From IMG/VR virus record IMGVR_UViG_3300012923_000004, positions 1-49,949 of that record: 49,949 nt of DNA; one strand, given 5' to 3'. The position numbers and the translations under genes are program-made. Source of the DNA: a virus. The notes under the pieces are model-generated. The model was given only the letters and a program-made list of their open reading frames with translations, was not told where the DNA came from and ran no database searches. Of the stretch, positions 1 through 49,949 are shown in pieces. The first letter of the stretch is position 1. Each line of letters starts with the position of its first letter.

Positions 1-123
1 ACCAGGGTACCATATCAATTCGCCAAGTTCGTTCGCGATCAGGATCACGCGAGAAGAGGGCAGTGGCAGTAAGCCGGAAGAGGTCGCGGGCAATGAACAT
101 GTGGAACCACTTGCCGAGTTCCG
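1..123. repeat. Terminal direct repeat, left copy (contig closure overlap)
   Basis: Bases 1-123 are identical to 49827-49949. The repeat lies inside terL, and terL reads in frame through the join. This is what circular or circularly permuted DNA gives after assembly; a natural direct terminal repeat in the middle of an essential gene would be unusual. One copy should be removed to obtain the 49,826-bp unit genome. Confidence 0.97.
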
Positions 124-445
124 ACCACGTTTTCGTCTTGAGTTGCGTTTCTGTGTTCGCTGTGACGACACCTTTGGTATCCTCAAAGGTTGAGTGGGCC
201 CACAAGATAATGATTGAAACGATGGCGGATTTACCGACACCGTTCCCGGAGACCCTCGCAATTCGAATGGCCTCGGCGGGGGTCAGCAAGCCGGAGCCCA
301 CTTGCCGAAGTAAGTCGGCCTGCCATGGTTCAAGCGAACGGTGTTCGAGCGGGGACCCGGCCTCGCCCCACGGGAATGCCCAGAGGGCAAACCCGAGCGG
401 GTCGTTGGTGAAGGAGGCCAGGTCCTCGATGAGTTGGTCTTGCAT
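1..445 (-). CDS. terL: Terminase large subunit, N-terminal part (continues at 49826 across the circular join)
   Basis: ATPase half of the DNA-packaging motor, which cuts concatemers and pumps DNA into the prohead through the portal. The start ATG (445-443) overlaps the TAA stop of the upstream gene (TAATG). Reading leftward from 445 to 1 and then from 49826 to 48790 gives one uninterrupted 493-residue protein, a normal TerL size. This part carries a P-loop, SGNGVGKS, at about residues 66-73, preceded by an RIAR segment. The C-terminal nuclease half is annotated at 48790-49949. The split is only a consequence of where the circular contig was opened. Confidence 0.93.
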   Translation of the reverse strand, partial: MQDQLIEDLASFTNDPLGFALWAFPWGEAGSPLEHRSLEPWQADLLRQVGSGLLTPAEAIRIARVSGNGVGKSAIVSIIILWAHSTFEDTKGVVTANTETQLKTKTWSELGKWFHMFIARDLFRLTATALFSRDPDRERTWRIDMVPW

Positions 446-954
446 TAGGGGTTGGCCGCCGGTGGGGCCTCGGCGGCCAAAGTCGCTGGCGACCCATCTG
501 GATTGATTGGATTCCCAGCCGCGTCATGAGTGGCGGGTTGAGTAGGTGCTGGACCTGGAACGGGTCCAAGTGGCGCTGGAGCCGGGTTTGGATCGACCCT
601 GGTGCCAGCAGGAACCGCCTCGGCGAGGGCCGCATTGGTTTCGGTCAGTTGATCCGCCGTCTTTTTGATCTCCGCGAGGTTCTCAGCGTCCACAACCGAT
701 CCGGCGGTCAGGGTACTGACCTGGGCTTTAAGATCATCGAGTTGCCTCGATCGGATATCCTCGGCGGCTCGGTGGGCCTGGAGCAGGTCGGTGTTCTTTC
801 GGACTTCGTCCACGAGGCGCTGGACTTGGGCGTTAAGGGCCATTAGCATATTCCTTTCGAGGGTTGGGTTGTCGATCAGTTGTTGGACTTGATCCACCGC
901 ATTACGGATAGCTTCCTCTGGGTGGAATGCAAAGAGGCGCGAGCGCTCAACCAT
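445..954 (-). CDS. Coiled-coil protein with Pro/Ala-rich tail, between the terminase subunits
   Basis: A 169-residue protein. The ATG at 954 lies in an ATGGTTGA overlap with the stop of the small terminase gene, so the two are probably translationally coupled; a longer in-frame reading from 1047 would run deep into that gene. Residues about 10-110 are predicted helical and heptad-rich (DQVQQL, LNAQVQRLVDEV, LDDLKAQVSTL). The last 55 residues are rich in Pro and Ala. I do not recognise the family. Its place between TerS and TerL suggests a packaging accessory or virion protein. The TAA stop overlaps the terL start. Confidence 0.75.
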   Translation of the reverse strand: MVERSRLFAFHPEEAIRNAVDQVQQLIDNPTLERNMLMALNAQVQRLVDEVRKNTDLLQAHRAAEDIRSRQLDDLKAQVSTLTAGSVVDAENLAEIKKTADQLTETNAALAEAVPAGTRVDPNPAPAPLGPVPGPAPTQPATHDAAGNPINPDGSPATLAAEAPPAANP

Positions 955-1696
955 CGCCGACCTCCGTGAACTCCCCTTCAATGGTTGGGGCGAGCGAAGC
1001 ACCGCGACTTGAGTCCACTCGCCCCAGGCCGCGACCAGGAAGCGCAATCGTCGCGGCCCTCTCGCGCGCCGCCTTCATGCGGTCGCCGAGGTTCACATTC
1101 ACATTCACATTCGTCTGCTTCGGGCCGTGCCCGGTGCGGTCGGCCGAGGTCTTGATTATGTCAAGGTAGTCGCCAGCGCTGAATGCCTCCGGCTTTTCCT
1201 CCATCCGATCGATAAGGCCGTCAGTTGCCATATTACGCGCGATTGCGAGCTTTTCTTGGTAATCAAGAACCGTCTTGGCCTTATCGTTCCGGTAGAACGC
1301 GATCAGTTCCTCGAAAGCCGGGTCGCCTCGAAGCACGCTAATCCGGCTCGGAGTGTAGCCAGTGACCAAGCAAGATTCTGTAATAGACATGCCTGATGCC
1401 AGACAACGGGCCAGAGCATGATGTCGGTCAGTGATTCGTTGAACCGAGGTTGGCTTAATGCCCCGCTCCGTCGCGAGGAGAGCCAGATCACTTTGGGTGA
1501 GTTCACGAACCACCTCCGCGCTTAGGGCCTTGGCCGCGCGCCCGCCGAGATGGATATCGAAGCCAAGATCGACCACAGGGAACAATCCATACGTTTGAGC
1601 CAGCGCACCGCGCCAGGCCCCGGCCCGTATCATGCCATGGTATGCCGGGTCCGTCAATACCCAAGCCGTGGTGTCAAGCATTTTCTTCTGCGGCAT
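947..1696 (-). CDS. terS: Putative terminase small subunit
   Basis: A 249-residue protein. The central segment has a helix-turn-helix reading ASGMSITESCLVTGYTPSRI followed by a DPAFEELIAFYR helix, a layout typical of phage small terminases that recognise the packaging site. A basic, flexible region with repeated NVNVNVN and a Gly/Arg-rich tail follow. It sits two genes upstream of terL in the same direction, the expected place. The start at 1696 was chosen because the in-frame extension to 1948 is low-complexity, Pro/Arg-rich and overlaps the control region. The ribosome-binding site is weak. Confidence 0.72.
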   Translation of the reverse strand: MPQKKMLDTTAWVLTDPAYHGMIRAGAWRGALAQTYGLFPVVDLGFDIHLGGRAAKALSAEVVRELTQSDLALLATERGIKPTSVQRITDRHHALARCLASGMSITESCLVTGYTPSRISVLRGDPAFEELIAFYRNDKAKTVLDYQEKLAIARNMATDGLIDRMEEKPEAFSAGDYLDIIKTSADRTGHGPKQTNVNVNVNLGDRMKAARERAATIALPGRGLGRVDSSRGASLAPTIEGEFTEVGDG

Positions 1697-1874
1697 ATTG
1701 TCGCACGGATGAAAATCTGAGGGAATTTTTGCGAGGGTGGTTTGCGCGCGAGGGGCACCCGGCCTTCGACGGGGTGGGGGTGGGCCTCGAGACCATCCAA
1801 AACATTCTCGAGCGCGCTGGCCCGATTGTTTTAAGCTTCGAAGGATGCAGGTGCATGGAGTGACCGATCGGTGC

Positions 1875-1901
1875 GGTCCGGATTTCGGAACACCCATACC
1901 A
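1875..1901 (+). repeat. Dispersed 27-bp repeat, copy 1
   Basis: This copy matches 14775-14801 at 22 of 27 positions in the same orientation, with the last 11 bases (CACCCATACCA) identical. In addition, bases 1875-1889 are the exact reverse complement of 14777-14791, because the core TCCG-N5-CGGA is nearly palindromic. On the minus strand the end reads GGTATGGGTG, similar to the -10 region of the promoter at 3626. It may be an operator or a late promoter element. Confidence 0.6.
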
Positions 1902-1931
1902 CCCGCTCCCGCGCTGGCCCATCTGGCATGG

Positions 1932-2098
1932 CCCTGACCATCTGACATTATGGGTATGTGCCCGAAAGCAGGGGACCACTCTCGATTAGTTACAAGATTT
2001 TTTTTTTTTTTTTTTTTTTGTAATATTAAAAAATTTCGTTCCCCTTCTGTTCTTTCCCCTGCTCGTGTAGACGGGTCATAAATGTGAGATGGTCAGGG
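1932..2098. repeat. Inverted repeat pair A (12-bp arms) flanking the T tract
   Basis: CCCTGACCATCT at 1932-1943 is the exact reverse complement of AGATGGTCAGGG at 2087-2098. Between them lies the 22-T run. The arms read outward-symmetrically on both sides of the divergent promoter zone, as a pair of operator sites for one regulator would. A related GATCAGGGA lies at about 2113. Confidence 0.7.
1998..2019 (+). repeat. Homopolymer tract of 22 T
   Basis: Twenty-two consecutive T residues, followed by GTAATATTAAAAAATTT. It is the most AT-rich point of the window, at the divergence of the two transcription units. It may be an UP element, a bent or unwinding element of an origin, or a transcription barrier. 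The exact length is uncertain because homopolymers are error-prone in sequencing. Confidence 0.8.
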
Positions 2099-2178
2099 AT
2101 ATCCCAGGTCGATCAGGGAATGTCGTTGATATCATTGGGGAATTTGGTGCCGATCCGGGCCATTGGCTCACATTTATG
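2077..2178. repeat. Inverted repeat pair B (12-bp arms)
   Basis: CATAAATGTGAG at 2077-2088 is the exact reverse complement of CTCACATTTATG at 2167-2178, with 78 bases between. The left arm overlaps repeat A by two bases. The palindrome GGGATATCCC (2096-2105) and a second GATATC lie between the arms. Likely protein-binding sites controlling early transcription or replication. Confidence 0.7.
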
Positions 2179-2330
2179 CACACTGCACGGGAATTAGGCT
2201 CGAGGTGCATGGGAAATGGGCAGCGACCGCGCCGCACAAAAATAAAACTCAATGAAATCAATGGGGATTGAGTTGGCACGGGATGTGCATGGAGATGGGC
2301 GGGAATGGTCCCGAATGAACGGAGTCAATC

Positions 2331-2492
2331 ATGGAATATAAAATCATACCGGACCCGTTGGAATGTCCCGGCTGGTTCGGCATCGAAATGAATGGTCAGG
2401 TTTTAAAAGACAAGAATGGCAATTATCGTCGCTGGCGTTCGGAAAAGGCTGCTGAAAAAGCCGCGCAGAAAATTGTGACTGATAAGGAATAA
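2331..2492 (+). CDS. Small early protein, 53 aa, unknown
   Basis: First gene of the rightward unit. It starts at ATG 2331, with GGAG in the CGGAGTC motif (2320-2326) at a good distance. The product begins MEYKIIPDPLECPGWFGIEM and has a basic, helical second half rich in Lys, Arg and Ala (RRWRSEKAAEKAAQK). A Cys-Pro-Gly-Trp segment near residue 12 is the only notable motif. Function unknown; first position in the operon suggests immediate-early expression. Confidence 0.7.
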   Translation: MEYKIIPDPLECPGWFGIEMNGQVLKDKNGNYRRWRSEKAAEKAAQKIVTDKE

Positions 2493-2587
2493 GATGCGAC
2501 ACTTCACCGCGCGGCATTTTGTCACATTGACGGAAGGCTGCAGGCATGGGAATATGCAGGCTCACACAAACAGAACGGAGTCCAACA

Positions 2588-2785
2588 ATGGCTTATTTAA
2601 GTGGAGTTAATTATTATAAAACGCACGAAGAGGCACAACGACATTGGTTTGAAATAACACGCTGGTCAGTATTAAATGAGATGCCAGACGGAACCGCGAC
2701 AATTACCTTTTTACAGGCCAATCCCGTCGATCCGGGCCAACCAGAATTTATCGGGGTTGGAATTGAACAAAATAAACCGAGGTAA
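2588..2785 (+). CDS. Small early protein, 65 aa, unknown
   Basis: The ATG at 2588 is 7 bases after the GGAG of a CGGAGTC motif (2576-2582), which favours it over an upstream in-frame ATG at 2546. The product (MAYLSGVNYYKTHEEAQRHW start) has an aromatic N-terminus and a predicted beta segment TATITFLQA. Function unknown. The stop lies inside the first unit of the tandem repeat at 2782. Confidence 0.65.
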   Translation: MAYLSGVNYYKTHEEAQRHWFEITRWSVLNEMPDGTATITFLQANPVDPGQPEFIGVGIEQNKPR

Positions 2786-2817
2786 CAATTCGTGATCGGC
2801 CTGTAACAATTCGTGAT
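2782..2817 (+). repeat. Tandem 15-bp direct repeat, 21-bp period
   Basis: GTAACAATTCGTGAT occurs at 2782-2796 and again at 2803-2817. The spacing of exactly 21 bp, two helical turns, would place two bound proteins on the same face of the DNA. It precedes the stem-loop at 2827 and the gene at 2910. Confidence 0.75.
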
Positions 2818-2826
2818 TTGCAAACC

Positions 2827-2853
2827 TCATGGGATGGCAGGATCATCCCATGA
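2827..2853 (+). promoter_or_regulatory. Perfect 10-bp stem-loop in the leader of the 2910 gene
   Basis: TCATGGGATG (2827-2836) pairs perfectly with CATCCCATGA (2844-2853) around a 7-base loop. No T run follows, so it is not a standard intrinsic terminator. It could be an RNA processing or stabilising hairpin, or a DNA operator. GCAAACC occurs on both sides, at about 2819 and 2861. Confidence 0.7.
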
Positions 2854-2909
2854 ATTGTGCAAACCGCACAGCCCGCCCCACATGGGGCACAACCAAACGG
2901 AGTCGTAAA

Positions 2910-3371
2910 ATGTTGGTTAATGTTGGAAAAGGCATCGAAAAAACTATCGAGCCGAATGATCTTCCCGCAGCCGCGCTGGCCCATGTGGTCATGATCGGCC
3001 TTCGCAATGTCCTCATGGACTCGCACGCATCGGTTACGACCGAGGAATACCCCGACGCGAACGAACGTAAGTCCGTTGCCGAGGCAATGGTCGATAAGAA
3101 GCTCGCCGCGTTAATGGCCGGGGACGTTCGCGTGCAATCCACCCGCGAAGGCGATCCGGTTCGTGCCGAAGCCATCCGCATGGCGACGGCGCAAATCCGG
3201 GCATTGATCCACAAGGCCGGGAAGAGGGTCTCCGACTACAAACCGGCGGACATTCGGGCCAAGGCCGTGGAACGGGTTACACCGGAATTGTTGGCAACGG
3301 CGAAAGCCCGTGTGGAACAGTTGAAGGCCACGGTGCCCGCAACGGAAACGCTGGCGGACATTGGGCTGTGA
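2910..3371 (+). CDS. Early phage protein, 153 aa, paralogue of the 10511-11056 gene
   Basis: The ATG at 2910 follows the CGGAGTC motif at 2898-2904; an upstream in-frame start at 2829 would run through the stem-loop and is disfavoured. The protein is helical, with an acidic N-terminus, a central DPVRAEAIRMATAQIRALI segment, a GKRVSDYKPADI segment and a final LADIGL. The central block aligns with DPVMSEAMRIAKKQI and GKKIGDYEVAAI of the protein at 10511, so the two are paralogues. Function unknown; abundant DNA-binding or architectural proteins would be one possibility. A strong terminator follows at 3442. Confidence 0.8.
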   Translation: MLVNVGKGIEKTIEPNDLPAAALAHVVMIGLRNVLMDSHASVTTEEYPDANERKSVAEAMVDKKLAALMAGDVRVQSTREGDPVRAEAIRMATAQIRALIHKAGKRVSDYKPADIRAKAVERVTPELLATAKARVEQLKATVPATETLADIGL

Positions 3372-3436
3372 CCGAAGCCCAACGCATAATGGATGCACTC
3401 ATTCGCGAAGCGATGAGGCCGAGGCCGACGAAATGA
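3368..3436 (+). CDS. Candidate 22-aa peptide
   Basis: A GTG at 3368 overlaps the stop of the preceding gene (GTGA) and opens a 22-codon frame (MTEAQRIMDALIREAMRPRP start) that ends just before the terminator. The stop/start overlap matches the style of this operon, but the length is too short for certainty. Confidence 0.3.
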   Translation: MTEAQRIMDALIREAMRPRPTK

Positions 3437-3441
3437 TTATC

Positions 3442-3474
3442 ATGCCGGGGATCGGGAATGGTCCCCGGCATTTT
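3442..3474 (+). terminator. Rho-independent terminator
   Basis: ATGCCGGGGA (3442-3451) pairs perfectly with TCCCCGGCAT (3462-3471) around a 10-base loop, followed by TTT. The strong GC-rich stem, placed 70 bp after the 2910 gene, separates the first early transcript from the operon that begins at the promoter at 3626. Confidence 0.85.
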
Positions 3475-3625
3475 AATGGCACCCCCACGGGGCACAAATG
3501 ACCGCCCATGCGTTAAAACCTAATCGGGGTATCCCGGTAACCATGCAATCAAACCATGCCCCATGAACCAGTCTCTTGCCCATATCGCCATCTGAATAAA
3601 GTTAGTCAGCTGGTTCAAATAAATG

Positions 3626-3654
3626 TTGACATGGGGCGGGCGGTGTGGTATGGT
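3626..3654 (+). promoter_or_regulatory. Sigma70-type promoter of the main small-gene operon
   Basis: TTGACA (3626-3631), a 17-base spacer, and TATGGT (3649-3654). The expected transcription start is near 3661, just ahead of the CGGAGTC motif (3667-3673) and ATG at 3678. In the 150-base intergenic stretch upstream (3475-3625) I see only a 7-bp inverted repeat, GAACCAG/CTGGTTC (about 3564 and 3610). Confidence 0.8.
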
Positions 3655-3677
3655 TGAAACACGATACGGAGTCCAAG

Positions 3678-3977
3678 ATGTCATCCCCGGTTGAATTGAC
3701 TATTGCCCTGAACACGAAATGGCTCGCCCATTACGGCGCGAAGTCAATGTCGGGCAATTGTGGGAAGTTGGCTTGTTTATTGCGGGACGCGCTAATCCGC
3801 CATGGTTATAAAGGCCACGTTGCATCGGGCACGGTTAAAGGTTTCATTGGTAATCATGCGTGGATAGTATGCAACGGCCAAATTTTAGACCCATCAGTTA
3901 ATCAATTTGGTAATTTTCCAGTAACTGACAATGCGTTGGAATACCACGAAGAACGTCGAATGGAGTTTTATCTCTAA
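3678..3977 (+). CDS. Miniature transglutaminase-like (papain-fold) protein, 99 aa
   Basis: The start at 3678 follows the CGGAGTC motif. The sequence shows the order Cys-His-Asp expected of the transglutaminase-like core: GNCGKLACLLRDAL (Cys at about residue 28), NHAWIV (His near 64) and ILDPS (Asp near 73). In this fold a helix starting at Cys packs on strands holding His and Asp. The family includes proteases, amidases and peptide-processing enzymes. At 99 residues it is close to the minimal fold. It is the first gene after a strong promoter, so a role early in host takeover or against a host peptide substrate is possible. The substrate cannot be inferred. Confidence 0.55.
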   Translation: MSSPVELTIALNTKWLAHYGAKSMSGNCGKLACLLRDALIRHGYKGHVASGTVKGFIGNHAWIVCNGQILDPSVNQFGNFPVTDNALEYHEERRMEFYL

Positions 3978-3993
3978 CCCACGGAGTCACCCC

Positions 3994-4062
3994 ATGCAAA
4001 TCCCAACCTGGATTATTGAACTTCGCAAGGCCGAACTCGCGAAATATAGGAGCGGAAAATAA
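3994..4062 (+). CDS. Short peptide, 22 aa
   Basis: The ATG at 3994 is preceded by CGGAGTC (3982-3988), the same signal used by neighbouring genes. The product (start MQIPTWIIELRKAELAKYRS) is a basic amphipathic helix. Its TAA stop overlaps the next ATG (TAATG), so it could also act as a leader peptide coupling translation of the gene at 4062. Confidence 0.55.
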   Translation: MQIPTWIIELRKAELAKYRSGK

Positions 4063-4226
4063 TGCCGAGTAAATCCGAAAAGCAACGCAGGTTCATGGCG
4101 GCCGCAGCTCACGACCCCGCATTTGCCAAGCGCGCGGGCATTCCACAGAAGGTCGCCAAAGAGTTCAACCGCGCTGATGCGCGCAAGCGGACGCTCAAGG
4201 CACGTGTGAAGAAACGAGGTGGATAA
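4062..4226 (+). CDS. Conserved small basic phage protein, 54 aa (DUF3008-like)
   Basis: The N-terminus MPSKSEKQRRFMAAAAHDPA and the following AKRAGIPQKVAKEFNRAD match a small basic protein widespread in tailed phages, close in pattern to DUF3008. It ends in a Lys/Arg-rich tail. The molecular role is not established; the charge suggests nucleic-acid or membrane contact. Start and stop both overlap neighbours as TAATG. Confidence 0.75.
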   Translation: MPSKSEKQRRFMAAAAHDPAFAKRAGIPQKVAKEFNRADARKRTLKARVKKRGG

Positions 4227-4366
4227 TGACGATCTTAGTTAATACCCCGAACGGAGAATACGAGTATCAATTTCGGGTATCAGATGACATTCAAATCGCG
4301 GTTGATCAAGCCTGCGCGGCGCACCCGAACTGGACCAGCTTCGTATTAACTCTCGTCAGGACGTAA
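4226..4366 (+). CDS. Small protein, 46 aa, unknown
   Basis: The ATG at 4226 overlaps the upstream stop (TAATG). The product starts MTILVNTPNGEYEYQFRVSD and looks like a small beta-rich fold with one helix (IQIAVDQACAAHPNW). Function unknown. Confidence 0.6.
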   Translation: MTILVNTPNGEYEYQFRVSDDIQIAVDQACAAHPNWTSFVLTLVRT

Positions 4367-4370
4367 GATC

Positions 4371-4751
4371 ATGAGCCTCAAATATCCCCTCCCCGACTAC
4401 GCCGCCAGCATATGGTTTACTGGCGACAGCATCAACATCACTTTTGGCAACGACCAAACAGTCGTTATCCCAATAGATCGCTGCGGAATTGAGGCGAACG
4501 GCTGGGGCACTCCACTCCCATCCCAGCGCGGCTGGGCGGTCATCCTCGCGAATTTGAAAGATCGGGCGGCAGCCTCGCGCGACGAGAAGAAGATCGGCCA
4601 GCGCGGGCAGCCGACTCAATACGAGGTCGAACGAGCAATGGCGCTCGATGCCAAGTATGTTCATATTCTTGGTGTGATGGCGAAAGCCAAACAGACCTCG
4701 AAAGAGGAACGGGAAAAGGCCGCGGCCGAACTGGCGGAACTAGGACTATAA
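4371..4751 (+). CDS. Early protein, 126 aa, ending in ELAELGL
   Basis: Starts four bases after the preceding stop. The N-terminal half is beta-rich (INITFGNDQTVVIPID) with a Trp-Gly segment. The C-terminal half is a charged helix (KAKQTSKEEREKAAAEL) ending in ELAELGL, similar to the ends of the proteins at 2910 (LADIGL) and 7161 (LADLGL). No known domain recognised. Confidence 0.7.
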   Translation: MSLKYPLPDYAASIWFTGDSINITFGNDQTVVIPIDRCGIEANGWGTPLPSQRGWAVILANLKDRAAASRDEKKIGQRGQPTQYEVERAMALDAKYVHILGVMAKAKQTSKEEREKAAAELAELGL

Positions 4752-4767
4752 ACCAACGGAGTCACCC

Positions 4768-4992
4768 ATGACATATAAACGTATCCGTGGCCTTCTCTTC
4801 AAGGTCTTTTCGCCTTCCATCTACGAGCTCGTCGCCAGCGATGACGGATCGCCGATCGCCCTCGTGACCATCGCCTTCACCGGCGAATGGAACATAGCGG
4901 TCTTGCTCAAGCGTGGCGCGACGATTTACCGGGGTCCTTTCAGAACCCGAGACGATGCTATTGACCTGATCGCGAATAGGAGGGCGGCATGA
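4768..4992 (+). CDS. Small protein, 74 aa, unknown
   Basis: The ATG at 4768 follows CGGAGTC (4757-4763). Predicted alternating beta strands (LLFKVFSPSIYELVA, IALVTIAFTGEWNIAVLL) and a closing helix (RDDAIDLIANRR). The compact single-domain pattern suggests a small binding protein. The stop overlaps the next start (ATGA). Confidence 0.65.
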   Translation: MTYKRIRGLLFKVFSPSIYELVASDDGSPIALVTIAFTGEWNIAVLLKRGATIYRGPFRTRDDAIDLIANRRAA

Positions 4993-5162
4993 GTGATCGT
5001 CACCGAACCCGCATCCGCACCAAGCGCTGCCCGCGCTGCGAGTCCTTACAGGACGAAGCCAACTGGGTCTGCGACCAGTGCGGGTTTGATGGAGAGACCA
5101 CGGCAGAAGAGCGCGCGAAGCAAGAGGCCGAAGACAACGGGCAATTTGGAGTTGGAGCATGA
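4989..5162 (+). CDS. Zinc-ribbon protein, 57 aa
   Basis: Two Cys pairs, CPRC at residues 14-17 and CDQC at 28-31, separated by ten residues and followed by GFDG, form a classic zinc ribbon. The N-terminus is strongly basic (MSDRHRTRIRTKR), the C-terminus acidic. It may bind nucleic acid or a protein such as RNA polymerase. Start and stop overlap neighbours as ATGA, so it is translationally coupled. Confidence 0.7.
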   Translation: MSDRHRTRIRTKRCPRCESLQDEANWVCDQCGFDGETTAEERAKQEAEDNGQFGVGA

Positions 5163-5341
5163 AACCACAATCAGGACAAATGATTTTCTGGCGCTTCAAA
5201 GAGAAAGCCCCTTGCTCTTGGAGGTTTGGTTACTGCACTTATTTAGGCGAGATGATTCGTCTTGGTTGCTGGAACGGAGACACAATGGGCGGCGCGATTG
5301 TCGATCCAAGTGAGATCGAATGGCGGGAGTACCAGAGATAA
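5159..5341 (+). CDS. Small protein, 60 aa, unknown
   Basis: The ATG overlaps the zinc-ribbon stop. It is rich in aromatic residues and Cys (FWRFKEKAPCSWRFGYCTYL), suggesting a metal- or membrane-associated small fold. It ends by a TAATG overlap with the next gene. Confidence 0.55.
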   Translation: MKPQSGQMIFWRFKEKAPCSWRFGYCTYLGEMIRLGCWNGDTMGGAIVDPSEIEWREYQR

Positions 5342-5523
5342 TGCCCACAATCAGTGAGCCCCTTACCGAGCACCATTCTTGGACCTACATCCGCTGTCGG
5401 CAAGCTTTTATCGCTGACCAAATCGGCCCGGTCACATTCCTCGTGAGCTTACAGCTCTTCGGCCTATCGCCGCGCGACGCTGAAACCGAAGTCAACCTCG
5501 CGAAAATGGAGCGGAAACGATGA
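5341..5523 (+). CDS. Small protein, 60 aa, unknown
   Basis: The start at 5341 is set by the TAATG overlap; an in-frame alternative lies at 5320. The product (start MPTISEPLTEHHSWTYIRCR) is mostly helical, with an LQLFGLSPRDAETEVNLAK segment that resembles a short helix-turn-helix-like pair without a clear family match. Confidence 0.55.
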   Translation: MPTISEPLTEHHSWTYIRCRQAFIADQIGPVTFLVSLQLFGLSPRDAETEVNLAKMERKR

Positions 5524-5687
5524 CGGGCGCACAAGAGATGCTAAAACTTGAGGAGAAGCTGAATAAATGTCGGGAGTGGAACCTCTTATCGTCATGGCTA
5601 ACCGACCGCGAATGCAAACTCGCAGAAACCGCCCTTCGCGAGTCAGCGCTGTCGCGGAATGAAGTAGTGACGAAGAGGATGATATGA
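5520..5687 (+). CDS. Small helical protein, 55 aa, unknown
   Basis: ATGA-coupled on both sides. Almost entirely helical and charged (MLKLEEKLNKCREWNLLSSW), compatible with a dimeric coiled coil. Two Cys residues (18 and 32). Function unknown. Confidence 0.5.
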   Translation: MTGAQEMLKLEEKLNKCREWNLLSSWLTDRECKLAETALRESALSRNEVVTKRMI

Positions 5688-6112
5688 GAACAGCATTGCC
5701 AGCGAAGCTTGAAGAAGGCCGAGTCCGCCACGGACAGTTCGCCAGTAAACCGGCGTGGGGACCATATGGCGCGTTTTTCGTGCACGGTCCATGCGGTTGC
5801 GAATTGAAGATTATTGGCAGCGGCGCCGACGAAACGGGCTGGGAGCATGTGTCTGTTTCGACGCCTAGGCGTTCGCCAAATTGGCAAGAAATGTCCTTCG
5901 TAAAAGATTTGTTCTGGGAGCCGGAAGAATGCGTGATGCAGTTGCATCCGCCACGCTCTGAATACGTCAATAACCACGCGCATTGTCTGCACATGTGGCG
6001 GCCAACGAAAGCGGAAATTCCGTTACCGCCGTCGATCTTGGTTGGCATCTCTGGCGTTAACCCGGAGCAAGCCGAATTGCTCGCACTCAGAGTAACGGAC
6101 AGCAAGATTTAG
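5684..6112 (+). CDS. Conserved phage protein, 142 aa (DUF7694-like)
   Basis: Several segments are typical of a family seen in many tailed-phage early regions: WEHVSVSTPRRSPNWQEM, VKDLFWEPEECVMQLHPP, and NNHAHCLHMWRP. This matches what I know as DUF7694. The invariant His, Trp and Cys residues suggest a compact, possibly metal-binding fold. No reaction is known. It is ATGA-coupled to the preceding gene and about 40 bp before the next. Confidence 0.7.
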   Translation: MRTALPAKLEEGRVRHGQFASKPAWGPYGAFFVHGPCGCELKIIGSGADETGWEHVSVSTPRRSPNWQEMSFVKDLFWEPEECVMQLHPPRSEYVNNHAHCLHMWRPTKAEIPLPPSILVGISGVNPEQAELLALRVTDSKI

Positions 6113-6152
6113 TTTCACCAAACCAGTGAGTAGCTAGAGAAGGACTTTTGAT

Positions 6153-6359
6153 ATGAGCGACAAATCAGAACACGAAATGCCGGATTGGCCGCCGCGTGGT
6201 TCAGCCGTCGGGTTGCCGGATGGAGAGTTTAAATACGGCTCTACGGGCCAATTGTTTGAAGTGAAAAACGGGCAATGGATAAGAGCTCGTGGCGGCAGGC
6301 CGCGCACGAACCGGCAAAAACGATCAGGAGATCAGCATGATCCATATCCGCGTCGATAA
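6153..6359 (+). CDS. Small protein, 68 aa, unknown
   Basis: The ATG at 6153 follows GAAGGA at a suitable distance. Pro, Gly and Arg residues are frequent (PDWPPRGSAVGLPDGEFKYG). The C-terminus (GRPRTNRQKRSGDQHDPYPR) is basic and overlaps the next gene by 23 bases. Function unknown. Confidence 0.5.
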   Translation: MSDKSEHEMPDWPPRGSAVGLPDGEFKYGSTGQLFEVKNGQWIRARGGRPRTNRQKRSGDQHDPYPRR

Positions 6360-6594
6360 CTGCGAAAAGAACAGCGATCGTAAATTCGCCTGCGGTATCG
6401 GCCCCGAACTGCCGGAAGGCGATCAATACTTTTTCGAATCCGAAAGCCTTGCGGAATACAAAAGCGATTGTCCCGGTTGCAATCCCAGAGGCCCAAGACG
6501 GCTCGGCACACCAATATCCGAGTTGTCAGGCCGTCCCGGTCAGCAAGGATATGCCGAGTTCTGCCGCATTGCGAGGTCTTGGGGCTATGACTGA
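6337..6594 (+). CDS. Conserved small phage protein, 85 aa
   Basis: The start at 6337 has CAGGAG 8 bases upstream. The segments CPGCNPRGPRRLGTPISEL and SGRPGQQGYAEFCRIARSWGYD are a recurring block in small proteins of alphaproteobacterial and metagenomic phages. The Cys pairs (C20, CPGC) may bind metal. The role is unknown. Its stop overlaps the next start (ATGACTGA). Confidence 0.65.
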   Translation: MIHIRVDNCEKNSDRKFACGIGPELPEGDQYFFESESLAEYKSDCPGCNPRGPRRLGTPISELSGRPGQQGYAEFCRIARSWGYD

Positions 6595-6811
6595 GACGCC
6601 TTTCGTTTTCACATACAAGAACCATCGCGGTGAGACTGCAACGCGGACTGTCTCGCCGATCAGCGTTAGATTCGGTTCAACCGAATGGCATCCAGAGCGA
6701 CAATGGCTCTTGAAAGCATTTGATCACGAGAAATGCGCAGAGCGCGAATTTGCAATGGCAGATATCTCCGCCCTCGCCCAAGCGCAGGAACCGAGGGAGG
6801 ACAAGCGATGA
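6587..6811 (+). CDS. Stand-alone WYL-like domain protein, 74 aa
   Basis: The pattern FTYKNHRGETATRTVSP...WHPERQWLLKAFDHEK...REFAMADI matches the core of WYL-type domains (small SH3-like barrels that sense ligand or nucleic acid), here with QWLL in place of WYL. Bacterial WYL proteins are usually transcription regulators; this version has no DNA-binding domain. It could be an adaptor or competitor of a host WYL regulator. The start at 6587 is set by the overlap with the previous stop. Confidence 0.6.
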   Translation: MTETPFVFTYKNHRGETATRTVSPISVRFGSTEWHPERQWLLKAFDHEKCAEREFAMADISALAQAQEPREDKR

Positions 6812-7164
6812 TGAAGCAAACAGCAAATCTCAGGTTCATCAAGCGCCAAGTCGATAAGGACATTTACCGCATCCTTCAACAGCAATGGATCGATGACGAT
6901 CCGCCTGACGAAGGAGCTACCAGATATGCATGGCGCGATGTTCCGACCGCAGAGGAACAAGATGCAGTCCCTCCCCCGCAGGTGGATTCGGGAAGGGAGG
7001 AGATCGCGCGGATTATTGATCCTAGCGCAATGCAGCTTTACGGCAAATATAAAAATACCGATGTAGTGCTTCCGTTCGAAACGGGTTGTAGCGTCAATAA
7101 CGCCCTCGCCAAAGCCGACGCCATTCTCGCCCTCCGTCCTGAGCGAAGTGGGGGACGGGGATGA
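6808..7164 (+). CDS. Early protein, 118 aa, unknown
   Basis: The ATG at 6808 has GGGAGG 7 bases upstream and overlaps the preceding stop; 6811 is an alternative. Mixed helical protein with acidic DDDPPDEG and a final Arg/Gly-rich end. The segment ETGCSVNNALAKADAILAL is the most regular part. No known domain. Confidence 0.6.
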   Translation: MMKQTANLRFIKRQVDKDIYRILQQQWIDDDPPDEGATRYAWRDVPTAEEQDAVPPPQVDSGREEIARIIDPSAMQLYGKYKNTDVVLPFETGCSVNNALAKADAILALRPERSGGRG

Positions 7165-7418
7165 GCGATGAAGAACTCGAAATTCACTCAATCAAGTGGA
7201 ACGTCGCCCGCATCGCGCGCCTCAGCACCGGGCGCTTCGCCTTGCTTACGCACTATTCCGGAGGCGCGCTCGATATTATTAAAGTGGGAACGCTTGAGGA
7301 GATCGCCGATCACATTCCGACTGCGGAACAGTGTGTAGATACGCCGAGAGTAGAAAAGGAATGTTGCCGCGCTCCAATTAAGAAATCTTATCTAGACCTG
7401 GCCGATCTTGGCCTTTAA
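7161..7418 (+). CDS. Early protein, 85 aa, ending in LADLGL
   Basis: ATGA-coupled to the previous gene. A beta-rich N-terminal half (VARIARLSTGRFALLTHYSG), a short helix, then a Cys-containing linker (VEKECCRAP) leading to SYLDLADLGL at the C-terminus. The tail resembles those of the proteins at 2910 and 4371. Function unknown. Confidence 0.65.
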   Translation: MSDEELEIHSIKWNVARIARLSTGRFALLTHYSGGALDIIKVGTLEEIADHIPTAEQCVDTPRVEKECCRAPIKKSYLDLADLGL

Positions 7419-7432
7419 CAGAGGAGCCGACT

Positions 7433-7741
7433 ATGAATAAGTTTGATGTGATGGTTAAGGAACTCGCGTTACATGTCCGCGAGCGGCTGAATAAGGTCGA
7501 GAGTATCCCAAGGATTGAGTTTACAGTTGATATATCAGGGCGCACACACGATGGGGACCTCAAAATTAAATATGAGGTCGGCAGTGCCTACAATGATGGC
7601 GGGGCTGTAAAAGGCTCGAAGATCGAAATTGTTCTAGATGAATATATGCGCCGTTTTGGCTGGGATCAGCAAAATCAGCCTCTTTGCATCTCATTTGACG
7701 GAACCGAAACCACTCAAGAAGAGGACATTTTTAATGCTTAA
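7433..7741 (+). CDS. Early protein, 102 aa, unknown
   Basis: The ATG at 7433 follows GAGGAG. An N-terminal helix (DVMVKELALHVRERLNKV), then strands (IEFTVDISG, LKIKYEVG, IEIVLDEYMRRFG). The alternating pattern suggests an alpha/beta fold. No family recognised. Confidence 0.65.
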   Translation: MNKFDVMVKELALHVRERLNKVESIPRIEFTVDISGRTHDGDLKIKYEVGSAYNDGGAVKGSKIEIVLDEYMRRFGWDQQNQPLCISFDGTETTQEEDIFNA

Positions 7742-7766
7742 CCGCATCATAAAGACGGAGCCATCT

Positions 7767-8162
7767 ATGGAACACCCTTCCGCAGCCGCCGAGCGCCGAG
7801 CAACAGCTCTCGATGAAATCAACAAGATGCAACAGGACTTGATCCTGGCCCACGACAACGTGGCCGGCCTCAAGCGCGAACTAGATCACACTGAAGATCG
7901 GCTGGCTCTGATAACCGAGGAACGGGACCGCTACCGCCGACATGCTCACGTTTATCGGGGCAAGCTTATTGAACTCGCAACGGCGGTCGCGAACATCGGG
8001 TTGCTGACAGTTTCAGCCCAAGAAATCATGCGGACAGTCAACGAGTTGATTACTAAAGCCGAAAGTCCGGAGGAGGCCGCTGCTGAGGAGCGATCTGCGG
8101 CTGAGATTGTCAAGCAACTGCCGACTTTCCTGCAGAAGATTGAGGAGCCGGTAGCTAAATGA
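7767..8162 (+). CDS. Coiled-coil protein, 131 aa
   Basis: The start at 7767 has GGAG (in ACGGAGCC) 6 bases upstream and is preferred over the ATG at 7734, which lacks a good site. Residues about 15-70 form a long charged coiled coil (RELDHTEDRLALITEERDRY). The C-terminal half is helical and acidic (SPEEAAAEERSAAEIV). It may bridge other proteins; no enzyme motif. Confidence 0.65.
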   Translation: MEHPSAAAERRATALDEINKMQQDLILAHDNVAGLKRELDHTEDRLALITEERDRYRRHAHVYRGKLIELATAVANIGLLTVSAQEIMRTVNELITKAESPEEAAAEERSAAEIVKQLPTFLQKIEEPVAK

Positions 8163-8359
8163 TTATCCTCGGTGAATACGAAGCCTTTCAACGCCTTACT
8201 AACGGTCTCAAAATGGCCAAGGATGGCGCTGTAATGATGGCAGCCCACCGTCCGGATCAGGCTCAGCAATGGAACAAGATGGCGCAGGTCTACACCGTCT
8301 CGATTGAGGCGGTCTATAAACTCGCCGAGGAATCGGCTGCGAAAGGAACTAAACAATGA
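8159..8359 (+). CDS. Small helical protein, 66 aa, unknown
   Basis: ATGA-coupled to both neighbours. Predicted three-helix protein rich in Met, Ala and Gln (start MIILGEYEAFQRLTNGLKMA). No domain recognised. Confidence 0.55.
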   Translation: MIILGEYEAFQRLTNGLKMAKDGAVMMAAHRPDQAQQWNKMAQVYTVSIEAVYKLAEESAAKGTKQ

Positions 8360-8580
8360 CCGTAACCAAAGATCAGTTTCTAAAAATGCATAACGATGAC
8401 AAAAAAGACGGTTTTATCCGATGGATGCAGGAGCCAGCTGCAAAGGCACTTATTTCAACTATCCATCCATCAGAGCACTTAGTGGTTCTTTTGCAGTCAG
8501 CTTTTGAGTCGGGCTTTGGAAGCGGATCAGTCTCCACGACAATCTCATTTCTAACGCATGTCGTGGGGCCACGCCCATGA
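8356..8580 (+). CDS. Small protein, 74 aa, unknown
   Basis: ATGA-coupled. The basic N-terminus (MTVTKDQFLKMHNDDKKDGF) is followed by a helix and a Gly/Ser-rich segment (FESGFGSGSVSTTISFL). The stop overlaps the helicase start (ATGA), tying it to helicase translation. Confidence 0.55.
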   Translation: MTVTKDQFLKMHNDDKKDGFIRWMQEPAAKALISTIHPSEHLVVLLQSAFESGFGSGSVSTTISFLTHVVGPRP

Positions 8581-10067
8581 CCCTCGAAGAGGTACTCGCA
8601 CCAAAGCCCCGACTCCAGCCAACGGACGAGCAAGCGGCAATCATCGAAGCCGCTTGCTCAACCAAGGACAATCTCCTTATTAACGCCCTAGCTGGGGCTG
8701 CTAAGACCAGTACTTTGGTCATGATCGCGGAGGCCTTGCCAAGCAGCCTCCCGATTCTTTCCCTTGCCTTCAACAAGCGCATCGCCGAGGAGATGAAAAC
8801 CCGCCTTCCCGGCAACGTCATGTGCAAGACACTCAACGCCATCGGCCATGGCGTCTGGGCTCAGACCATCGCGCGCCGGAAGATCGTGGTTTCCACCAAG
8901 AAATCCTACGAAATTCTCAAGTCCCTAGTCGACGACATGAAGCGAGGAGACCGTTCCGATGCCTACGACACGTTCTCCGAAACCCTCAAGCTCATTGGCG
9001 CAGCCAAACTGGCGGGATACATTCCAGAAAAATCCCCGACTGGCCGTCGTCTTATATCCTGTGACGATTTTTGGGCTTCCCTCGACGAGGATGCGGAGGA
9101 GGTGTCCAGAGACCTTGTGGACCGAGCGCTTATCGAATCCATCACCCAAGCCTATCAAGGGATCATTGACTTTGACGATCAGATTTACATGTCCTGTCTG
9201 TTTGGCGGAACATTCCCTAAATTTCCGCTGGTCCTCGTTGACGAGGCTCAGGACTTGTCTGCCATTAATCATGCAATGCTCGACAAGCTCGTCGTCAATC
9301 GGCTCATTGCAGTTGGCGACCCTTGGCAGAGCATTTACGCTTTTCGTGGAGCCCTCAGTACAAGTATGGCAACTCTCCGCGACCGATTTAAGATGAAGGA
9401 GATGAATCTATCGATTTCGTTCCGGTGCCCGAAAGTGGTAGTGGAACGAGCGCGCTTCCGCGCACCGCATATGCAATATCCAGAATGGGCTGTGGAGGGC
9501 CAAGTCAATGTGCCTACTGAGTGGTCTACTGGCGATATCGGTGACGGGGCTGCCATTATATGCCGTAACAATGCCCCACTTTTTAGACTTGCCTTTCTTC
9601 TTATTCGTAGCGGCCGCGGCGTTACTGTCGTTGGCAGCGATATTGGTCCTGCTCTCGTTAAAGCTTTGAAAAAGCTCGGCCCGGAGGACATGACCTATGA
9701 GCAAACGAATAAAGCCATCGACGCGTGGGAGACCGAGCGGCTCCGGAAGGCGAAAGGTAAAGCTGCTACAAAAGATAAGGCTGAATGCTTACGAGTATTC
9801 TTGTCTGTCGGAGGCTCTCTTGCTGGTGCCACCGCCTATGCTGAAAGCATCTTCAAGTCTACTGGCCCTATACAGCTTTTGTCGGGGCATAAATCTAAAG
9901 GATTGGAGTACGACCACGTATTTCATCTCGATCCAAGCCGAATCCCTTCTCCCTACGCCGAAGGCGAGGACGCGCTCGAACAAGAGCTAAACATCCGCTA
10001 TGTCATACTGACGCGGGCCAAGATGAGTTATACGGAAATTGAGATGGAGGGCTACGTTGGCCTATAA
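8577..10067 (+). CDS. UvrD/Rep-type superfamily 1 DNA helicase
   Basis: 496 residues with the SF1A motif series in order: Walker A ALAGAAKTST (about 37-46; GAAKT instead of the usual GAGKT), Walker B LVLVDEAQD (about 218-226), motif III GDPWQSIYAFRGA (about 247-259), motif IV SISFRCP, motif V SGHKSKGLEYDHVF (about 436-449) and motif VI IRYVILTRAK (about 472-481). These proteins move 3' to 5' on DNA using ATP. At under 500 residues it lacks the large insertion subdomains of host UvrD. It could act in replication restart or recombination together with the nuclease and annealing genes downstream. The end overlaps the next gene. Confidence 0.92.
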   Translation: MTLEEVLAPKPRLQPTDEQAAIIEAACSTKDNLLINALAGAAKTSTLVMIAEALPSSLPILSLAFNKRIAEEMKTRLPGNVMCKTLNAIGHGVWAQTIARRKIVVSTKKSYEILKSLVDDMKRGDRSDAYDTFSETLKLIGAAKLAGYIPEKSPTGRRLISCDDFWASLDEDAEEVSRDLVDRALIESITQAYQGIIDFDDQIYMSCLFGGTFPKFPLVLVDEAQDLSAINHAMLDKLVVNRLIAVGDPWQSIYAFRGALSTSMATLRDRFKMKEMNLSISFRCPKVVVERARFRAPHMQYPEWAVEGQVNVPTEWSTGDIGDGAAIICRNNAPLFRLAFLLIRSGRGVTVVGSDIGPALVKALKKLGPEDMTYEQTNKAIDAWETERLRKAKGKAATKDKAECLRVFLSVGGSLAGATAYAESIFKSTGPIQLLSGHKSKGLEYDHVFHLDPSRIPSPYAEGEDALEQELNIRYVILTRAKMSYTEIEMEGYVGL

Positions 10068-10359
10068 CACTTCCATAACCTCTTATGTCGATATCAGAGG
10101 CGCAGCCGATAAGGCCCTTTCCTCGGAAAAAGGCGTCCGCCTCACCTTCCCCGATGAGAGAGCCGCTATGACCTTCAAGGGCCGCTTTCATTCTTTCCGC
10201 TGGCAGGACCGCAAAGAGAACAAGAAGATATACCCGGAGAGCGACCCGATGCACGGTTGCTCGGCCTATGATCCGCTGATGGTCAAGACCGTGAGCCCGA
10301 CGGTGGTGGCGCTTATTAAGCTGGAGGGGGTGGAATTTGAGGTGGAGGAAATCAAATAA
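10057..10359 (+). CDS. Small protein, 100 aa, unknown
   Basis: Chosen start is TTG 10057, six bases after GGAGG (10046-10050) and overlapping the helicase stop. A second TTG at 10039 lacks such a site. The protein is mixed alpha/beta with a Lys/Asp-rich middle (QDRKENKKIYPESDP) and an acidic end (VEFEVEEIK). Unknown function; coupling to the helicase suggests a shared process. Confidence 0.6.
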   Translation: MAYNTSITSYVDIRGAADKALSSEKGVRLTFPDERAAMTFKGRFHSFRWQDRKENKKIYPESDPMHGCSAYDPLMVKTVSPTVVALIKLEGVEFEVEEIK

Positions 10360-10422
10360 GAATTTGACCCGTACCATACCGCCGCGCACCTGAAAAAAGA
10401 TCGGAGGGAACCAAAATAATTG

Positions 10423-10453
10423 TTGACAATTGTATGCACGATGTGGTCATATA
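10423..10453 (+). promoter_or_regulatory. Candidate promoter for the second small-gene operon
   Basis: A perfect -35 box TTGACA (10423-10428) is followed by CATATA (10448-10453) with a 19-base spacer, longer than ideal. It sits in the 151-bp gap (10360-10510) before the gene at 10511. The -10 assignment is uncertain. The rest of the gap is GC-rich with CCCGGCG/CGCCAC-like repeats and no clear terminator. Confidence 0.5.
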
Positions 10454-10510
10454 ACCGCACCCCGGCGCGGCACCCGCCACCCGGTGCCTTTTACCCCAAA
10501 TGAGGAACCA

Positions 10511-11056
10511 ATGGAACAGATCACAATTGCTGCCCAGACCTTTAACGTCCCGCTCCGTTACGAGGAAGGCCACGAGCTTTCCGCCGGCGAGGCTTCGGCC
10601 CTCAACCAGACCTACCACGAGAACATTCGCAACAACCTGGCCAAAAAGGCCAAAGAGGGTGTGCTGACCCAAGCCGATGTGGATGCTTACGCATCCGAAT
10701 ATCAGTTCGGTGTCCGCGCTGCTGGCGTTGGCGTCTCTCGCGATCCTGTTATGTCCGAGGCCATGCGGATCGCCAAGAAGCAAATCGGCGAGTTGCTCAA
10801 GAAAAACGGGAAGAAGATCGGGGACTACGAGGTCGCCGCAATCAATCAGGCCGCGAAGAACCTGCTCGACAAAGACCCGGCGATCCTCGAACTCGCGAAG
10901 CAGCGGGTTGCCGAGCAACAGTCGCTCGCGTCCGCGGACCTCGGGGACATCTTGTCTGGACTCACCGAAAAGCCGGCTCCTGCACCCTCGCCGGCTCCGG
11001 CTCAGGAAACCCAAGCCCCGGCGACTGCCCCCGCCGCCGAGACGAAGGCCGCCTGA
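10511..11056 (+). CDS. Helical protein, 181 aa, paralogue of the 2910-3371 gene
   Basis: The ATG at 10511 follows TGAGGA. Residues about 30-130 are helical. DPVMSEAMRIAKKQIGELL, GKKIGDYEVAAI and ELAKQRVAEQ line up with matching blocks in the protein at 2910. Then SADLGDILSGL and a 45-residue Pro/Ala/Thr-rich tail that the paralogue lacks. The tail may be a flexible linker or a surface-exposed extension. Both copies have their own upstream promoter-like signals, suggesting they are expressed strongly. Function unknown. Confidence 0.8.
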   Translation: MEQITIAAQTFNVPLRYEEGHELSAGEASALNQTYHENIRNNLAKKAKEGVLTQADVDAYASEYQFGVRAAGVGVSRDPVMSEAMRIAKKQIGELLKKNGKKIGDYEVAAINQAAKNLLDKDPAILELAKQRVAEQQSLASADLGDILSGLTEKPAPAPSPAPAQETQAPATAPAAETKAA

Positions 11057-11059
11057 GTC

Positions 11060-11269
11060 TTGCCGGGGGTCTCGCTCAATATCTTGTACGAGGCCCTCGG
11101 CTCCCAATTCGGCGTCTCCGTTCAGTGTTCGGCCGGAGACGCCGATAAGGTCCGAGCGAAATTGTACGCACTCCGCAAGGAGCATAATGATTCAGACCTC
11201 AATTGTCTGGCCATCGCACAATCTCCCTCCGACCCAAATGTGCTGTGGATTGTTAAGGTGACGAGATGA
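11060..11269 (+). CDS. Small protein, 69 aa, conserved-looking
   Basis: Begins with a TTG at 11060 four bases after the previous stop; another TTG at 11084 is possible. The block RAKLYALRKEHNDSDLNCLAI, then LWIVKVTR, looks like a compact alpha/beta protein. Resemblance to short proteins in other phage early operons is a memory-based impression. Function unknown. The stop overlaps the next ATG. Confidence 0.55.
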   Translation: MPGVSLNILYEALGSQFGVSVQCSAGDADKVRAKLYALRKEHNDSDLNCLAIAQSPSDPNVLWIVKVTR

Positions 11270-11433
11270 CAAATCAAAAGCTTGCTCAACTCTTCGAGAA
11301 CGAGGCCACTTACATAAATCAGTGGGCTGATCGAGATTACGAGTACGCTTTAGCTAAATCATTACTGAGGATCGCGAATAACATCCGCGCAATTCCTGAA
11401 TTAGTCTTGAAAGAGGTTGATGATGAAGCGTAA
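11266..11433 (+). CDS. Small helical protein, 55 aa, unknown
   Basis: ATGA-coupled start. Entirely helical (start MTNQKLAQLFENEATYINQW), ending in KEVDDEA. It overlaps the ribbon-helix-helix gene by 11 bases in another frame. Possibly a partner of that protein; nothing more can be inferred. Confidence 0.5.
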   Translation: MTNQKLAQLFENEATYINQWADRDYEYALAKSLLRIANNIRAIPELVLKEVDDEA

Positions 11434-11641
11434 GGAAGATCGCCCGATCACCAAGCACACCTTGAACCTCTACGCCGGGCAGCTCGACAAGCTCCAAGAA
11501 CTTCACCCGCGCCTCGGCGCGGCCAAAGTCATTCGAACCCTCGTTGACGATCACATTCGCTCGGTCGCCGAGGGCGTCGCCCAGATCGTCGAACCTATCC
11601 CTGAATCCAATGTGCAAATAGAGGAGATTTTGCCGTCATGA
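11423..11641 (+). CDS. Ribbon-helix-helix DNA-binding protein, 72 aa
   Basis: After a basic N-terminus (MKRKEDRP), the strand TKHTLNLY is followed by two helices (GQLDKLQELHP, GAAKVIRTLVDDHIRSV), the ribbon-helix-helix pattern of Arc/MetJ/CopG-like repressors, which bind operators as dimers. The start at 11423 has AGAGG six bases upstream; ATG 11420 is also possible. It is the only clear DNA-binding regulator in the early unit and a candidate to bind the inverted repeats at 1932-2178. Confidence 0.7.
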   Translation: MKRKEDRPITKHTLNLYAGQLDKLQELHPRLGAAKVIRTLVDDHIRSVAEGVAQIVEPIPESNVQIEEILPS

Positions 11642-11868
11642 GAGAACTCCATCAGCGCCTTTCCGACCTAAAGTTCTCGCTCGAAGAAATGAGGAATGAA
11701 CTTCACGAAGAGCAAAAATACGCAGCAAGCGAACACGATGCTTGGGAAGATGATCATGAGGAAAGTGATGATGAGCCCGAAATCATCGACAACTCCGACT
11801 CCATCGATCGCTATGACAGGGCCATCAATTTGCTTAGTCAAGCCTTGATGGTGCTCGACAATGACTGA
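11638..11868 (+). CDS. Very acidic small protein, 76 aa
   Basis: ATGA-coupled. An N-terminal helix (RELHQRLSDLKFSLEEMRNE), then a strongly acidic stretch (DAWEDDHEESDDEPEIIDN) and a closing helix. The charge makes it a possible DNA mimic, as seen in several phage anti-host proteins. This is inference from composition only. Confidence 0.6.
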   Translation: MRELHQRLSDLKFSLEEMRNELHEEQKYAASEHDAWEDDHEESDDEPEIIDNSDSIDRYDRAINLLSQALMVLDND

Positions 11869-12073
11869 CATGACCGAGCTTTTCGCGCGCGATCCGCTCA
11901 AGCACACTCGCGAGTCCATCGACGAGATTATCGCGTACTATCGGCAAGCCCGCGTGAACTTCCTCAATGGCGAGAAATCCGCGGGCTCGACTAAGAAGGC
12001 CAAGGCGGCGGTGCCGAAGGGCGAGAAGCTCGGGTCTTTAGACCTCGATGAACTTTTGGGGAAGCAGCAATGA
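11861..12073 (+). CDS. Small conserved phage protein, 70 aa
   Basis: ATG 11861; a second ATG follows at 11870. The start MTDMTELFARDPLKHTRESI and IIAYYRQARVNF, a Lys/Ala-rich linker and the end SLDLDELLGKQQ form a layout I associate with small proteins next to Cas4-like nuclease genes in other phages. It may be an accessory factor of that nuclease. It overlaps the next start. Confidence 0.6.
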   Translation: MTDMTELFARDPLKHTRESIDEIIAYYRQARVNFLNGEKSAGSTKKAKAAVPKGEKLGSLDLDELLGKQQ

Positions 12074-13083
12074 GCGAGGTTCTCGAAAGGCCAATAACTC
12101 CATCCCCATTCCTCCCCGGCACCAACATTCAATATGCTTGGGACAGCACTTCTTTAGGCTGGTTAAAGACCTGCCCTCGACTCTACCAATACAATCAGAT
12201 CGAAGGCTGGCGTCAGCGCGGCCCATCGGTCCACCTCGACTTCGGCGGCTTCTATCACTCGGCGCTTGAATTGTACGATCGGCGACGCGCAGCGGAGATA
12301 GGTCATAATGAGGCGCTTTATGAAGCGGTGAAGTATTGCCTTGAAGTGACGTGGCGAGTTGATATGGACCCTGAAACGGGTATCGATGTTGGCTCGCCAT
12401 TGGACTGGGGCCACCACCTCAAGACCCGCGAGACCTTAGTCCGTTCAGTCATTTGGTATCTCGAAGAGTTCGGCGAGAATGACGCGGCCAAAACCGTGGT
12501 GCTGGCGAATGGAAAACCGGCGGTGGAACTTTCGTTCAAGCTCGAACTGGACTTTGGGCCAGAGCATCAATATCATCCATTAGGCTCGCCAAAGTTAGAT
12601 AGTGAACGCCAGCCCTACATCCTTTCCGGCCATCTCGACCGCCTCGTATCCTTTTCCGACGGCCTCTACGTCATGGACCGCAAGACCTCCTCAACCACCA
12701 TCGGGGGATATTACTTTGACGGATTCAATCCTCACAATCAAATGTCGCTTTACACGTTCGCGAGCAAGGTCATATACCAAACTCCTGTTCGAGGCGTTAT
12801 CATCGACGCGGCCCAAATCGCTGTCGGTTTCACTCGTTTCAGTCGAGGCTTTACCTTCCGAACCGAAGCCCAGACGGAAGAGTGGCTCCAAGAAACTCGG
12901 CACTGGCTCGAACTCGCCGAGGGCTTTGCTCTAGCAAATCATTGGCCTATGAATGATATGTCGTGCCATCAGTATGGCGGCTGTGTCTTCCGCAAAGTAT
13001 GCTCAAAGAGCCCGGAGGTTCGGCAGAAATTCTTGGAAAGCGATTTTGTGAAGCGGCCTTGGAACCCGCTGGAGCCACGATGA
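12070..13083 (+). CDS. PD-(D/E)XK nuclease, Cas4/RecB-like, probably with Fe-S cluster
   Basis: 337 residues. The nuclease core shows SGHLDRLV (about 187-194, catalytic Asp) and VMDRKTS (about 200-206, D-x-K), the RecB-family signature. Four Cys residues at about 35, 299, 305 and 311 (CHQYGGCVFRKVC) are arranged like the iron-sulfur staple of Cas4 and AddB nucleases, with a long interval between the first and the last three. The family resects or trims DNA ends, usually 5' to 3'. Lying two genes before the Sak4-like ATPase, it probably generates single strands for recombination. ATGA-coupled on both sides. Confidence 0.85.
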   Translation: MSEVLERPITPSPFLPGTNIQYAWDSTSLGWLKTCPRLYQYNQIEGWRQRGPSVHLDFGGFYHSALELYDRRRAAEIGHNEALYEAVKYCLEVTWRVDMDPETGIDVGSPLDWGHHLKTRETLVRSVIWYLEEFGENDAAKTVVLANGKPAVELSFKLELDFGPEHQYHPLGSPKLDSERQPYILSGHLDRLVSFSDGLYVMDRKTSSTTIGGYYFDGFNPHNQMSLYTFASKVIYQTPVRGVIIDAAQIAVGFTRFSRGFTFRTEAQTEEWLQETRHWLELAEGFALANHWPMNDMSCHQYGGCVFRKVCSKSPEVRQKFLESDFVKRPWNPLEPR

Positions 13084-13232
13084 TGGGTAATTTCTGGATT
13101 AAAAAGACTCACTTTGAATGGCAATTTTATCCGTCATGGAAGTTTAGTTACAGCAAACTTCGCGATCCGTTTGGGCCAGCGCTTTATTTCTTGTGCCTTG
13201 GACCAGTTCAATTTCGTTGGTGGAGCAAATGA
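13080..13232 (+). CDS. Small aromatic protein, 50 aa
   Basis: The ATG at 13080 has GGAG six bases upstream. Unusually rich in Trp, Phe and Tyr (HFEWQFYPSWKFSYSKLRDP). It could be membrane-associated or a small beta fold. Function unknown. Confidence 0.5.
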   Translation: MMGNFWIKKTHFEWQFYPSWKFSYSKLRDPFGPALYFLCLGPVQFRWWSK

Positions 13233-13441
13233 TCTTATCCTTTCCCTGCGTTATAACCGACATCTTCGAGCGCAAATTCCAGAAGCACCACCGAGGGACC
13301 GGAGACGCCGCCATATTCTCGTCTCATTCCGCGGGCTGGTATATTCAGATCGAAGGGGCTTTCAGCATTTTCGTGGGGGATCAACGTCCAGAATTTAATA
13401 TCGACGAGGCGGTGGTGCTTTCAATCAGAAAGGCGACGTGA
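13229..13441 (+). CDS. Small protein, 70 aa, unknown
   Basis: The start at 13229 overlaps the previous stop and has GGAG five bases upstream; the longer frame from 13193 lacks a site. Beta-rich (GDAAIFSSHSAGWYIQIEGA, FSIFVGD). No known domain. Confidence 0.55.
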   Translation: MILSFPCVITDIFERKFQKHHRGTGDAAIFSSHSAGWYIQIEGAFSIFVGDQRPEFNIDEAVVLSIRKAT

Positions 13442-13461
13442 TGGCAGAACGGAGTCAATGA

Positions 13462-14238
13462 ATGACCGCACTCACCGACGCCAAAGCCCCACTCACCAAG
13501 GCCCTCGTCCTAGGCGACTCCGGTACCGGCAAAACCGGCTCCCTCGCCTCCTTGGTCAAAGCCGGATATAAACTCCGTGTCCTTGACCTCGATAACAAGC
13601 TCCAAACCGGCATTCTCCCCCAGGTACTCAAGCGGGACTGCCCCGAACTCCTTGGGAGTATTGACTATGAAGCGAGCCGTGATAAGTTTAAGGCTTCTGC
13701 TCTTGGTCCAATTTTTGACGGTATTCCTAAGTCTTTTACTCGCTCACTTGAACTCCTGGACAAATGGAGTGACGGTTCCGTTCCTTCTAAGTGGGGTAGC
13801 GAGTATGTTTTTGTGCTGGATAGCCTTACGTTCTTTAGCGACGCTGCCTATAACTGGGCCAAGGCCATGAACCCAACGGTGAAAGACCCGCGCCAGTGGT
13901 TTTACACCGCGCAACAGGCGATCGAGAACTCTCTCGCGATGCTCACTGCGGAGACTTTCGGCACGAATGTGCTGGTGATGGCGCATGTCTCGTGGCAAAA
14001 TCGCCCGGACGGGTCCATGAAAGGGTATCCGGCCTCGGTCGGCCAGGCCCTTGGCCCTACCATCCCAACTTATTTCGACAATATGATCCTGTGCCAAACC
14101 GGCGCGGGTAACAAACGAACGATCCAGACCGTACCTACAGCACTCGTGGACTTAAAGAACCCGGCGAGTTTCACGATGCTGCCTACCCTTCCACTTGAGA
14201 CCGGGCTCGCCACTTTCTTTGAAACCCTTAGAAAATAG
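13462..14238 (+). CDS. Sak4-like RecA-fold recombinase ATPase
   Basis: 258 residues with Walker A GDSGTGKT (18-25), Walker B VFVLDSLTFF (about 116-125) and a RecA-like order of strands (LRVLDLDNK after the P-loop; TNVLVMAHVSW later). Size and layout match the phage AAA/Sak4 group of RecA-related single-strand annealing ATPases. It would anneal or pair DNA in replication-linked recombination, working with the nuclease upstream and the likely ssDNA-binding protein downstream. The start follows a CGGAGTC motif (13450-13456). Confidence 0.82.
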   Translation: MTALTDAKAPLTKALVLGDSGTGKTGSLASLVKAGYKLRVLDLDNKLQTGILPQVLKRDCPELLGSIDYEASRDKFKASALGPIFDGIPKSFTRSLELLDKWSDGSVPSKWGSEYVFVLDSLTFFSDAAYNWAKAMNPTVKDPRQWFYTAQQAIENSLAMLTAETFGTNVLVMAHVSWQNRPDGSMKGYPASVGQALGPTIPTYFDNMILCQTGAGNKRTIQTVPTALVDLKNPASFTMLPTLPLETGLATFFETLRK

Positions 14239-14246
14239 GAACCGCG

Positions 14247-14699
14247 ATGAACACCTCATTCACTGACATTCTTAACCGCCCCGCCGAAACCATCGAGCGC
14301 CCGAAGCCTCGGCCTCCTGGAACCTACCTTTCTATCGTGACAGGCCCACACAAGCAGCGAGAGATCAACGACAAGCCGGTCATCGACATTACCCTCAAGA
14401 CAGCCCAAGCAATGGAAGACGTTGACCAAACCCAACTCGCCGAGGCAGGCGGGGTTGGTAACTCCGTGATTCAGACCTTCTTCCTCGTCACCAACGACGG
14501 AAACGAGAACTCGTGGCCCCTGCTTAACTTCCTCGAAAACCACCTCGGGATTGAGAAGGCCGGCAAGTCCCTGGCTCAAATGCTCGCAGAAATCCCCGGC
14601 AAGCAGGTACTCGCGACACTGAAGCACGAAATCTACACCGACAAGAACACCGGCGACCCGGCAGTTGCCGTACGGGTCGCTGGAACGGCGAAGGTCTGA
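14247..14699 (+). CDS. Putative ssDNA-binding protein, partner of the Sak4-like ATPase
   Basis: A 150-residue protein starting eight bases after the ATPase gene. Beta-rich, with PPGTYLSIVTGPH, VIDITLKTA, VIQTFFLVTN and QVLATLKHEIYT segments compatible with an OB-like barrel. In phages, genes for Sak-type proteins are usually followed by an ssDNA-binding protein, and position is the main argument here. No acidic SSB-type tail. Sequence family not recognised. Confidence 0.5.
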   Translation: MNTSFTDILNRPAETIERPKPRPPGTYLSIVTGPHKQREINDKPVIDITLKTAQAMEDVDQTQLAEAGGVGNSVIQTFFLVTNDGNENSWPLLNFLENHLGIEKAGKSLAQMLAEIPGKQVLATLKHEIYTDKNTGDPAVAVRVAGTAKV

Positions 14700-14740
14700 G
14701 TTAGCTCGACATCAGACCCCCGGCTCCTCCGCGCTGTGTT

Positions 14741-14762
14741 GACTCCGTGGCGCGGGGGAGTC
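14741..14762 (+). promoter_or_regulatory. Hairpin containing the complement of the CGGAGTC motif
   Basis: GACTCC (14741-14746) can pair with GGAGTC (14757-14762) around a 10-base loop. GACTCCGT is the exact complement of ACGGAGTC, the motif that precedes several early genes. In this leader it would hide the GGAG. Short stem, modest stability. Confidence 0.4.
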
Positions 14763-14774
14763 ATTCGACCATAC

Positions 14775-14801
14775 GATCCGAAATCCGGACCACCCATACC
14801 A
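14775..14801 (+). repeat. Dispersed 27-bp repeat, copy 2
   Basis: Matches the control-region site 1875-1901 (22 of 27 positions, last 11 identical). It ends ten bases before the HNH endonuclease ATG. It could be a shared operator, or the boundary carried with the mobile HNH gene. Confidence 0.6.
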
Positions 14802-14810
14802 GAGACTAAA

Positions 14811-15194
14811 ATGGCATTAACCTATCGCCAAAGATTTTATTGCTTAATAAAGCCCTACTCTCATAAAGATGAATGCCATGTTTGGGAGGGCGCAATTGAT
14901 GCTAACGGATATGGTATCTTTCGAGGAAAAAGAGCACACAGAGTTGCTTGGGAATTAGAATGCAGTGAGATTCCGGCTGATAAAATAGTCCGTCATTACA
15001 GATGCGATAATAGAGCTTGTGTAAACATTTATCATCTTCGTCTTGGATCATATGCCGAAAATACAGGTGATATGATGCGAAAAGGACGGCACTCTACTCA
15101 AAACGGTAAAATATATCCCTCAATGGTTCAACACGAGATTCTTGTTAGACAACTCAAGAACCAAATTCGAAATTATCGGGGGGCGAAAGTATGA
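14811..15194 (+). CDS. HNH endonuclease, free-standing homing type
   Basis: 127 residues. The core reads CHVWEGAIDANGYGIF, then RAHRVAWELECSEIPADK, RHYRCDNRACVNIYHLRLG and NTGDMMRKGR, the HNH_3 layout with its Cys-x4-Cys zinc knuckle. Such enzymes nick or cut DNA and spread their own gene. ATG 14811 was chosen because it starts the conserved part; the in-frame TTG at 14736 would include the repeat. The gene is more AT-rich than its neighbours and splits the recombination genes from the methyltransferase, both signs of insertion. Confidence 0.88.
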   Translation: MALTYRQRFYCLIKPYSHKDECHVWEGAIDANGYGIFRGKRAHRVAWELECSEIPADKIVRHYRCDNRACVNIYHLRLGSYAENTGDMMRKGRHSTQNGKIYPSMVQHEILVRQLKNQIRNYRGAKV

Positions 15195-16465
15195 CTTCTG
15201 GCAACTTCATTTCTATTGCAGTAGGAGACATCATTGTCAATCGACCAGAGCGACAGCGACGTGCTCTCACTAACCTGGACGTGCTCGCTGATTCTATCAG
15301 TCGGCTCGGCCTTATCCATCCTATTGTTGTTACCCGTAATTTGGAGCTTGTCGCTGGAGAACGTCGTATTGAGGCTGTGCGTAGTCTGGGCTGGAGCCAT
15401 ATTATTTGTCAGTATCTGGATGAGCTTGACCCTAGCGTGGCGCGTGCTATCGAACTCGAAGAAAATATAAAGCGTGAAAAGTTAGAATGGCTGGATGAAG
15501 TAAAGGCGGTTCTCGAATATCATGAACTTCGAGCCAGTGAAAATTCGGATTGGACACAAGAATTAACCGCTAAGGCACTGGGCTTCAGCTTACAATCCGC
15601 CTCTGAACGAATAAATGTAGCGCGTGAAGCACGCAATGGTAACACCATGGTTGCTAGTGCTCAAAGACTTTCAACAGCAATAGGAATCGTCCGCCGGGCC
15701 GAGTCCCGCCGCGACGACGAGGCCATGCTCGCGCTCACCAAGCGCCCTCCAACTCCTGGCGAGCCCGAGCCCGACTCTATCCTCGTCGCCGACTTCAACG
15801 AATGGGCAGGAGCCTACGATGGCCCCAGGTTTAACTTTATACATTGTGATTTTCCATATGGTATTGGCGCTAATAATTTTAACCAAGGCGCCGCCGCATC
15901 CCACGGTGGGTACTCCGATGTCGAGGATGATTATTGGAAGCTTCTAGCCACCCTCGCCGGGAACCTGGACCGGCTCTGCACTGAGTCAGCCCACATTATG
16001 TTTTGGTTCTCGATGCACTACTACCACGACACCCTCCTGTTCTTCGAGACCTACACCGACTTCCGTATCGACCCCTTCCCTCTAATATGGACCAAGAACG
16101 ATAATGTCGGAATCCTCCCAGACCCTGAACGAGGCCCGCGCCGAATATACGAGACATGTCTTTTTGGATCGCGCGGGGACAGAAAGATTGTTAGACCAAC
16201 TTCCAACTCTATTGCGTCACCCTCCGAACGAACAGAGCACATGTCTACGAAACCCGAAGCTATGCTCCAACAGTTTTTTCGGATGTTCGTGGATGGAAAT
16301 ACACTTATGCTCGACCCCACAGCTGGGTCTGGTAGCTCGCTGCGAGCGGCTCTCAGCCTTGCTGCAAAGCATGTGGTTGGACTTGAACGTGACCCAGAGT
16401 TCGCTGGACGAGCGAATCTTGCCCTTCGAAAAGCGAGACAAGTAAAGACAAATGAACCAGTATAA
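15191..16465 (+). CDS. ParB-like domain fused to DNA methyltransferase (N4/N6 type)
   Basis: 424 residues. The N-terminal ParB/Srx domain has LGLIHPIVVTRNLELVAGERR (GERR at 56-59) and ENIKRE (91-96). The middle is a helical ParB-type DNA-binding region. The C-terminal AdoMet methyltransferase has motif IV HCDFPYG (Asp220-Tyr223; DFPY where DPPY is usual) before motif I DPTAGSGSS (375-383), the beta-class order. ParB-methyltransferase fusions are known in phages and mobile elements. The target base is adenine-N6 or cytosine-N4. A likely role is to protect phage DNA from restriction or to mark it. ATGA-coupled to the HNH gene; overlaps the next gene by 14 bases. Confidence 0.88.
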   Translation: MTSGNFISIAVGDIIVNRPERQRRALTNLDVLADSISRLGLIHPIVVTRNLELVAGERRIEAVRSLGWSHIICQYLDELDPSVARAIELEENIKREKLEWLDEVKAVLEYHELRASENSDWTQELTAKALGFSLQSASERINVAREARNGNTMVASAQRLSTAIGIVRRAESRRDDEAMLALTKRPPTPGEPEPDSILVADFNEWAGAYDGPRFNFIHCDFPYGIGANNFNQGAAASHGGYSDVEDDYWKLLATLAGNLDRLCTESAHIMFWFSMHYYHDTLLFFETYTDFRIDPFPLIWTKNDNVGILPDPERGPRRIYETCLFGSRGDRKIVRPTSNSIASPSERTEHMSTKPEAMLQQFFRMFVDGNTLMLDPTAGSGSSLRAALSLAAKHVVGLERDPEFAGRANLALRKARQVKTNEPV

Positions 16466-17485
16466 TATCGCAATCGTGGGCGAAGCCTGGGAGCCGAAGA
16501 AGAAATTCAACGGGCTCCTTTCGTCGGCGCCAGTGGTTGGGAATTAACCAAGATGCTTTCCGAAGCCGGTATCCACCGCGCCGATTGCTTTCTAACCAAC
16601 TGCTTCAACCTGCGCCCGCCTGGAGGCAACGACATTGAGAACCTTTGCACAAGTAAAAGTGACGGTCTTGTTAAACTTGGACCTCTCAAAGCCGGCAAAT
16701 ATCTCCGCCCTGAATATGCTTCTGAACTCGAGCGGCTCCAGCACGAACTTCAAAGCTGCGGCGCGAATGTTATCATTGCTCTTGGAGGAACAACAGCCTG
16801 GGCACTTCTTGGTTCCACAGGAATCACTAAACTGCGAGGTACTGTTGTTAACACTTCGCGACTTGGAAGATGGAAGTGTCTCCCAACTTTCCACCCCGCA
16901 GCAATACTTAGAGACTGGTCACTTCGACCCGTAACGGTCCTTGACCTCGCGAAAGCCAAACGCGAAAGCGAGTTCCCCGAAATCCGCCGACCGGAACGAA
17001 CAGTTTACATCGAGCCGTCACTTGAGGACATGGAGTGGTACCTTGAGAACTTCCTCCGCCACGCACCAGTTATATCGTTCGATATTGAAACTTTCGGCGA
17101 GCAAATTACCTGCATCGGCTTTGCCGCCGGACCGACTTCAGCGCTGGTTGTTCCTTTTAGAGACCTTAGACAGCGTGATCCAGCACGACACATGGGAAGT
17201 TATTGGCCCACCAACGAAGCTGAGATACTGGCGTGGGGATTTGTGCGTCGAGTTCTCGGCCTCCCACAACCCAAAGTCGCGCAAAACGGACTTTACGATA
17301 TCAATTTCCTCTGGACGAGATACGGAATAACGGTGGTGAACTACGAAGATGATACGATGCTGCTGCATTGGTGCTTGCAGCCGGAAAGTCTGAAGGGACT
17401 AGGCTTTCTTGGGAGTGTCTATACCAATGAAAGTTCATGGAAATTGCTAAACCGGCGCGATCCAACGGCGAAGAGGGAAAAATGA
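16452..17485 (+). pseudogene. Uracil-DNA glycosylase fused to 3'-5' exonuclease domain, with apparent -1 frameshift near 16490
   Basis: From ATG 16452 the frame reads IAIVGEAW and is then lost at a GGG run (16489-16491). One extra G restores GAEEEIQRAPFVGASGWEL and joins the open frame that continues to 17485, giving about 344 residues. The N-terminal part is a family 4-like uracil-DNA glycosylase (GEAWG...PFVG; ALGGTTAWALLG; TFHPAAILR). The C-terminal part is a DnaQ-fold exonuclease with Exo I SFDIET and Exo II NGLYD, but Exo III is missing; a matching YNALD starts the polymerase gene at 18198. The frameshift may be a sequencing error, a real mutation or recoding. The shorter frame from ATG 16553 would lack the first glycosylase motif. 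Confidence 0.75.
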
Positions 17486-17682
17486 AATTCTATATTAAGA
17501 TCATGTCTGACGACAAGTATATATGGACCGAAATTGACAGCAGCGGCATGTCTGCTTGGCTCACTAAGTATAAAGAAGAAGCGGACTCATGGGACAGTAA
17601 AGAGGGTGCAGAGGGTTTCGTGAAAAGGCTCGCGGAACCAGCATCTAAGTTCAGGAATGATACGTTCGAGATTGTTCAATGA
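17482..17682 (+). CDS. Small protein, 66 aa, between the exonuclease and polymerase genes
   Basis: The ATG at 17482 overlaps the upstream stop and has GAGGG just upstream. It starts MKFYIKIMSDDKYIWTEIDS, then SAWLTKYKEEADSWDSKEGA: a beta hairpin followed by a helix. More AT-rich than average. No family recognised. One of three genes that separate the two halves of the proofreading polymerase. Confidence 0.65.
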   Translation: MKFYIKIMSDDKYIWTEIDSSGMSAWLTKYKEEADSWDSKEGAEGFVKRLAEPASKFRNDTFEIVQ

Positions 17683-18023
17683 GGGTGATCGTCGAGTCAC
17701 CTTTTGCAGGAGATTTCAAGAATGTTAAGTATTCTCGCGAGTGTATCCGTGATTGTCTTGATCGGGGTGAGTCTCCTTTTGCTTCGCACCTTCTGTATAC
17801 ACAAAAAGGAGTTCTGGATGACTCGCTTCCAGAGGAACGGCAACGGGGAATTGCTGCGGCGAATGGTTGGCTTGAGGTTGCTGATTACGTTGCTGTTTAT
17901 ATGGATTTGGGCGTCACTAGGGGTATGCTTTTGGGTGTTGTCAAGGCCGCTCGGCTGGGCAAGGCTTTTCGACTTCGGTGGCTGAGGGAAAAGAGGGAAG
18001 AGGAGATAATTGAAAATGGATGA
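17679..18023 (+). CDS. DUF7768-like protein, 114 aa (nucleoside deoxyribosyltransferase fold)
   Basis: ATGA-coupled. The start MRVIVESPFAG, then ASHLLYTQKGVLDDSLPEER, ANGWLEVADYVAVYMDLGVTRGM and KAARLGKAFRLRWL follow the phage DUF7768 pattern, a Rossmann-like relative of nucleoside 2-deoxyribosyltransferases (start strand, ADYVAVY strand, G-M loop). In that superfamily a Glu or Asp near ADxVxVY binds the sugar. A role in nucleotide exchange or base supply fits its neighbours (glycosylase, polymerase), but it is not shown. Confidence 0.7.
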   Translation: MRVIVESPFAGDFKNVKYSRECIRDCLDRGESPFASHLLYTQKGVLDDSLPEERQRGIAAANGWLEVADYVAVYMDLGVTRGMLLGVVKAARLGKAFRLRWLREKREEEIIENG

Positions 18024-18201
18024 CCAAACGAGAGTCGCGCTTAAAAGAGAGTTTGGATATGCTCCTGACGAGGCTTACGGAGAAAAGTGGGTAATTTACA
18101 AAAATAATTTTCTCGTCGTAGTTCATCCTGAACAAAGACCTAAAGTTTTTGAGCGGGGTTGCGCAGGATTATACTTCGAAATTGAGCCGGATTTCAAATG
18201 A
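18016..18201 (+). CDS. Small protein, 61 aa, unknown
   Basis: The ATG at 18016 with AGGAG about ten bases upstream overlaps the preceding stop. Starts MDDQTRVALKREFGYAPDEA, then strands KWVIYKNNFLVVVHPE and GLYFEIEPDF. Compact alpha/beta protein, no family recognised. Coupled to the polymerase by an ATGA overlap. Confidence 0.6.
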   Translation: MDDQTRVALKREFGYAPDEAYGEKWVIYKNNFLVVVHPEQRPKVFERGCAGLYFEIEPDFK

Positions 18202-19721
18202 GGGCCATTAAGACCCACGAATTAACTCCCGAATCCATCGCCCTCATGGGCGAGGAAGAAAAGCACTGGATTTACAACGCGCTGGACTGCTGCCTAACCA
18301 CGGAGATTTTCAGTGTCATCAAGCCACAACTGGATAATGTCTCCAGAGCCACATACGAATTTGCTAAGGCTTTACAAGCTCCGGTGCTCGAAATGCGGAT
18401 GCGAGGTATCAGGGTTAATGAAGCCTGGCGATATAATACGATTGAGTCGTACTCAACTGATCTGCGGACCATCGAGGCGAACCTTAATCGCATCTTGGTT
18501 GAGGGCATTGGTTTCTCGATTAACTGGAACTCGCCACTCCAATTAAAGAAGCTCCTTTACGAGGTCCTTGGCCTTCCACCACAAAAAAAGCGGAACGGCA
18601 AGGGCCTCTATGCAATAACCGCCGATCGGAACGCCCTCGAAAAACTGGAAGGATACTTCATTGCTCAACCCATCATCAGTCATATCCTTGCGTTACGCGA
18701 CATTTCAAAAAAGATTGGCGTACTTAAAACTTCTGTTGACAGTGATGGAAGAATGCGAACATCTTATAACATTGCGGGAACTACGACAGGTCGTTTCTCA
18801 AGCTCACTTAGCGACTTCGGAACGGGCGGAAATTTGCAAAATCTTGAAGAGCGTTTGCGCCGTCCTTTCATCGCCGACCCAGGAATGAAATTTGCTTATA
18901 TTGACCTCGAACAAGCGGAGAGCAGACTTGTCGGAGCCATTGAATGGAATCTCTTCGGAGATGGACGATATCTTGATGCTTGTGAGTCGGGAGACCTGCA
19001 CACTACCGTTTGCAGACTCGCTTGGACCGATCTTCCTTGGACCGGCAATCTTGTTGAAGATCGAGTCATTGCGGAACGACCTTTCTATCGACAGCATTCA
19101 TATCGGCATATGGCGAAAGTCCTTGGTCACGGAACTAACTATCGAGGCACGCCATTCACGATGGCCAAGCACACCAAACTCGATGCAAAGCTCATCGCCG
19201 AGTTTCAGGCCAAATACTTCACCGCCTTCCCTTCCCACCAACGATGGCACGCAGCGGTCGCGTCCGAACTCATTCAGTACGGTAATCTTACTACTCTCAC
19301 TGGCCGCCGTCGCTGGTTCTTTGGGCGCCGTAATGATGATACTACTGTTAGAGAAGCTATTGCCTATGGTCCTCAAAGCGCTGTGGGAGATATCCTGAAC
19401 CAGGGAATGCTTCGCATTTGGCGGCTGAATATTTGCCAGTTACTCCTGCAAATCCACGACGCGGTCTTAGTACAATACCCGGAGGAGACCGAGGACGAAG
19501 TCCTCCCGGTCCTCATCGAGACCATTAAGGTGCCGATACAACTGAATAACGGCCGCACCTTAACTATTCCCTCCGAGGCCAAGGTCGGCTGGAACTGGGC
19601 CGGGCACGACAGTAATAATCCAGATGGATTAAAGAAGTGGGCAGGACATGATAACCGGAGCCGGACCCCCGACGAGCCGCAAACTTCCAGACTGGATTCA
19701 ATCCTTCATAGGGTACTCTAA
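18198..19721 (+). CDS. Family A DNA polymerase (catalytic part), exonuclease domain encoded separately
   Basis: 507 residues. Starts with YNALD (26-30), an Exo III motif (Y-x3-D), then thumb (LRDISKKIGVLKTSVDSDGR), TTGRFSS (196-202), NLQNL, motif A YIDLEQAESRL (Asp236), motif B RHMAKVLGHGTNYRG (303-317) and motif C LLLQIHDAVLVQ (His420-Asp421). Motif C has Ala where Pol I has Glu after the Asp. It is the replicative polymerase of the phage. The upstream fusion protein holds Exo I and Exo II, so proofreading would need both products. The last 74 bases overlap the next gene. Confidence 0.92.
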   Translation: MRAIKTHELTPESIALMGEEEKHWIYNALDCCLTTEIFSVIKPQLDNVSRATYEFAKALQAPVLEMRMRGIRVNEAWRYNTIESYSTDLRTIEANLNRILVEGIGFSINWNSPLQLKKLLYEVLGLPPQKKRNGKGLYAITADRNALEKLEGYFIAQPIISHILALRDISKKIGVLKTSVDSDGRMRTSYNIAGTTTGRFSSSLSDFGTGGNLQNLEERLRRPFIADPGMKFAYIDLEQAESRLVGAIEWNLFGDGRYLDACESGDLHTTVCRLAWTDLPWTGNLVEDRVIAERPFYRQHSYRHMAKVLGHGTNYRGTPFTMAKHTKLDAKLIAEFQAKYFTAFPSHQRWHAAVASELIQYGNLTTLTGRRRWFFGRRNDDTTVREAIAYGPQSAVGDILNQGMLRIWRLNICQLLLQIHDAVLVQYPEETEDEVLPVLIETIKVPIQLNNGRTLTIPSEAKVGWNWAGHDSNNPDGLKKWAGHDNRSRTPDEPQTSRLDSILHRVL

Positions 19722-20877
19722 TGTCCTTGCTGCTCCCAGCGTATTCCGAGAATGGTCAGCAATTGGAATACTTAGTGGAGTTATGGAACGCAGACTTTGG
19801 GTCCATACGAAGGGAAGCAATCTTTATCCGAATCTCTACACCATCTTGGTCGGCCCACCGGGGGTTGGAAAGTCCGCAGTGCTTTCTCAGGTGGAAAGGT
19901 TCCTCCGTGCAGTACCGGATATCCATGTTGCACCCAGCTCCGTCTCAGCGGCGTCACTTGTGGATTCGCTGGTGCTCGCCAATCGTAAGATTATCCGCCC
20001 CAATGACGTGCCTAGCTTTGTGCAGTTTCATTATCTCACGGCCGTCGCTTCGGAGTTGGGAGTTTTCCTCCCCATTTACGATCCCCTCTTCATGAACAGT
20101 TTAACGAAATTCTACGACGGAGAGCACTATGAAGAACGCCGCCGCACCGGCAAGGTCAATCACCTTAAGATCGAGCATCCTCACCTTAGCATTATCGGCG
20201 GCACCACTCCTTCTTACCTCAATTCCTTCCTCCCCGAAGGAGGCTGGGATCAAGGATTCACTTCGCGCACCATCTTTGTCTATTCCGGAGAGCCCGTTTT
20301 TACATCCATATTCGGAAATGAACATCAGTATAAGGAACTTGAAGCAGTCTACCTTGATCTATTGCGAGATCTCAAGAGTATTGGCGGACTGTATGGAAAG
20401 TTTAGCTGGACGCCGGAAGCTGCTGTGGCGATTGAGGCATGGAACCGCGCCGGTCTACCCCCAGTTCCCGAGCACAATAAACTCCTTCACTATAACGCCA
20501 GACGACTGGCTCACACGATAAAGCTCTGCATGATCGCTTCGATCTCGCGGGCGAATGATTTGATAATAACCCTTGAGGATTACCAAAGAGCCCTGGGCTG
20601 GATACTCGATGTGGAGGTAAGGATCGTGGATATATTTCACTCATTCGGAGTCGCTGGCGATGGCGCGGCCATTGATGATACTTGGGATTTCATCTTCAGA
20701 ATGTATAGTAAAAACGGCAAACGCCCGGTCGGCGAGCACCAGGTTGTGAACTTCCTGAGGAGCCGGGTTCCCTCACACAATATTATGCGGGTAGTAGAAA
20801 TAATGGTGCGGTCAAATATGATAAAGTTAGACTGCACTGGTGGAGTCAACGGATATGTCCCAGCACCAAAGGCTTAG
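19648..20877 (+). CDS. P-loop replication ATPase/helicase-like protein (DUF3987-like)
   Basis: 409 residues. The N-terminal helix LPDWIQSFIGYSNVLAAPSV leads into LYTILVGPPGVGKSAVLSQV (Walker A GPPGVGKS at about 73-80), then TAVASELGVF (Walker B-like) and LSIIGGTTPSYL. The C-terminal part has a winged-helix-like end. The layout resembles phage DUF3987 proteins placed with DNA polymerase, thought to be replicative helicase-like ATPases. The conserved N-terminus starts inside the polymerase frame, so the 74-base overlap is required. It closes the early unit. Confidence 0.72.
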   Translation: MITGAGPPTSRKLPDWIQSFIGYSNVLAAPSVFREWSAIGILSGVMERRLWVHTKGSNLYPNLYTILVGPPGVGKSAVLSQVERFLRAVPDIHVAPSSVSAASLVDSLVLANRKIIRPNDVPSFVQFHYLTAVASELGVFLPIYDPLFMNSLTKFYDGEHYEERRRTGKVNHLKIEHPHLSIIGGTTPSYLNSFLPEGGWDQGFTSRTIFVYSGEPVFTSIFGNEHQYKELEAVYLDLLRDLKSIGGLYGKFSWTPEAAVAIEAWNRAGLPPVPEHNKLLHYNARRLAHTIKLCMIASISRANDLIITLEDYQRALGWILDVEVRIVDIFHSFGVAGDGAAIDDTWDFIFRMYSKNGKRPVGEHQVVNFLRSRVPSHNIMRVVEIMVRSNMIKLDCTGGVNGYVPAPKA

Positions 20878-20930
20878 CCAAGAGCCAAAGAATGTTTATC
20901 GCGAGCGTGATCATGATGGTTCTCCATTAG
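20878..20930. other. Convergent end of early and late units
   Basis: Only 53 bases separate the two convergent genes. I see no strong hairpin with a T run on either strand, only short GATCATGAT-type symmetry. Transcripts from the two sides probably read into each other or end by Rho. Confidence 0.5.
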
Positions 20931-21224
20931 TTAAGTCCCACGGTTCCAAATGGCCGAGGCCAGGGCCTTGAATGTATCATCCAACTTTCTTAGCAACTCC
21001 CCATTCTGTCTCGATAACTCGACCATCTTAAACGAGTTCTCTTCGATATTCCTTAATTGCTCGTAAGCAGCCCATTCTGATCTTCTATCTTCGAGGAACA
21101 TTTGTTTCTTTTCTCCGGTGATTCCTCTGAAAATCATGTAAACGCCGCCTCCGAGTACCGCAAGCCCAAGTAAAACCTGCAAAATCGGAAATGGTCCTAG
21201 CAATTTCATCCCCTCATCGAGCAT
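20931..21224 (-). CDS. Small membrane protein with coiled coil, 97 aa (lysis region)
   Basis: One predicted membrane helix (residues about 9-33, PFPILQVLLGLAVLGGGVYM) and then a cytoplasmic or periplasmic charged helix (EEKKQMFLEDRRSEWAAYEQ-like region and RNIEENSFKMVELSRQNGEL). Last gene of the late unit. Size and layout could fit a holin accessory, an inner-membrane spanin or an antiholin; no direct match. Overlaps the previous gene by 11 bases. Confidence 0.65.
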   Translation of the reverse strand: MLDEGMKLLGPFPILQVLLGLAVLGGGVYMIFRGITGEKKQMFLEDRRSEWAAYEQLRNIEENSFKMVELSRQNGELLRKLDDTFKALASAIWNRGT

Positions 21225-21633
21225 TTTTCATTACCGAGTAGGCGATATAAAGTTCGCCCGATGTGAACATTATCCAAAATGGAATACCTATAGACATATG
21301 CCCGACCTCAATCGACCCAATTATTAAAGCAAGAGCAAATTGAACCCATAAGGAGGCCGAAAGAGCCGCACAAGATGCACGGATGTAAGGCCCAGCTCTA
21401 ATATCTACAATGGTCTGACCATTCAACATAAGACCTGACACGCGAATCCAACCTACCATTAGCATAAACATGCCGATGTAATACTTCGGTACAAAAGCGA
21501 GAACCCAAGGGTCGATCCCAAACGTAGCCAGCTGTGGCCAACCGACGATCTCGAAGCCCCCCGCAAGCATCGAGATCGCCATGACCCACTCAAAGGCGCG
21601 GCCTTCTACGAAATAGTCAAATCGGTTTGGCAC
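21214..21633 (-). CDS. Multi-pass membrane protein, 139 aa
   Basis: About four membrane helices: residues near 15-32, 42-70, 87-112 and 116-136. The GTG start at 21633 has GGAA upstream and overlaps the lipoprotein gene by 17 bases. No enzyme motif. In a lysis cassette it may be a second holin or an exclusion protein. Confidence 0.65.
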   Translation of the reverse strand: MPNRFDYFVEGRAFEWVMAISMLAGGFEIVGWPQLATFGIDPWVLAFVPKYYIGMFMLMVGWIRVSGLMLNGQTIVDIRAGPYIRASCAALSASLWVQFALALIIGSIEVGHMSIGIPFWIMFTSGELYIAYSVMKNAR

Positions 21634-21844
21634 ACTGGTTCCTATACGTTAGTTCGTTCGCGAGGATACGCTTCTTAACCGCAAGCGGAGCGGCGATAGC
21701 TCCGTCGCCTTTGGCGACCACGACCTTATTATAGACTTGACAGAATGAGTCCACTGGACTAGCTTGTCCAAACGGGAGCCCGGCGCACCCACTAAGGCTC
21801 AAGCCCGCGCAAACCAGCATCAATGTCTTTATCATCCATCGCAT
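21617..21844 (-). CDS. Lipoprotein, 75 aa, candidate outer-membrane spanin
   Basis: Type II signal peptide with lipobox LSGC (Cys at residue 20), followed by a short mature domain with two more Cys (FCQVYNKVV and NQCAKPI). Short lipoproteins next to holin and endolysin genes are usually o-spanins that fuse the outer membrane at lysis. It lacks the high Pro content of Rz1, so the role is tentative. The start at 21844 has GAGAAGG upstream. Confidence 0.6.
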   Translation of the reverse strand: MRWMIKTLMLVCAGLSLSGCAGLPFGQASPVDSFCQVYNKVVVAKGDGAIAAPLAVKKRILANELTYRNQCAKPI

Positions 21845-22016
21845 CGACCTTCTCCATGATTGCCTTACCAGCTTGTGTCTTGCGCAGAATGGCCGCGGAG
21901 GTTTTGGCTATCTCCGCGTCCGTTCCGGCCTGAAACGATTTGGTATCATGCACTTCAGTCATGATCGCGTTCGCGATCTTCAGAACAAGAAGCACGATTT
22001 CAGGGACCGTAAACAT
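21792..22016 (-). CDS. Small protein with N-terminal hydrophobic helix, 74 aa (candidate inner spanin)
   Basis: A hydrophobic start (MFTVPEIVLLVLKIANAIMT) and a charged helical remainder (DAEIAKTSAAILRKTQAGKA). It overlaps the lipoprotein gene in another frame by 53 bases, as i-spanin and o-spanin genes often do. Start in TAATG overlap with the holin stop. Confidence 0.55.
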   Translation of the reverse strand: MFTVPEIVLLVLKIANAIMTEVHDTKSFQAGTDAEIAKTSAAILRKTQAGKAIMEKVDAMDDKDIDAGLRGLEP

Positions 22017-22288
22017 TAACCGCTCGATTTCGCGTTTTCAACAGCGGTCTTGATAGCGGCGGGCGCGCTCGCGGCGACCTGCACATTCACGCCGGGAATA
22101 GCTTGGGCCGAGGCGGCAATAGCAGCCGGTCGGTTAACTACCCAAGACCAAATAGCCGGGCCAATTGTCAGCGCGCCGCCGGTAATCCAGCCCCAGGTCT
22201 CGGAATTAACCCAACCTTTCGCGAGAGCAAATCCGCCCCCGGCTGAAAGAACCGCGCGAAGAATACCAGTGATTTGATCGACTGTCAT
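22016..22288 (-). CDS. Holin (Pam3-gp28-like)
   Basis: 90 residues with two membrane segments: AVLSAGGGFALAKGWV and WGWITGGALTIGPAIWSWVV, then a Pro-Ala-rich soluble tail (NRPAAIAASAQAIPGVNVQV). This is the layout of the Pam3-gp28 family of phage holins, which form the membrane holes that let endolysin reach the cell wall. The ATG at 22288 follows AAGGAGAA. Confidence 0.75.
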   Translation of the reverse strand: MTVDQITGILRAVLSAGGGFALAKGWVNSETWGWITGGALTIGPAIWSWVVNRPAAIAASAQAIPGVNVQVAASAPAAIKTAVENAKSSG

Positions 22289-22289
22289 C

Positions 22290-22403
22290 TTACTTCTCCT
22301 TTATGCCGAGAGACCGCTCGGCGTCGGTTAATTCCTTCAGACATTCTAGCGAACTCAAAAGGAACTTATCTCTTTGGTTCGAGGTCGCGAAGTGCCTTAT
22401 CAA
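22290..22403 (-). CDS. Candidate 37-aa protein overlapping the endolysin end
   Basis: A TTG at 22403 opens a frame that leaves the endolysin gene and fills the gap before the holin; its sense part includes LLSSLECLKELTDAERSLGI. It ends two bases before the holin ATG. Acidic helix, no clear binding site for ribosomes. Plausible but unproven. Confidence 0.35.
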   Translation of the reverse strand: MIRHFATSNQRDKFLLSSLECLKELTDAERSLGIKEK

Positions 22404-22926
22404 TCAGTTCTTCTTGAGTCGGTTTCGGTCGCTTCGCTGGTCTCGGTATTGGTTTCACCGGAACTGGAGCCGGCGAGGGTGGCGATGCTTTTGCTCCAAA
22501 AATAATCGCCTGTGCTTCGAGCCAATCATTATCCGAGGCCGGATACCGCTTCCCGGCCTCATGCGCGGCCTGGGCCTTTAAGAAGGCAACTCCCATAGGC
22601 CCGCGCCAAAAGTCGTCATCCATCATCGTGTCCTCAGTAATACCCGGCACCGCCGTTTTTACGAACCGGATATAACTTGGAACGTTATTATGCCCAGACC
22701 AGATAGCTATCGCATCAGCGAATCTCTTATTCCTATAGTTCTTCGAGGTCCTCCACAAATCTAACTGAGCACAAATCCCTTGCACAAATGTAGGGAATAC
22801 CGCGATATTATTACCCTGGCCAAGGCCATCGTGCAGCGTAATAGTCTCAGTCGAGCCCCACTTCTTAGCGAGCGGACTTCCCCACATCGCCCCCGGATTT
22901 TTCGTTCTTATTGAGGCCGGTTCCAT
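22366..22926 (-). CDS. Endolysin / lytic muramidase-like protein, 186 aa
   Basis: The start at 22926 overlaps the fibre gene stop (TGATG). RTKNPGAMWGSPLAKKWGS, LHDGLGQGNNIAVFPTFVQG, ADAIAIWSGHNNVPSYIRFV and KAQAAHEAGKRYPASDNDWL match a phage peptidoglycan-hydrolase family (lysozyme/transglycosylase-like, often labelled structural protein P5-like lysin). The catalytic residue is probably a Glu near the N-terminus (MEPASIR). The end is a Pro-rich linker and charged helix. No signal peptide, so export needs the holin. Confidence 0.7.
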   Translation of the reverse strand: MEPASIRTKNPGAMWGSPLAKKWGSTETITLHDGLGQGNNIAVFPTFVQGICAQLDLWRTSKNYRNKRFADAIAIWSGHNNVPSYIRFVKTAVPGITEDTMMDDDFWRGPMGVAFLKAQAAHEAGKRYPASDNDWLEAQAIIFGAKASPPSPAPVPVKPIPRPAKRPKPTQEELIDKALRDLEPKR

Positions 22927-24053
22927 CAATGCACCTTTAGAATTTTATTACAGATGAAGGTCGGCTGAACGATTGAGAAAGAGGTTGATAGACCACCTTG
23001 AGGAGTACCAGTAAAAGTTGGTTGGGTAATTAGCGCAACATTCGCATCCGCACTAGCTTGCAATACGGATATCTGTGCTCCAGCGAGGCCACCAACTGGA
23101 GTTACCGGATGAGAATAAACACCACCAGTATTAACACCAACCGGCGTATATGGTGGAAGGTTCGTTGTTAATAAAACCCTCGTGGCCGATCCAAGGACCG
23201 CACCGAGCACCGTGCCACCCGGCAAAAGTCCATTATCGACTCCGCCCATATTAGACTTACCAGCACTGACGACCGAGCGCCGGTCTGGCATGAGCGGATC
23301 GACTCCGTTAGTGCCATAAGGGGAACCAGCAGAAACGAGCTTTGCCCGGTAATCAGGATAAAGCGCGGTACAGGCTTGACCTATAGGATAGACAAATCCG
23401 GCTGGAGCCGCGCCACCCGCGTCATAATCCCAGCAAGTTCCAGAAGGAATTAGTGCGTCGATCAATGATCCTGGGATACCAAGGGCTGTAAGCGCCGCTG
23501 CCGTCGTTAGTGCGGTTACCACTGGTATCATCGCGGCGGACACAGTAGTCCCCGGTGTTATTGTATCAAGAACCGCCGGATTTCCAAATGCGTCGAAACC
23601 TAATATCTTATTGACCCGCGCCGAGGCAACAGGGAGTGTGCCGGCCGCCAGATCTGCGATTGAGAAGATAATCGAGCGATTGATCTGATCCTGAAGTTGT
23701 TGAGTTATCATTGTGATATAGTCGAGCGCATCCTCAATATCCGCCGGATAGGCCCCGCCCTGATTCGTCAGATCGGTTTGCTGAAGGTTCGCCACGGATC
23801 GCGACACTACAATTTTCGTCGCGGCGGTGATCGGTAATCCACTTAGCGGATAGGTGACCGAGCCGCCTCCGGAGTTACCGAGCCCAGTTACCGAATAATT
23901 AACCGGGTTAACCACCGTTTGATTACCAGAAACCACATCGACCAAGGTAACTACCAGGTCCGCGAGCGCCGGAATTAGAAAGGTGAAAGGCCAAACCGTC
24001 GTGGCGCTATTGCCCTGAGCCACGGCCTTAATAGATAAAGTGGTGAGTGTCAT
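22926..24053 (-). CDS. Tail fibre: T7-type N-terminal anchor and tail-collar-like C-terminus
   Basis: 375 residues. Residues 1-135 follow the T7 gp17 attachment domain (ALADLVVTLVDVVSG, NYSVTGLGNSGGGSVTY, ITAATKIVVSRSVANLQQTD, DIEDALDYITM). After a linker, PAGFVYPIGQACTALYPDYR and LMPDRRSVVSAGKSNMGG are typical of phage tail-collar domains. The last part probably trimerises and binds the receptor. It carries no signal peptide, unlike the other tailspike-like protein at 34892. Confidence 0.85.
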   Translation of the reverse strand: MTLTTLSIKAVAQGNSATTVWPFTFLIPALADLVVTLVDVVSGNQTVVNPVNYSVTGLGNSGGGSVTYPLSGLPITAATKIVVSRSVANLQQTDLTNQGGAYPADIEDALDYITMITQQLQDQINRSIIFSIADLAAGTLPVASARVNKILGFDAFGNPAVLDTITPGTTVSAAMIPVVTALTTAAALTALGIPGSLIDALIPSGTCWDYDAGGAAPAGFVYPIGQACTALYPDYRAKLVSAGSPYGTNGVDPLMPDRRSVVSAGKSNMGGVDNGLLPGGTVLGAVLGSATRVLLTTNLPPYTPVGVNTGGVYSHPVTPVGGLAGAQISVLQASADANVALITQPTFTGTPQGGLSTSFSIVQPTFICNKILKVH

Positions 24054-24054
24054 T

Positions 24055-27000
24055 TCAGTGTGCCTTCGGTTTGGCGTGACCAGACATTAGTCCATGCGCC
24101 CATTCTTGCACTGTCTTAGGGTCTTGCTGACGATGCGTTACATCGTTCAGAAAAGAAAAGGTATCTATGACTTGGTTCGTTGGTGGAAGGCCAGTTAGAT
24201 AACCGAAAGCCTGTGCCTCATGTCTAAGCGGGTGCTTTGGTGCCGCGGCGATCCTGTCCTTGACCACATTCGAGGCGGCCTTTAGAACCTCGTCTAATGG
24301 GGAGATTGAAGGATCGCGATTATGGATCATACTATAAGTCAGCGTATTAACGAGCGGAACGGTTCCACCGAACTGCGAGGCCAGCATTCCAGCAATAGCC
24401 CCTCCAGTTGTCTTGGCTTCCTCCCCACGAACTGCATGATGAACCAGCGCCGGCGCTACAATCATAGCTGTCATAAACGCCGCGCCCACAGCAACGCGCT
24501 GACCGTTCGATAGACTATCGTCGTACCCTGAAACCTCTTTGCCCGCCTCCCGCATCTTGTTATAATTGTGGTTCCAGTATCCGTTGTAAGCAATAGTAAG
24601 CCATTTGTTAATCTCGCCTCGGCCGATATTGGCGCGGGATACCAGTGAAGCCGAGCCATGTGCTTCGCGAACTGCTTTATCCGCGACATACACTGCATCG
24701 GCGTGCTCCATTCCATCAGCAACGGTCGCCTTATCATAAGCGGCCTTCCATACTGGAGTGGCTGTTAACTGATCGAGATACGCGACCATTGCCATTGAAT
24801 AGGTCTGATGAACAGTACGCAGCTTTGCCGCGTCGTCGATCAGCGCGGAGTTCGTTATCTTATCTAGTTGAAAGCCAAAGTCCTTTTGTAATGACCGCTG
24901 CCGGTTTCGCATCTCGCCGGAGTTCTGCTGAACGAAGTCGATCGCATCAAACATATTTGATTGACTACCAAAGAACCGACGTGTCGCATTCGGCAAGAAT
25001 TGACCGAGACCAAGCCTGCTTATCTCTTGGACAAGTCGAGCGGGCGCAGTCACGAACGGAGTTCCGGTCTTGCCGGTCGTATCCATATCCATTTTGCCAA
25101 GTTCATAGATCGACGAGGCCCCGGCGCTTCCACCATGAATCAAGGCCGTCGAGGCCTTCCAGCCCATTAATTGCACCGTCACATTCTGACGGAGATTTCG
25201 GCTGAGCCAAACCGCCTTATCATCATGAAAGCCCACATCGGAGCCGCCATTATCGGCAATATCCCTGATCCATTTATCAAGCATCCGAACATATTCGGGG
25301 CCGAAGGCTTTATCAATTCCCTCTCGAACGATGGGATCGGTTATAACCTTGTTCGCGTTAATCACAGGTTCCTGCATAAAAACGGCATGGGCGGTCTGCG
25401 ACAACCGTGCATGAATCTGCGAGATGGATAGGTCCAAAGGATAGACTTTCCCGGTTCTTTGATGCAGCGCATTCGCGGTTGGTAAAGGATCGAACTTTGT
25501 TTTTTGGAATAGGTCCGTGTCAACCTGCTGGCCAAGTAATTTATGCCGGGGGTCTTCGATCAAAGGGTAATAGTCCTCGCCGACTAATGGAATAGCGACA
25601 CCAGACCTCGCCGAAGTTACCTTTTCAACTAATGGAGCTAACGGCTTAAAAAGTCCATGAATACCCTCCACAACAGCCTTATCCATATCAGTCATTTCTC
25701 GAGCGAGATAGGCCTCGACTTCGGGCTCGGTCCAACGATAGCCTTTTAATAGAATCTCTCGATTACTCTTGTTCTTATAGTTTAGTGCAATCGCGATCTT
25801 ATTCTCGTTAGACAATTGCATCGGCTTCCCGGTTGCCCAATCAAGCAACTCATTATTGGTCGTCGCATCATTCAGGGCCTTACCCCAAGCACGATCCCCA
25901 GGAAGTTCGCCAGCCATCTTGGCCAGCTTAGTTATCATGTCGCCCTTGGCTTGCTCGCCTTCGATTAGTCCTCGAAGCACGGAAGAGTTAAACGCGCCCA
26001 GCGGGTCTTTCTTATCGATCCAATCAATGAGTTTCTCGGCCTTGAGCAACCGCGAGTCGATCTCGCGTCCAACAGCACGGAGACCAGAAATTGGCCCTTT
26101 CTTTGTTGGGTCAAAGTCATTCTTTTCCAGAGTATCAAGGTTCTTAGCGATCTTATCAATAACCTCGTTATAAGCTTCTTTCCTCCCAGCCAATTCGATC
26201 TGTCTCGCGGCGCGCCCGTTGTGATCCAAGGACTTAATCATAGTTGCAAAGTCACGGTACTGATTAACTGTGAACTCGTCGATTGGGCGAATGTTAGCTC
26301 CGGCGCGCGGGGTAGGCAATTCAGCTTGAATAATCATCGCGCCGTTAGCGTTACGATCGCGCACAAAGTTAGCAAAGTCCTTATCTGTGCCCTGCAGGTT
26401 ATAATCAGTATTTTCAACCGTGCGCCGAGTTTCAATACCATACTGCTGGAGCAGCCGATGAATTTGATCGGTGAAAGTCTGATCGACTGCCGGAAGATTA
26501 ACCTGACTCGCGTACTTATCGAACAGATTTTCGGCGCGAGCCTGTTCTTTCTCGAAGCCCTTCGCCTCTTTTGCCAGAATGAAATTCAGCATTTGATGTT
26601 GCTTTTGAATAAACGCTTCAGCGTAATCCTTCTTTAGAAGGGCCTTCTCGGCCTCTCGGCCTCCTTTCTCTGCCCCGCGCCTCCAGGTTTCATAGCTAAC
26701 CTCACTTGCTGTGCTCTTATTAAATTGGTCCTTGCCCCACGAAGTAAGCTCCTCGCGGCCGAGAGGCGGCTCGCGTCCGTTAAGCTTTGACAGCATTCTC
26801 CATTCTGTCGCCAGGAGATCGACGTTATAGTCCGCCAGCGCCGCTTCGCTCGCTTCAATCGCGATATTATCCGCCAGATGCCCATATTTTGCCTCCATCC
26901 TTGCGGCGGTCAGCCTATCAGAATACTGCTTAAACTGGGCCTTTGGCCCGATACCGAGATCGGCGCGCTCGGTCTCCAACTCAAGAATGGCCTTGACCAT

Positions 27001-28782
27001 AGCGGAGCCGGACTCGAAACCAAAGATCGGAGCCCATTCGTCGGCCTTGACCTCGCCAAGTGGCTTCCAAAAGTCCGATAGAATTTTCTTGCCGTTGGGC
27101 AAGATGCCTTTATCGGTATTAAAGAAACGATCAGCACGAAAAGCCGGACTGTCATGCAGTTCTTGATCAACTTCGGCTCGCTCGGCTTCCTCATTGGATT
27201 TCCATTCCGGGGTCAGTCGTTTCGCTGCCTCGCGTTTTGCAAGACCAACGGCCTTTTCAAGAACATGTTCTTGCGCGCGATCAATCAGATTGGAATAGCG
27301 TTTGAACTCTGGCTCGGTTATATTGAGAGCCGAGGCGTCGGTGAATAGGGGATGGAGATAGAGTGATTCCTTTTCTTTAATCGCCTTTTCAACAGTAACT
27401 TTTGCAACTGAATTATCTTCCGGAATCGGCTGAGTTGACTTAGGCTCTTCAACAGGTTGTTCTTCTTTTATTGCTTTAGCTTCTTCCCTCGTCACCCCCT
27501 TTTCTTGAACCCGAACCTGGTCTTTCAGTCCCTCATGGACTGCCTCGTCAACGTTCGCAATATACTTCGCTAGTGAAATCTTCACTTCCGCTCCGGTCTC
27601 CGCAGCCAGCGTAGCTTTATCAGCAATTCCCGGTACAAAGCCAAACAGGCCATCGCCTTCAAGTGGAACCTTGCCCTCCCTTTCATATAAATCAAGAATA
27701 GCTTGTCCAGGAACATGAACGGTCCCCTTATCACCATGAGCCTTCAGGTATTCTTCGAATAGTTCCGGCGACCGCTCTTTCGTCTTAGACTCCTGCGCGG
27801 CCTCAATCGCCGAGTCAAGGGCTTCGCCAGCGGCCTCGGCTTTAGCTTGGTCCACTATCGGCTTCGCTTGCCACAGTTGGTCCTTCGGGGTTTCACCCGC
27901 TGAAAGATCGCGGGGACCGCCCTTAGTATGCTCAGCCAAGAAAGAATGAAAATCTTCGGTAGGCCTTCCAATTTTAGATTGAACTTGCCCAGTTTCAATA
28001 AGCGCCCCGGTGCCGAAAATCGCCAGATCGCGTTGGAGCCTGTCAGCTTGCGCTGGGCTCATTCCAAGTTTCTCGGCTACTCCAGCCGCTGCCCCAGCCG
28101 CTCCACCGACCAGCCCCGGCACGAGCCTTATCGCTGCTTCAGTCGCCCGTACCGCCGGAAGTAGACCCATGCCCTCATAAAAATCCTGCACATTTTGGCT
28201 CAGCCCAAGCTCGTGGGCCTCCCGCATAAACTTGTTAACAACACTTTCCTCCCCAAAGCCACCGGCAAAGCCGGAACTCGCGCGCTCAACTATTCCGCGA
28301 AGTTTCTCGCGGCCCGGCTGGGTCGAGGATAGATCGGCGATCGCCGGGGCCTGATTAACGAGTGAAAATGATGTGGCGAGATCGAGTTGATCCTGGCCAA
28401 GTCTCGAAAAGAACCCGGAGATTTTATCAAGGATCGGATAATCGTCATTAGAGACTTTAGCTGCCATCGGGTTCGAGTCAATATACTTATCGATCGCAGG
28501 ATTTTGAACCGCCTTGATCGCAGCCTGAGTCTTGGCGTGAGCGTCGTATCCTGGAAGATCGGTCTGGACTATAGAGGCCGGAATGCCGGTTTGCTTCGCT
28601 ATACTAAGGGCCTTACCAGCCTCTTCCGGATTATCGTTAGCTGATACAGTGGCTTTAGCTTGCGCCCTCGACCCAAGAACCGGAGCCGCATCCCAGGGGT
28701 TGCTACCAACAATAGGTGCTGGAGCCGGCACTTTTGGTGTGGCTTCCGGGCTCAGTAATGGTGCGTCATCCCACTCAGCCAC
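24055..28782 (-). CDS. Giant ejection/internal virion protein, 1575 aa
   Basis: GTG start at 28782 with GAGGATC upstream, overlapping the previous gene by eight bases. Largely helical and charged. Acidic linker at about 440-460. Near the C-terminus, segments such as NLRQNVTVQLMGWKASTALI and a hydrophobic stretch (VAVGAAFMTAMIVAPALVHH, about residue 1450-1470) suit a protein inserted in the host envelope. Size, place and composition match the large internal proteins of podoviruses (T7 gp16 role: DNA ejection). No lysozyme motif recognised here; that domain is in the upstream gene product. Confidence 0.72.
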   Translation of the reverse strand: MAEWDDAPLLSPEATPKVPAPAPIVGSNPWDAAPVLGSRAQAKATVSANDNPEEAGKALSIAKQTGIPASIVQTDLPGYDAHAKTQAAIKAVQNPAIDKYIDSNPMAAKVSNDDYPILDKISGFFSRLGQDQLDLATSFSLVNQAPAIADLSSTQPGREKLRGIVERASSGFAGGFGEESVVNKFMREAHELGLSQNVQDFYEGMGLLPAVRATEAAIRLVPGLVGGAAGAAAGVAEKLGMSPAQADRLQRDLAIFGTGALIETGQVQSKIGRPTEDFHSFLAEHTKGGPRDLSAGETPKDQLWQAKPIVDQAKAEAAGEALDSAIEAAQESKTKERSPELFEEYLKAHGDKGTVHVPGQAILDLYEREGKVPLEGDGLFGFVPGIADKATLAAETGAEVKISLAKYIANVDEAVHEGLKDQVRVQEKGVTREEAKAIKEEQPVEEPKSTQPIPEDNSVAKVTVEKAIKEKESLYLHPLFTDASALNITEPEFKRYSNLIDRAQEHVLEKAVGLAKREAAKRLTPEWKSNEEAERAEVDQELHDSPAFRADRFFNTDKGILPNGKKILSDFWKPLGEVKADEWAPIFGFESGSAMVKAILELETERADLGIGPKAQFKQYSDRLTAARMEAKYGHLADNIAIEASEAALADYNVDLLATEWRMLSKLNGREPPLGREELTSWGKDQFNKSTASEVSYETWRRGAEKGGREAEKALLKKDYAEAFIQKQHQMLNFILAKEAKGFEKEQARAENLFDKYASQVNLPAVDQTFTDQIHRLLQQYGIETRRTVENTDYNLQGTDKDFANFVRDRNANGAMIIQAELPTPRAGANIRPIDEFTVNQYRDFATMIKSLDHNGRAARQIELAGRKEAYNEVIDKIAKNLDTLEKNDFDPTKKGPISGLRAVGREIDSRLLKAEKLIDWIDKKDPLGAFNSSVLRGLIEGEQAKGDMITKLAKMAGELPGDRAWGKALNDATTNNELLDWATGKPMQLSNENKIAIALNYKNKSNREILLKGYRWTEPEVEAYLAREMTDMDKAVVEGIHGLFKPLAPLVEKVTSARSGVAIPLVGEDYYPLIEDPRHKLLGQQVDTDLFQKTKFDPLPTANALHQRTGKVYPLDLSISQIHARLSQTAHAVFMQEPVINANKVITDPIVREGIDKAFGPEYVRMLDKWIRDIADNGGSDVGFHDDKAVWLSRNLRQNVTVQLMGWKASTALIHGGSAGASSIYELGKMDMDTTGKTGTPFVTAPARLVQEISRLGLGQFLPNATRRFFGSQSNMFDAIDFVQQNSGEMRNRQRSLQKDFGFQLDKITNSALIDDAAKLRTVHQTYSMAMVAYLDQLTATPVWKAAYDKATVADGMEHADAVYVADKAVREAHGSASLVSRANIGRGEINKWLTIAYNGYWNHNYNKMREAGKEVSGYDDSLSNGQRVAVGAAFMTAMIVAPALVHHAVRGEEAKTTGGAIAGMLASQFGGTVPLVNTLTYSMIHNRDPSISPLDEVLKAASNVVKDRIAAAPKHPLRHEAQAFGYLTGLPPTNQVIDTFSFLNDVTHRQQDPKTVQEWAHGLMSGHAKPKAH

Positions 28783-30952
28783 CTGATTGATCCTCTACTG
28801 ATCTTATTCCCGGTTTAATTCTATAAGAACCATTCGGATGTTTAAAAACAGCCCCCGCCGGAATCTTCGCAAAATCGGCTTCTTCCGAGCCCTTTCGAAC
28901 CTCGAATTGATAGGGTCGTTGACGAGTACTAGTAAACGGCACCCAGCCGCCAATCCATCCTGGATCAGTAACTTCTTCTTTTAATAATCCCTGACCGATA
29001 TCCGTCGTCTCCTTCGGAGTTAACTTACGTTTCTTCTCAGCCATCTCTGCGTTGATCGCGGCCTCAAAGGCCCCGCGGAATTGGAGGTAACCATCTCGCC
29101 TACCCTTATCGGTTGCGGAGTCACTAATGCCAGCATCATTAAGAAATGGGTGCATCGACTTCATCGCACCATCAACAGCTATTCCTCGTTTGACGTTCGC
29201 AGCTGTTTGCTGCTGCTGTAAAGTCAGCGTTTGTTTTTGCCCGCGCGTAAGCAACGGCTCATTATCGATGTTCAAATCGGCATAGCCCTCCGGATCATAG
29301 GACGCCATTCCACTAATTTGTAAAAATCGTTTGGCCCCAGCGTTACTAGGCGGCACATCCGCCGACATATTCTTTCTCATTCGAGCATCGAAGATGCCGC
29401 GTAATCCTTGCGGCGCGCTATTATAAGCCGCCTGCGCCGCGTCAGACATTTGATCTACAGTCGTGATATTCTTTTTATCATCGATCAGTTCATTCATAAC
29501 TACATTACGAACCTGATGCTGCGAGTCCCGTGCTGCATTTTGCATTATTCTCGTATCTCCAACAATTCGCTGCTGGAGCGTGTCGAGATACGCGGCTTGG
29601 TTTGCAGGCTCATCTGGAAAGACCTGTATAGATCGCTCCTTCGCTTTATCCAGTGCCTTCGAAGTCAATCCTGCCGTATCAATAGCCGATCCGGTATCGG
29701 TGTTCCACCATCTCAATTCCTCGGCGCGCCGTTCGGTCAGGTTCTGTAACGGGTGTTTTACACCACTTGGTTCCGTCACATTATTATACATAGGCAAAAT
29801 ACTTTTCGCCCGTTCGAGGTCCCCGGCCCTTACGGCCTGGCCGAGCCCTTCTTGCGTCCACTTTTCCCCCGCGTTGAAGGTAAGATCGGCAAGAGCGTCT
29901 CGCGCGCCTTTAGGCAGTCCAGGCGCAAAATTATCAACGATCTGGTACGCTTTACCAAGTTCATTTCGTAATCGTTGAGTGTACACAGCTTTGCGCTGAT
30001 CAGGTGGTATATTCTCATCGCCCGGTTGCGATCTAGTGCCATATCCAGATGACATTTGTTTATAGTCCCAACTCGCTTTTTCAGTGTATCCCTCCAACCG
30101 TTTAACGCGCTCCTCCATAGTACCGATCCCAACATCGTTTATGATTTGATCGGACTGGACTTTGGTATCGCGCCGGATTATTTCCTGGTCAATAATAGGT
30201 TTGATTTTGAGTTCGGTTTCACCACTCAGCGATGCTTTGTTCTTGTTTAACAATTCCCTCGCTCGAAGTGGATTATCCTTTGCCATCGCCTGGAGCCGTG
30301 TGCCCCAGGCGCCGTCCACAATTGCGCGGTCCATCTGGAGTTTAGTTTCATCCGATGCGCCTTGATACTCGGGAAGGTTCCGCTGAGAAGTCAATGCATT
30401 TTGTGTGCTCGCGAGAAACCGCTGGTCATCGTCGGCGTTCTTCGCGATGTTACTCATAGAGTTAGCAACGACGGCGTTGCTCGTCTCTTTTTGATACTGT
30501 CGATTGGCGGTCCCCGCGAGCCGACCGGCATCTTTAATTGAGTATCCAAGTTGTCTCGTAAAAAGCTGATCAAACTTCTTCGCTACATCAGGGTTAGGTG
30601 CCTGAGCTTTAACCTCTTCTCTTATTTTCGCTGCGTCCTCCATAAACTTTGGCAAAGCATTAACGCGAGCGGCTCCCTGCAGGGACGTGTAAGTTTCAGT
30701 GAGGGTCGAAAGCTGTGTATCACCATGGAGGAATAATTCCTCCGCGTGAGAGACATTCACGTCCTCCTGCATTTTCAGGGCGTGCTTCTCAAGCACATTT
30801 CCAAGATTCTCTATACCGGCTCCAAGATGACTTTCAGCTAGGCCAATCCCGGCCCCGAAGGCCTCCGGCGAAGCCCCAGCAGCCGACTGGTAGGGCTGGG
30901 CCTGGCCTGAGGGCGCGACCGAGGGAACGGAGGGAGACGGAACGGCGGGCAC
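28775..30952 (-). CDS. Internal virion protein with GH24-like lysozyme domain, 725 aa
   Basis: The start is GTG 30952, seven bases after GGAG and overlapping the TAG of the previous gene; an upstream ATG at 30985 lacks a site. A Pro-rich N-terminus, long helices, then at about 283-410 a T4-lysozyme-like domain: RLEGYTEKASWDYKQ holds Glu and Asp nine apart, as Glu11/Asp20 in T4, and SSGYGTR replaces TIGYG (Thr to Ser). DALADLTFNAG and ERRAEELRWW fit the rest of GH24. It would open the cell wall during DNA ejection (T7 gp15/gp16 role). Confidence 0.78.
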   Translation of the reverse strand: MPAVPSPSVPSVAPSGQAQPYQSAAGASPEAFGAGIGLAESHLGAGIENLGNVLEKHALKMQEDVNVSHAEELFLHGDTQLSTLTETYTSLQGAARVNALPKFMEDAAKIREEVKAQAPNPDVAKKFDQLFTRQLGYSIKDAGRLAGTANRQYQKETSNAVVANSMSNIAKNADDDQRFLASTQNALTSQRNLPEYQGASDETKLQMDRAIVDGAWGTRLQAMAKDNPLRARELLNKNKASLSGETELKIKPIIDQEIIRRDTKVQSDQIINDVGIGTMEERVKRLEGYTEKASWDYKQMSSGYGTRSQPGDENIPPDQRKAVYTQRLRNELGKAYQIVDNFAPGLPKGARDALADLTFNAGEKWTQEGLGQAVRAGDLERAKSILPMYNNVTEPSGVKHPLQNLTERRAEELRWWNTDTGSAIDTAGLTSKALDKAKERSIQVFPDEPANQAAYLDTLQQRIVGDTRIMQNAARDSQHQVRNVVMNELIDDKKNITTVDQMSDAAQAAYNSAPQGLRGIFDARMRKNMSADVPPSNAGAKRFLQISGMASYDPEGYADLNIDNEPLLTRGQKQTLTLQQQQTAANVKRGIAVDGAMKSMHPFLNDAGISDSATDKGRRDGYLQFRGAFEAAINAEMAEKKRKLTPKETTDIGQGLLKEEVTDPGWIGGWVPFTSTRQRPYQFEVRKGSEEADFAKIPAGAVFKHPNGSYRIKPGIRSVEDQSGG

Positions 30953-31485
30953 TATAAAACTCCTTTTTGCTTGTAACCAACCCACTTATCCGAGAATGAC
31001 CCGGCCGAACCGAGCAGGCTCGTCGCTACATTAATCGTCCCGGCCTTCTCCGCGTTCTCAGCCGCGGCCCTGTTGAGCCCGCTTTCCGCTTCGAAATTCA
31101 TGCCCTGAGCCTTGAACCCGGAAGCGTTCCTCGCGGCATTATTCAGGATCGTGAGTGTGTCAAGGTGACCGAGCGCCTCAGCGCTCTCGCGCACGTTAAC
31201 CGCCGTGCCGGAGCCCACATCAAGTCCGCTCGATGCCTGAGTCGCGAGTTGAGTTGCAACCAGGTTCTTGGTTTTTAGGTCCTGGGTTTGAGCCTGAACA
31301 GCGCCGGTCTGAGTGGCGTAGTCCGCGTTCCGCTTCGCGATAATAGCATTGTTGTTCGCGACGGCGGCCTTGTAGTTATAGGCCGCCGCATTCGCGTCAG
31401 CGGTCTGCTTCGCGCCAAAGGCCCCCACCGCTCCGCTCGCGGCTGAGGCCACCAGTGATCCAATCGCAAGTGTTTCAATGCCCAC
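30952..31485 (-). CDS. Internal virion protein, T7 gp14-like, 177 aa
   Basis: GTG start (31485) with GAGGT upstream. The N-terminus has a small-residue hydrophobic helix (LAIGSLVASAASGAVGAFGA) and then Ala/Asn/Gln-rich helices (KQTADANAAAYNYKAAVANN). This is the hallmark of gp14-type ejection proteins that enter the outer membrane. The order gp13-like, gp14-like, lysozyme protein, giant protein matches T7. Confidence 0.75.
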   Translation of the reverse strand: MGIETLAIGSLVASAASGAVGAFGAKQTADANAAAYNYKAAVANNNAIIAKRNADYATQTGAVQAQTQDLKTKNLVATQLATQASSGLDVGSGTAVNVRESAEALGHLDTLTILNNAARNASGFKAQGMNFEAESGLNRAAAENAEKAGTINVATSLLGSAGSFSDKWVGYKQKGVL

Positions 31486-31909
31486 TTGAGTACCTCATTA
31501 CTATATACTCGCCGTCACGGACCTCTTTGAAGCCGATCCAGCGGAGCCAGTCACGCGATTTTTCAAATTCGCTATCGACCATTCCCACTACCGGGCCATA
31601 GGCCCGCGCCATCCATTTCACAAACCGCTTCGAGGCCCGCAGGAGTGGAACCTGATGGGCCTCGATCAAGGGGGTGGTGAGCATCCATAATCGGCACTCG
31701 CCAAGAAGGGTCTCACTGTGGCCACCGAAGATTGCGGCTGGTTCGCCGTCTACCATACAAACGAAGGAAAGAAACTCATTGCGTAAAGCGCGTTCCAGTA
31801 ATTCGGGCGCGTTAATTTGCAATTTATCGAGCGTTCGCTGCTCATGGAACCGAAGGTTCGACAGGATTTGAATGCCGTCACCAAAAGTTGCTCTGCGAAA
31901 TTCAATCAT
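31475..31909 (-). CDS. GNAT-like protein, T7 gp13-like, 144 aa
   Basis: The ATG at 31909 overlaps the upstream stop (ATGA). IEFRRATFGDGIQILSNLR, SFVCMVDGEPAAIFGG, CRLWMLTTPLIEAHQVPLLR and WLRWIGFKEVRDGEYIVMRY follow the GNAT fold, including the terminal strand, but the acetyl-CoA loop is weak. T7 gp13, an internal-virion or assembly protein, belongs to this fold. Probably helps assembly of ejection proteins rather than working as an acetyltransferase. Confidence 0.7.
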   Translation of the reverse strand: MIEFRRATFGDGIQILSNLRFHEQRTLDKLQINAPELLERALRNEFLSFVCMVDGEPAAIFGGHSETLLGECRLWMLTTPLIEAHQVPLLRASKRFVKWMARAYGPVVGMVDSEFEKSRDWLRWIGFKEVRDGEYIVMRYSSGH

Positions 31910-34482
31910 TTGCCGGTGTCTCCGACTTGAATTTCTGGGATCACGCCGAGAATCGTGGCCGGGAGCGGATTTGATTGCTGAATACAAAGCTGACCTTCGG
32001 TCTGCCAGCCCCCACCAATCACCATGCGCTGATCACCTGTGAACAGGTCTATTGGCTGACCAATAGTATTCAGGTCGCGGTCCTTGTATGAAGTGAGATC
32101 ATCAAAGGTCGGTCCCATTTCCAATCCGCGAGTCTGATCAACCCGCGCAGTCAGGGCGATAAGATTCTTTCGTTTGCCCTGGATCGTTGGATCGCCAGTG
32201 TCAAGATAGAGGGTTTGAAGCTGCGCGGTGTAAGCAAGGCCTACGGTAACTTTGGAACAGGGCTGGGATAGCATCACCGAGCCATTCAAAACAGTTTGCA
32301 TAGGAAATACATTCCCGTCTCCAAGAATTGAAACTGTTTCGCCCTCAAGATGATCGAGGCCGGAGAAAACCGTACTCGGCTTAGTCAAAGACCAAGTTAC
32401 TTGAGGCCACATAAGTGCCGGATTTCGAAACGAGTCTATATCGGTTATAGGCTTTGTTATCGTCGCGGTTACGAGTTGAGAATTTGTGTAGGCAGTTATT
32501 GTGGCAATACCACCACCGGCGCGAATTATTGAGCCCACATCGCCAGCACTAAAGGCTGCTACATTAGTGGAGAACTGGACCCCAACTCCACTAACGGCGC
32601 TGGAACTCAAGGTAGCAGTTGGAAACACAAGGTCGTTCTGCAAAGCGCAGTCTACAAAGAATGCATCCTCAACTCCATAAGGCATAAGCCTCGTATGCAT
32701 TCGCTCGATGAAAGAGACCTGACGTCCCTGCAAGTATCTTTGTACTATCATATAGACCGCATTCTCTTGGCCTTCCTGAATCGAAGTGATTGACTGGAAT
32801 CGACCCTGCGTCGCGTGTTGAGCCCAACCAAAGACTTCCTGTTCCTTCAAGTAGGTCAGCGAGAGCAACGCTCCATCCGAGCGGACCGCCCAAATGATCT
32901 TGAAAGGTTCTTCGGCGTAGGTCCACTCCTTGATCGAATACCCAGTAAACAGATGGTTTGACAGCACCGACAGGTCGGCGCCCGTGTAGATATTGGTGTA
33001 GAAGCTGTACGAGAGGTCCCGGACCACAGTGCCTTTCTGTTGGACATACAGAATATCATAGTTGATAGTAAGCGGTTCGACATCGGCGCACCCGTTGTAA
33101 GCTTGAGGGGTTGCGTTAATTGTGGTGGGAGATAAGATGGCACCGGCGCTGCCGCCAGAGACCTGCCATGCGCCTCCTCCAGTCAGCATGATAAGACCGC
33201 CCGGCATCGCGACCATATACTTAATGTTGTTAACTTGACGCGAGACCAAGGTCCCAGTTATTGCGTCGCTTGGCTGAACCGGATCGGATACGTCGAAGTT
33301 CTTGAATTGACCGGGCTTGGACATCCAGAAGGTTGCCGGGAAAGAATTTGATCCGGCGTAGACCTTGCGCTGCTGGTCATAGGTGACCGCGATCGGGTTA
33401 TTACTGGTAAATGGATTTTGGTGAGTTGGGGGTGCGAATGTAAAATCTGGAACGATGTTCGTATCGACAGCCTGGACGTTCGCGTTACCAGTAATGGTCG
33501 TCATAAAACCGTAAAGCGCCCCGGCGGGAATGGCTAATCCAACGCTCGGAAGCGCCTTATACACGTTATACGAAACAGCCCCGGCGACCACCGTCCACTG
33601 AATAAGAACGGAACCAGCGACGGCGGCGATATTAACCTGAGCTCCTTGACCACCAACTGCTGAGGCCACTGATTCCTCACCGGCCGCGTTCACAGCCGTA
33701 ATTACATAAGAATACTGTGTAGTGCCACCAGTGTTTGGATTAACCGTGACTACCGGGGCCATTGGCGCGGCTATCGCGGACCCAATTGAGACCGCAGTAA
33801 AGGCCCAGGCCGTATCACCAGTCCGCGTTAAATCATAGGGTGGATAGCTTGGATGTGTAAGCGTCATAGTATCGGCGGACTGCGTAAACTTGAGTAGCGC
33901 CAGGTCCGCGGCGGCATAAGGTGAAACGATCTCATAGAGAGAAGCGACGGTGCCGGAGGTGAATACACCGAATCCAGCAGTGTTTAGTGTGTTGCCATTT
34001 AGGTCTTGTAGACTGAAATGGTTCGCGTCCACCACCACTACAAGGTATTGCTTGTTATTAGCTTGTGTCATCCCGGCAGCGAGGATCAAAACTTGAGTCC
34101 CGGCTGTATATCCATGAGCGGTCACATTGAATACGCCAGGATTCGCGTTCGTAGCCCCAGTAATAGTTTTCGCGGCGTTAAATACCTGCGCGCCGCTTTT
34201 AATAACCCGTATCGCGAGGTTACTAAATTCGAGGATATAATTTTGGACGGTGCTGAACTGAAATGGAATGAGCCGCTCGGGATTTACTGAATCTTTGACT
34301 TGGTATACCAACTCAAAGCCCGGCCGATTGCTCGCGCCGCCACGGTAGTCTACAAAGAAATTTCGAAGCCGCGCCGCGCCAATATGGTACTTCGCAAGAT
34401 CAACTCGCGCGTATAGTGTCGGGGAAAGTTCCCCACCCGCGAAGGAGGTCTGAATTATATTAGTGCTCAAATTGTATCCCAT
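31906..34482 (-). CDS. Tail tubular protein B-like (tail nozzle), 858 aa
   Basis: The N-terminus NIIQTSFAGGELSPTLYARV and KYHIGAARLRNFFVDYRGGA is characteristic of podoviral tail-nozzle proteins (T7 gp12-like group). The remainder is beta-rich with an internal fibronectin-like region at about 240-345 (PMAPVVTVNPNTGGTTQYSY). It forms the end of the short tail below the adaptor ring. No signal peptide. Confidence 0.82.
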   Translation of the reverse strand: MGYNLSTNIIQTSFAGGELSPTLYARVDLAKYHIGAARLRNFFVDYRGGASNRPGFELVYQVKDSVNPERLIPFQFSTVQNYILEFSNLAIRVIKSGAQVFNAAKTITGATNANPGVFNVTAHGYTAGTQVLILAAGMTQANNKQYLVVVVDANHFSLQDLNGNTLNTAGFGVFTSGTVASLYEIVSPYAAADLALLKFTQSADTMTLTHPSYPPYDLTRTGDTAWAFTAVSIGSAIAAPMAPVVTVNPNTGGTTQYSYVITAVNAAGEESVASAVGGQGAQVNIAAVAGSVLIQWTVVAGAVSYNVYKALPSVGLAIPAGALYGFMTTITGNANVQAVDTNIVPDFTFAPPTHQNPFTSNNPIAVTYDQQRKVYAGSNSFPATFWMSKPGQFKNFDVSDPVQPSDAITGTLVSRQVNNIKYMVAMPGGLIMLTGGGAWQVSGGSAGAILSPTTINATPQAYNGCADVEPLTINYDILYVQQKGTVVRDLSYSFYTNIYTGADLSVLSNHLFTGYSIKEWTYAEEPFKIIWAVRSDGALLSLTYLKEQEVFGWAQHATQGRFQSITSIQEGQENAVYMIVQRYLQGRQVSFIERMHTRLMPYGVEDAFFVDCALQNDLVFPTATLSSSAVSGVGVQFSTNVAAFSAGDVGSIIRAGGGIATITAYTNSQLVTATITKPITDIDSFRNPALMWPQVTWSLTKPSTVFSGLDHLEGETVSILGDGNVFPMQTVLNGSVMLSQPCSKVTVGLAYTAQLQTLYLDTGDPTIQGKRKNLIALTARVDQTRGLEMGPTFDDLTSYKDRDLNTIGQPIDLFTGDQRMVIGGGWQTEGQLCIQQSNPLPATILGVIPEIQVGDTGK

Positions 34483-34871
34483 TCAGACATATTATTAAGG
34501 GGAGTCAAGATGACCGCGCCCTCGCCCTGCGCTCCGGCGACCACGAGGGTCGATAGACCATCGACTTTCTGAGTGCCGAACGGCGTCACTGTCATATCGA
34601 AACCGAAGTTTCTATTCTTAAGAATAAGGTCGAAGCCGCCGTAAGGAAGGGTCATCCATAGGCGAAGGTCTGGAAGAAGCAGGGCGAACGCGGCGGCGAC
34701 GGTCTGCTGAATTATTACGATTTGATCGAAAGGGAGAATGGTGACAGAGCCCGCGGTGGACACGATCCGCTTGTTATTGAGCGGACGAATAACTTGACCG
34801 AAGGTCGGGCCATAATCAACCTTGCCATAAATAGTTGGAGTTGAAATTATACCAGAAGGGGGACTGCTCAT
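34467..34871 (-). CDS. Small beta-rich tail protein, 134 aa
   Basis: ATG 34871 has AGGGA eight bases upstream and is preferred to 34925, which lies inside the preceding gene. The middle holds TAGSVTILPFDQIVIIQQTV and FALLLPDL, a pattern common in small phage adaptor or fibre-associated proteins. The precise role is unknown. It overlaps the nozzle gene start by 16 bases. Confidence 0.6.
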   Translation of the reverse strand: MSSPPSGIISTPTIYGKVDYGPTFGQVIRPLNNKRIVSTAGSVTILPFDQIVIIQQTVAAAFALLLPDLRLWMTLPYGGFDLILKNRNFGFDMTVTPFGTQKVDGLSTLVVAGAQGEGAVILTPLNNMSEWDTI

Positions 34872-34891
34872 TTTGTAATTCCCTGTTCGTG

Positions 34892-37045
34892 CTAACGTGG
34901 CCGCCTTGCATACAGCCCACCCCACGCGCCTAACGTACTGACAGTAAACGTACTTTGCACAACACAGAATACCGTTGTCGTCGAGTTAAGACTGATGCGG
35001 TTTCTTGGGAATGGCGCGCTGATATTAGCGACTCCGGGTACATTAGCGGCGCCAGTCCAATAGCCGATATTGAACGGCGTCTGATTAAGCGTAGCTGAAG
35101 TGGTTGAGATCGACGTGATAAGGCTGGTAATCGATGTAGATGCCGCTGTCGTAAAATTAGCCTCGCACGTCACGTCCCAGTCGCCGGCGGTCAATGATTG
35201 ACTAGTGAGGTTTGCGGGAGTTGCCGTGGTCAACGCTACCGGAGACCCAGATGCGACCGATGGACCAAAGGACTCGCCAACGTCACCAGCAGCTGCATTG
35301 TCGTTAGTAGTAGTACCTTTGACTTTATTGACGGTAGAGGCGCTGTTGTTAGAGCCGTCAGGCGTTCCAAATGTCATATAACCGCCCGTGACGCTCGCCA
35401 TCACAGGTGAAAGACCCGTCCTACCAATGAACACTTGACCATCTGTACCGATGTTGGTTGTGAACGGTGCCGCGCCCACACCACCGCCGAGCATAACGCC
35501 ATTAGCATTGAGCAGCGTAGAAGTCGCCTGTTTCCCGCTTGAATTAAAGAACGGAACGCCGCCAGAGGTCCCGAGCGGCAGCGTTGAGGGAACGCTGTAT
35601 TCAGTTGCAGTTCCACTATCGCTTACCGTTGAAGAATTGGTAGGAACCGTCACGCCATTCTGAATGAAGATGTTGTTAGCGCCAACCTTTGTATTAGTAG
35701 AAGATGCTCCAATAGTTAGAGCCGCATAGGTTGATGGTGTTACCAAAGTATTATTGTTAATTTGCGCCCCGTTGGCGTTTGTGATACATAGCGGTTTTGG
35801 ATTGCCGGTACTAGCGAGCGTCGTAATGCGGTTGCCAAGAATAGTAGCAGTATCGACTTGACGTGTTGACCCGCGAAAATCAACCAAGCAATTATTGCTC
35901 TCTGTATTGGTACCATGTTGTTCCATAACGTTGCCGACGATGAATGGCGAGGCTCCACCATCCCACACCACCATCCCACCTGCACAGGACAAGTTATTAG
36001 CATCATCAATAATTACACCGCTGGCACCAATAACAAGTTGGCCTTCAATGCAAGGACCGGGGCCAGCAACCGTGTTTTTGGCGATGCGCATACTATCACC
36101 ACCAAAGTTAAAAGTGATTGGATTTAGAAATGAATTAAGCGGGCCAATCATACCGTTAGTAGTGCCACCAGTAACGTTCGCAGCAATGACAGTACCGCCA
36201 GATGTATAAGCATTAGCGAACGTTGGGGTCAAATCAATATGTGTACCATCAACTACGGTGATCGACCATGAGCCGTTGGCTTCCGTGGTGCCGCCAACAT
36301 TTGCCACTGTCGCGATCATGCCATTGATCATGCCGGTCGTGGAAGTGACAGTAAGACGAACAAGTCCAGAACCGTTATTGGCGGCGCCACTGACATTGAC
36401 CGGCGCTAACGCGTTGTTAAACCGAACTGCTTTGCCATTCAACGCAAGAACAGTGTTATGATCCACCTGTGAAAACACAATGATACCAGTATTTGTGCCA
36501 CTGGTATCGAAGTTGATAAAATCGCGCGCGTGCGTGCCACTGGCTGAGAACACCTTGAAACCTGAAATGCGCCAGCCATAGGGATTGCTGACGGCGTTCG
36601 GTGTGAAACGAAATATGTCGGTCGAGTTACCGACGCCATCGACGATCAGCGCGACACAATTCTCGGCGGCGTGCAGATAGATCGGCTTTTGCCTCAAAAA
36701 TACTTCGGTACCCGAACCGGAGATGGCATAATTGCCACAAGGGAAATAGAGTTCGCCACCCTCGGCTATTGACGCTATAGCCGTTTGAAGAACGGCTGTT
36801 TGATCGGTTCCATCCCCTTTCGCTCCAAAATCAGCGACAGATGGAATTGCTGCACCACAAACTCCAAAAGATGGAGGAACTGTATCAAAAAGGCACTTCG
36901 CGCCGGTTGTACTCGCAACAGTAGAATTAAATCCGATAACTCCTGGACCGCGACCGATAGGGACAGTTCCATTTGGCACCTGCCACTGGGCCAAGGCCAC
37001 CGACGAGGTTAAAGCAAGAAGAAACCCAATGATAAATCGTTTCAT
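34892..37045 (-). CDS. Secreted tailspike-like protein: Sec signal peptide plus pectate-lyase-type beta-helix, 717 aa
   Basis: Residues 1-19 form a typical Sec signal peptide (MKRFIIGFLLALTSSVALA, cut before QW). Then VADFGAKGDGTDQTAVLQTA, the usual entry of a right-handed beta-helix of the pectate-lyase/tailspike type, many Asn/Gly-rich coils to about residue 480, and a C-terminal domain (LTAGDWDVTCEANF...GGLYARRPR) often found at the ends of phage fibres. Such proteins bind or cut polysaccharide. A signal peptide is unusual, since virion tailspikes must stay in the cytoplasm for assembly. Confidence 0.78.
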   Translation of the reverse strand: MKRFIIGFLLALTSSVALAQWQVPNGTVPIGRGPGVIGFNSTVASTTGAKCLFDTVPPSFGVCGAAIPSVADFGAKGDGTDQTAVLQTAIASIAEGGELYFPCGNYAISGSGTEVFLRQKPIYLHAAENCVALIVDGVGNSTDIFRFTPNAVSNPYGWRISGFKVFSASGTHARDFINFDTSGTNTGIIVFSQVDHNTVLALNGKAVRFNNALAPVNVSGAANNGSGLVRLTVTSTTGMINGMIATVANVGGTTEANGSWSITVVDGTHIDLTPTFANAYTSGGTVIAANVTGGTTNGMIGPLNSFLNPITFNFGGDSMRIAKNTVAGPGPCIEGQLVIGASGVIIDDANNLSCAGGMVVWDGGASPFIVGNVMEQHGTNTESNNCLVDFRGSTRQVDTATILGNRITTLASTGNPKPLCITNANGAQINNNTLVTPSTYAALTIGASSTNTKVGANNIFIQNGVTVPTNSSTVSDSGTATEYSVPSTLPLGTSGGVPFFNSSGKQATSTLLNANGVMLGGGVGAAPFTTNIGTDGQVFIGRTGLSPVMASVTGGYMTFGTPDGSNNSASTVNKVKGTTTNDNAAAGDVGESFGPSVASGSPVALTTATPANLTSQSLTAGDWDVTCEANFTTAASTSITSLITSISTTSATLNQTPFNIGYWTGAANVPGVANISAPFPRNRISLNSTTTVFCVVQSTFTVSTLGAWGGLYARRPR

Positions 37046-37047
37046 GC

Positions 37048-37827
37048 TTATATAGTCCCATAAAGTGGCCCGAGCGGGGCTGTGTAACCAATAGTGGTCT
37101 GGCCAAAGTCGTAGTCATCGCGGATAGTAAGCCAATCTGGCATGTTATCAATCACCATCAAACCTTCGTTACCGTCAGTAGCCCGCGCTGCCACGATTAC
37201 GGCATTCGCCTGAGCAAACTTCGTATTCGCCAAGGCGACTTGACCAGATAGCGCAAGAACCAGCTTCGCGGCTAATGCTTGAACAAGCGCCTCGACAAAA
37301 TCGGCCCCGAAAAGGGCAGGATTCGTGATGCGCATTATATATCGGCCAATAGCTTGGTACTGGTTTGTAAGAACTACATTCTGCTGATTACCACTAGCAT
37401 CGGTGTCGGTTGTAACTTCGAAAGGAGCACCAGGGCCAATCACATAAGGATATGTATTACTGCCAGCGGTTGTGAAAGGGGTTCCGACGTAATAACTTTG
37501 AAGTTGCTGGATAACCCGGCCCATCTTGATGCAGTCATCGGGGTACGCGTACTCATAGAGCCAAGGCGGTGCTGGGAAGGCCGAGGACCACTGACTCGCG
37601 GTGGAAGCGGAATTGGTCGGGGTTCCGGGGGCGGACTTTAGCAGGGCTAAATAAGCCGTCTTAGACGCGAAGTTCCAATAGGCCATACCAAGAACCTCGT
37701 CCCGTGTATCGGCATAGATAAGATTACAGTTGCGCGCCTCGACCGAAGCCTCGGTGAGCGAGGCTATAGAAGTCCGAGTGCCAATGGCCTGGAGCGCGCG
37801 GTTGCAAATACTAACTTCTGACGGCAT
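37048..37827 (-). CDS. Tail tubular protein A-like head-tail adaptor, 259 aa
   Basis: The start SICNRALQAIGTRTSIASL, then EARNCNLIYADTRDEVLGMA and YWNFASK, matches the adaptor (tail tubular protein A / head-completion) family of podoviruses. The C-terminal part (DWLTIRDDYDFGQTTIGY) is also typical. It connects the portal ring to the tail nozzle. No signal peptide. Confidence 0.75.
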   Translation of the reverse strand: MPSEVSICNRALQAIGTRTSIASLTEASVEARNCNLIYADTRDEVLGMAYWNFASKTAYLALLKSAPGTPTNSASTASQWSSAFPAPPWLYEYAYPDDCIKMGRVIQQLQSYYVGTPFTTAGSNTYPYVIGPGAPFEVTTDTDASGNQQNVVLTNQYQAIGRYIMRITNPALFGADFVEALVQALAAKLVLALSGQVALANTKFAQANAVIVAARATDGNEGLMVIDNMPDWLTIRDDYDFGQTTIGYTAPLGPLYGTI

Positions 37828-37840
37828 TAGATCGCGTCCT

Positions 37841-40465
37841 CTACTTCCTCATAATGGCACCGGAACCAGCAAATCCTATGTAAATCTGTCCATAAACGAC
37901 CGGGTCGGCAGCTAACGCGCGAGCTTGGTCAAACGAGTTAGTTGTCCACGGCCCAAGCTGCGTCCACACGGGAGACGCCGCCGGTCCAGTCGTACATTGC
38001 CAAATCCCGTAGGCCGATAAATACCAGCTTGAAAACGGACCTGAGCCCGAGGCTGTGCCGCTGGAGTTTACGGTTATGGTTACGGTGCTTCCCGAATAAG
38101 AAGCGATGGTCCCGGCCATGTAAGAATTGCCGCCAATGTTCCCCACGCCGATCGGTGCCCCGACTTGAAAAGTCGAGGAAAGGCCAGAACCAACCGTAAA
38201 CGAAACGCTGCCACTCCCGACAATCGAAACGGAATCGGTGGGGTGATAACTGACGAAGCCCACCCCGTAGATCGCCGGATAGGATTGACCCGGCGCCGCT
38301 GCCCCGAAAGCAATAACGGAGAAGTCCGCATTGTTAACCTGATTGAAGGTAGCCCCGCCATCCGTTGTGTAATACGTCCCGCCGAAGTTATTTGGATAAG
38401 CTCCGTGTCCGCTATAAGGAGCGAGTAGAAAAGTGTACGGCGGGGCTCTGGTTGTGGTTGAAGTAAACCACACATGGCCGGATTGTCCTTGGACGCACTT
38501 GATATAGCCGGTGTTATCTAAATTCGTCGGTCTTCCGACCGACCCGGATGTCAGGCTCCAAGTCGATCCGCTATTGGTGGAGCGGTAAAACCCGACACCA
38601 GGATAGAACAAATAAAAGGCGTTTTGCGTAACGGGATCGGCTTCGACAAACCTATTGGATTGCGGGTTAGAGTTGAAAGAAGCAAAACTCGGGCTTCCGG
38701 CAAAGGAGCAGGCGGTCCAGTTCACGCCAGCGTCGGTGGTGAATTGCGGGGTTGTCCCTCCTGCCGGTGCCCATACAAAGTTGGTGGGACTGCTGATGGC
38801 AATGTCCCCACCCCCAAATCCCGAGCTGCCATTATAGGCGTTCGAGGGAATACTTGGGCTTACACCGTTATGGGCAAGCAAGAACTTCGTGAAACTGTTG
38901 GCCGCGCCCGTCGCCGAGTAACAGGATTTGCATCCCGTGGCACCGTTACCATATCCAGATTTTACGGGATCGCTGATCGCAGCTACGAAATTTGTATTGG
39001 TGAATTTCGCGTTGTCGAGCGACCAACAGGCGCTCAAATCTCCATTGTTGTCTGGCTCGGAACGCGAAGGATAACTGGATAGATCGGGGACAAAGATAGG
39101 ATGGTCCCAAAATCCCCCAATCACCTTGCCTGACCCAAAACTCAGCATAGTATTTGGATTTAATTGTTCCTCGCCGTTATTGTGCGAGGTCCATGTCACA
39201 CTGGTTCCGGTCGTCACCGAGCCGGTCGCGGCGGTCGTGTAGTAGGACTCGTTGAAGCAGTTAATATAGACCTTGCTGGATATGGTCCGGCTGAATGTCG
39301 CGTTGTTAACGCCGACACCGACGTTAGCCAATTGCAATAACCAGGGAATGTCAGCATTGCCGAACGTCGGTGAACTAGTCCAGCCACTCCAGCCGCTGCC
39401 GGTGTGCTCGTTCAGATTGCCGGAGCCGTCTACCGCCAAAACGTGAGAGGCACTGTTTGGATCACAGCAAACGGCTTGCGCGCTGGTTCCCGAGACTTCC
39501 GTTGCCCAACTGGTGCCGTTGAAACTCAATACGGCGCCCCCCGTGCCACCGGCCGTCGTCATGGAAGCGGTGCATACATAATACTTGCTGCCGTCCGATG
39601 CGAAATCAGCATTCTTGACATTGGACGGCCCGCCGGTTGTGGTCACAGCGCTCCAGGTCGAAGAATTTCCAAGGTTGGCATTATTGGAAACGTAAACGCC
39701 GTTACCTTGACTGAAAGCGTAAGCCTGATTCGGGTTGTTGGGATTAAAGACAATCCCTGTGATGCCTGCTGGCGACCCGGTCGGGGTAGGAAATCCGCTG
39801 GGCTTCCCCCATGTGGTGCCACCATCAGCCGTGGCCCAGAGCCCGCCCGTACTCTCGAACCCGACAAATACAATTGTCGGATCAGTCGGATGAATAGTCA
39901 TCCGCTGGCTGTTCAATCGGCCAACGTTGTTAGGATTAGCAAGAGTATTATTATCAATGGGCGTGAAGGCGGTCTGTGTCCAAGACACTCCACCAGTGGT
40001 GCTTTTGTAAACCCCGGAAAGCTGATTTGGGTTGCTAGACGGGTAGGTTATGTAAACCATGTAGAGAACGCTGGAATTGTTTGGCGCAATCGCGATCTCG
40101 TAAACACCTTGGCCCGCATATGGCCCGTTCGAGACAAACGACGCGGGCATTGCATTTGAGTTGACGAGTTGCTGCCACGCCCCGGTCGCCCCGCTATTTG
40201 GCGTTGGGACGGTAGCGTTCGGATTCCAGATATAGGCGCCGTAAGTATCGGTCCTGATGACGTGGGTATCGTCATTCGCAATTGAGAAGCCAGAAAACTG
40301 CCCGCCAGCACCGAGCTTAAGCGGCTGAAGTGTCTGAATACTACCACCATGCAGATGCAGACCGGCTGCAGCCTTCTTTGCTCCAAGAAGGGCAATCGCT
40401 GCAGCCGACCCTAATATTTTTCTTCTTGTCATGAGACCTGTCATGCCCTTACTACAAAGTGTCAT
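37841..40465 (-). CDS. Asp-box (BNR) beta-propeller protein with Tat-like signal, 874 aa
   Basis: The N-terminus contains TRRKILGSAAAIALLGAKKA, a twin-arginine type signal, with cleavage near KAAA. The rest shows Asp-box repeats (KSTTGGVSW, ATADGGTTW, RSTNSGSTW, TTDGGATF), the mark of sialidase or GH74 xyloglucanase-like propellers, plus paired Cys (CKSC). It is likely to bind or cut a polysaccharide. ATG 40465 is coupled to the preceding stop (ATGA); ATG 40432 would give a more usual Tat peptide. The catalytic residues cannot be assigned by eye. Confidence 0.75.
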   Translation of the reverse strand: MTLCSKGMTGLMTRRKILGSAAAIALLGAKKAAAGLHLHGGSIQTLQPLKLGAGGQFSGFSIANDDTHVIRTDTYGAYIWNPNATVPTPNSGATGAWQQLVNSNAMPASFVSNGPYAGQGVYEIAIAPNNSSVLYMVYITYPSSNPNQLSGVYKSTTGGVSWTQTAFTPIDNNTLANPNNVGRLNSQRMTIHPTDPTIVFVGFESTGGLWATADGGTTWGKPSGFPTPTGSPAGITGIVFNPNNPNQAYAFSQGNGVYVSNNANLGNSSTWSAVTTTGGPSNVKNADFASDGSKYYVCTASMTTAGGTGGAVLSFNGTSWATEVSGTSAQAVCCDPNSASHVLAVDGSGNLNEHTGSGWSGWTSSPTFGNADIPWLLQLANVGVGVNNATFSRTISSKVYINCFNESYYTTAATGSVTTGTSVTWTSHNNGEEQLNPNTMLSFGSGKVIGGFWDHPIFVPDLSSYPSRSEPDNNGDLSACWSLDNAKFTNTNFVAAISDPVKSGYGNGATGCKSCYSATGAANSFTKFLLAHNGVSPSIPSNAYNGSSGFGGGDIAISSPTNFVWAPAGGTTPQFTTDAGVNWTACSFAGSPSFASFNSNPQSNRFVEADPVTQNAFYLFYPGVGFYRSTNSGSTWSLTSGSVGRPTNLDNTGYIKCVQGQSGHVWFTSTTTRAPPYTFLLAPYSGHGAYPNNFGGTYYTTDGGATFNQVNNADFSVIAFGAAAPGQSYPAIYGVGFVSYHPTDSVSIVGSGSVSFTVGSGLSSTFQVGAPIGVGNIGGNSYMAGTIASYSGSTVTITVNSSGTASGSGPFSSWYLSAYGIWQCTTGPAASPVWTQLGPWTTNSFDQARALAADPVVYGQIYIGFAGSGAIMRK

Positions 40466-41169
40466 CGAAACGACACCAACATTTGTTCTTGAGTATTAGC
40501 CGCCCAGCTAACCGTAGCGGCCCAAGAAGCATTTGTACTCACGGTGGTCCAGTCTGCGTTGCCGATACTAGTGGTGCCGTTTGATAGCGTAGCGGAATTG
40601 GCCACCGGATCAGTAGAAGATGACCATGAAAAGCCGGTTTGGCCTGAACCAATAATTGAAAACAGAAAATCCCCAGCTGTGATATTGATGTTTGTCGTAA
40701 CTGGAGGATTACCACTGGATTTTGCAGTTTGCTTTACGGTAGTGGAATTCAAATTGTCCATATACCAGACTTGGGCAATCTGAACAAAAAAGGCGCCACC
40801 ATTTAAGGTGACAGTCTGAGTTCCAGAGCCCGGAGCGGTTCCAGTAATTTGAAAGAACTGCATTTCTGGGCGTGAGGTTCCACTAAAGATCGCCGTGGCG
40901 GTAACACCATTAACGGTAATACTTGTGAAGGCGGTTGAATTGCCCTGAACGACACCGATCAGAATAACACGCGTAGCGGTTGCTGTGCCGATAGCAGATG
41001 TAAAAGAGTTCGATCCAGTGCCCCCATCGGCGACGGCAATGTTTCCGGCCTTGACGTAAAATGGTGCTCCGCCCGCTGGCTTTACTAGTGGCAACCATCC
41101 AGCCGCGTTCACGTTTGGTAGTGGCGCAAGCGCAAGCGCTGCGGCCAATAAATATTTAAGCAGTTTCAT
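40462..41169 (-). CDS. Secreted beta-sandwich protein, 235 aa
   Basis: ATG 41169 lies in a TAATG overlap. Signal peptide MKLLKYLLAAALALAPLPN ending VNAA. The mature part is beta-rich and Gly/Thr/Ser-rich (VILIGVVQGNSTAFTSITVN; TVTLNGGAFFVQIAQVWYMD), like jelly-roll or carbohydrate-binding domains that also occur in fibres. No catalytic motif. Confidence 0.7.
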   Translation of the reverse strand: MKLLKYLLAAALALAPLPNVNAAGWLPLVKPAGGAPFYVKAGNIAVADGGTGSNSFTSAIGTATATRVILIGVVQGNSTAFTSITVNGVTATAIFSGTSRPEMQFFQITGTAPGSGTQTVTLNGGAFFVQIAQVWYMDNLNSTTVKQTAKSSGNPPVTTNINITAGDFLFSIIGSGQTGFSWSSSTDPVANSATLSNGTTSIGNADWTTVSTNASWAATVSWAANTQEQMLVSFR

Positions 41170-42380
41170 TAGAAAGCACTCACTTCGTCCCAACAAACTC
41201 GAACCGAGAATACCCAGGTGCCGGTTCCGGGAACGGTTGCCTGAAGAACAAAGCCCTCATTCTGGGCTAGAACAAGTGGTGACTCACCAATTCCGACCTT
41301 AAAAATATCAGTGGTCGGTAAAAGGCCCGCGTCAATTGAAGTCGCAACCGAAAATTCAACTGAAGCTAGGGGTTGAGTGTCAAGGGTTCGTGTTCCGGCA
41401 GTTAGCGTCGCGGTTGAGGCCACACGAAAATCGGATATCCCTGTAGTCGCAAAACTCGTTCGGAGCTTGCCGTTATTGCCAGTTAAGGTTCCGGAGGTTC
41501 CCCCCGTGTCGCTGACAGTGAAAGAACGCGCCGCTATCATATCGAACTTTGCCGCACCAGCCACGAAAGCGGTAGTAATGTCGTCAGCCTCGGCAGTGAC
41601 CTTACGGATAATGGCGAGACTTGCCGCGCCGTAGCGGAATGAAAAGACCGGCGAACCGCCAGCAAGGCCCGCCGCCATAGTACCGGAATTGGCTCCCATA
41701 CAATAAGAACCAAGAAGGGCCGGGCCAACGGTCATCGGGATGGAGTTGGCAGCGGTGGCCGAGCCAAGGGTAATAATGCCGGGGCTATTCGGATTCAGCG
41801 CGGTTACGATGGAGGTATCGGTAGCGACCGGCGCAGTGGAGGCGGGCTTGATTGTACCAACGTTGGTGCCAGCGGTATCGATTAACTTGACACCACCGAT
41901 AGTGTTGGTTCCGGCTGGAGTCGCCGAATTGGCGACGTTAGTAAGAGCTTTCAAAATTGCGACGACGGAACAGGCCGTTGTTGAGGTTGGAACAGTGCAA
42001 AGCGCATCGGCCTTAGCACCTTGAGTTAGGTCCCATCCATCAACTCCGGCGCCGGATGCAAGGGAACTAGCTGCTAAAGCGCCTGCAGCGAACGATCCGG
42101 CCGAGTAGGCCCCGGAAGCCACGCTGCTTGCGGCCTGTGTGACAGCAATAGTGCTGGCCGCGGCAAGATTAACGGTAATACGGCCAGAGGCATCTACCGC
42201 CCAGCATTGAGTGGTGGTGGTGTTATCGCAGCCGATAAATCGGCTGAAGAGAACGCCGGAGCCGTTATCTTTCGCGCCGAAAGTCAGACCGGAGCCAGCG
42301 GTGGCGGTGTAGTTATCGGCCGCCAGCGCTTGCGAGGCAAAACCGATAAGTAATGCAAGTGATAAAAGAATCTTTCGCAT
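41169..42380 (-). CDS. Secreted structural-type protein, 403 aa
   Basis: Signal peptide MRKILLSLALLIGFASQALA, then ADNYTATAGSGLTFGAKDNG and CDNTTTTQCWAVDASGRITV, a block I recall from many uncultured phage proteins of unknown function. Central Ala/Ser-rich low-complexity region (about 85-125), then beta strands with a Cys near the end (RVCWDE). Probably oligomeric and exported. No enzyme motif. Confidence 0.72.
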   Translation of the reverse strand: MRKILLSLALLIGFASQALAADNYTATAGSGLTFGAKDNGSGVLFSRFIGCDNTTTTQCWAVDASGRITVNLAAASTIAVTQAASSVASGAYSAGSFAAGALAASSLASGAGVDGWDLTQGAKADALCTVPTSTTACSVVAILKALTNVANSATPAGTNTIGGVKLIDTAGTNVGTIKPASTAPVATDTSIVTALNPNSPGIITLGSATAANSIPMTVGPALLGSYCMGANSGTMAAGLAGGSPVFSFRYGAASLAIIRKVTAEADDITTAFVAGAAKFDMIAARSFTVSDTGGTSGTLTGNNGKLRTSFATTGISDFRVASTATLTAGTRTLDTQPLASVEFSVATSIDAGLLPTTDIFKVGIGESPLVLAQNEGFVLQATVPGTGTWVFSVRVCWDEVSAF

Positions 42381-42384
42381 GGGG

Positions 42385-42576
42385 TTACCTCAGCATTGGC
42401 TGAACGCAGCCGTTTGATAGATCGATAGCGCCGGTGCAACTAGGAGGCGGACTTGGGGCTCCGCCTCCGCTGCTCGATTGGCTTATACCACGAAGAAGGA
42501 TAGCGGCGCCTGCGGGTGCCACGGCTAAGACAAGAACTGTTATGAGAACGAGCCGGGTCAATTTGTGTATCCCCAT
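42385..42576 (-). CDS. Very short secreted protein, 63 aa
   Basis: Signal peptide or membrane anchor (LVLITVLVLAVAPAGA), then a Gly/Ser/Pro linker and the ending CTGAIDLSNGCVQPMLR with two Cys. It ends four bases before the 403-aa gene. A similar ending seems to recur in phages with this cassette, but I cannot verify it here. Confidence 0.6.
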   Translation of the reverse strand: MGIHKLTRLVLITVLVLAVAPAGAAILLRGISQSSSGGGAPSPPPSCTGAIDLSNGCVQPMLR

Positions 42577-42995
42577 GCTGTCGCGGCGACCGTGGTTCCG
42601 GCGCCTCCAGCGGGCACGTTTACCACTATACTCGTATTAGCCGCTGAGGATGTGATGCAGCCGGGAAAGGCGATACCGAATACCCCTTGGCCGGAGGATA
42701 CGAAAACATAGATGAATGACATGGTGCCGCCGATGGTGCCAGTAACTGTAATCGTGCCGGAGGCGGCGGCGGTTGTCCCTGCTGATGTAACGGTGAAGCC
42801 GCACAGGTATGTGTACTTGCCAGTGGCCCCAGTTAGTGTTGCGGCGATAGCCCCAGTAGTGCCGGTAGCCGACGCCGTGAGATTATTCGTAACCGGCCCC
42901 TCAGGGAATTGTTTAACTGTGACGACCTGAGCAACCGCACTCGCGCACAAGGCAACGAGTGCAATGAACGCGAGTGCGAACCTATTCATGATCAT
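42558..42995 (-). CDS. Secreted small beta protein, 145 aa
   Basis: ATG 42995 (or 42989) overlaps the upstream stop. The signal peptide MNRFALAFIALVALCASAVA ends before QVVTVK. The mature 120 residues are beta-rich, Thr/Gly-rich, with two Cys (LCGFTV, PGCITS) likely to form a disulfide, which fits export. Unknown family. Confidence 0.7.
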   Translation of the reverse strand: MIMNRFALAFIALVALCASAVAQVVTVKQFPEGPVTNNLTASATGTTGAIAATLTGATGKYTYLCGFTVTSAGTTAAASGTITVTGTIGGTMSFIYVFVSSGQGVFGIAFPGCITSSAANTSIVVNVPAGGAGTTVAATAWGYTN

Positions 42996-43408
42996 ACTTT
43001 CTTGATCGGAGCGGCGGGCGCTGGGGCGGCGGGTTTCGGAGCCGGGGCCTCAATTCCAGTCTGAGGGGCTGGTTCCGGAGCCGAATTGGCTGGTTCCTGC
43101 TTGAACGGCGGGGGCCGCTGGCCCGGACCCGCTACCTTTGGAGAGCCTTCGGCCCCGGTCAGCGGGATAGATTTTGTCGGATCGGTCTCGGGGATTTCGC
43201 CGCCGAACTTCTCATAGAATACCTTCCGGGCCTCATCATCCATAGGGGTCATAGCCCGCGAAGGTGGAAGGGCGTCACCGACTTTGCGGCCGATCTTACG
43301 ATCCTCCTTAGTAGCCCGGTAAGGCCACTGAGTTTCGTCACCGATGATGGTCCCTGGATTAAGAACCTGCTCGTCGATGTGGTGTGGTTCGAGTAATTGC
43401 CATTTCAT
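42992..43408 (-). CDS. Proline-rich virion-region protein, 138 aa
   Basis: ATG 43408; the longer frame from 43489 would run inside the upstream gene. N-terminal half soluble (MKWQLLEPHHIDEQVLNPGT, RKVFYEKFGGE), C-terminal half Pro/Ala/Lys-rich. The only member of this block without a signal peptide. It may be a capsid-associated protein. Confidence 0.6.
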   Translation of the reverse strand: MKWQLLEPHHIDEQVLNPGTIIGDETQWPYRATKEDRKIGRKVGDALPPSRAMTPMDDEARKVFYEKFGGEIPETDPTKSIPLTGAEGSPKVAGPGQRPPPFKQEPANSAPEPAPQTGIEAPAPKPAAPAPAAPIKKV

Positions 43409-43413
43409 GAGTT

Positions 43414-44058
43414 TTACTCCTCTGTCCAAACTATGGAACCATTCCACGCTGCGGCGTTGGTAAGAGTCGCGCCGCCGAGACTCACGCAAATTTGCGCCGC
43501 CGCTCCGACCAAGGTTGGCTGAAGAAGGAAGTTTTCAGCATCCCTCGCATAGTAAAAATCGGCCGGGCCGGCTGGCATAACGCTTGTGACAACTGGCATC
43601 GACAGGAGTTGAGAGTCGAGGTAGGTTGGCGAAGCGTCAGTAATGGTCGGGCTCGCGGTGTACGAGATCAACGTGGCGGTCGCAGCTCCGTAGTTAGCGT
43701 CCCGCTTCGCGATAGTGTTCGCAGGGTTAGCGGTGGTAGAAGCAGCGGTGCCGCCTGTATCCACACTGACCCGGCGAACGAGTTGAAGTGGAACCGCTTG
43801 GGGCGCGGTAGCAGCGGTGCCCCAAATCTGTATTCGCTGGACCCGAACGATCTTGTTCGCAGAACCGGCAATACAGACTACATCGGTGCCGGCTGTAACC
43901 GGAACGAGACCGAAGAAGCCGGCGGAGTAGGTGGTCCGCGAGATGTAGGCGGTAGTAACGCCGGGTCCGGGGACGATGTTGACTTGGGCCAAAACCGGGA
44001 GCGTGGCGGCGATAAGTGCCGCCAGTCCCAGCAAGACCATAAGAGGCTTGCGTAACAT
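43414..44058 (-). CDS. Secreted protein directly after the cement protein gene, 214 aa
   Basis: Signal peptide MLRKPLMVLLGLAALIAATL with PVLA^QV. Mature beta-rich protein with VVCIAGSANKIVRVQRIQIW, DSQLLSMPVV and FYYARDAENFLLQPTLVG. The general pattern resembles phage surface proteins. It starts 11 bases after the cement gene, so it shares the capsid operon. Confidence 0.72.
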   Translation of the reverse strand: MLRKPLMVLLGLAALIAATLPVLAQVNIVPGPGVTTAYISRTTYSAGFFGLVPVTAGTDVVCIAGSANKIVRVQRIQIWGTAATAPQAVPLQLVRRVSVDTGGTAASTTANPANTIAKRDANYGAATATLISYTASPTITDASPTYLDSQLLSMPVVTSVMPAGPADFYYARDAENFLLQPTLVGAAAQICVSLGGATLTNAAAWNGSIVWTEE

Positions 44059-44069
44059 GGGAGTGCTCC

Positions 44070-44582
44070 TCAGTTTGAGATGACGAGGCCGGCAGGATAA
44101 TTGACATAATCCTGTCGATCGACAACGAGATGGGCCGCGACGGAACCTGCAGTCATGGTGGCGGTCGCCACGGTATAGAGCAATCTGACGAACCGAGGCA
44201 TACCGATTCCGGCTGGAGGCCTGGGCATATCCATCGGGAGGAGGTTCGCGCCGATCACTGCCACGGTTGCCAAGGCGTAGACTGGCGAGACGAACCAGGT
44301 TGTATAGGAACCCGGAGCGCCGGAGCCGTTGTCAGGGGCCCCCTGAAGGGCCACGGACAAGGTGCCCGCACCGCCGGAGGTGAAGGGCACGACGACCTGG
44401 CAATTGATCTTCAGTGCCGGATTATCCCCAATGCCCATATCTCGCGCGCCTTGAAGGTTCGCGAGAACGGGGATGAGGCCTGCGCCATGGAGATCAATGA
44501 CATTGGTTGAGGCCTGTGTCCCGGCCGCGATAGCGACCGAAGTCGGGTTCGGATCGAACTCGTAGAGTTTATCGAGGATCAT
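44070..44582 (-). CDS. Capsid cement protein (Bbp16 family)
   Basis: 170 residues. STNVIDLHGAGLIP, the KINCQVVVPFTSGGAGTLSVAL strand pair, PRFVRLLYTVATATMTAGSV and HLVVDRQDYVNYPAGL follow the Bbp16 family of capsid decoration proteins, which reinforce the shell from outside. It follows the capsid gene as in BPP-1. No signal peptide, in contrast to the next gene. Confidence 0.82.
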   Translation of the reverse strand: MILDKLYEFDPNPTSVAIAAGTQASTNVIDLHGAGLIPVLANLQGARDMGIGDNPALKINCQVVVPFTSGGAGTLSVALQGAPDNGSGAPGSYTTWFVSPVYALATVAVIGANLLPMDMPRPPAGIGMPRFVRLLYTVATATMTAGSVAAHLVVDRQDYVNYPAGLVISN

Positions 44583-44592
44583 TGGGTGCTCC

Positions 44593-45651
44593 TTAAACCA
44601 CGCGGGCTTCGTTGTTCAAAATGGCATCGACAGTACGGATCGTAACGCCCCGGAAAGTGAGGACGGTTTGACCCTGGTACTGTTGAAGTTGCAACAGGAT
44701 GTTGCTCTTATTGAGGACCTGGAGTTCGAGGTAGGTCCGAACCGTTCGGTTAACGTAGATGACGGACTTGCCCATGGCCCCCTGGATTGATGGGGCATCC
44801 GAGGACTGAACAGCGGAGACGCCGACACCAGCGGTCGGGAGACGGTTCAGACCGCGAACGAGGCCATTGATAATATTGGCCGCGTTAACGGTCTGGAGGT
44901 CCGACACGTCGATGTTGCAGAGCCGAACGTTATAACGCCAGTCGCGGACCTGGAGACCGAGTTCCCACTTAAAGTGATCGACCCAGGCCCAGAAGTACGC
45001 GCCGGTTGCGAAGGTCTGGTTCACATCTTGGACCCGCTGGAGGCCCATGTCGGTGTGCTGAAGACCCATCGTGGAGCCTTTTGGGAAGATACCGGCGGTG
45101 GTTTTCTCGCCCCAGGTCACGATCCAGATCGAGGTGTTATCGGTGCCGGTCCCACCCATGTCGATAACATTCGCGGCGGAAAGGGCCGTGGTCGTAAGAA
45201 CCGTGTTGTAGCGCGGGGCGAGCCCCGTGAAACGCTCCGGGTTAACGGCGGTTGAACCGTAAACAACGGTCGTCGCCATCTGCTGAGTCATGCCTTCGAG
45301 GAAGGACATTGACTCCGAAAGCCGGAAGGCGGCCTGATCTCCGGCGAGCTTCGCTACGTCTCGGTCGAGCTGGGACTCGGCTTCGAGGTTCCCGCAGGTA
45401 TCGATGATCGGAGCGGTCGTTGACTTCGTGGGCTGAATACCCGCGTTGAGCAACCGCCAGGTACCTTGCGGAAGCCCGGTCCGGACGATAGACTTGTTCC
45501 CGGTTGGGAGGTTGCCCTCCATCGCGAGCATATCCGCCATGATCTCATTGGTCTGCGAGAGCATCTCGATAATCATTGCGATCTTGTAGTCGGTGCCGAC
45601 CCGCTTGGCCCAGTCACCGTATGTTAGGGCGTTACCGCCAATAACTGCCAT
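44593..45651 (-). CDS. Major capsid protein (BPP-1 Bbp17 type)
   Basis: 352 residues. IIEMLSQTNEIMADMLAMEG, NLPTGNKSIVRTGLPQGTWR, KSTTAPIIDTCGNLEAESQL and AAFRLSESMSFLEGMTQQMA are signature blocks of the BPP-1-like coat proteins with the HK97 fold. Position between scaffold and cement genes agrees. No long N-terminal delta domain; assembly uses the separate scaffold protein. Confidence 0.9.
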   Translation of the reverse strand: MAVIGGNALTYGDWAKRVGTDYKIAMIIEMLSQTNEIMADMLAMEGNLPTGNKSIVRTGLPQGTWRLLNAGIQPTKSTTAPIIDTCGNLEAESQLDRDVAKLAGDQAAFRLSESMSFLEGMTQQMATTVVYGSTAVNPERFTGLAPRYNTVLTTTALSAANVIDMGGTGTDNTSIWIVTWGEKTTAGIFPKGSTMGLQHTDMGLQRVQDVNQTFATGAYFWAWVDHFKWELGLQVRDWRYNVRLCNIDVSDLQTVNAANIINGLVRGLNRLPTAGVGVSAVQSSDAPSIQGAMGKSVIYVNRTVRTYLELQVLNKSNILLQLQQYQGQTVLTFRGVTIRTVDAILNNEARVV

Positions 45652-45658
45652 TGTAGCC

Positions 45659-46303
45659 TCATGTCATCTTTGAGTTCGGGAAGAAGGCGGAAGCCAGGTC
45701 CGGCTTGCCGCTCGGTGGGTTGCCGGCAACGTGCCCGCCTTCGGTCAGGAGTGCGGCCATCTTGGCCAGTCCCTTCCAAATCGCGGGGTGGTTCCCAGCA
45801 CCAGTCGCATCCAATCCCTGTCGGAAGGCTACGGATAATTCCGGCCCCAAAGAGTCGATTGCTTTGGCAATGGTGGCTTTGGTAGGTTCGAACTTCGCGC
45901 CGCCGATCTCGGAGTCAGCTTTCACAGCCGCGACCCAAGAATCGTTGGTTTGGTTCCAGATAGACCTCTGGCGGTCTTGGATGGCTTTCACCCCATCCCG
46001 ATAAATGTCGATAAGCTTCTGCCCGCGCGCCTGGGTATCGAGCTTCGTGTCACCGAAGGCCTCGGCGAAGGACTTGAAGAGGGGGTCATCCGACTTCATG
46101 CCCTCGGGAAGCTGGAGCTTGGTGGCATCGAAGGGGACGGCCTCCGGTGTAGCTGCGGGTTTGCCGAGTTCGGTTTTGCCCGGCTCGACCGGGGGTGTCG
46201 CCCCGGTCTCAACAGTTCCTGCCGGGGGACTTGGTGCAGCAACAGGTTCCGGTGAAACTGGGGCAACTACGGGAGCGACGGGCGCTACGACTGGATCAGC
46301 CAT
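45659..46303 (-). CDS. Scaffolding protein, 214 aa
   Basis: Directly upstream of the capsid gene. Start at ATG 46303 (MADPVV); ATG 46309, two codons upstream, is also possible. The first 60 residues are Pro/Val/Ala/Thr-rich and disordered. Then helices (DDPLFKSFAEAFGDTKLDTQ; KLIDIYRDGVKAIQDRQRSI; WNQTNDSWVAAVK) typical of podoviral head-assembly scaffolds, ending in a basic LASAFFPNSKMT. Confidence 0.75.
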   Translation of the reverse strand: MADPVVAPVAPVVAPVSPEPVAAPSPPAGTVETGATPPVEPGKTELGKPAATPEAVPFDATKLQLPEGMKSDDPLFKSFAEAFGDTKLDTQARGQKLIDIYRDGVKAIQDRQRSIWNQTNDSWVAAVKADSEIGGAKFEPTKATIAKAIDSLGPELSVAFRQGLDATGAGNHPAIWKGLAKMAALLTEGGHVAGNPPSGKPDLASAFFPNSKMT

Positions 46304-46604
46304 CTTCATTCTCTTTCATCATTTGGAGATAGAGTTCGGTACTGCAGGCGTGCAGTTCGGTAAGGAGTTGCTGACCGATATTCATCTCGCCACAGTTGAA
46401 GGCCATCATGAGTGGATCGGTGCGGAAGGGGTTGATGAAAGGGCCACATTTCTGTAAGAGAGCGTGAATCCACCGACGACCAGGCTCGGAGGACATGATG
46501 GAGCGGAGGGCTTCTTGAAGCTCGGTGTCGCGGGCCTTCGCGGACTTGATAGCGCGGTTGACCTGCTTTGGGTCCGAGGTATCCCGTTGGATTTCGTCGT
46601 TCAT
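46296..46604 (-). CDS. Bbp19-like protein, 102 aa
   Basis: EPGRRWIHALLQKCGPFINP, DPLMMAFNCGEMNIGQQLL and ELYLQMMKENEDG match a small family between portal and scaffold genes in BPP-1-like phages (Bbp19-like). It is thought to be a virion or assembly factor without known reaction. ATGA-coupled to the portal gene. Confidence 0.75.
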   Translation of the reverse strand: MNDEIQRDTSDPKQVNRAIKSAKARDTELQEALRSIMSSEPGRRWIHALLQKCGPFINPFRTDPLMMAFNCGEMNIGQQLLTELHACSTELYLQMMKENEDG

Positions 46605-48307
46605 GCGGAGCCTCCCGCGAGCATGGCTTGCAGGGCATTAGCGCCACCACCTACATCGGTCTGTGAAAGGTTCTTGGCGGCGTCGGCGAAGCCTTTAGAT
46701 GTATCGGAGACCTGATTCATTTGCGCGGCCTGTTGAGCCTTCGCCTTCGCGGCGCGGATTTGGGCGATCTCCTCGTCGGTATTGATATCCGAGGGGTCGT
46801 TCCCCAGTACCATTCCGTAGCGAGTAAGCATCCGATCCCAGTTCGGAATGTCGAGGACTTCCGGATGAACCCCGGCGATATTCCCGATCTGAGCGAGGAA
46901 CCGCTCCATCCCGGTTGTGTTGGCGGCGCGCTGAGCCTCGGCGAGCATTGATACATATTCAACCTGGATCGCGGCCCCGGAGATTTCCTCAGGTGGGTCC
47001 TCGAATAAGCCGCCCCGTGACATGATACTGAAGACCCTGTCGATGATAAGGTCTTGGGCCTCGGTCTGCAACCGTTCAAGAACCGGCCCAAGCATCACGA
47101 GCTTCTCTTCCCGGCGCGCGTCGATCTCAGTCGCGGTGCGCACGGTGTCCAAGGACGAGATCATCAGGAAGAGATCGTTGAAGAAAATGTCCTTGATCCG
47201 TTGCTGAATCATGGTTATGTCCTGCATCATCTCAGCAATGGGCGGGCGGAAGTTCTGATAGGCGGGGGCAAAGCCCGCGCCATCTTTTTTAGTGACGAAA
47301 GTCACCCCGCCAGGGAGGGTCGATGCCGGTTGGTTCTTCAGTTCAACGTCCGCGACCATTGGGGGGTTAGCGAGCTTGTCGATGGCTTGGCCCTTGCGCT
47401 TGGTTTCTTGCTGGAGTTGCTTAACATCCCCGAGGGCATCCATCCCGACGGACCTTCCGTACGCGTCGTTGCCGGAGGTCTCCCAGCGGGGGCAGATGAA
47501 GGGCTGATCGAAGAAGCCGCGGCGGCGGAGGAATGGAGTGTCGGTGCCGGTTGAGCCGCGCTCGAAATAACATTCATACCAAGTGAATCGTGAAGGCATC
47601 GCGCCGGTGTTCGGCTTAATAAAATGAACAATCGCGATCTCTTGAGAAAGACCTTTGCCTTTCTGCTTATAAAGGTTCTTGACCGAGTCAGAACAATTCT
47701 CAAGCCCGAACTCCCGTACGGTTTGTGAGACCGTCATAGTCATCTCGCGGGCGAGGCCCCCGGCGAACAAGTTCTCATTATTCCAGATGTAGTACTCGCC
47801 CGCGCATGGGTTGAAGCACTGGATGACATTCTCGAAGTCCTCGTAGATAATCACGGGGGCAGTGCCGAAAATTGCGAGGTCCGCGTACATGACCGCAGCG
47901 GAGTTATAGAAGTTAGATTCCTGAAAAACGTGGAGCATCCGCTTCTCGCAAGAGGCGAGCCAGATATTAACCGGATTGATCTCGTCCGCGCCATAACCAG
48001 CGACTCGGAGCTTGAACCAGGGCCGAGTTGGGGAGGTTATCCCGGCCATCATGCCAGAGGCAAGGACTCGCGCCGCGATGGTGCCGGTGGAGTCGTAGAT
48101 GGCGCCGTTAATGGCGGAGCCGCGGTTCATTTGGTTTGGGGTTACGAGCCAACGATATCTTCGTGGTAATAGATAAGTGGCCAATGCCCCCCAGTGCACC
48201 CACCACGAGTACCGCTCGGTTCGAAGCCCCTCAAGTTCGGCTTCGAGTTCTGTCCGCTCCTCGGTATAAGGACCGGACGAGGTCTGGGCTGAAGCGCCTA
48301 CGCTCAT
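46601..48307 (-). CDS. Portal (head-tail connector) protein, 568 aa
   Basis: LEGLRTERYSWWVHWGALAT, LPRRYRWLV, DSTGTIAARVLASGMMAGIT and SPTRPWFKLRV form the typical start of podoviral portal proteins. YADLAIFGTAPVIIYED and the long helix with RTATEIDARREEKL follow. It forms the dodecameric ring through which DNA enters and leaves. A Gln/Ala-rich C-terminal helix (AKAKAQQAAQMNQVSDTSKG) may extend into the capsid. Confidence 0.9.
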   Translation of the reverse strand: MSVGASAQTSSGPYTEERTELEAELEGLRTERYSWWVHWGALATYLLPRRYRWLVTPNQMNRGSAINGAIYDSTGTIAARVLASGMMAGITSPTRPWFKLRVAGYGADEINPVNIWLASCEKRMLHVFQESNFYNSAAVMYADLAIFGTAPVIIYEDFENVIQCFNPCAGEYYIWNNENLFAGGLAREMTMTVSQTVREFGLENCSDSVKNLYKQKGKGLSQEIAIVHFIKPNTGAMPSRFTWYECYFERGSTGTDTPFLRRRGFFDQPFICPRWETSGNDAYGRSVGMDALGDVKQLQQETKRKGQAIDKLANPPMVADVELKNQPASTLPGGVTFVTKKDGAGFAPAYQNFRPPIAEMMQDITMIQQRIKDIFFNDLFLMISSLDTVRTATEIDARREEKLVMLGPVLERLQTEAQDLIIDRVFSIMSRGGLFEDPPEEISGAAIQVEYVSMLAEAQRAANTTGMERFLAQIGNIAGVHPEVLDIPNWDRMLTRYGMVLGNDPSDINTDEEIAQIRAAKAKAQQAAQMNQVSDTSKGFADAAKNLSQTDVGGGANALQAMLAGGSA

Positions 48308-48582
48308 GTAGTCTCGCTATCCGCCAAAGTAACACAACGGTAACTGGCGTCGTTAAGTTCTTCGAGCCAAGCTATAATACGTTTGTGCTCGTCGATAAAG
48401 GATATAATAGGACACCCTAATCTACCAGGTATTGCTTTTGAGTCGTCTTTAAAATAAATTAGCCCATCAAAAACCCTCACCACCGAATCAAAATCGGCTA
48501 AAGATGTTCTGCGCGGAATGAGTGCAAGGCACTCCGCAATAGTTGGGGGAATTTGAGTCCCTATTTCTAATTCTTCATCCAT
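48304..48582 (-). CDS. Small protein, 92 aa, unknown, AT-rich
   Basis: Located between the Pro-rich protein and the portal. Starts MDEELEIGTQIPPTIAECLA; contains FDSVVRVFDGLIYFKD and a C-terminal LADSETT. Base composition is more AT-rich than its neighbours, so it may be a recent insertion (a moron). ATGA-coupled to the portal gene. No domain recognised. Confidence 0.6.
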   Translation of the reverse strand: MDEELEIGTQIPPTIAECLALIPRRTSLADFDSVVRVFDGLIYFKDDSKAIPGRLGCPIISFIDEHKRIIAWLEELNDASYRCVTLADSETT

Positions 48583-48583
48583 G

Positions 48584-48790
48584 TCACTGTCCTAGGAGGC
48601 TCTTTCGGGCCAGATTAGTGGTTGAGGAATCAACCCCGGATGGGGAGGTTAAAAGAGTGGAACCGAAACCCGGAACTGCGTTTGTGTTTCCTGCCGGTCG
48701 GCGGGTGCCGCCGGAGGCATAAGAGGGCGGCGACGGAAGTGGGTCTGGAAGCGCTGGAGGCGGCGGGGTTGGTGCAGAAGAGCCAAACAT
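48584..48790 (-). CDS. Conserved Pro-rich small protein after terL, 68 aa
   Basis: The start overlaps the terL stop (TGATG). A Pro-rich first third (MFGSSAPTPPPPALPDPLPS), then GFGSTLLTSP and the end ARKSLLGQ. A similar short protein with a final LLGQ sits between terL and portal genes in several podoviruses. Its role is unknown; a virion component is likely. Confidence 0.7.
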   Translation of the reverse strand: MFGSSAPTPPPPALPDPLPSPPSYASGGTRRPAGNTNAVPGFGSTLLTSPSGVDSSTTNLARKSLLGQ

Positions 48791-49949
48791 CAGGCGGCCC
48801 CTTCAAGTTCGAACGGCTCGTAATCGGTCTCAATGAGCTTGTCGGCGCGATCTGAAGATCGCAGCTTCGGCACGACCGGATATGCGAATGTTAGTGCGAG
48901 TGCATCCGCGAGGTCGGGGCTGGCGACACCACGCTTACGCATGGAATCCTTGGACTCGAGAAGGATTTCTTGCTTGAGATTGAACCCGTATTCCGGCGCG
49001 GTGAGTCCACCGATAAGGTCTGGGACATCGGAAATAGCTCCAACTGCCATCCATTCCTTGAGGGAGCCCCAAATCTCCGCGCGCTTATTCGCATATTGAA
49101 TGCCAGATTCAACGCTGCCGAAGTTGTTATCAGACTTGGCTCCGAACTGAACCTCGATGACCGGGACACGCAGCTGTCTAAGTCGATCAACAACACCTCC
49201 ACCGACGCCTCCTCCATCGACGAATAACCCATCCGCATGGTAGTGGAGATAGGCCTCGACCACTCGCGAGGCGAGGGTCATTGTATCGACATCCCGCAAG
49301 CGGATCGGAGCAATTGATCGGCCATCTCGACCTTTTCGGAAGTAGATAACGGACTCGTCGTCACCAAACCGAGCCACGTCAACCCCGATAAGCAGGGGAT
49401 CGAAAACATATACAGACACCTCCCGTCGCGCAGCCTCACGGGCCAGGTCGGTTCCGATAAACTGAATGGTTCCGGACCGAGGGAATACCCCTCGAACACG
49501 TATCCGCACGAAGTCGGAGTCCTCTCCATAATCGTCGATCCAGTTCTGGCTTTCGCGTTTGTCGGTGAAGGACACGGTACGGGAGTCGATAGAATCGGTT
49601 TGCCAGCGGGAAGCGAATCGGCCCCCGACAAAGGCCTCGCGGAACCGGCCTGTCGGCGCGTTCGGGTTGCCGAACATGAGCCAAATTCGTTGCGTGTTAG
49701 CGTCAGTCATGCAACCGTCGGCGGCCTCGTGGATGCCATCGGGTATGACGGCGGCCTCGTCGAATACTATGAGCAACCGCTTCCCTTCATTGTGCAGACC
49801 CTGAAAGGCCACGATATTATGTTCTGACCAGGGTACCATATCAATTCGCCAAGTTCGTTCGCGATCAGGATCACGCGAGAAGAGGGCAGTGGCAGTAAGC
49901 CGGAAGAGGTCGCGGGCAATGAACATGTGGAACCACTTGCCGAGTTCCG
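48790..49949 (-). CDS. terL: Terminase large subunit, C-terminal part (continues from position 1)
   Basis: Continues the protein begun at 445. Walker B is LLIVFDEAA (residues about 166-174 of the joined protein). The RNase H-like nuclease half has IGVDVARFGDDESV (Asp at about 298), LFVDGGGVGGGVVDRL (Asp at about 352) and a final LADALALTFAYP (third metal-binding Asp). All elements needed for ATP-driven packaging and DNA cutting are present. The final bases, 49827-49949, repeat 1-123 and are not extra coding sequence. Confidence 0.93.
   Translation of the reverse strand, partial: ELGKWFHMFIARDLFRLTATALFSRDPDRERTWRIDMVPWSEHNIVAFQGLHNEGKRLLIVFDEAAVIPDGIHEAADGCMTDANTQRIWLMFGNPNAPTGRFREAFVGGRFASRWQTDSIDSRTVSFTDKRESQNWIDDYGEDSDFVRIRVRGVFPRSGTIQFIGTDLAREAARREVSVYVFDPLLIGVDVARFGDDESVIYFRKGRDGRSIAPIRLRDVDTMTLASRVVEAYLHYHADGLFVDGGGVGGGVVDRLRQLRVPVIEVQFGAKSDNNFGSVESGIQYANKRAEIWGSLKEWMAVGAISDVPDLIGGLTAPEYGFNLKQEILLESKDSMRKRGVASPDLADALALTFAYPVVPKLRSSDRADKLIETDYEPFELEGAA
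49827..49949. repeat. Terminal direct repeat, right copy
   Basis: Exact copy of 1-123; see the left copy. Both lie in terL on the minus strand. Confidence 0.97.

Follow-up and report, generated by a model that had tools for sequence, protein, structure and literature searches.

By every sequence test available, seven genes in the virion block of the phage examined here carry genuine export signals, six for Sec and one for Tat; the window is the whole 49,949-nucleotide stretch of viral DNA that was analysed. In our judgement the chances are evenly balanced that these genes encode, as one cassette, accessory fibres, lectins and glycanases that leave the cytoplasm through Sec and Tat and serve as appendages, whether by docking on the virion or by acting after lysis. 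The signals, their recurrence in a conserved cassette, the pairing of cysteines and the domains held in common with fibres and spikes can all be read in the sequences, so it appears that, in some tailed phages, part of the host-binding apparatus is made outside the cytoplasm, the compartment in which the virion is built. The phage comes from soil and is, on homology, of the epsilon15/BPP-1 kind: its MCP, portal, cement and tail tubes A and B are homologous to those of epsilon15/BPP-1-like podoviruses and their order is identical. The genes concerned are listed below, with signal-peptide (SP) scores where relevant.

44070..44582, minus strand: cement protein (phrog_427), unsignalled, upstream boundary of the block
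43414..44058, minus strand: 214-aa Sec product, single jelly roll, first gene past the cement gene (SP score 13.9)
42992..43489, minus strand: small unsignalled protein within the cassette, 138 aa from an internal ATG at 43408
42558..42995, minus strand: 145-aa Sec product, beta protein (SP score 17.1)
42385..42576, minus strand: 63-aa Sec mini-protein, ending CTGAIDLSNGCVQPML (SP score 18.0)
41169..42380, minus strand: 403-aa Sec product, modular, six cysteines (SP score 23.2)
40462..41169, minus strand: 235-aa Sec product, mature chain starting (A)GWLPL (SP score 14.6)
37841..40465, minus strand: 874-aa Tat product, beta-propeller, GH74 xyloglucanase-like (2cn2), Tat motif MTRRKILG (SP score 12.1)
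37048..37827, minus strand: tail tube protein A (phrog_394, E=3.4e-40), unsignalled (SP score 2.9)
34892..37045, minus strand: 717-aa Sec product, spike/fibre-like, with a C-terminal TNF-like domain (phrog_11393 tail fibre; SP score 16.8)
34467..34925, minus strand: unsignalled gene adjoining the 717-aa gene, 134 aa from an internal ATG
22926..24053, minus strand: conventional unsignalled tail fibre (phrog_1640 and phrog_13893 on residues 1-128, the N-terminal adaptor)

All seven reading frames are present at the starts given in the earlier note, which had placed them between the cement gene and the tail genes. They do lie within the virion block, but the 717-aa gene falls between tail tubes A and B rather than ahead of both, and two unsignalled genes (42992..43489 and 34467..34925) are enclosed together with the seven signalled ones. 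The former lacks an SP, is kept in the relatives L004-L012 and takes the position at which cultured relatives have a small gene after the cement gene, in an order that matches BcepC6B and Shamal; the latter is conserved, adjoining the spike gene in both L004 and L009, and is present also in L011. Cassette genes are translationally coupled (TAATG at 41169, ATGA at 40465). This coupling inside the late virion block, and the finding of no integrase among the window proteins scanned, make it highly improbable that the genes are prophage-expressed cargo changing the envelope of a lysogen (lysogenic conversion), even though some relatives with similar signals were found in bacterial contigs.

Signal peptides were ranked with a home-made scorer trained on a set of 29 from E. 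coli. When checked on 84 MG1655 genes, five scored at least 13, comprising one tiny membrane protein and four proteins whose export is known or evident. Among the 250 ORFs of the window the six Sec products occupy ranks 1 to 6, and the seventh product, starting at 40465, bears the Tat signal MTRRKILGSAAAIALLG, in which a twin-arginine motif precedes an h-region of moderate hydrophobicity, so that the seven signal peptides proposed earlier are all recovered. A basic n-region, an uncharged h-region and an A-X-A cleavage site are found in each of the six, the predicted cut following MLRKPLMVLLGLAALIAATLPVLA in the 214-aa product and SAVA in the 145-aa product (both before Q), ALA in the 403-aa product (before A) and ALA in the 717-aa product (before QWQVPNGTVPIGRGPGVIGF...). 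The cleavage site given in the earlier note is corrected for the product starting at 41169, which is best cut between NA and AG. Its observation that the virion neighbours are unsignalled was confirmed, with scores below 6 for MCP, cement, portal and tail tubes A and B, as also for the 138- and 152-aa neighbours; the Ala/Pro-rich scaffold reached 8.4 and was assigned no signal. Such moderate scores of an Ala-rich scaffold and of some internal virion proteins could be taken to mean that Ala- and Leu-rich N-termini mimic signals by chance or composition, an explanation that is almost certainly wrong given the top six ranks out of 250, the retention of the signal in 35/36 relatives and the cysteine parity (P=8e-14) described below.

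Those relatives were obtained by searching with only the mature part of the 214-aa protein, and the 35 (of 36 readable) carry a divergent but intact signal together with two conserved cysteines. Across 29 members of its family mean identity is 39% in the SP versus 56% in the mature part, every n-region is basic and D/E are absent from all SPs; the true SPs score 11-20, and only 7% of shuffled ones reach 13. Likewise, the cysteine pair of the 145-aa product (YLCGF/PGCI) is kept by 21/21 signal-bearing relatives, the one unsignalled relative, in L159, having no cysteine, and the 63-aa product has SP-bearing relatives in L044, L042 and L004. Following a rationale already published (PMC7678975), we counted cysteines in 80 non-redundant signal-bearing phage proteins. 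Even counts occur in 63 of the 71 that contain cysteine versus 316/713 unsignalled proteins (Fisher P=8e-14), and in the 250-500 aa class in 30/31 versus 58/123; this excess points to disulfide folding in the periplasm. In the window's six Sec products the counts are 2, 2, 2, 6, 0 and 10. Unsignalled homologues without the pair have one cysteine (L133), none (L159) or have lost the second (L043, a Mu-like tail locus in whose unsignalled protein the C-terminal domain of the 403-aa product recurs). In the 717-aa tip domain, the window and L166 have the pair on the same two strands, and in BcepC6B gp19 both cysteines are displaced by two residues. A pair is lacking despite a signal in PBR31 orf35, in L011, L017 and L164 (tip domain) and in the 235-aa protein, and signal-bearing L182 has a single mature cysteine. 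Tat-slot proteins, with even counts in 3/8, display no parity, as expected if folding precedes export. Taken alone, export with oxidative folding is very probable.

The claim that the clustered genes form one system is supported, since L004 and L042 have the cassette in the same order (six Sec and one Tat product each) and L140 and L142 have part of it. The Tat slot holds RR or KR signals in L004, L042, L140, L141, L142 and L146. Immediately past the signal, proteins of the 235-aa slot start with AGWLPL and have variable C-termini, a pattern of kept N-terminal and varying C-terminal parts repeated by the modules GWLPL, PIGRG, HG and YIPT. Podoviruses have membrane-active internal proteins, and the hydrophobic N-termini might by that analogy remain uncleaved, as anchors or membrane-penetrating peptides in the virion or membrane; this is made very unlikely indeed by the regular A-X-A sites, after which the mature chain begins in a conserved way, by the confinement of Tat motifs to a single slot and by the cysteine pairing. 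In cultured relatives the cassette is mostly absent, and a search of 50,697 phage records turned up no relative of the 214-, 403- or 874-aa protein, nor did plasmids yield one of the 235-aa protein. A single-protein search of genome contigs for the MCP had no match, and the search was run with an alignment in its place. The Bradyrhizobium prophages ppBjS10J-1 and ppBeUSDA76-2 were rejected as carriers, having no convincing signal-bearing tail cassette; both have an insert in common with the 717-aa protein. The literature covered, which included few subscription papers, describes secreted endolysins and spanins and reports no exported tail fibre cassette.

Among the products, a fibre or spike-type nature is probable, with homology found for the C-terminus of the 717-aa protein and the spikes of L079, and none established for the 214-, 145-, 63- and 235-aa products. 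The 717-aa tip domain is common to virion-anchored fibres of Dickeya BF25/12 and Klebsiella SAA231, its model matches the cyanophage A4 portal-tail complex, the cyanophage A-1(L) short tail fibre and the BC2L-C lectin in Foldseek, and a nine-sequence alignment of the domain lacks conserved stretches. In the L079 prophage of Gluconacetobacter entanii LTH 4560, an element on a short contig, two beta-helix spikes carry signals (17.1 and 10.3) ahead of a 'W...YIPT..EW' module with which the unsignalled spikes of L080-L084 begin; in these sister prophages, the spike lying between tail tubes A and B thus has the same N-terminal module with or without a signal. In view of both observations, the argument that proteins sent out of the cytoplasm cannot be virion parts is not supported. 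With tail spikes and fibres that have beta-helix or TNF-like tips, the window proteins share the phrog_11393 C-terminal domain, a location among tail genes and a conserved N-terminal module before a variable C-terminus; they differ in their cleavable Sec signals and paired cysteines, and are known here from genes alone. BcepC6B gp19 and orf035 of Xanthomonas phage PBR31, both from cultured podoviruses, have an SP, then ...QLLNPAGSTSGQAI..., and share the tip domain of the 717-aa protein, but each is a lone exported gene beside tail fibre/spike and lysis genes, with no seven-gene cassette. In the passages considered of the PBR31 paper, a signal peptide is noted on the esterase gp40 only and that of orf035 is not mentioned (PMC10975493).

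The 874-aa Tat protein resembles GH74 glycanases, aligning with 2cn2 over two stretches (E=1.5e-20), and the Tat-slot protein of L142 is GH74-like along its full length (6p2m, E=1.3e-44). The first catalytic Asp is kept (RTD.(Y/G)G.Y); the second is offset and not clearly conserved, the phage proteins having WD[HR] in common at that site instead. Similar as it is in sequence to GH74 xyloglucanases, the window protein differs from them in being phage-borne and Tat-targeted and in this uncertain second Asp. The 214-aa protein is modelled as all-beta (pLDDT 81); its family has no meaningful match by sequence to solved structures, and by fold it matches generic jelly rolls only. Its origin by duplication of the cement protein was rejected by profile comparison (probability 0.2%).

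We envisage that the seven products are made late, together with the virion proteins, and that host Sec (six) and Tat (one) carry them into the periplasm, where the signal would be cut and the Sec products would form disulfide bonds. Holin-driven lysis would then free them with the virions, and the new N-terminus of each mature chain would most likely dock the chain to the virion or to some partner, while the C-terminal part may bind or cut glycans of the surface or extracellular matter. N-terminal conservation and synteny argue for docking, and candidate docking termini, conserved per slot, are GWLPL..., QVNxVPQ..., QWQVPxGSVPIGRG... and W/H-HG.... Alternatively, the freed products may act unattached as enzymes or binders, or may enter an assembly step in the periplasm or after lysis. 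It is possible, though we rate it clearly lower, that they never join the virion and are free effectors, glycan-degrading enzymes and receptor-like decoys that after lysis clear extracellular polysaccharide or stop progeny adhering to debris: export and disulfides fit equally well, a Tat-exported GH74-like protein is a typical free enzyme, and the tip domains of BcepC6B gp19 and PBR31 orf35 have no recognised virion anchor. The appendage reading is preferred because the genes lie inside the virion operon, the N-termini rather than the C-termini are conserved per slot, and sister phages place an unsignalled spike with the same N-terminal module in the same position. A conventional anchored fibre is already present at 22926-24053, which counts against appendages. 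Known exclusion proteins, such as T5 Llp and T4 Imm, are small and exported or membrane-bound, and the earlier note had offered a cell-surface coat that blocks superinfection as one option; on such a view the products would remain with the living cell and block adsorption or DNA entry by other phages. Sec and Tat deliver to the periplasm only and none of the seven has a lipobox, a membrane domain or anchor, or an outer-membrane barrel, so an outer coat is very unlikely, as also indicated by the late virion-operon position and the large multi-domain fibre and hydrolase proteins.

Tailed-phage assembly is described in textbooks as entirely cytoplasmic. We would suggest, tentatively and with somewhat less than even confidence, that this lineage finishes its virions outside the cytoplasm, with exported, disulfide-bonded spikes, fibres and a glycanase, matured in the periplasm, attaching to cytoplasm-built particles at or after lysis through cleavage-created N-termini. 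If true, a conserved Sec/Tat cassette would add a periplasmic maturation route to tailed-phage assembly and account for the use of disulfide-stabilised binding proteins by phages. Unknown receptor-binding proteins of soil viromes could then be searched for by their signal peptides, and attention would be drawn to glycanases that phages export. Filters that remove 'host-like' secreted genes from viral contigs would, moreover, lose real virion-block genes. Virion proteins pIII and pVIII of filamentous phages pass through Sec as well, but these phages assemble in the membrane by extrusion, whereas the window phage is tailed and icosahedral. Secreted and SAR endolysins, e.g., Lys44 of fOg44, are likewise exported by Sec (PMC6116005), but the window products are not lytic enzymes: no Pfam or PHROG match to a muralytic domain was found behind the signal in any of the seven, and the lysozyme domain of the window phage lies within an unsignalled internal protein (28775-30985).

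The genes for portal, capsid, cement and tail tubes A and B group the window, a 49,949-base IMG/VR virus record, with the epsilon15/BPP-1-like podoviruses. The cultured relatives BcepC6B, Shamal and DC33 have the cement gene, one small gene and then tail tubes A and B, a stretch just as compact in Caulobacter phage BL94, whereas the window has about 6 kb extra after cement and a 717-aa gene separating the two tubes. Limnohabitans phage DC33 (PQ492659.1), a 39-kb epsilon15-like podovirus, is publicly filed under Inoviridae, apparently a taxonomy error. The early region of the window encodes, at 15191-16465, a fusion of a ParB-N domain with an N6/N4 DNA methylase domain.

We used 29 E. coli signal peptides to train a signal scorer; at its cutoff of 13, the one evident false positive among 84 MG1655 genes was a small membrane protein. 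The block's six Sec-type products took ranks 1 to 6 among 250 window ORFs, and the virion neighbours and both unsignalled genes within the block scored low. The earlier note had reported seven export signals among unsignalled virion genes, and this pattern holds, with the refinements that the seventh signal is of the twin-arginine (Tat) rather than the Sec type and that one gene sits between the tail tubes. Three independent tests at the sequence level indicate that the signals are real: conservation in the 214-aa family, cysteine parity, and unsignalled homologues with a broken pair. When an alignment of the mature part only was used as query, 35 of 36 readable 214-aa relatives had a signal peptide immediately upstream of the conserved mature start; these signals are more divergent than the mature chain (39% vs 56% identity), always start basic, never contain acidic residues and seldom score once shuffled. 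Even cysteine counts mark exported disulfide-bonded proteins (PMC7678975), and they were found in all seven mature window products and, from a sample of 80 non-redundant signal-bearing phage proteins, in 63 of the 71 with cysteine, compared with 316/713 proteins without signal (P = 8e-14); in the 250-500 aa class the counts were 30/31 and 58/123. The pair is broken in unsignalled homologues of the 214-, 145- and 403-aa families (loci L133, L159 and L043, respectively). In the C-terminal tip domain of the 717-aa product a cysteine pair has identical positions in the window and L166, and both cysteines are displaced by two residues in BcepC6B gp19, as expected for a cross-strand bond. Exceptions (L182 and several signal-bearing forms without cysteine) imply that disulfides are common, not obligatory. 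Parity is absent from the Tat-slot proteins (3/8 even), which, for so small a number, would fit folding before export.

The ordered set of 214-, 145-, 63-, 403- and 235-aa proteins, Tat protein and spike, with six Sec signals and one Tat signal, recurs in the soil relatives L004 and L042, and partially in L140, L142 and L008-L012, which argues that the block is one system; among the relatives compared, it was not found in those from enteric bacteria, Burkholderia and Herbaspirillum, nor in most from Acetobacteraceae. Three slots keep their front end: AGWLPL follows the signal in ten or eleven 235-slot proteins with variable C-termini, QWQVPxGSVPIGRGxG precedes differing C-termini in the spike slot, and the Tat slot retains its type of signal, in several cases directly followed by an HG motif, despite unrelated domains (a GH74-like one in the window and in L142, one weakly resembling LamG in L004, and different ones elsewhere). 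The HG motif (WTHG, GLHxHG, WFPHG) opens the mature chain in L104 (13621-13803), L106 (7791-7964), L141, L042, L140, L155 and the window product starting at 40465; such genes include mini-proteins of 53-60 aa, barely more than a Tat signal and HG tag.

The tip domain, modelled as a TNF-like jelly roll, is shared with anchored tail fibres (Dickeya BF25/12 and Klebsiella SAA231), and is also present in a Mulvp2 tail protein and in signal-bearing BcepC6B gp19 and PBR31 orf035; the best solved-structure matches of the model include the cyanophage A4 portal-tail complex, the cyanophage A-1(L) short tail fibre and the BC2L-C lectin. In both of these cultured phages the Sec-signalled, tail-fibre-like protein (BcepC6B, L055 20959-22032; PBR31, L093 5623-6432) adjoins tail fibre/spike and lysis genes and is annotated merely as tail fibre or structural protein. 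An insert domain of the 717-aa product (residues 211-318; window 36092-36415) also occurs in the Bradyrhizobium prophages ppBjS10J-1 and ppBeUSDA76-2, in proteins of their tail region, and in Manatee Spring phage proteins annotated 'phage stabilization protein'. The Mu-like tail locus L043 encodes the 403-aa C-terminus in a protein without a signal. The 214-aa protein consists of a single jelly roll and has no sequence relation to cement, and the 874-aa protein resembles GH74. A Tat-targeted protein of soil phage L142 (9579-11783) is similar along its whole length to GH74 xyloglucanases (6p2m, E=1.3e-44).

The most telling case on a virion role is that of the Acetobacteraceae prophages, which have a beta-helix spike gene between tail tubes A and B. 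The spike N-terminal module W...YIPT..EW is unsignalled in L080-L084 and lies directly behind a signal peptide in the Gluconacetobacter prophage L079, so a spike can gain or lose its signal with place and module unchanged; export therefore does not imply a non-virion role, and the step from one to the other taken in the earlier note is not borne out. The Saccharibacter floricola homologue (L085 12875-14650) has a signal ending in a lipobox-like MVGC, possibly making it a lipoprotein spike.

As read from its genes, the block combines functional-looking Sec and Tat signals, an oxidative folding signature, a conserved cassette and fibre, spike and glycanase domains. The exported products would accumulate in the periplasm until lysis by holin and spanin, for which the window has two candidates:

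22016-22288, holin-family protein
21617-21844, spanin-like protein

Lysis would free them together with the virions, to which they could dock through their mature N-termini. P22 tailspikes can be added in vitro to finished heads, which makes late addition of appendages physically plausible. The main rival is that the exported proteins act freely after lysis, without joining the virion; coating of the cell surface is disfavoured, since the block products have no outer-membrane anchor of any kind. Spanins are among the known exported phage proteins. Secreted and SAR endolysins are others (PMC6116005), and our literature search, with subscription literature mostly outside its scope, found no account of tailed phages with fibre or spike cassettes exported by Sec or Tat. 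The cassette would be a variant of tail appendage proteins; a categorically new assembly route is possible but unproven. Signal-bearing runs may extend beyond this podovirus lineage. Other viral contigs (L049 4054-12615, L041, L045, L152 and L155), at least some from other phage types, carry such runs near tail genes, with mostly even cysteine counts.
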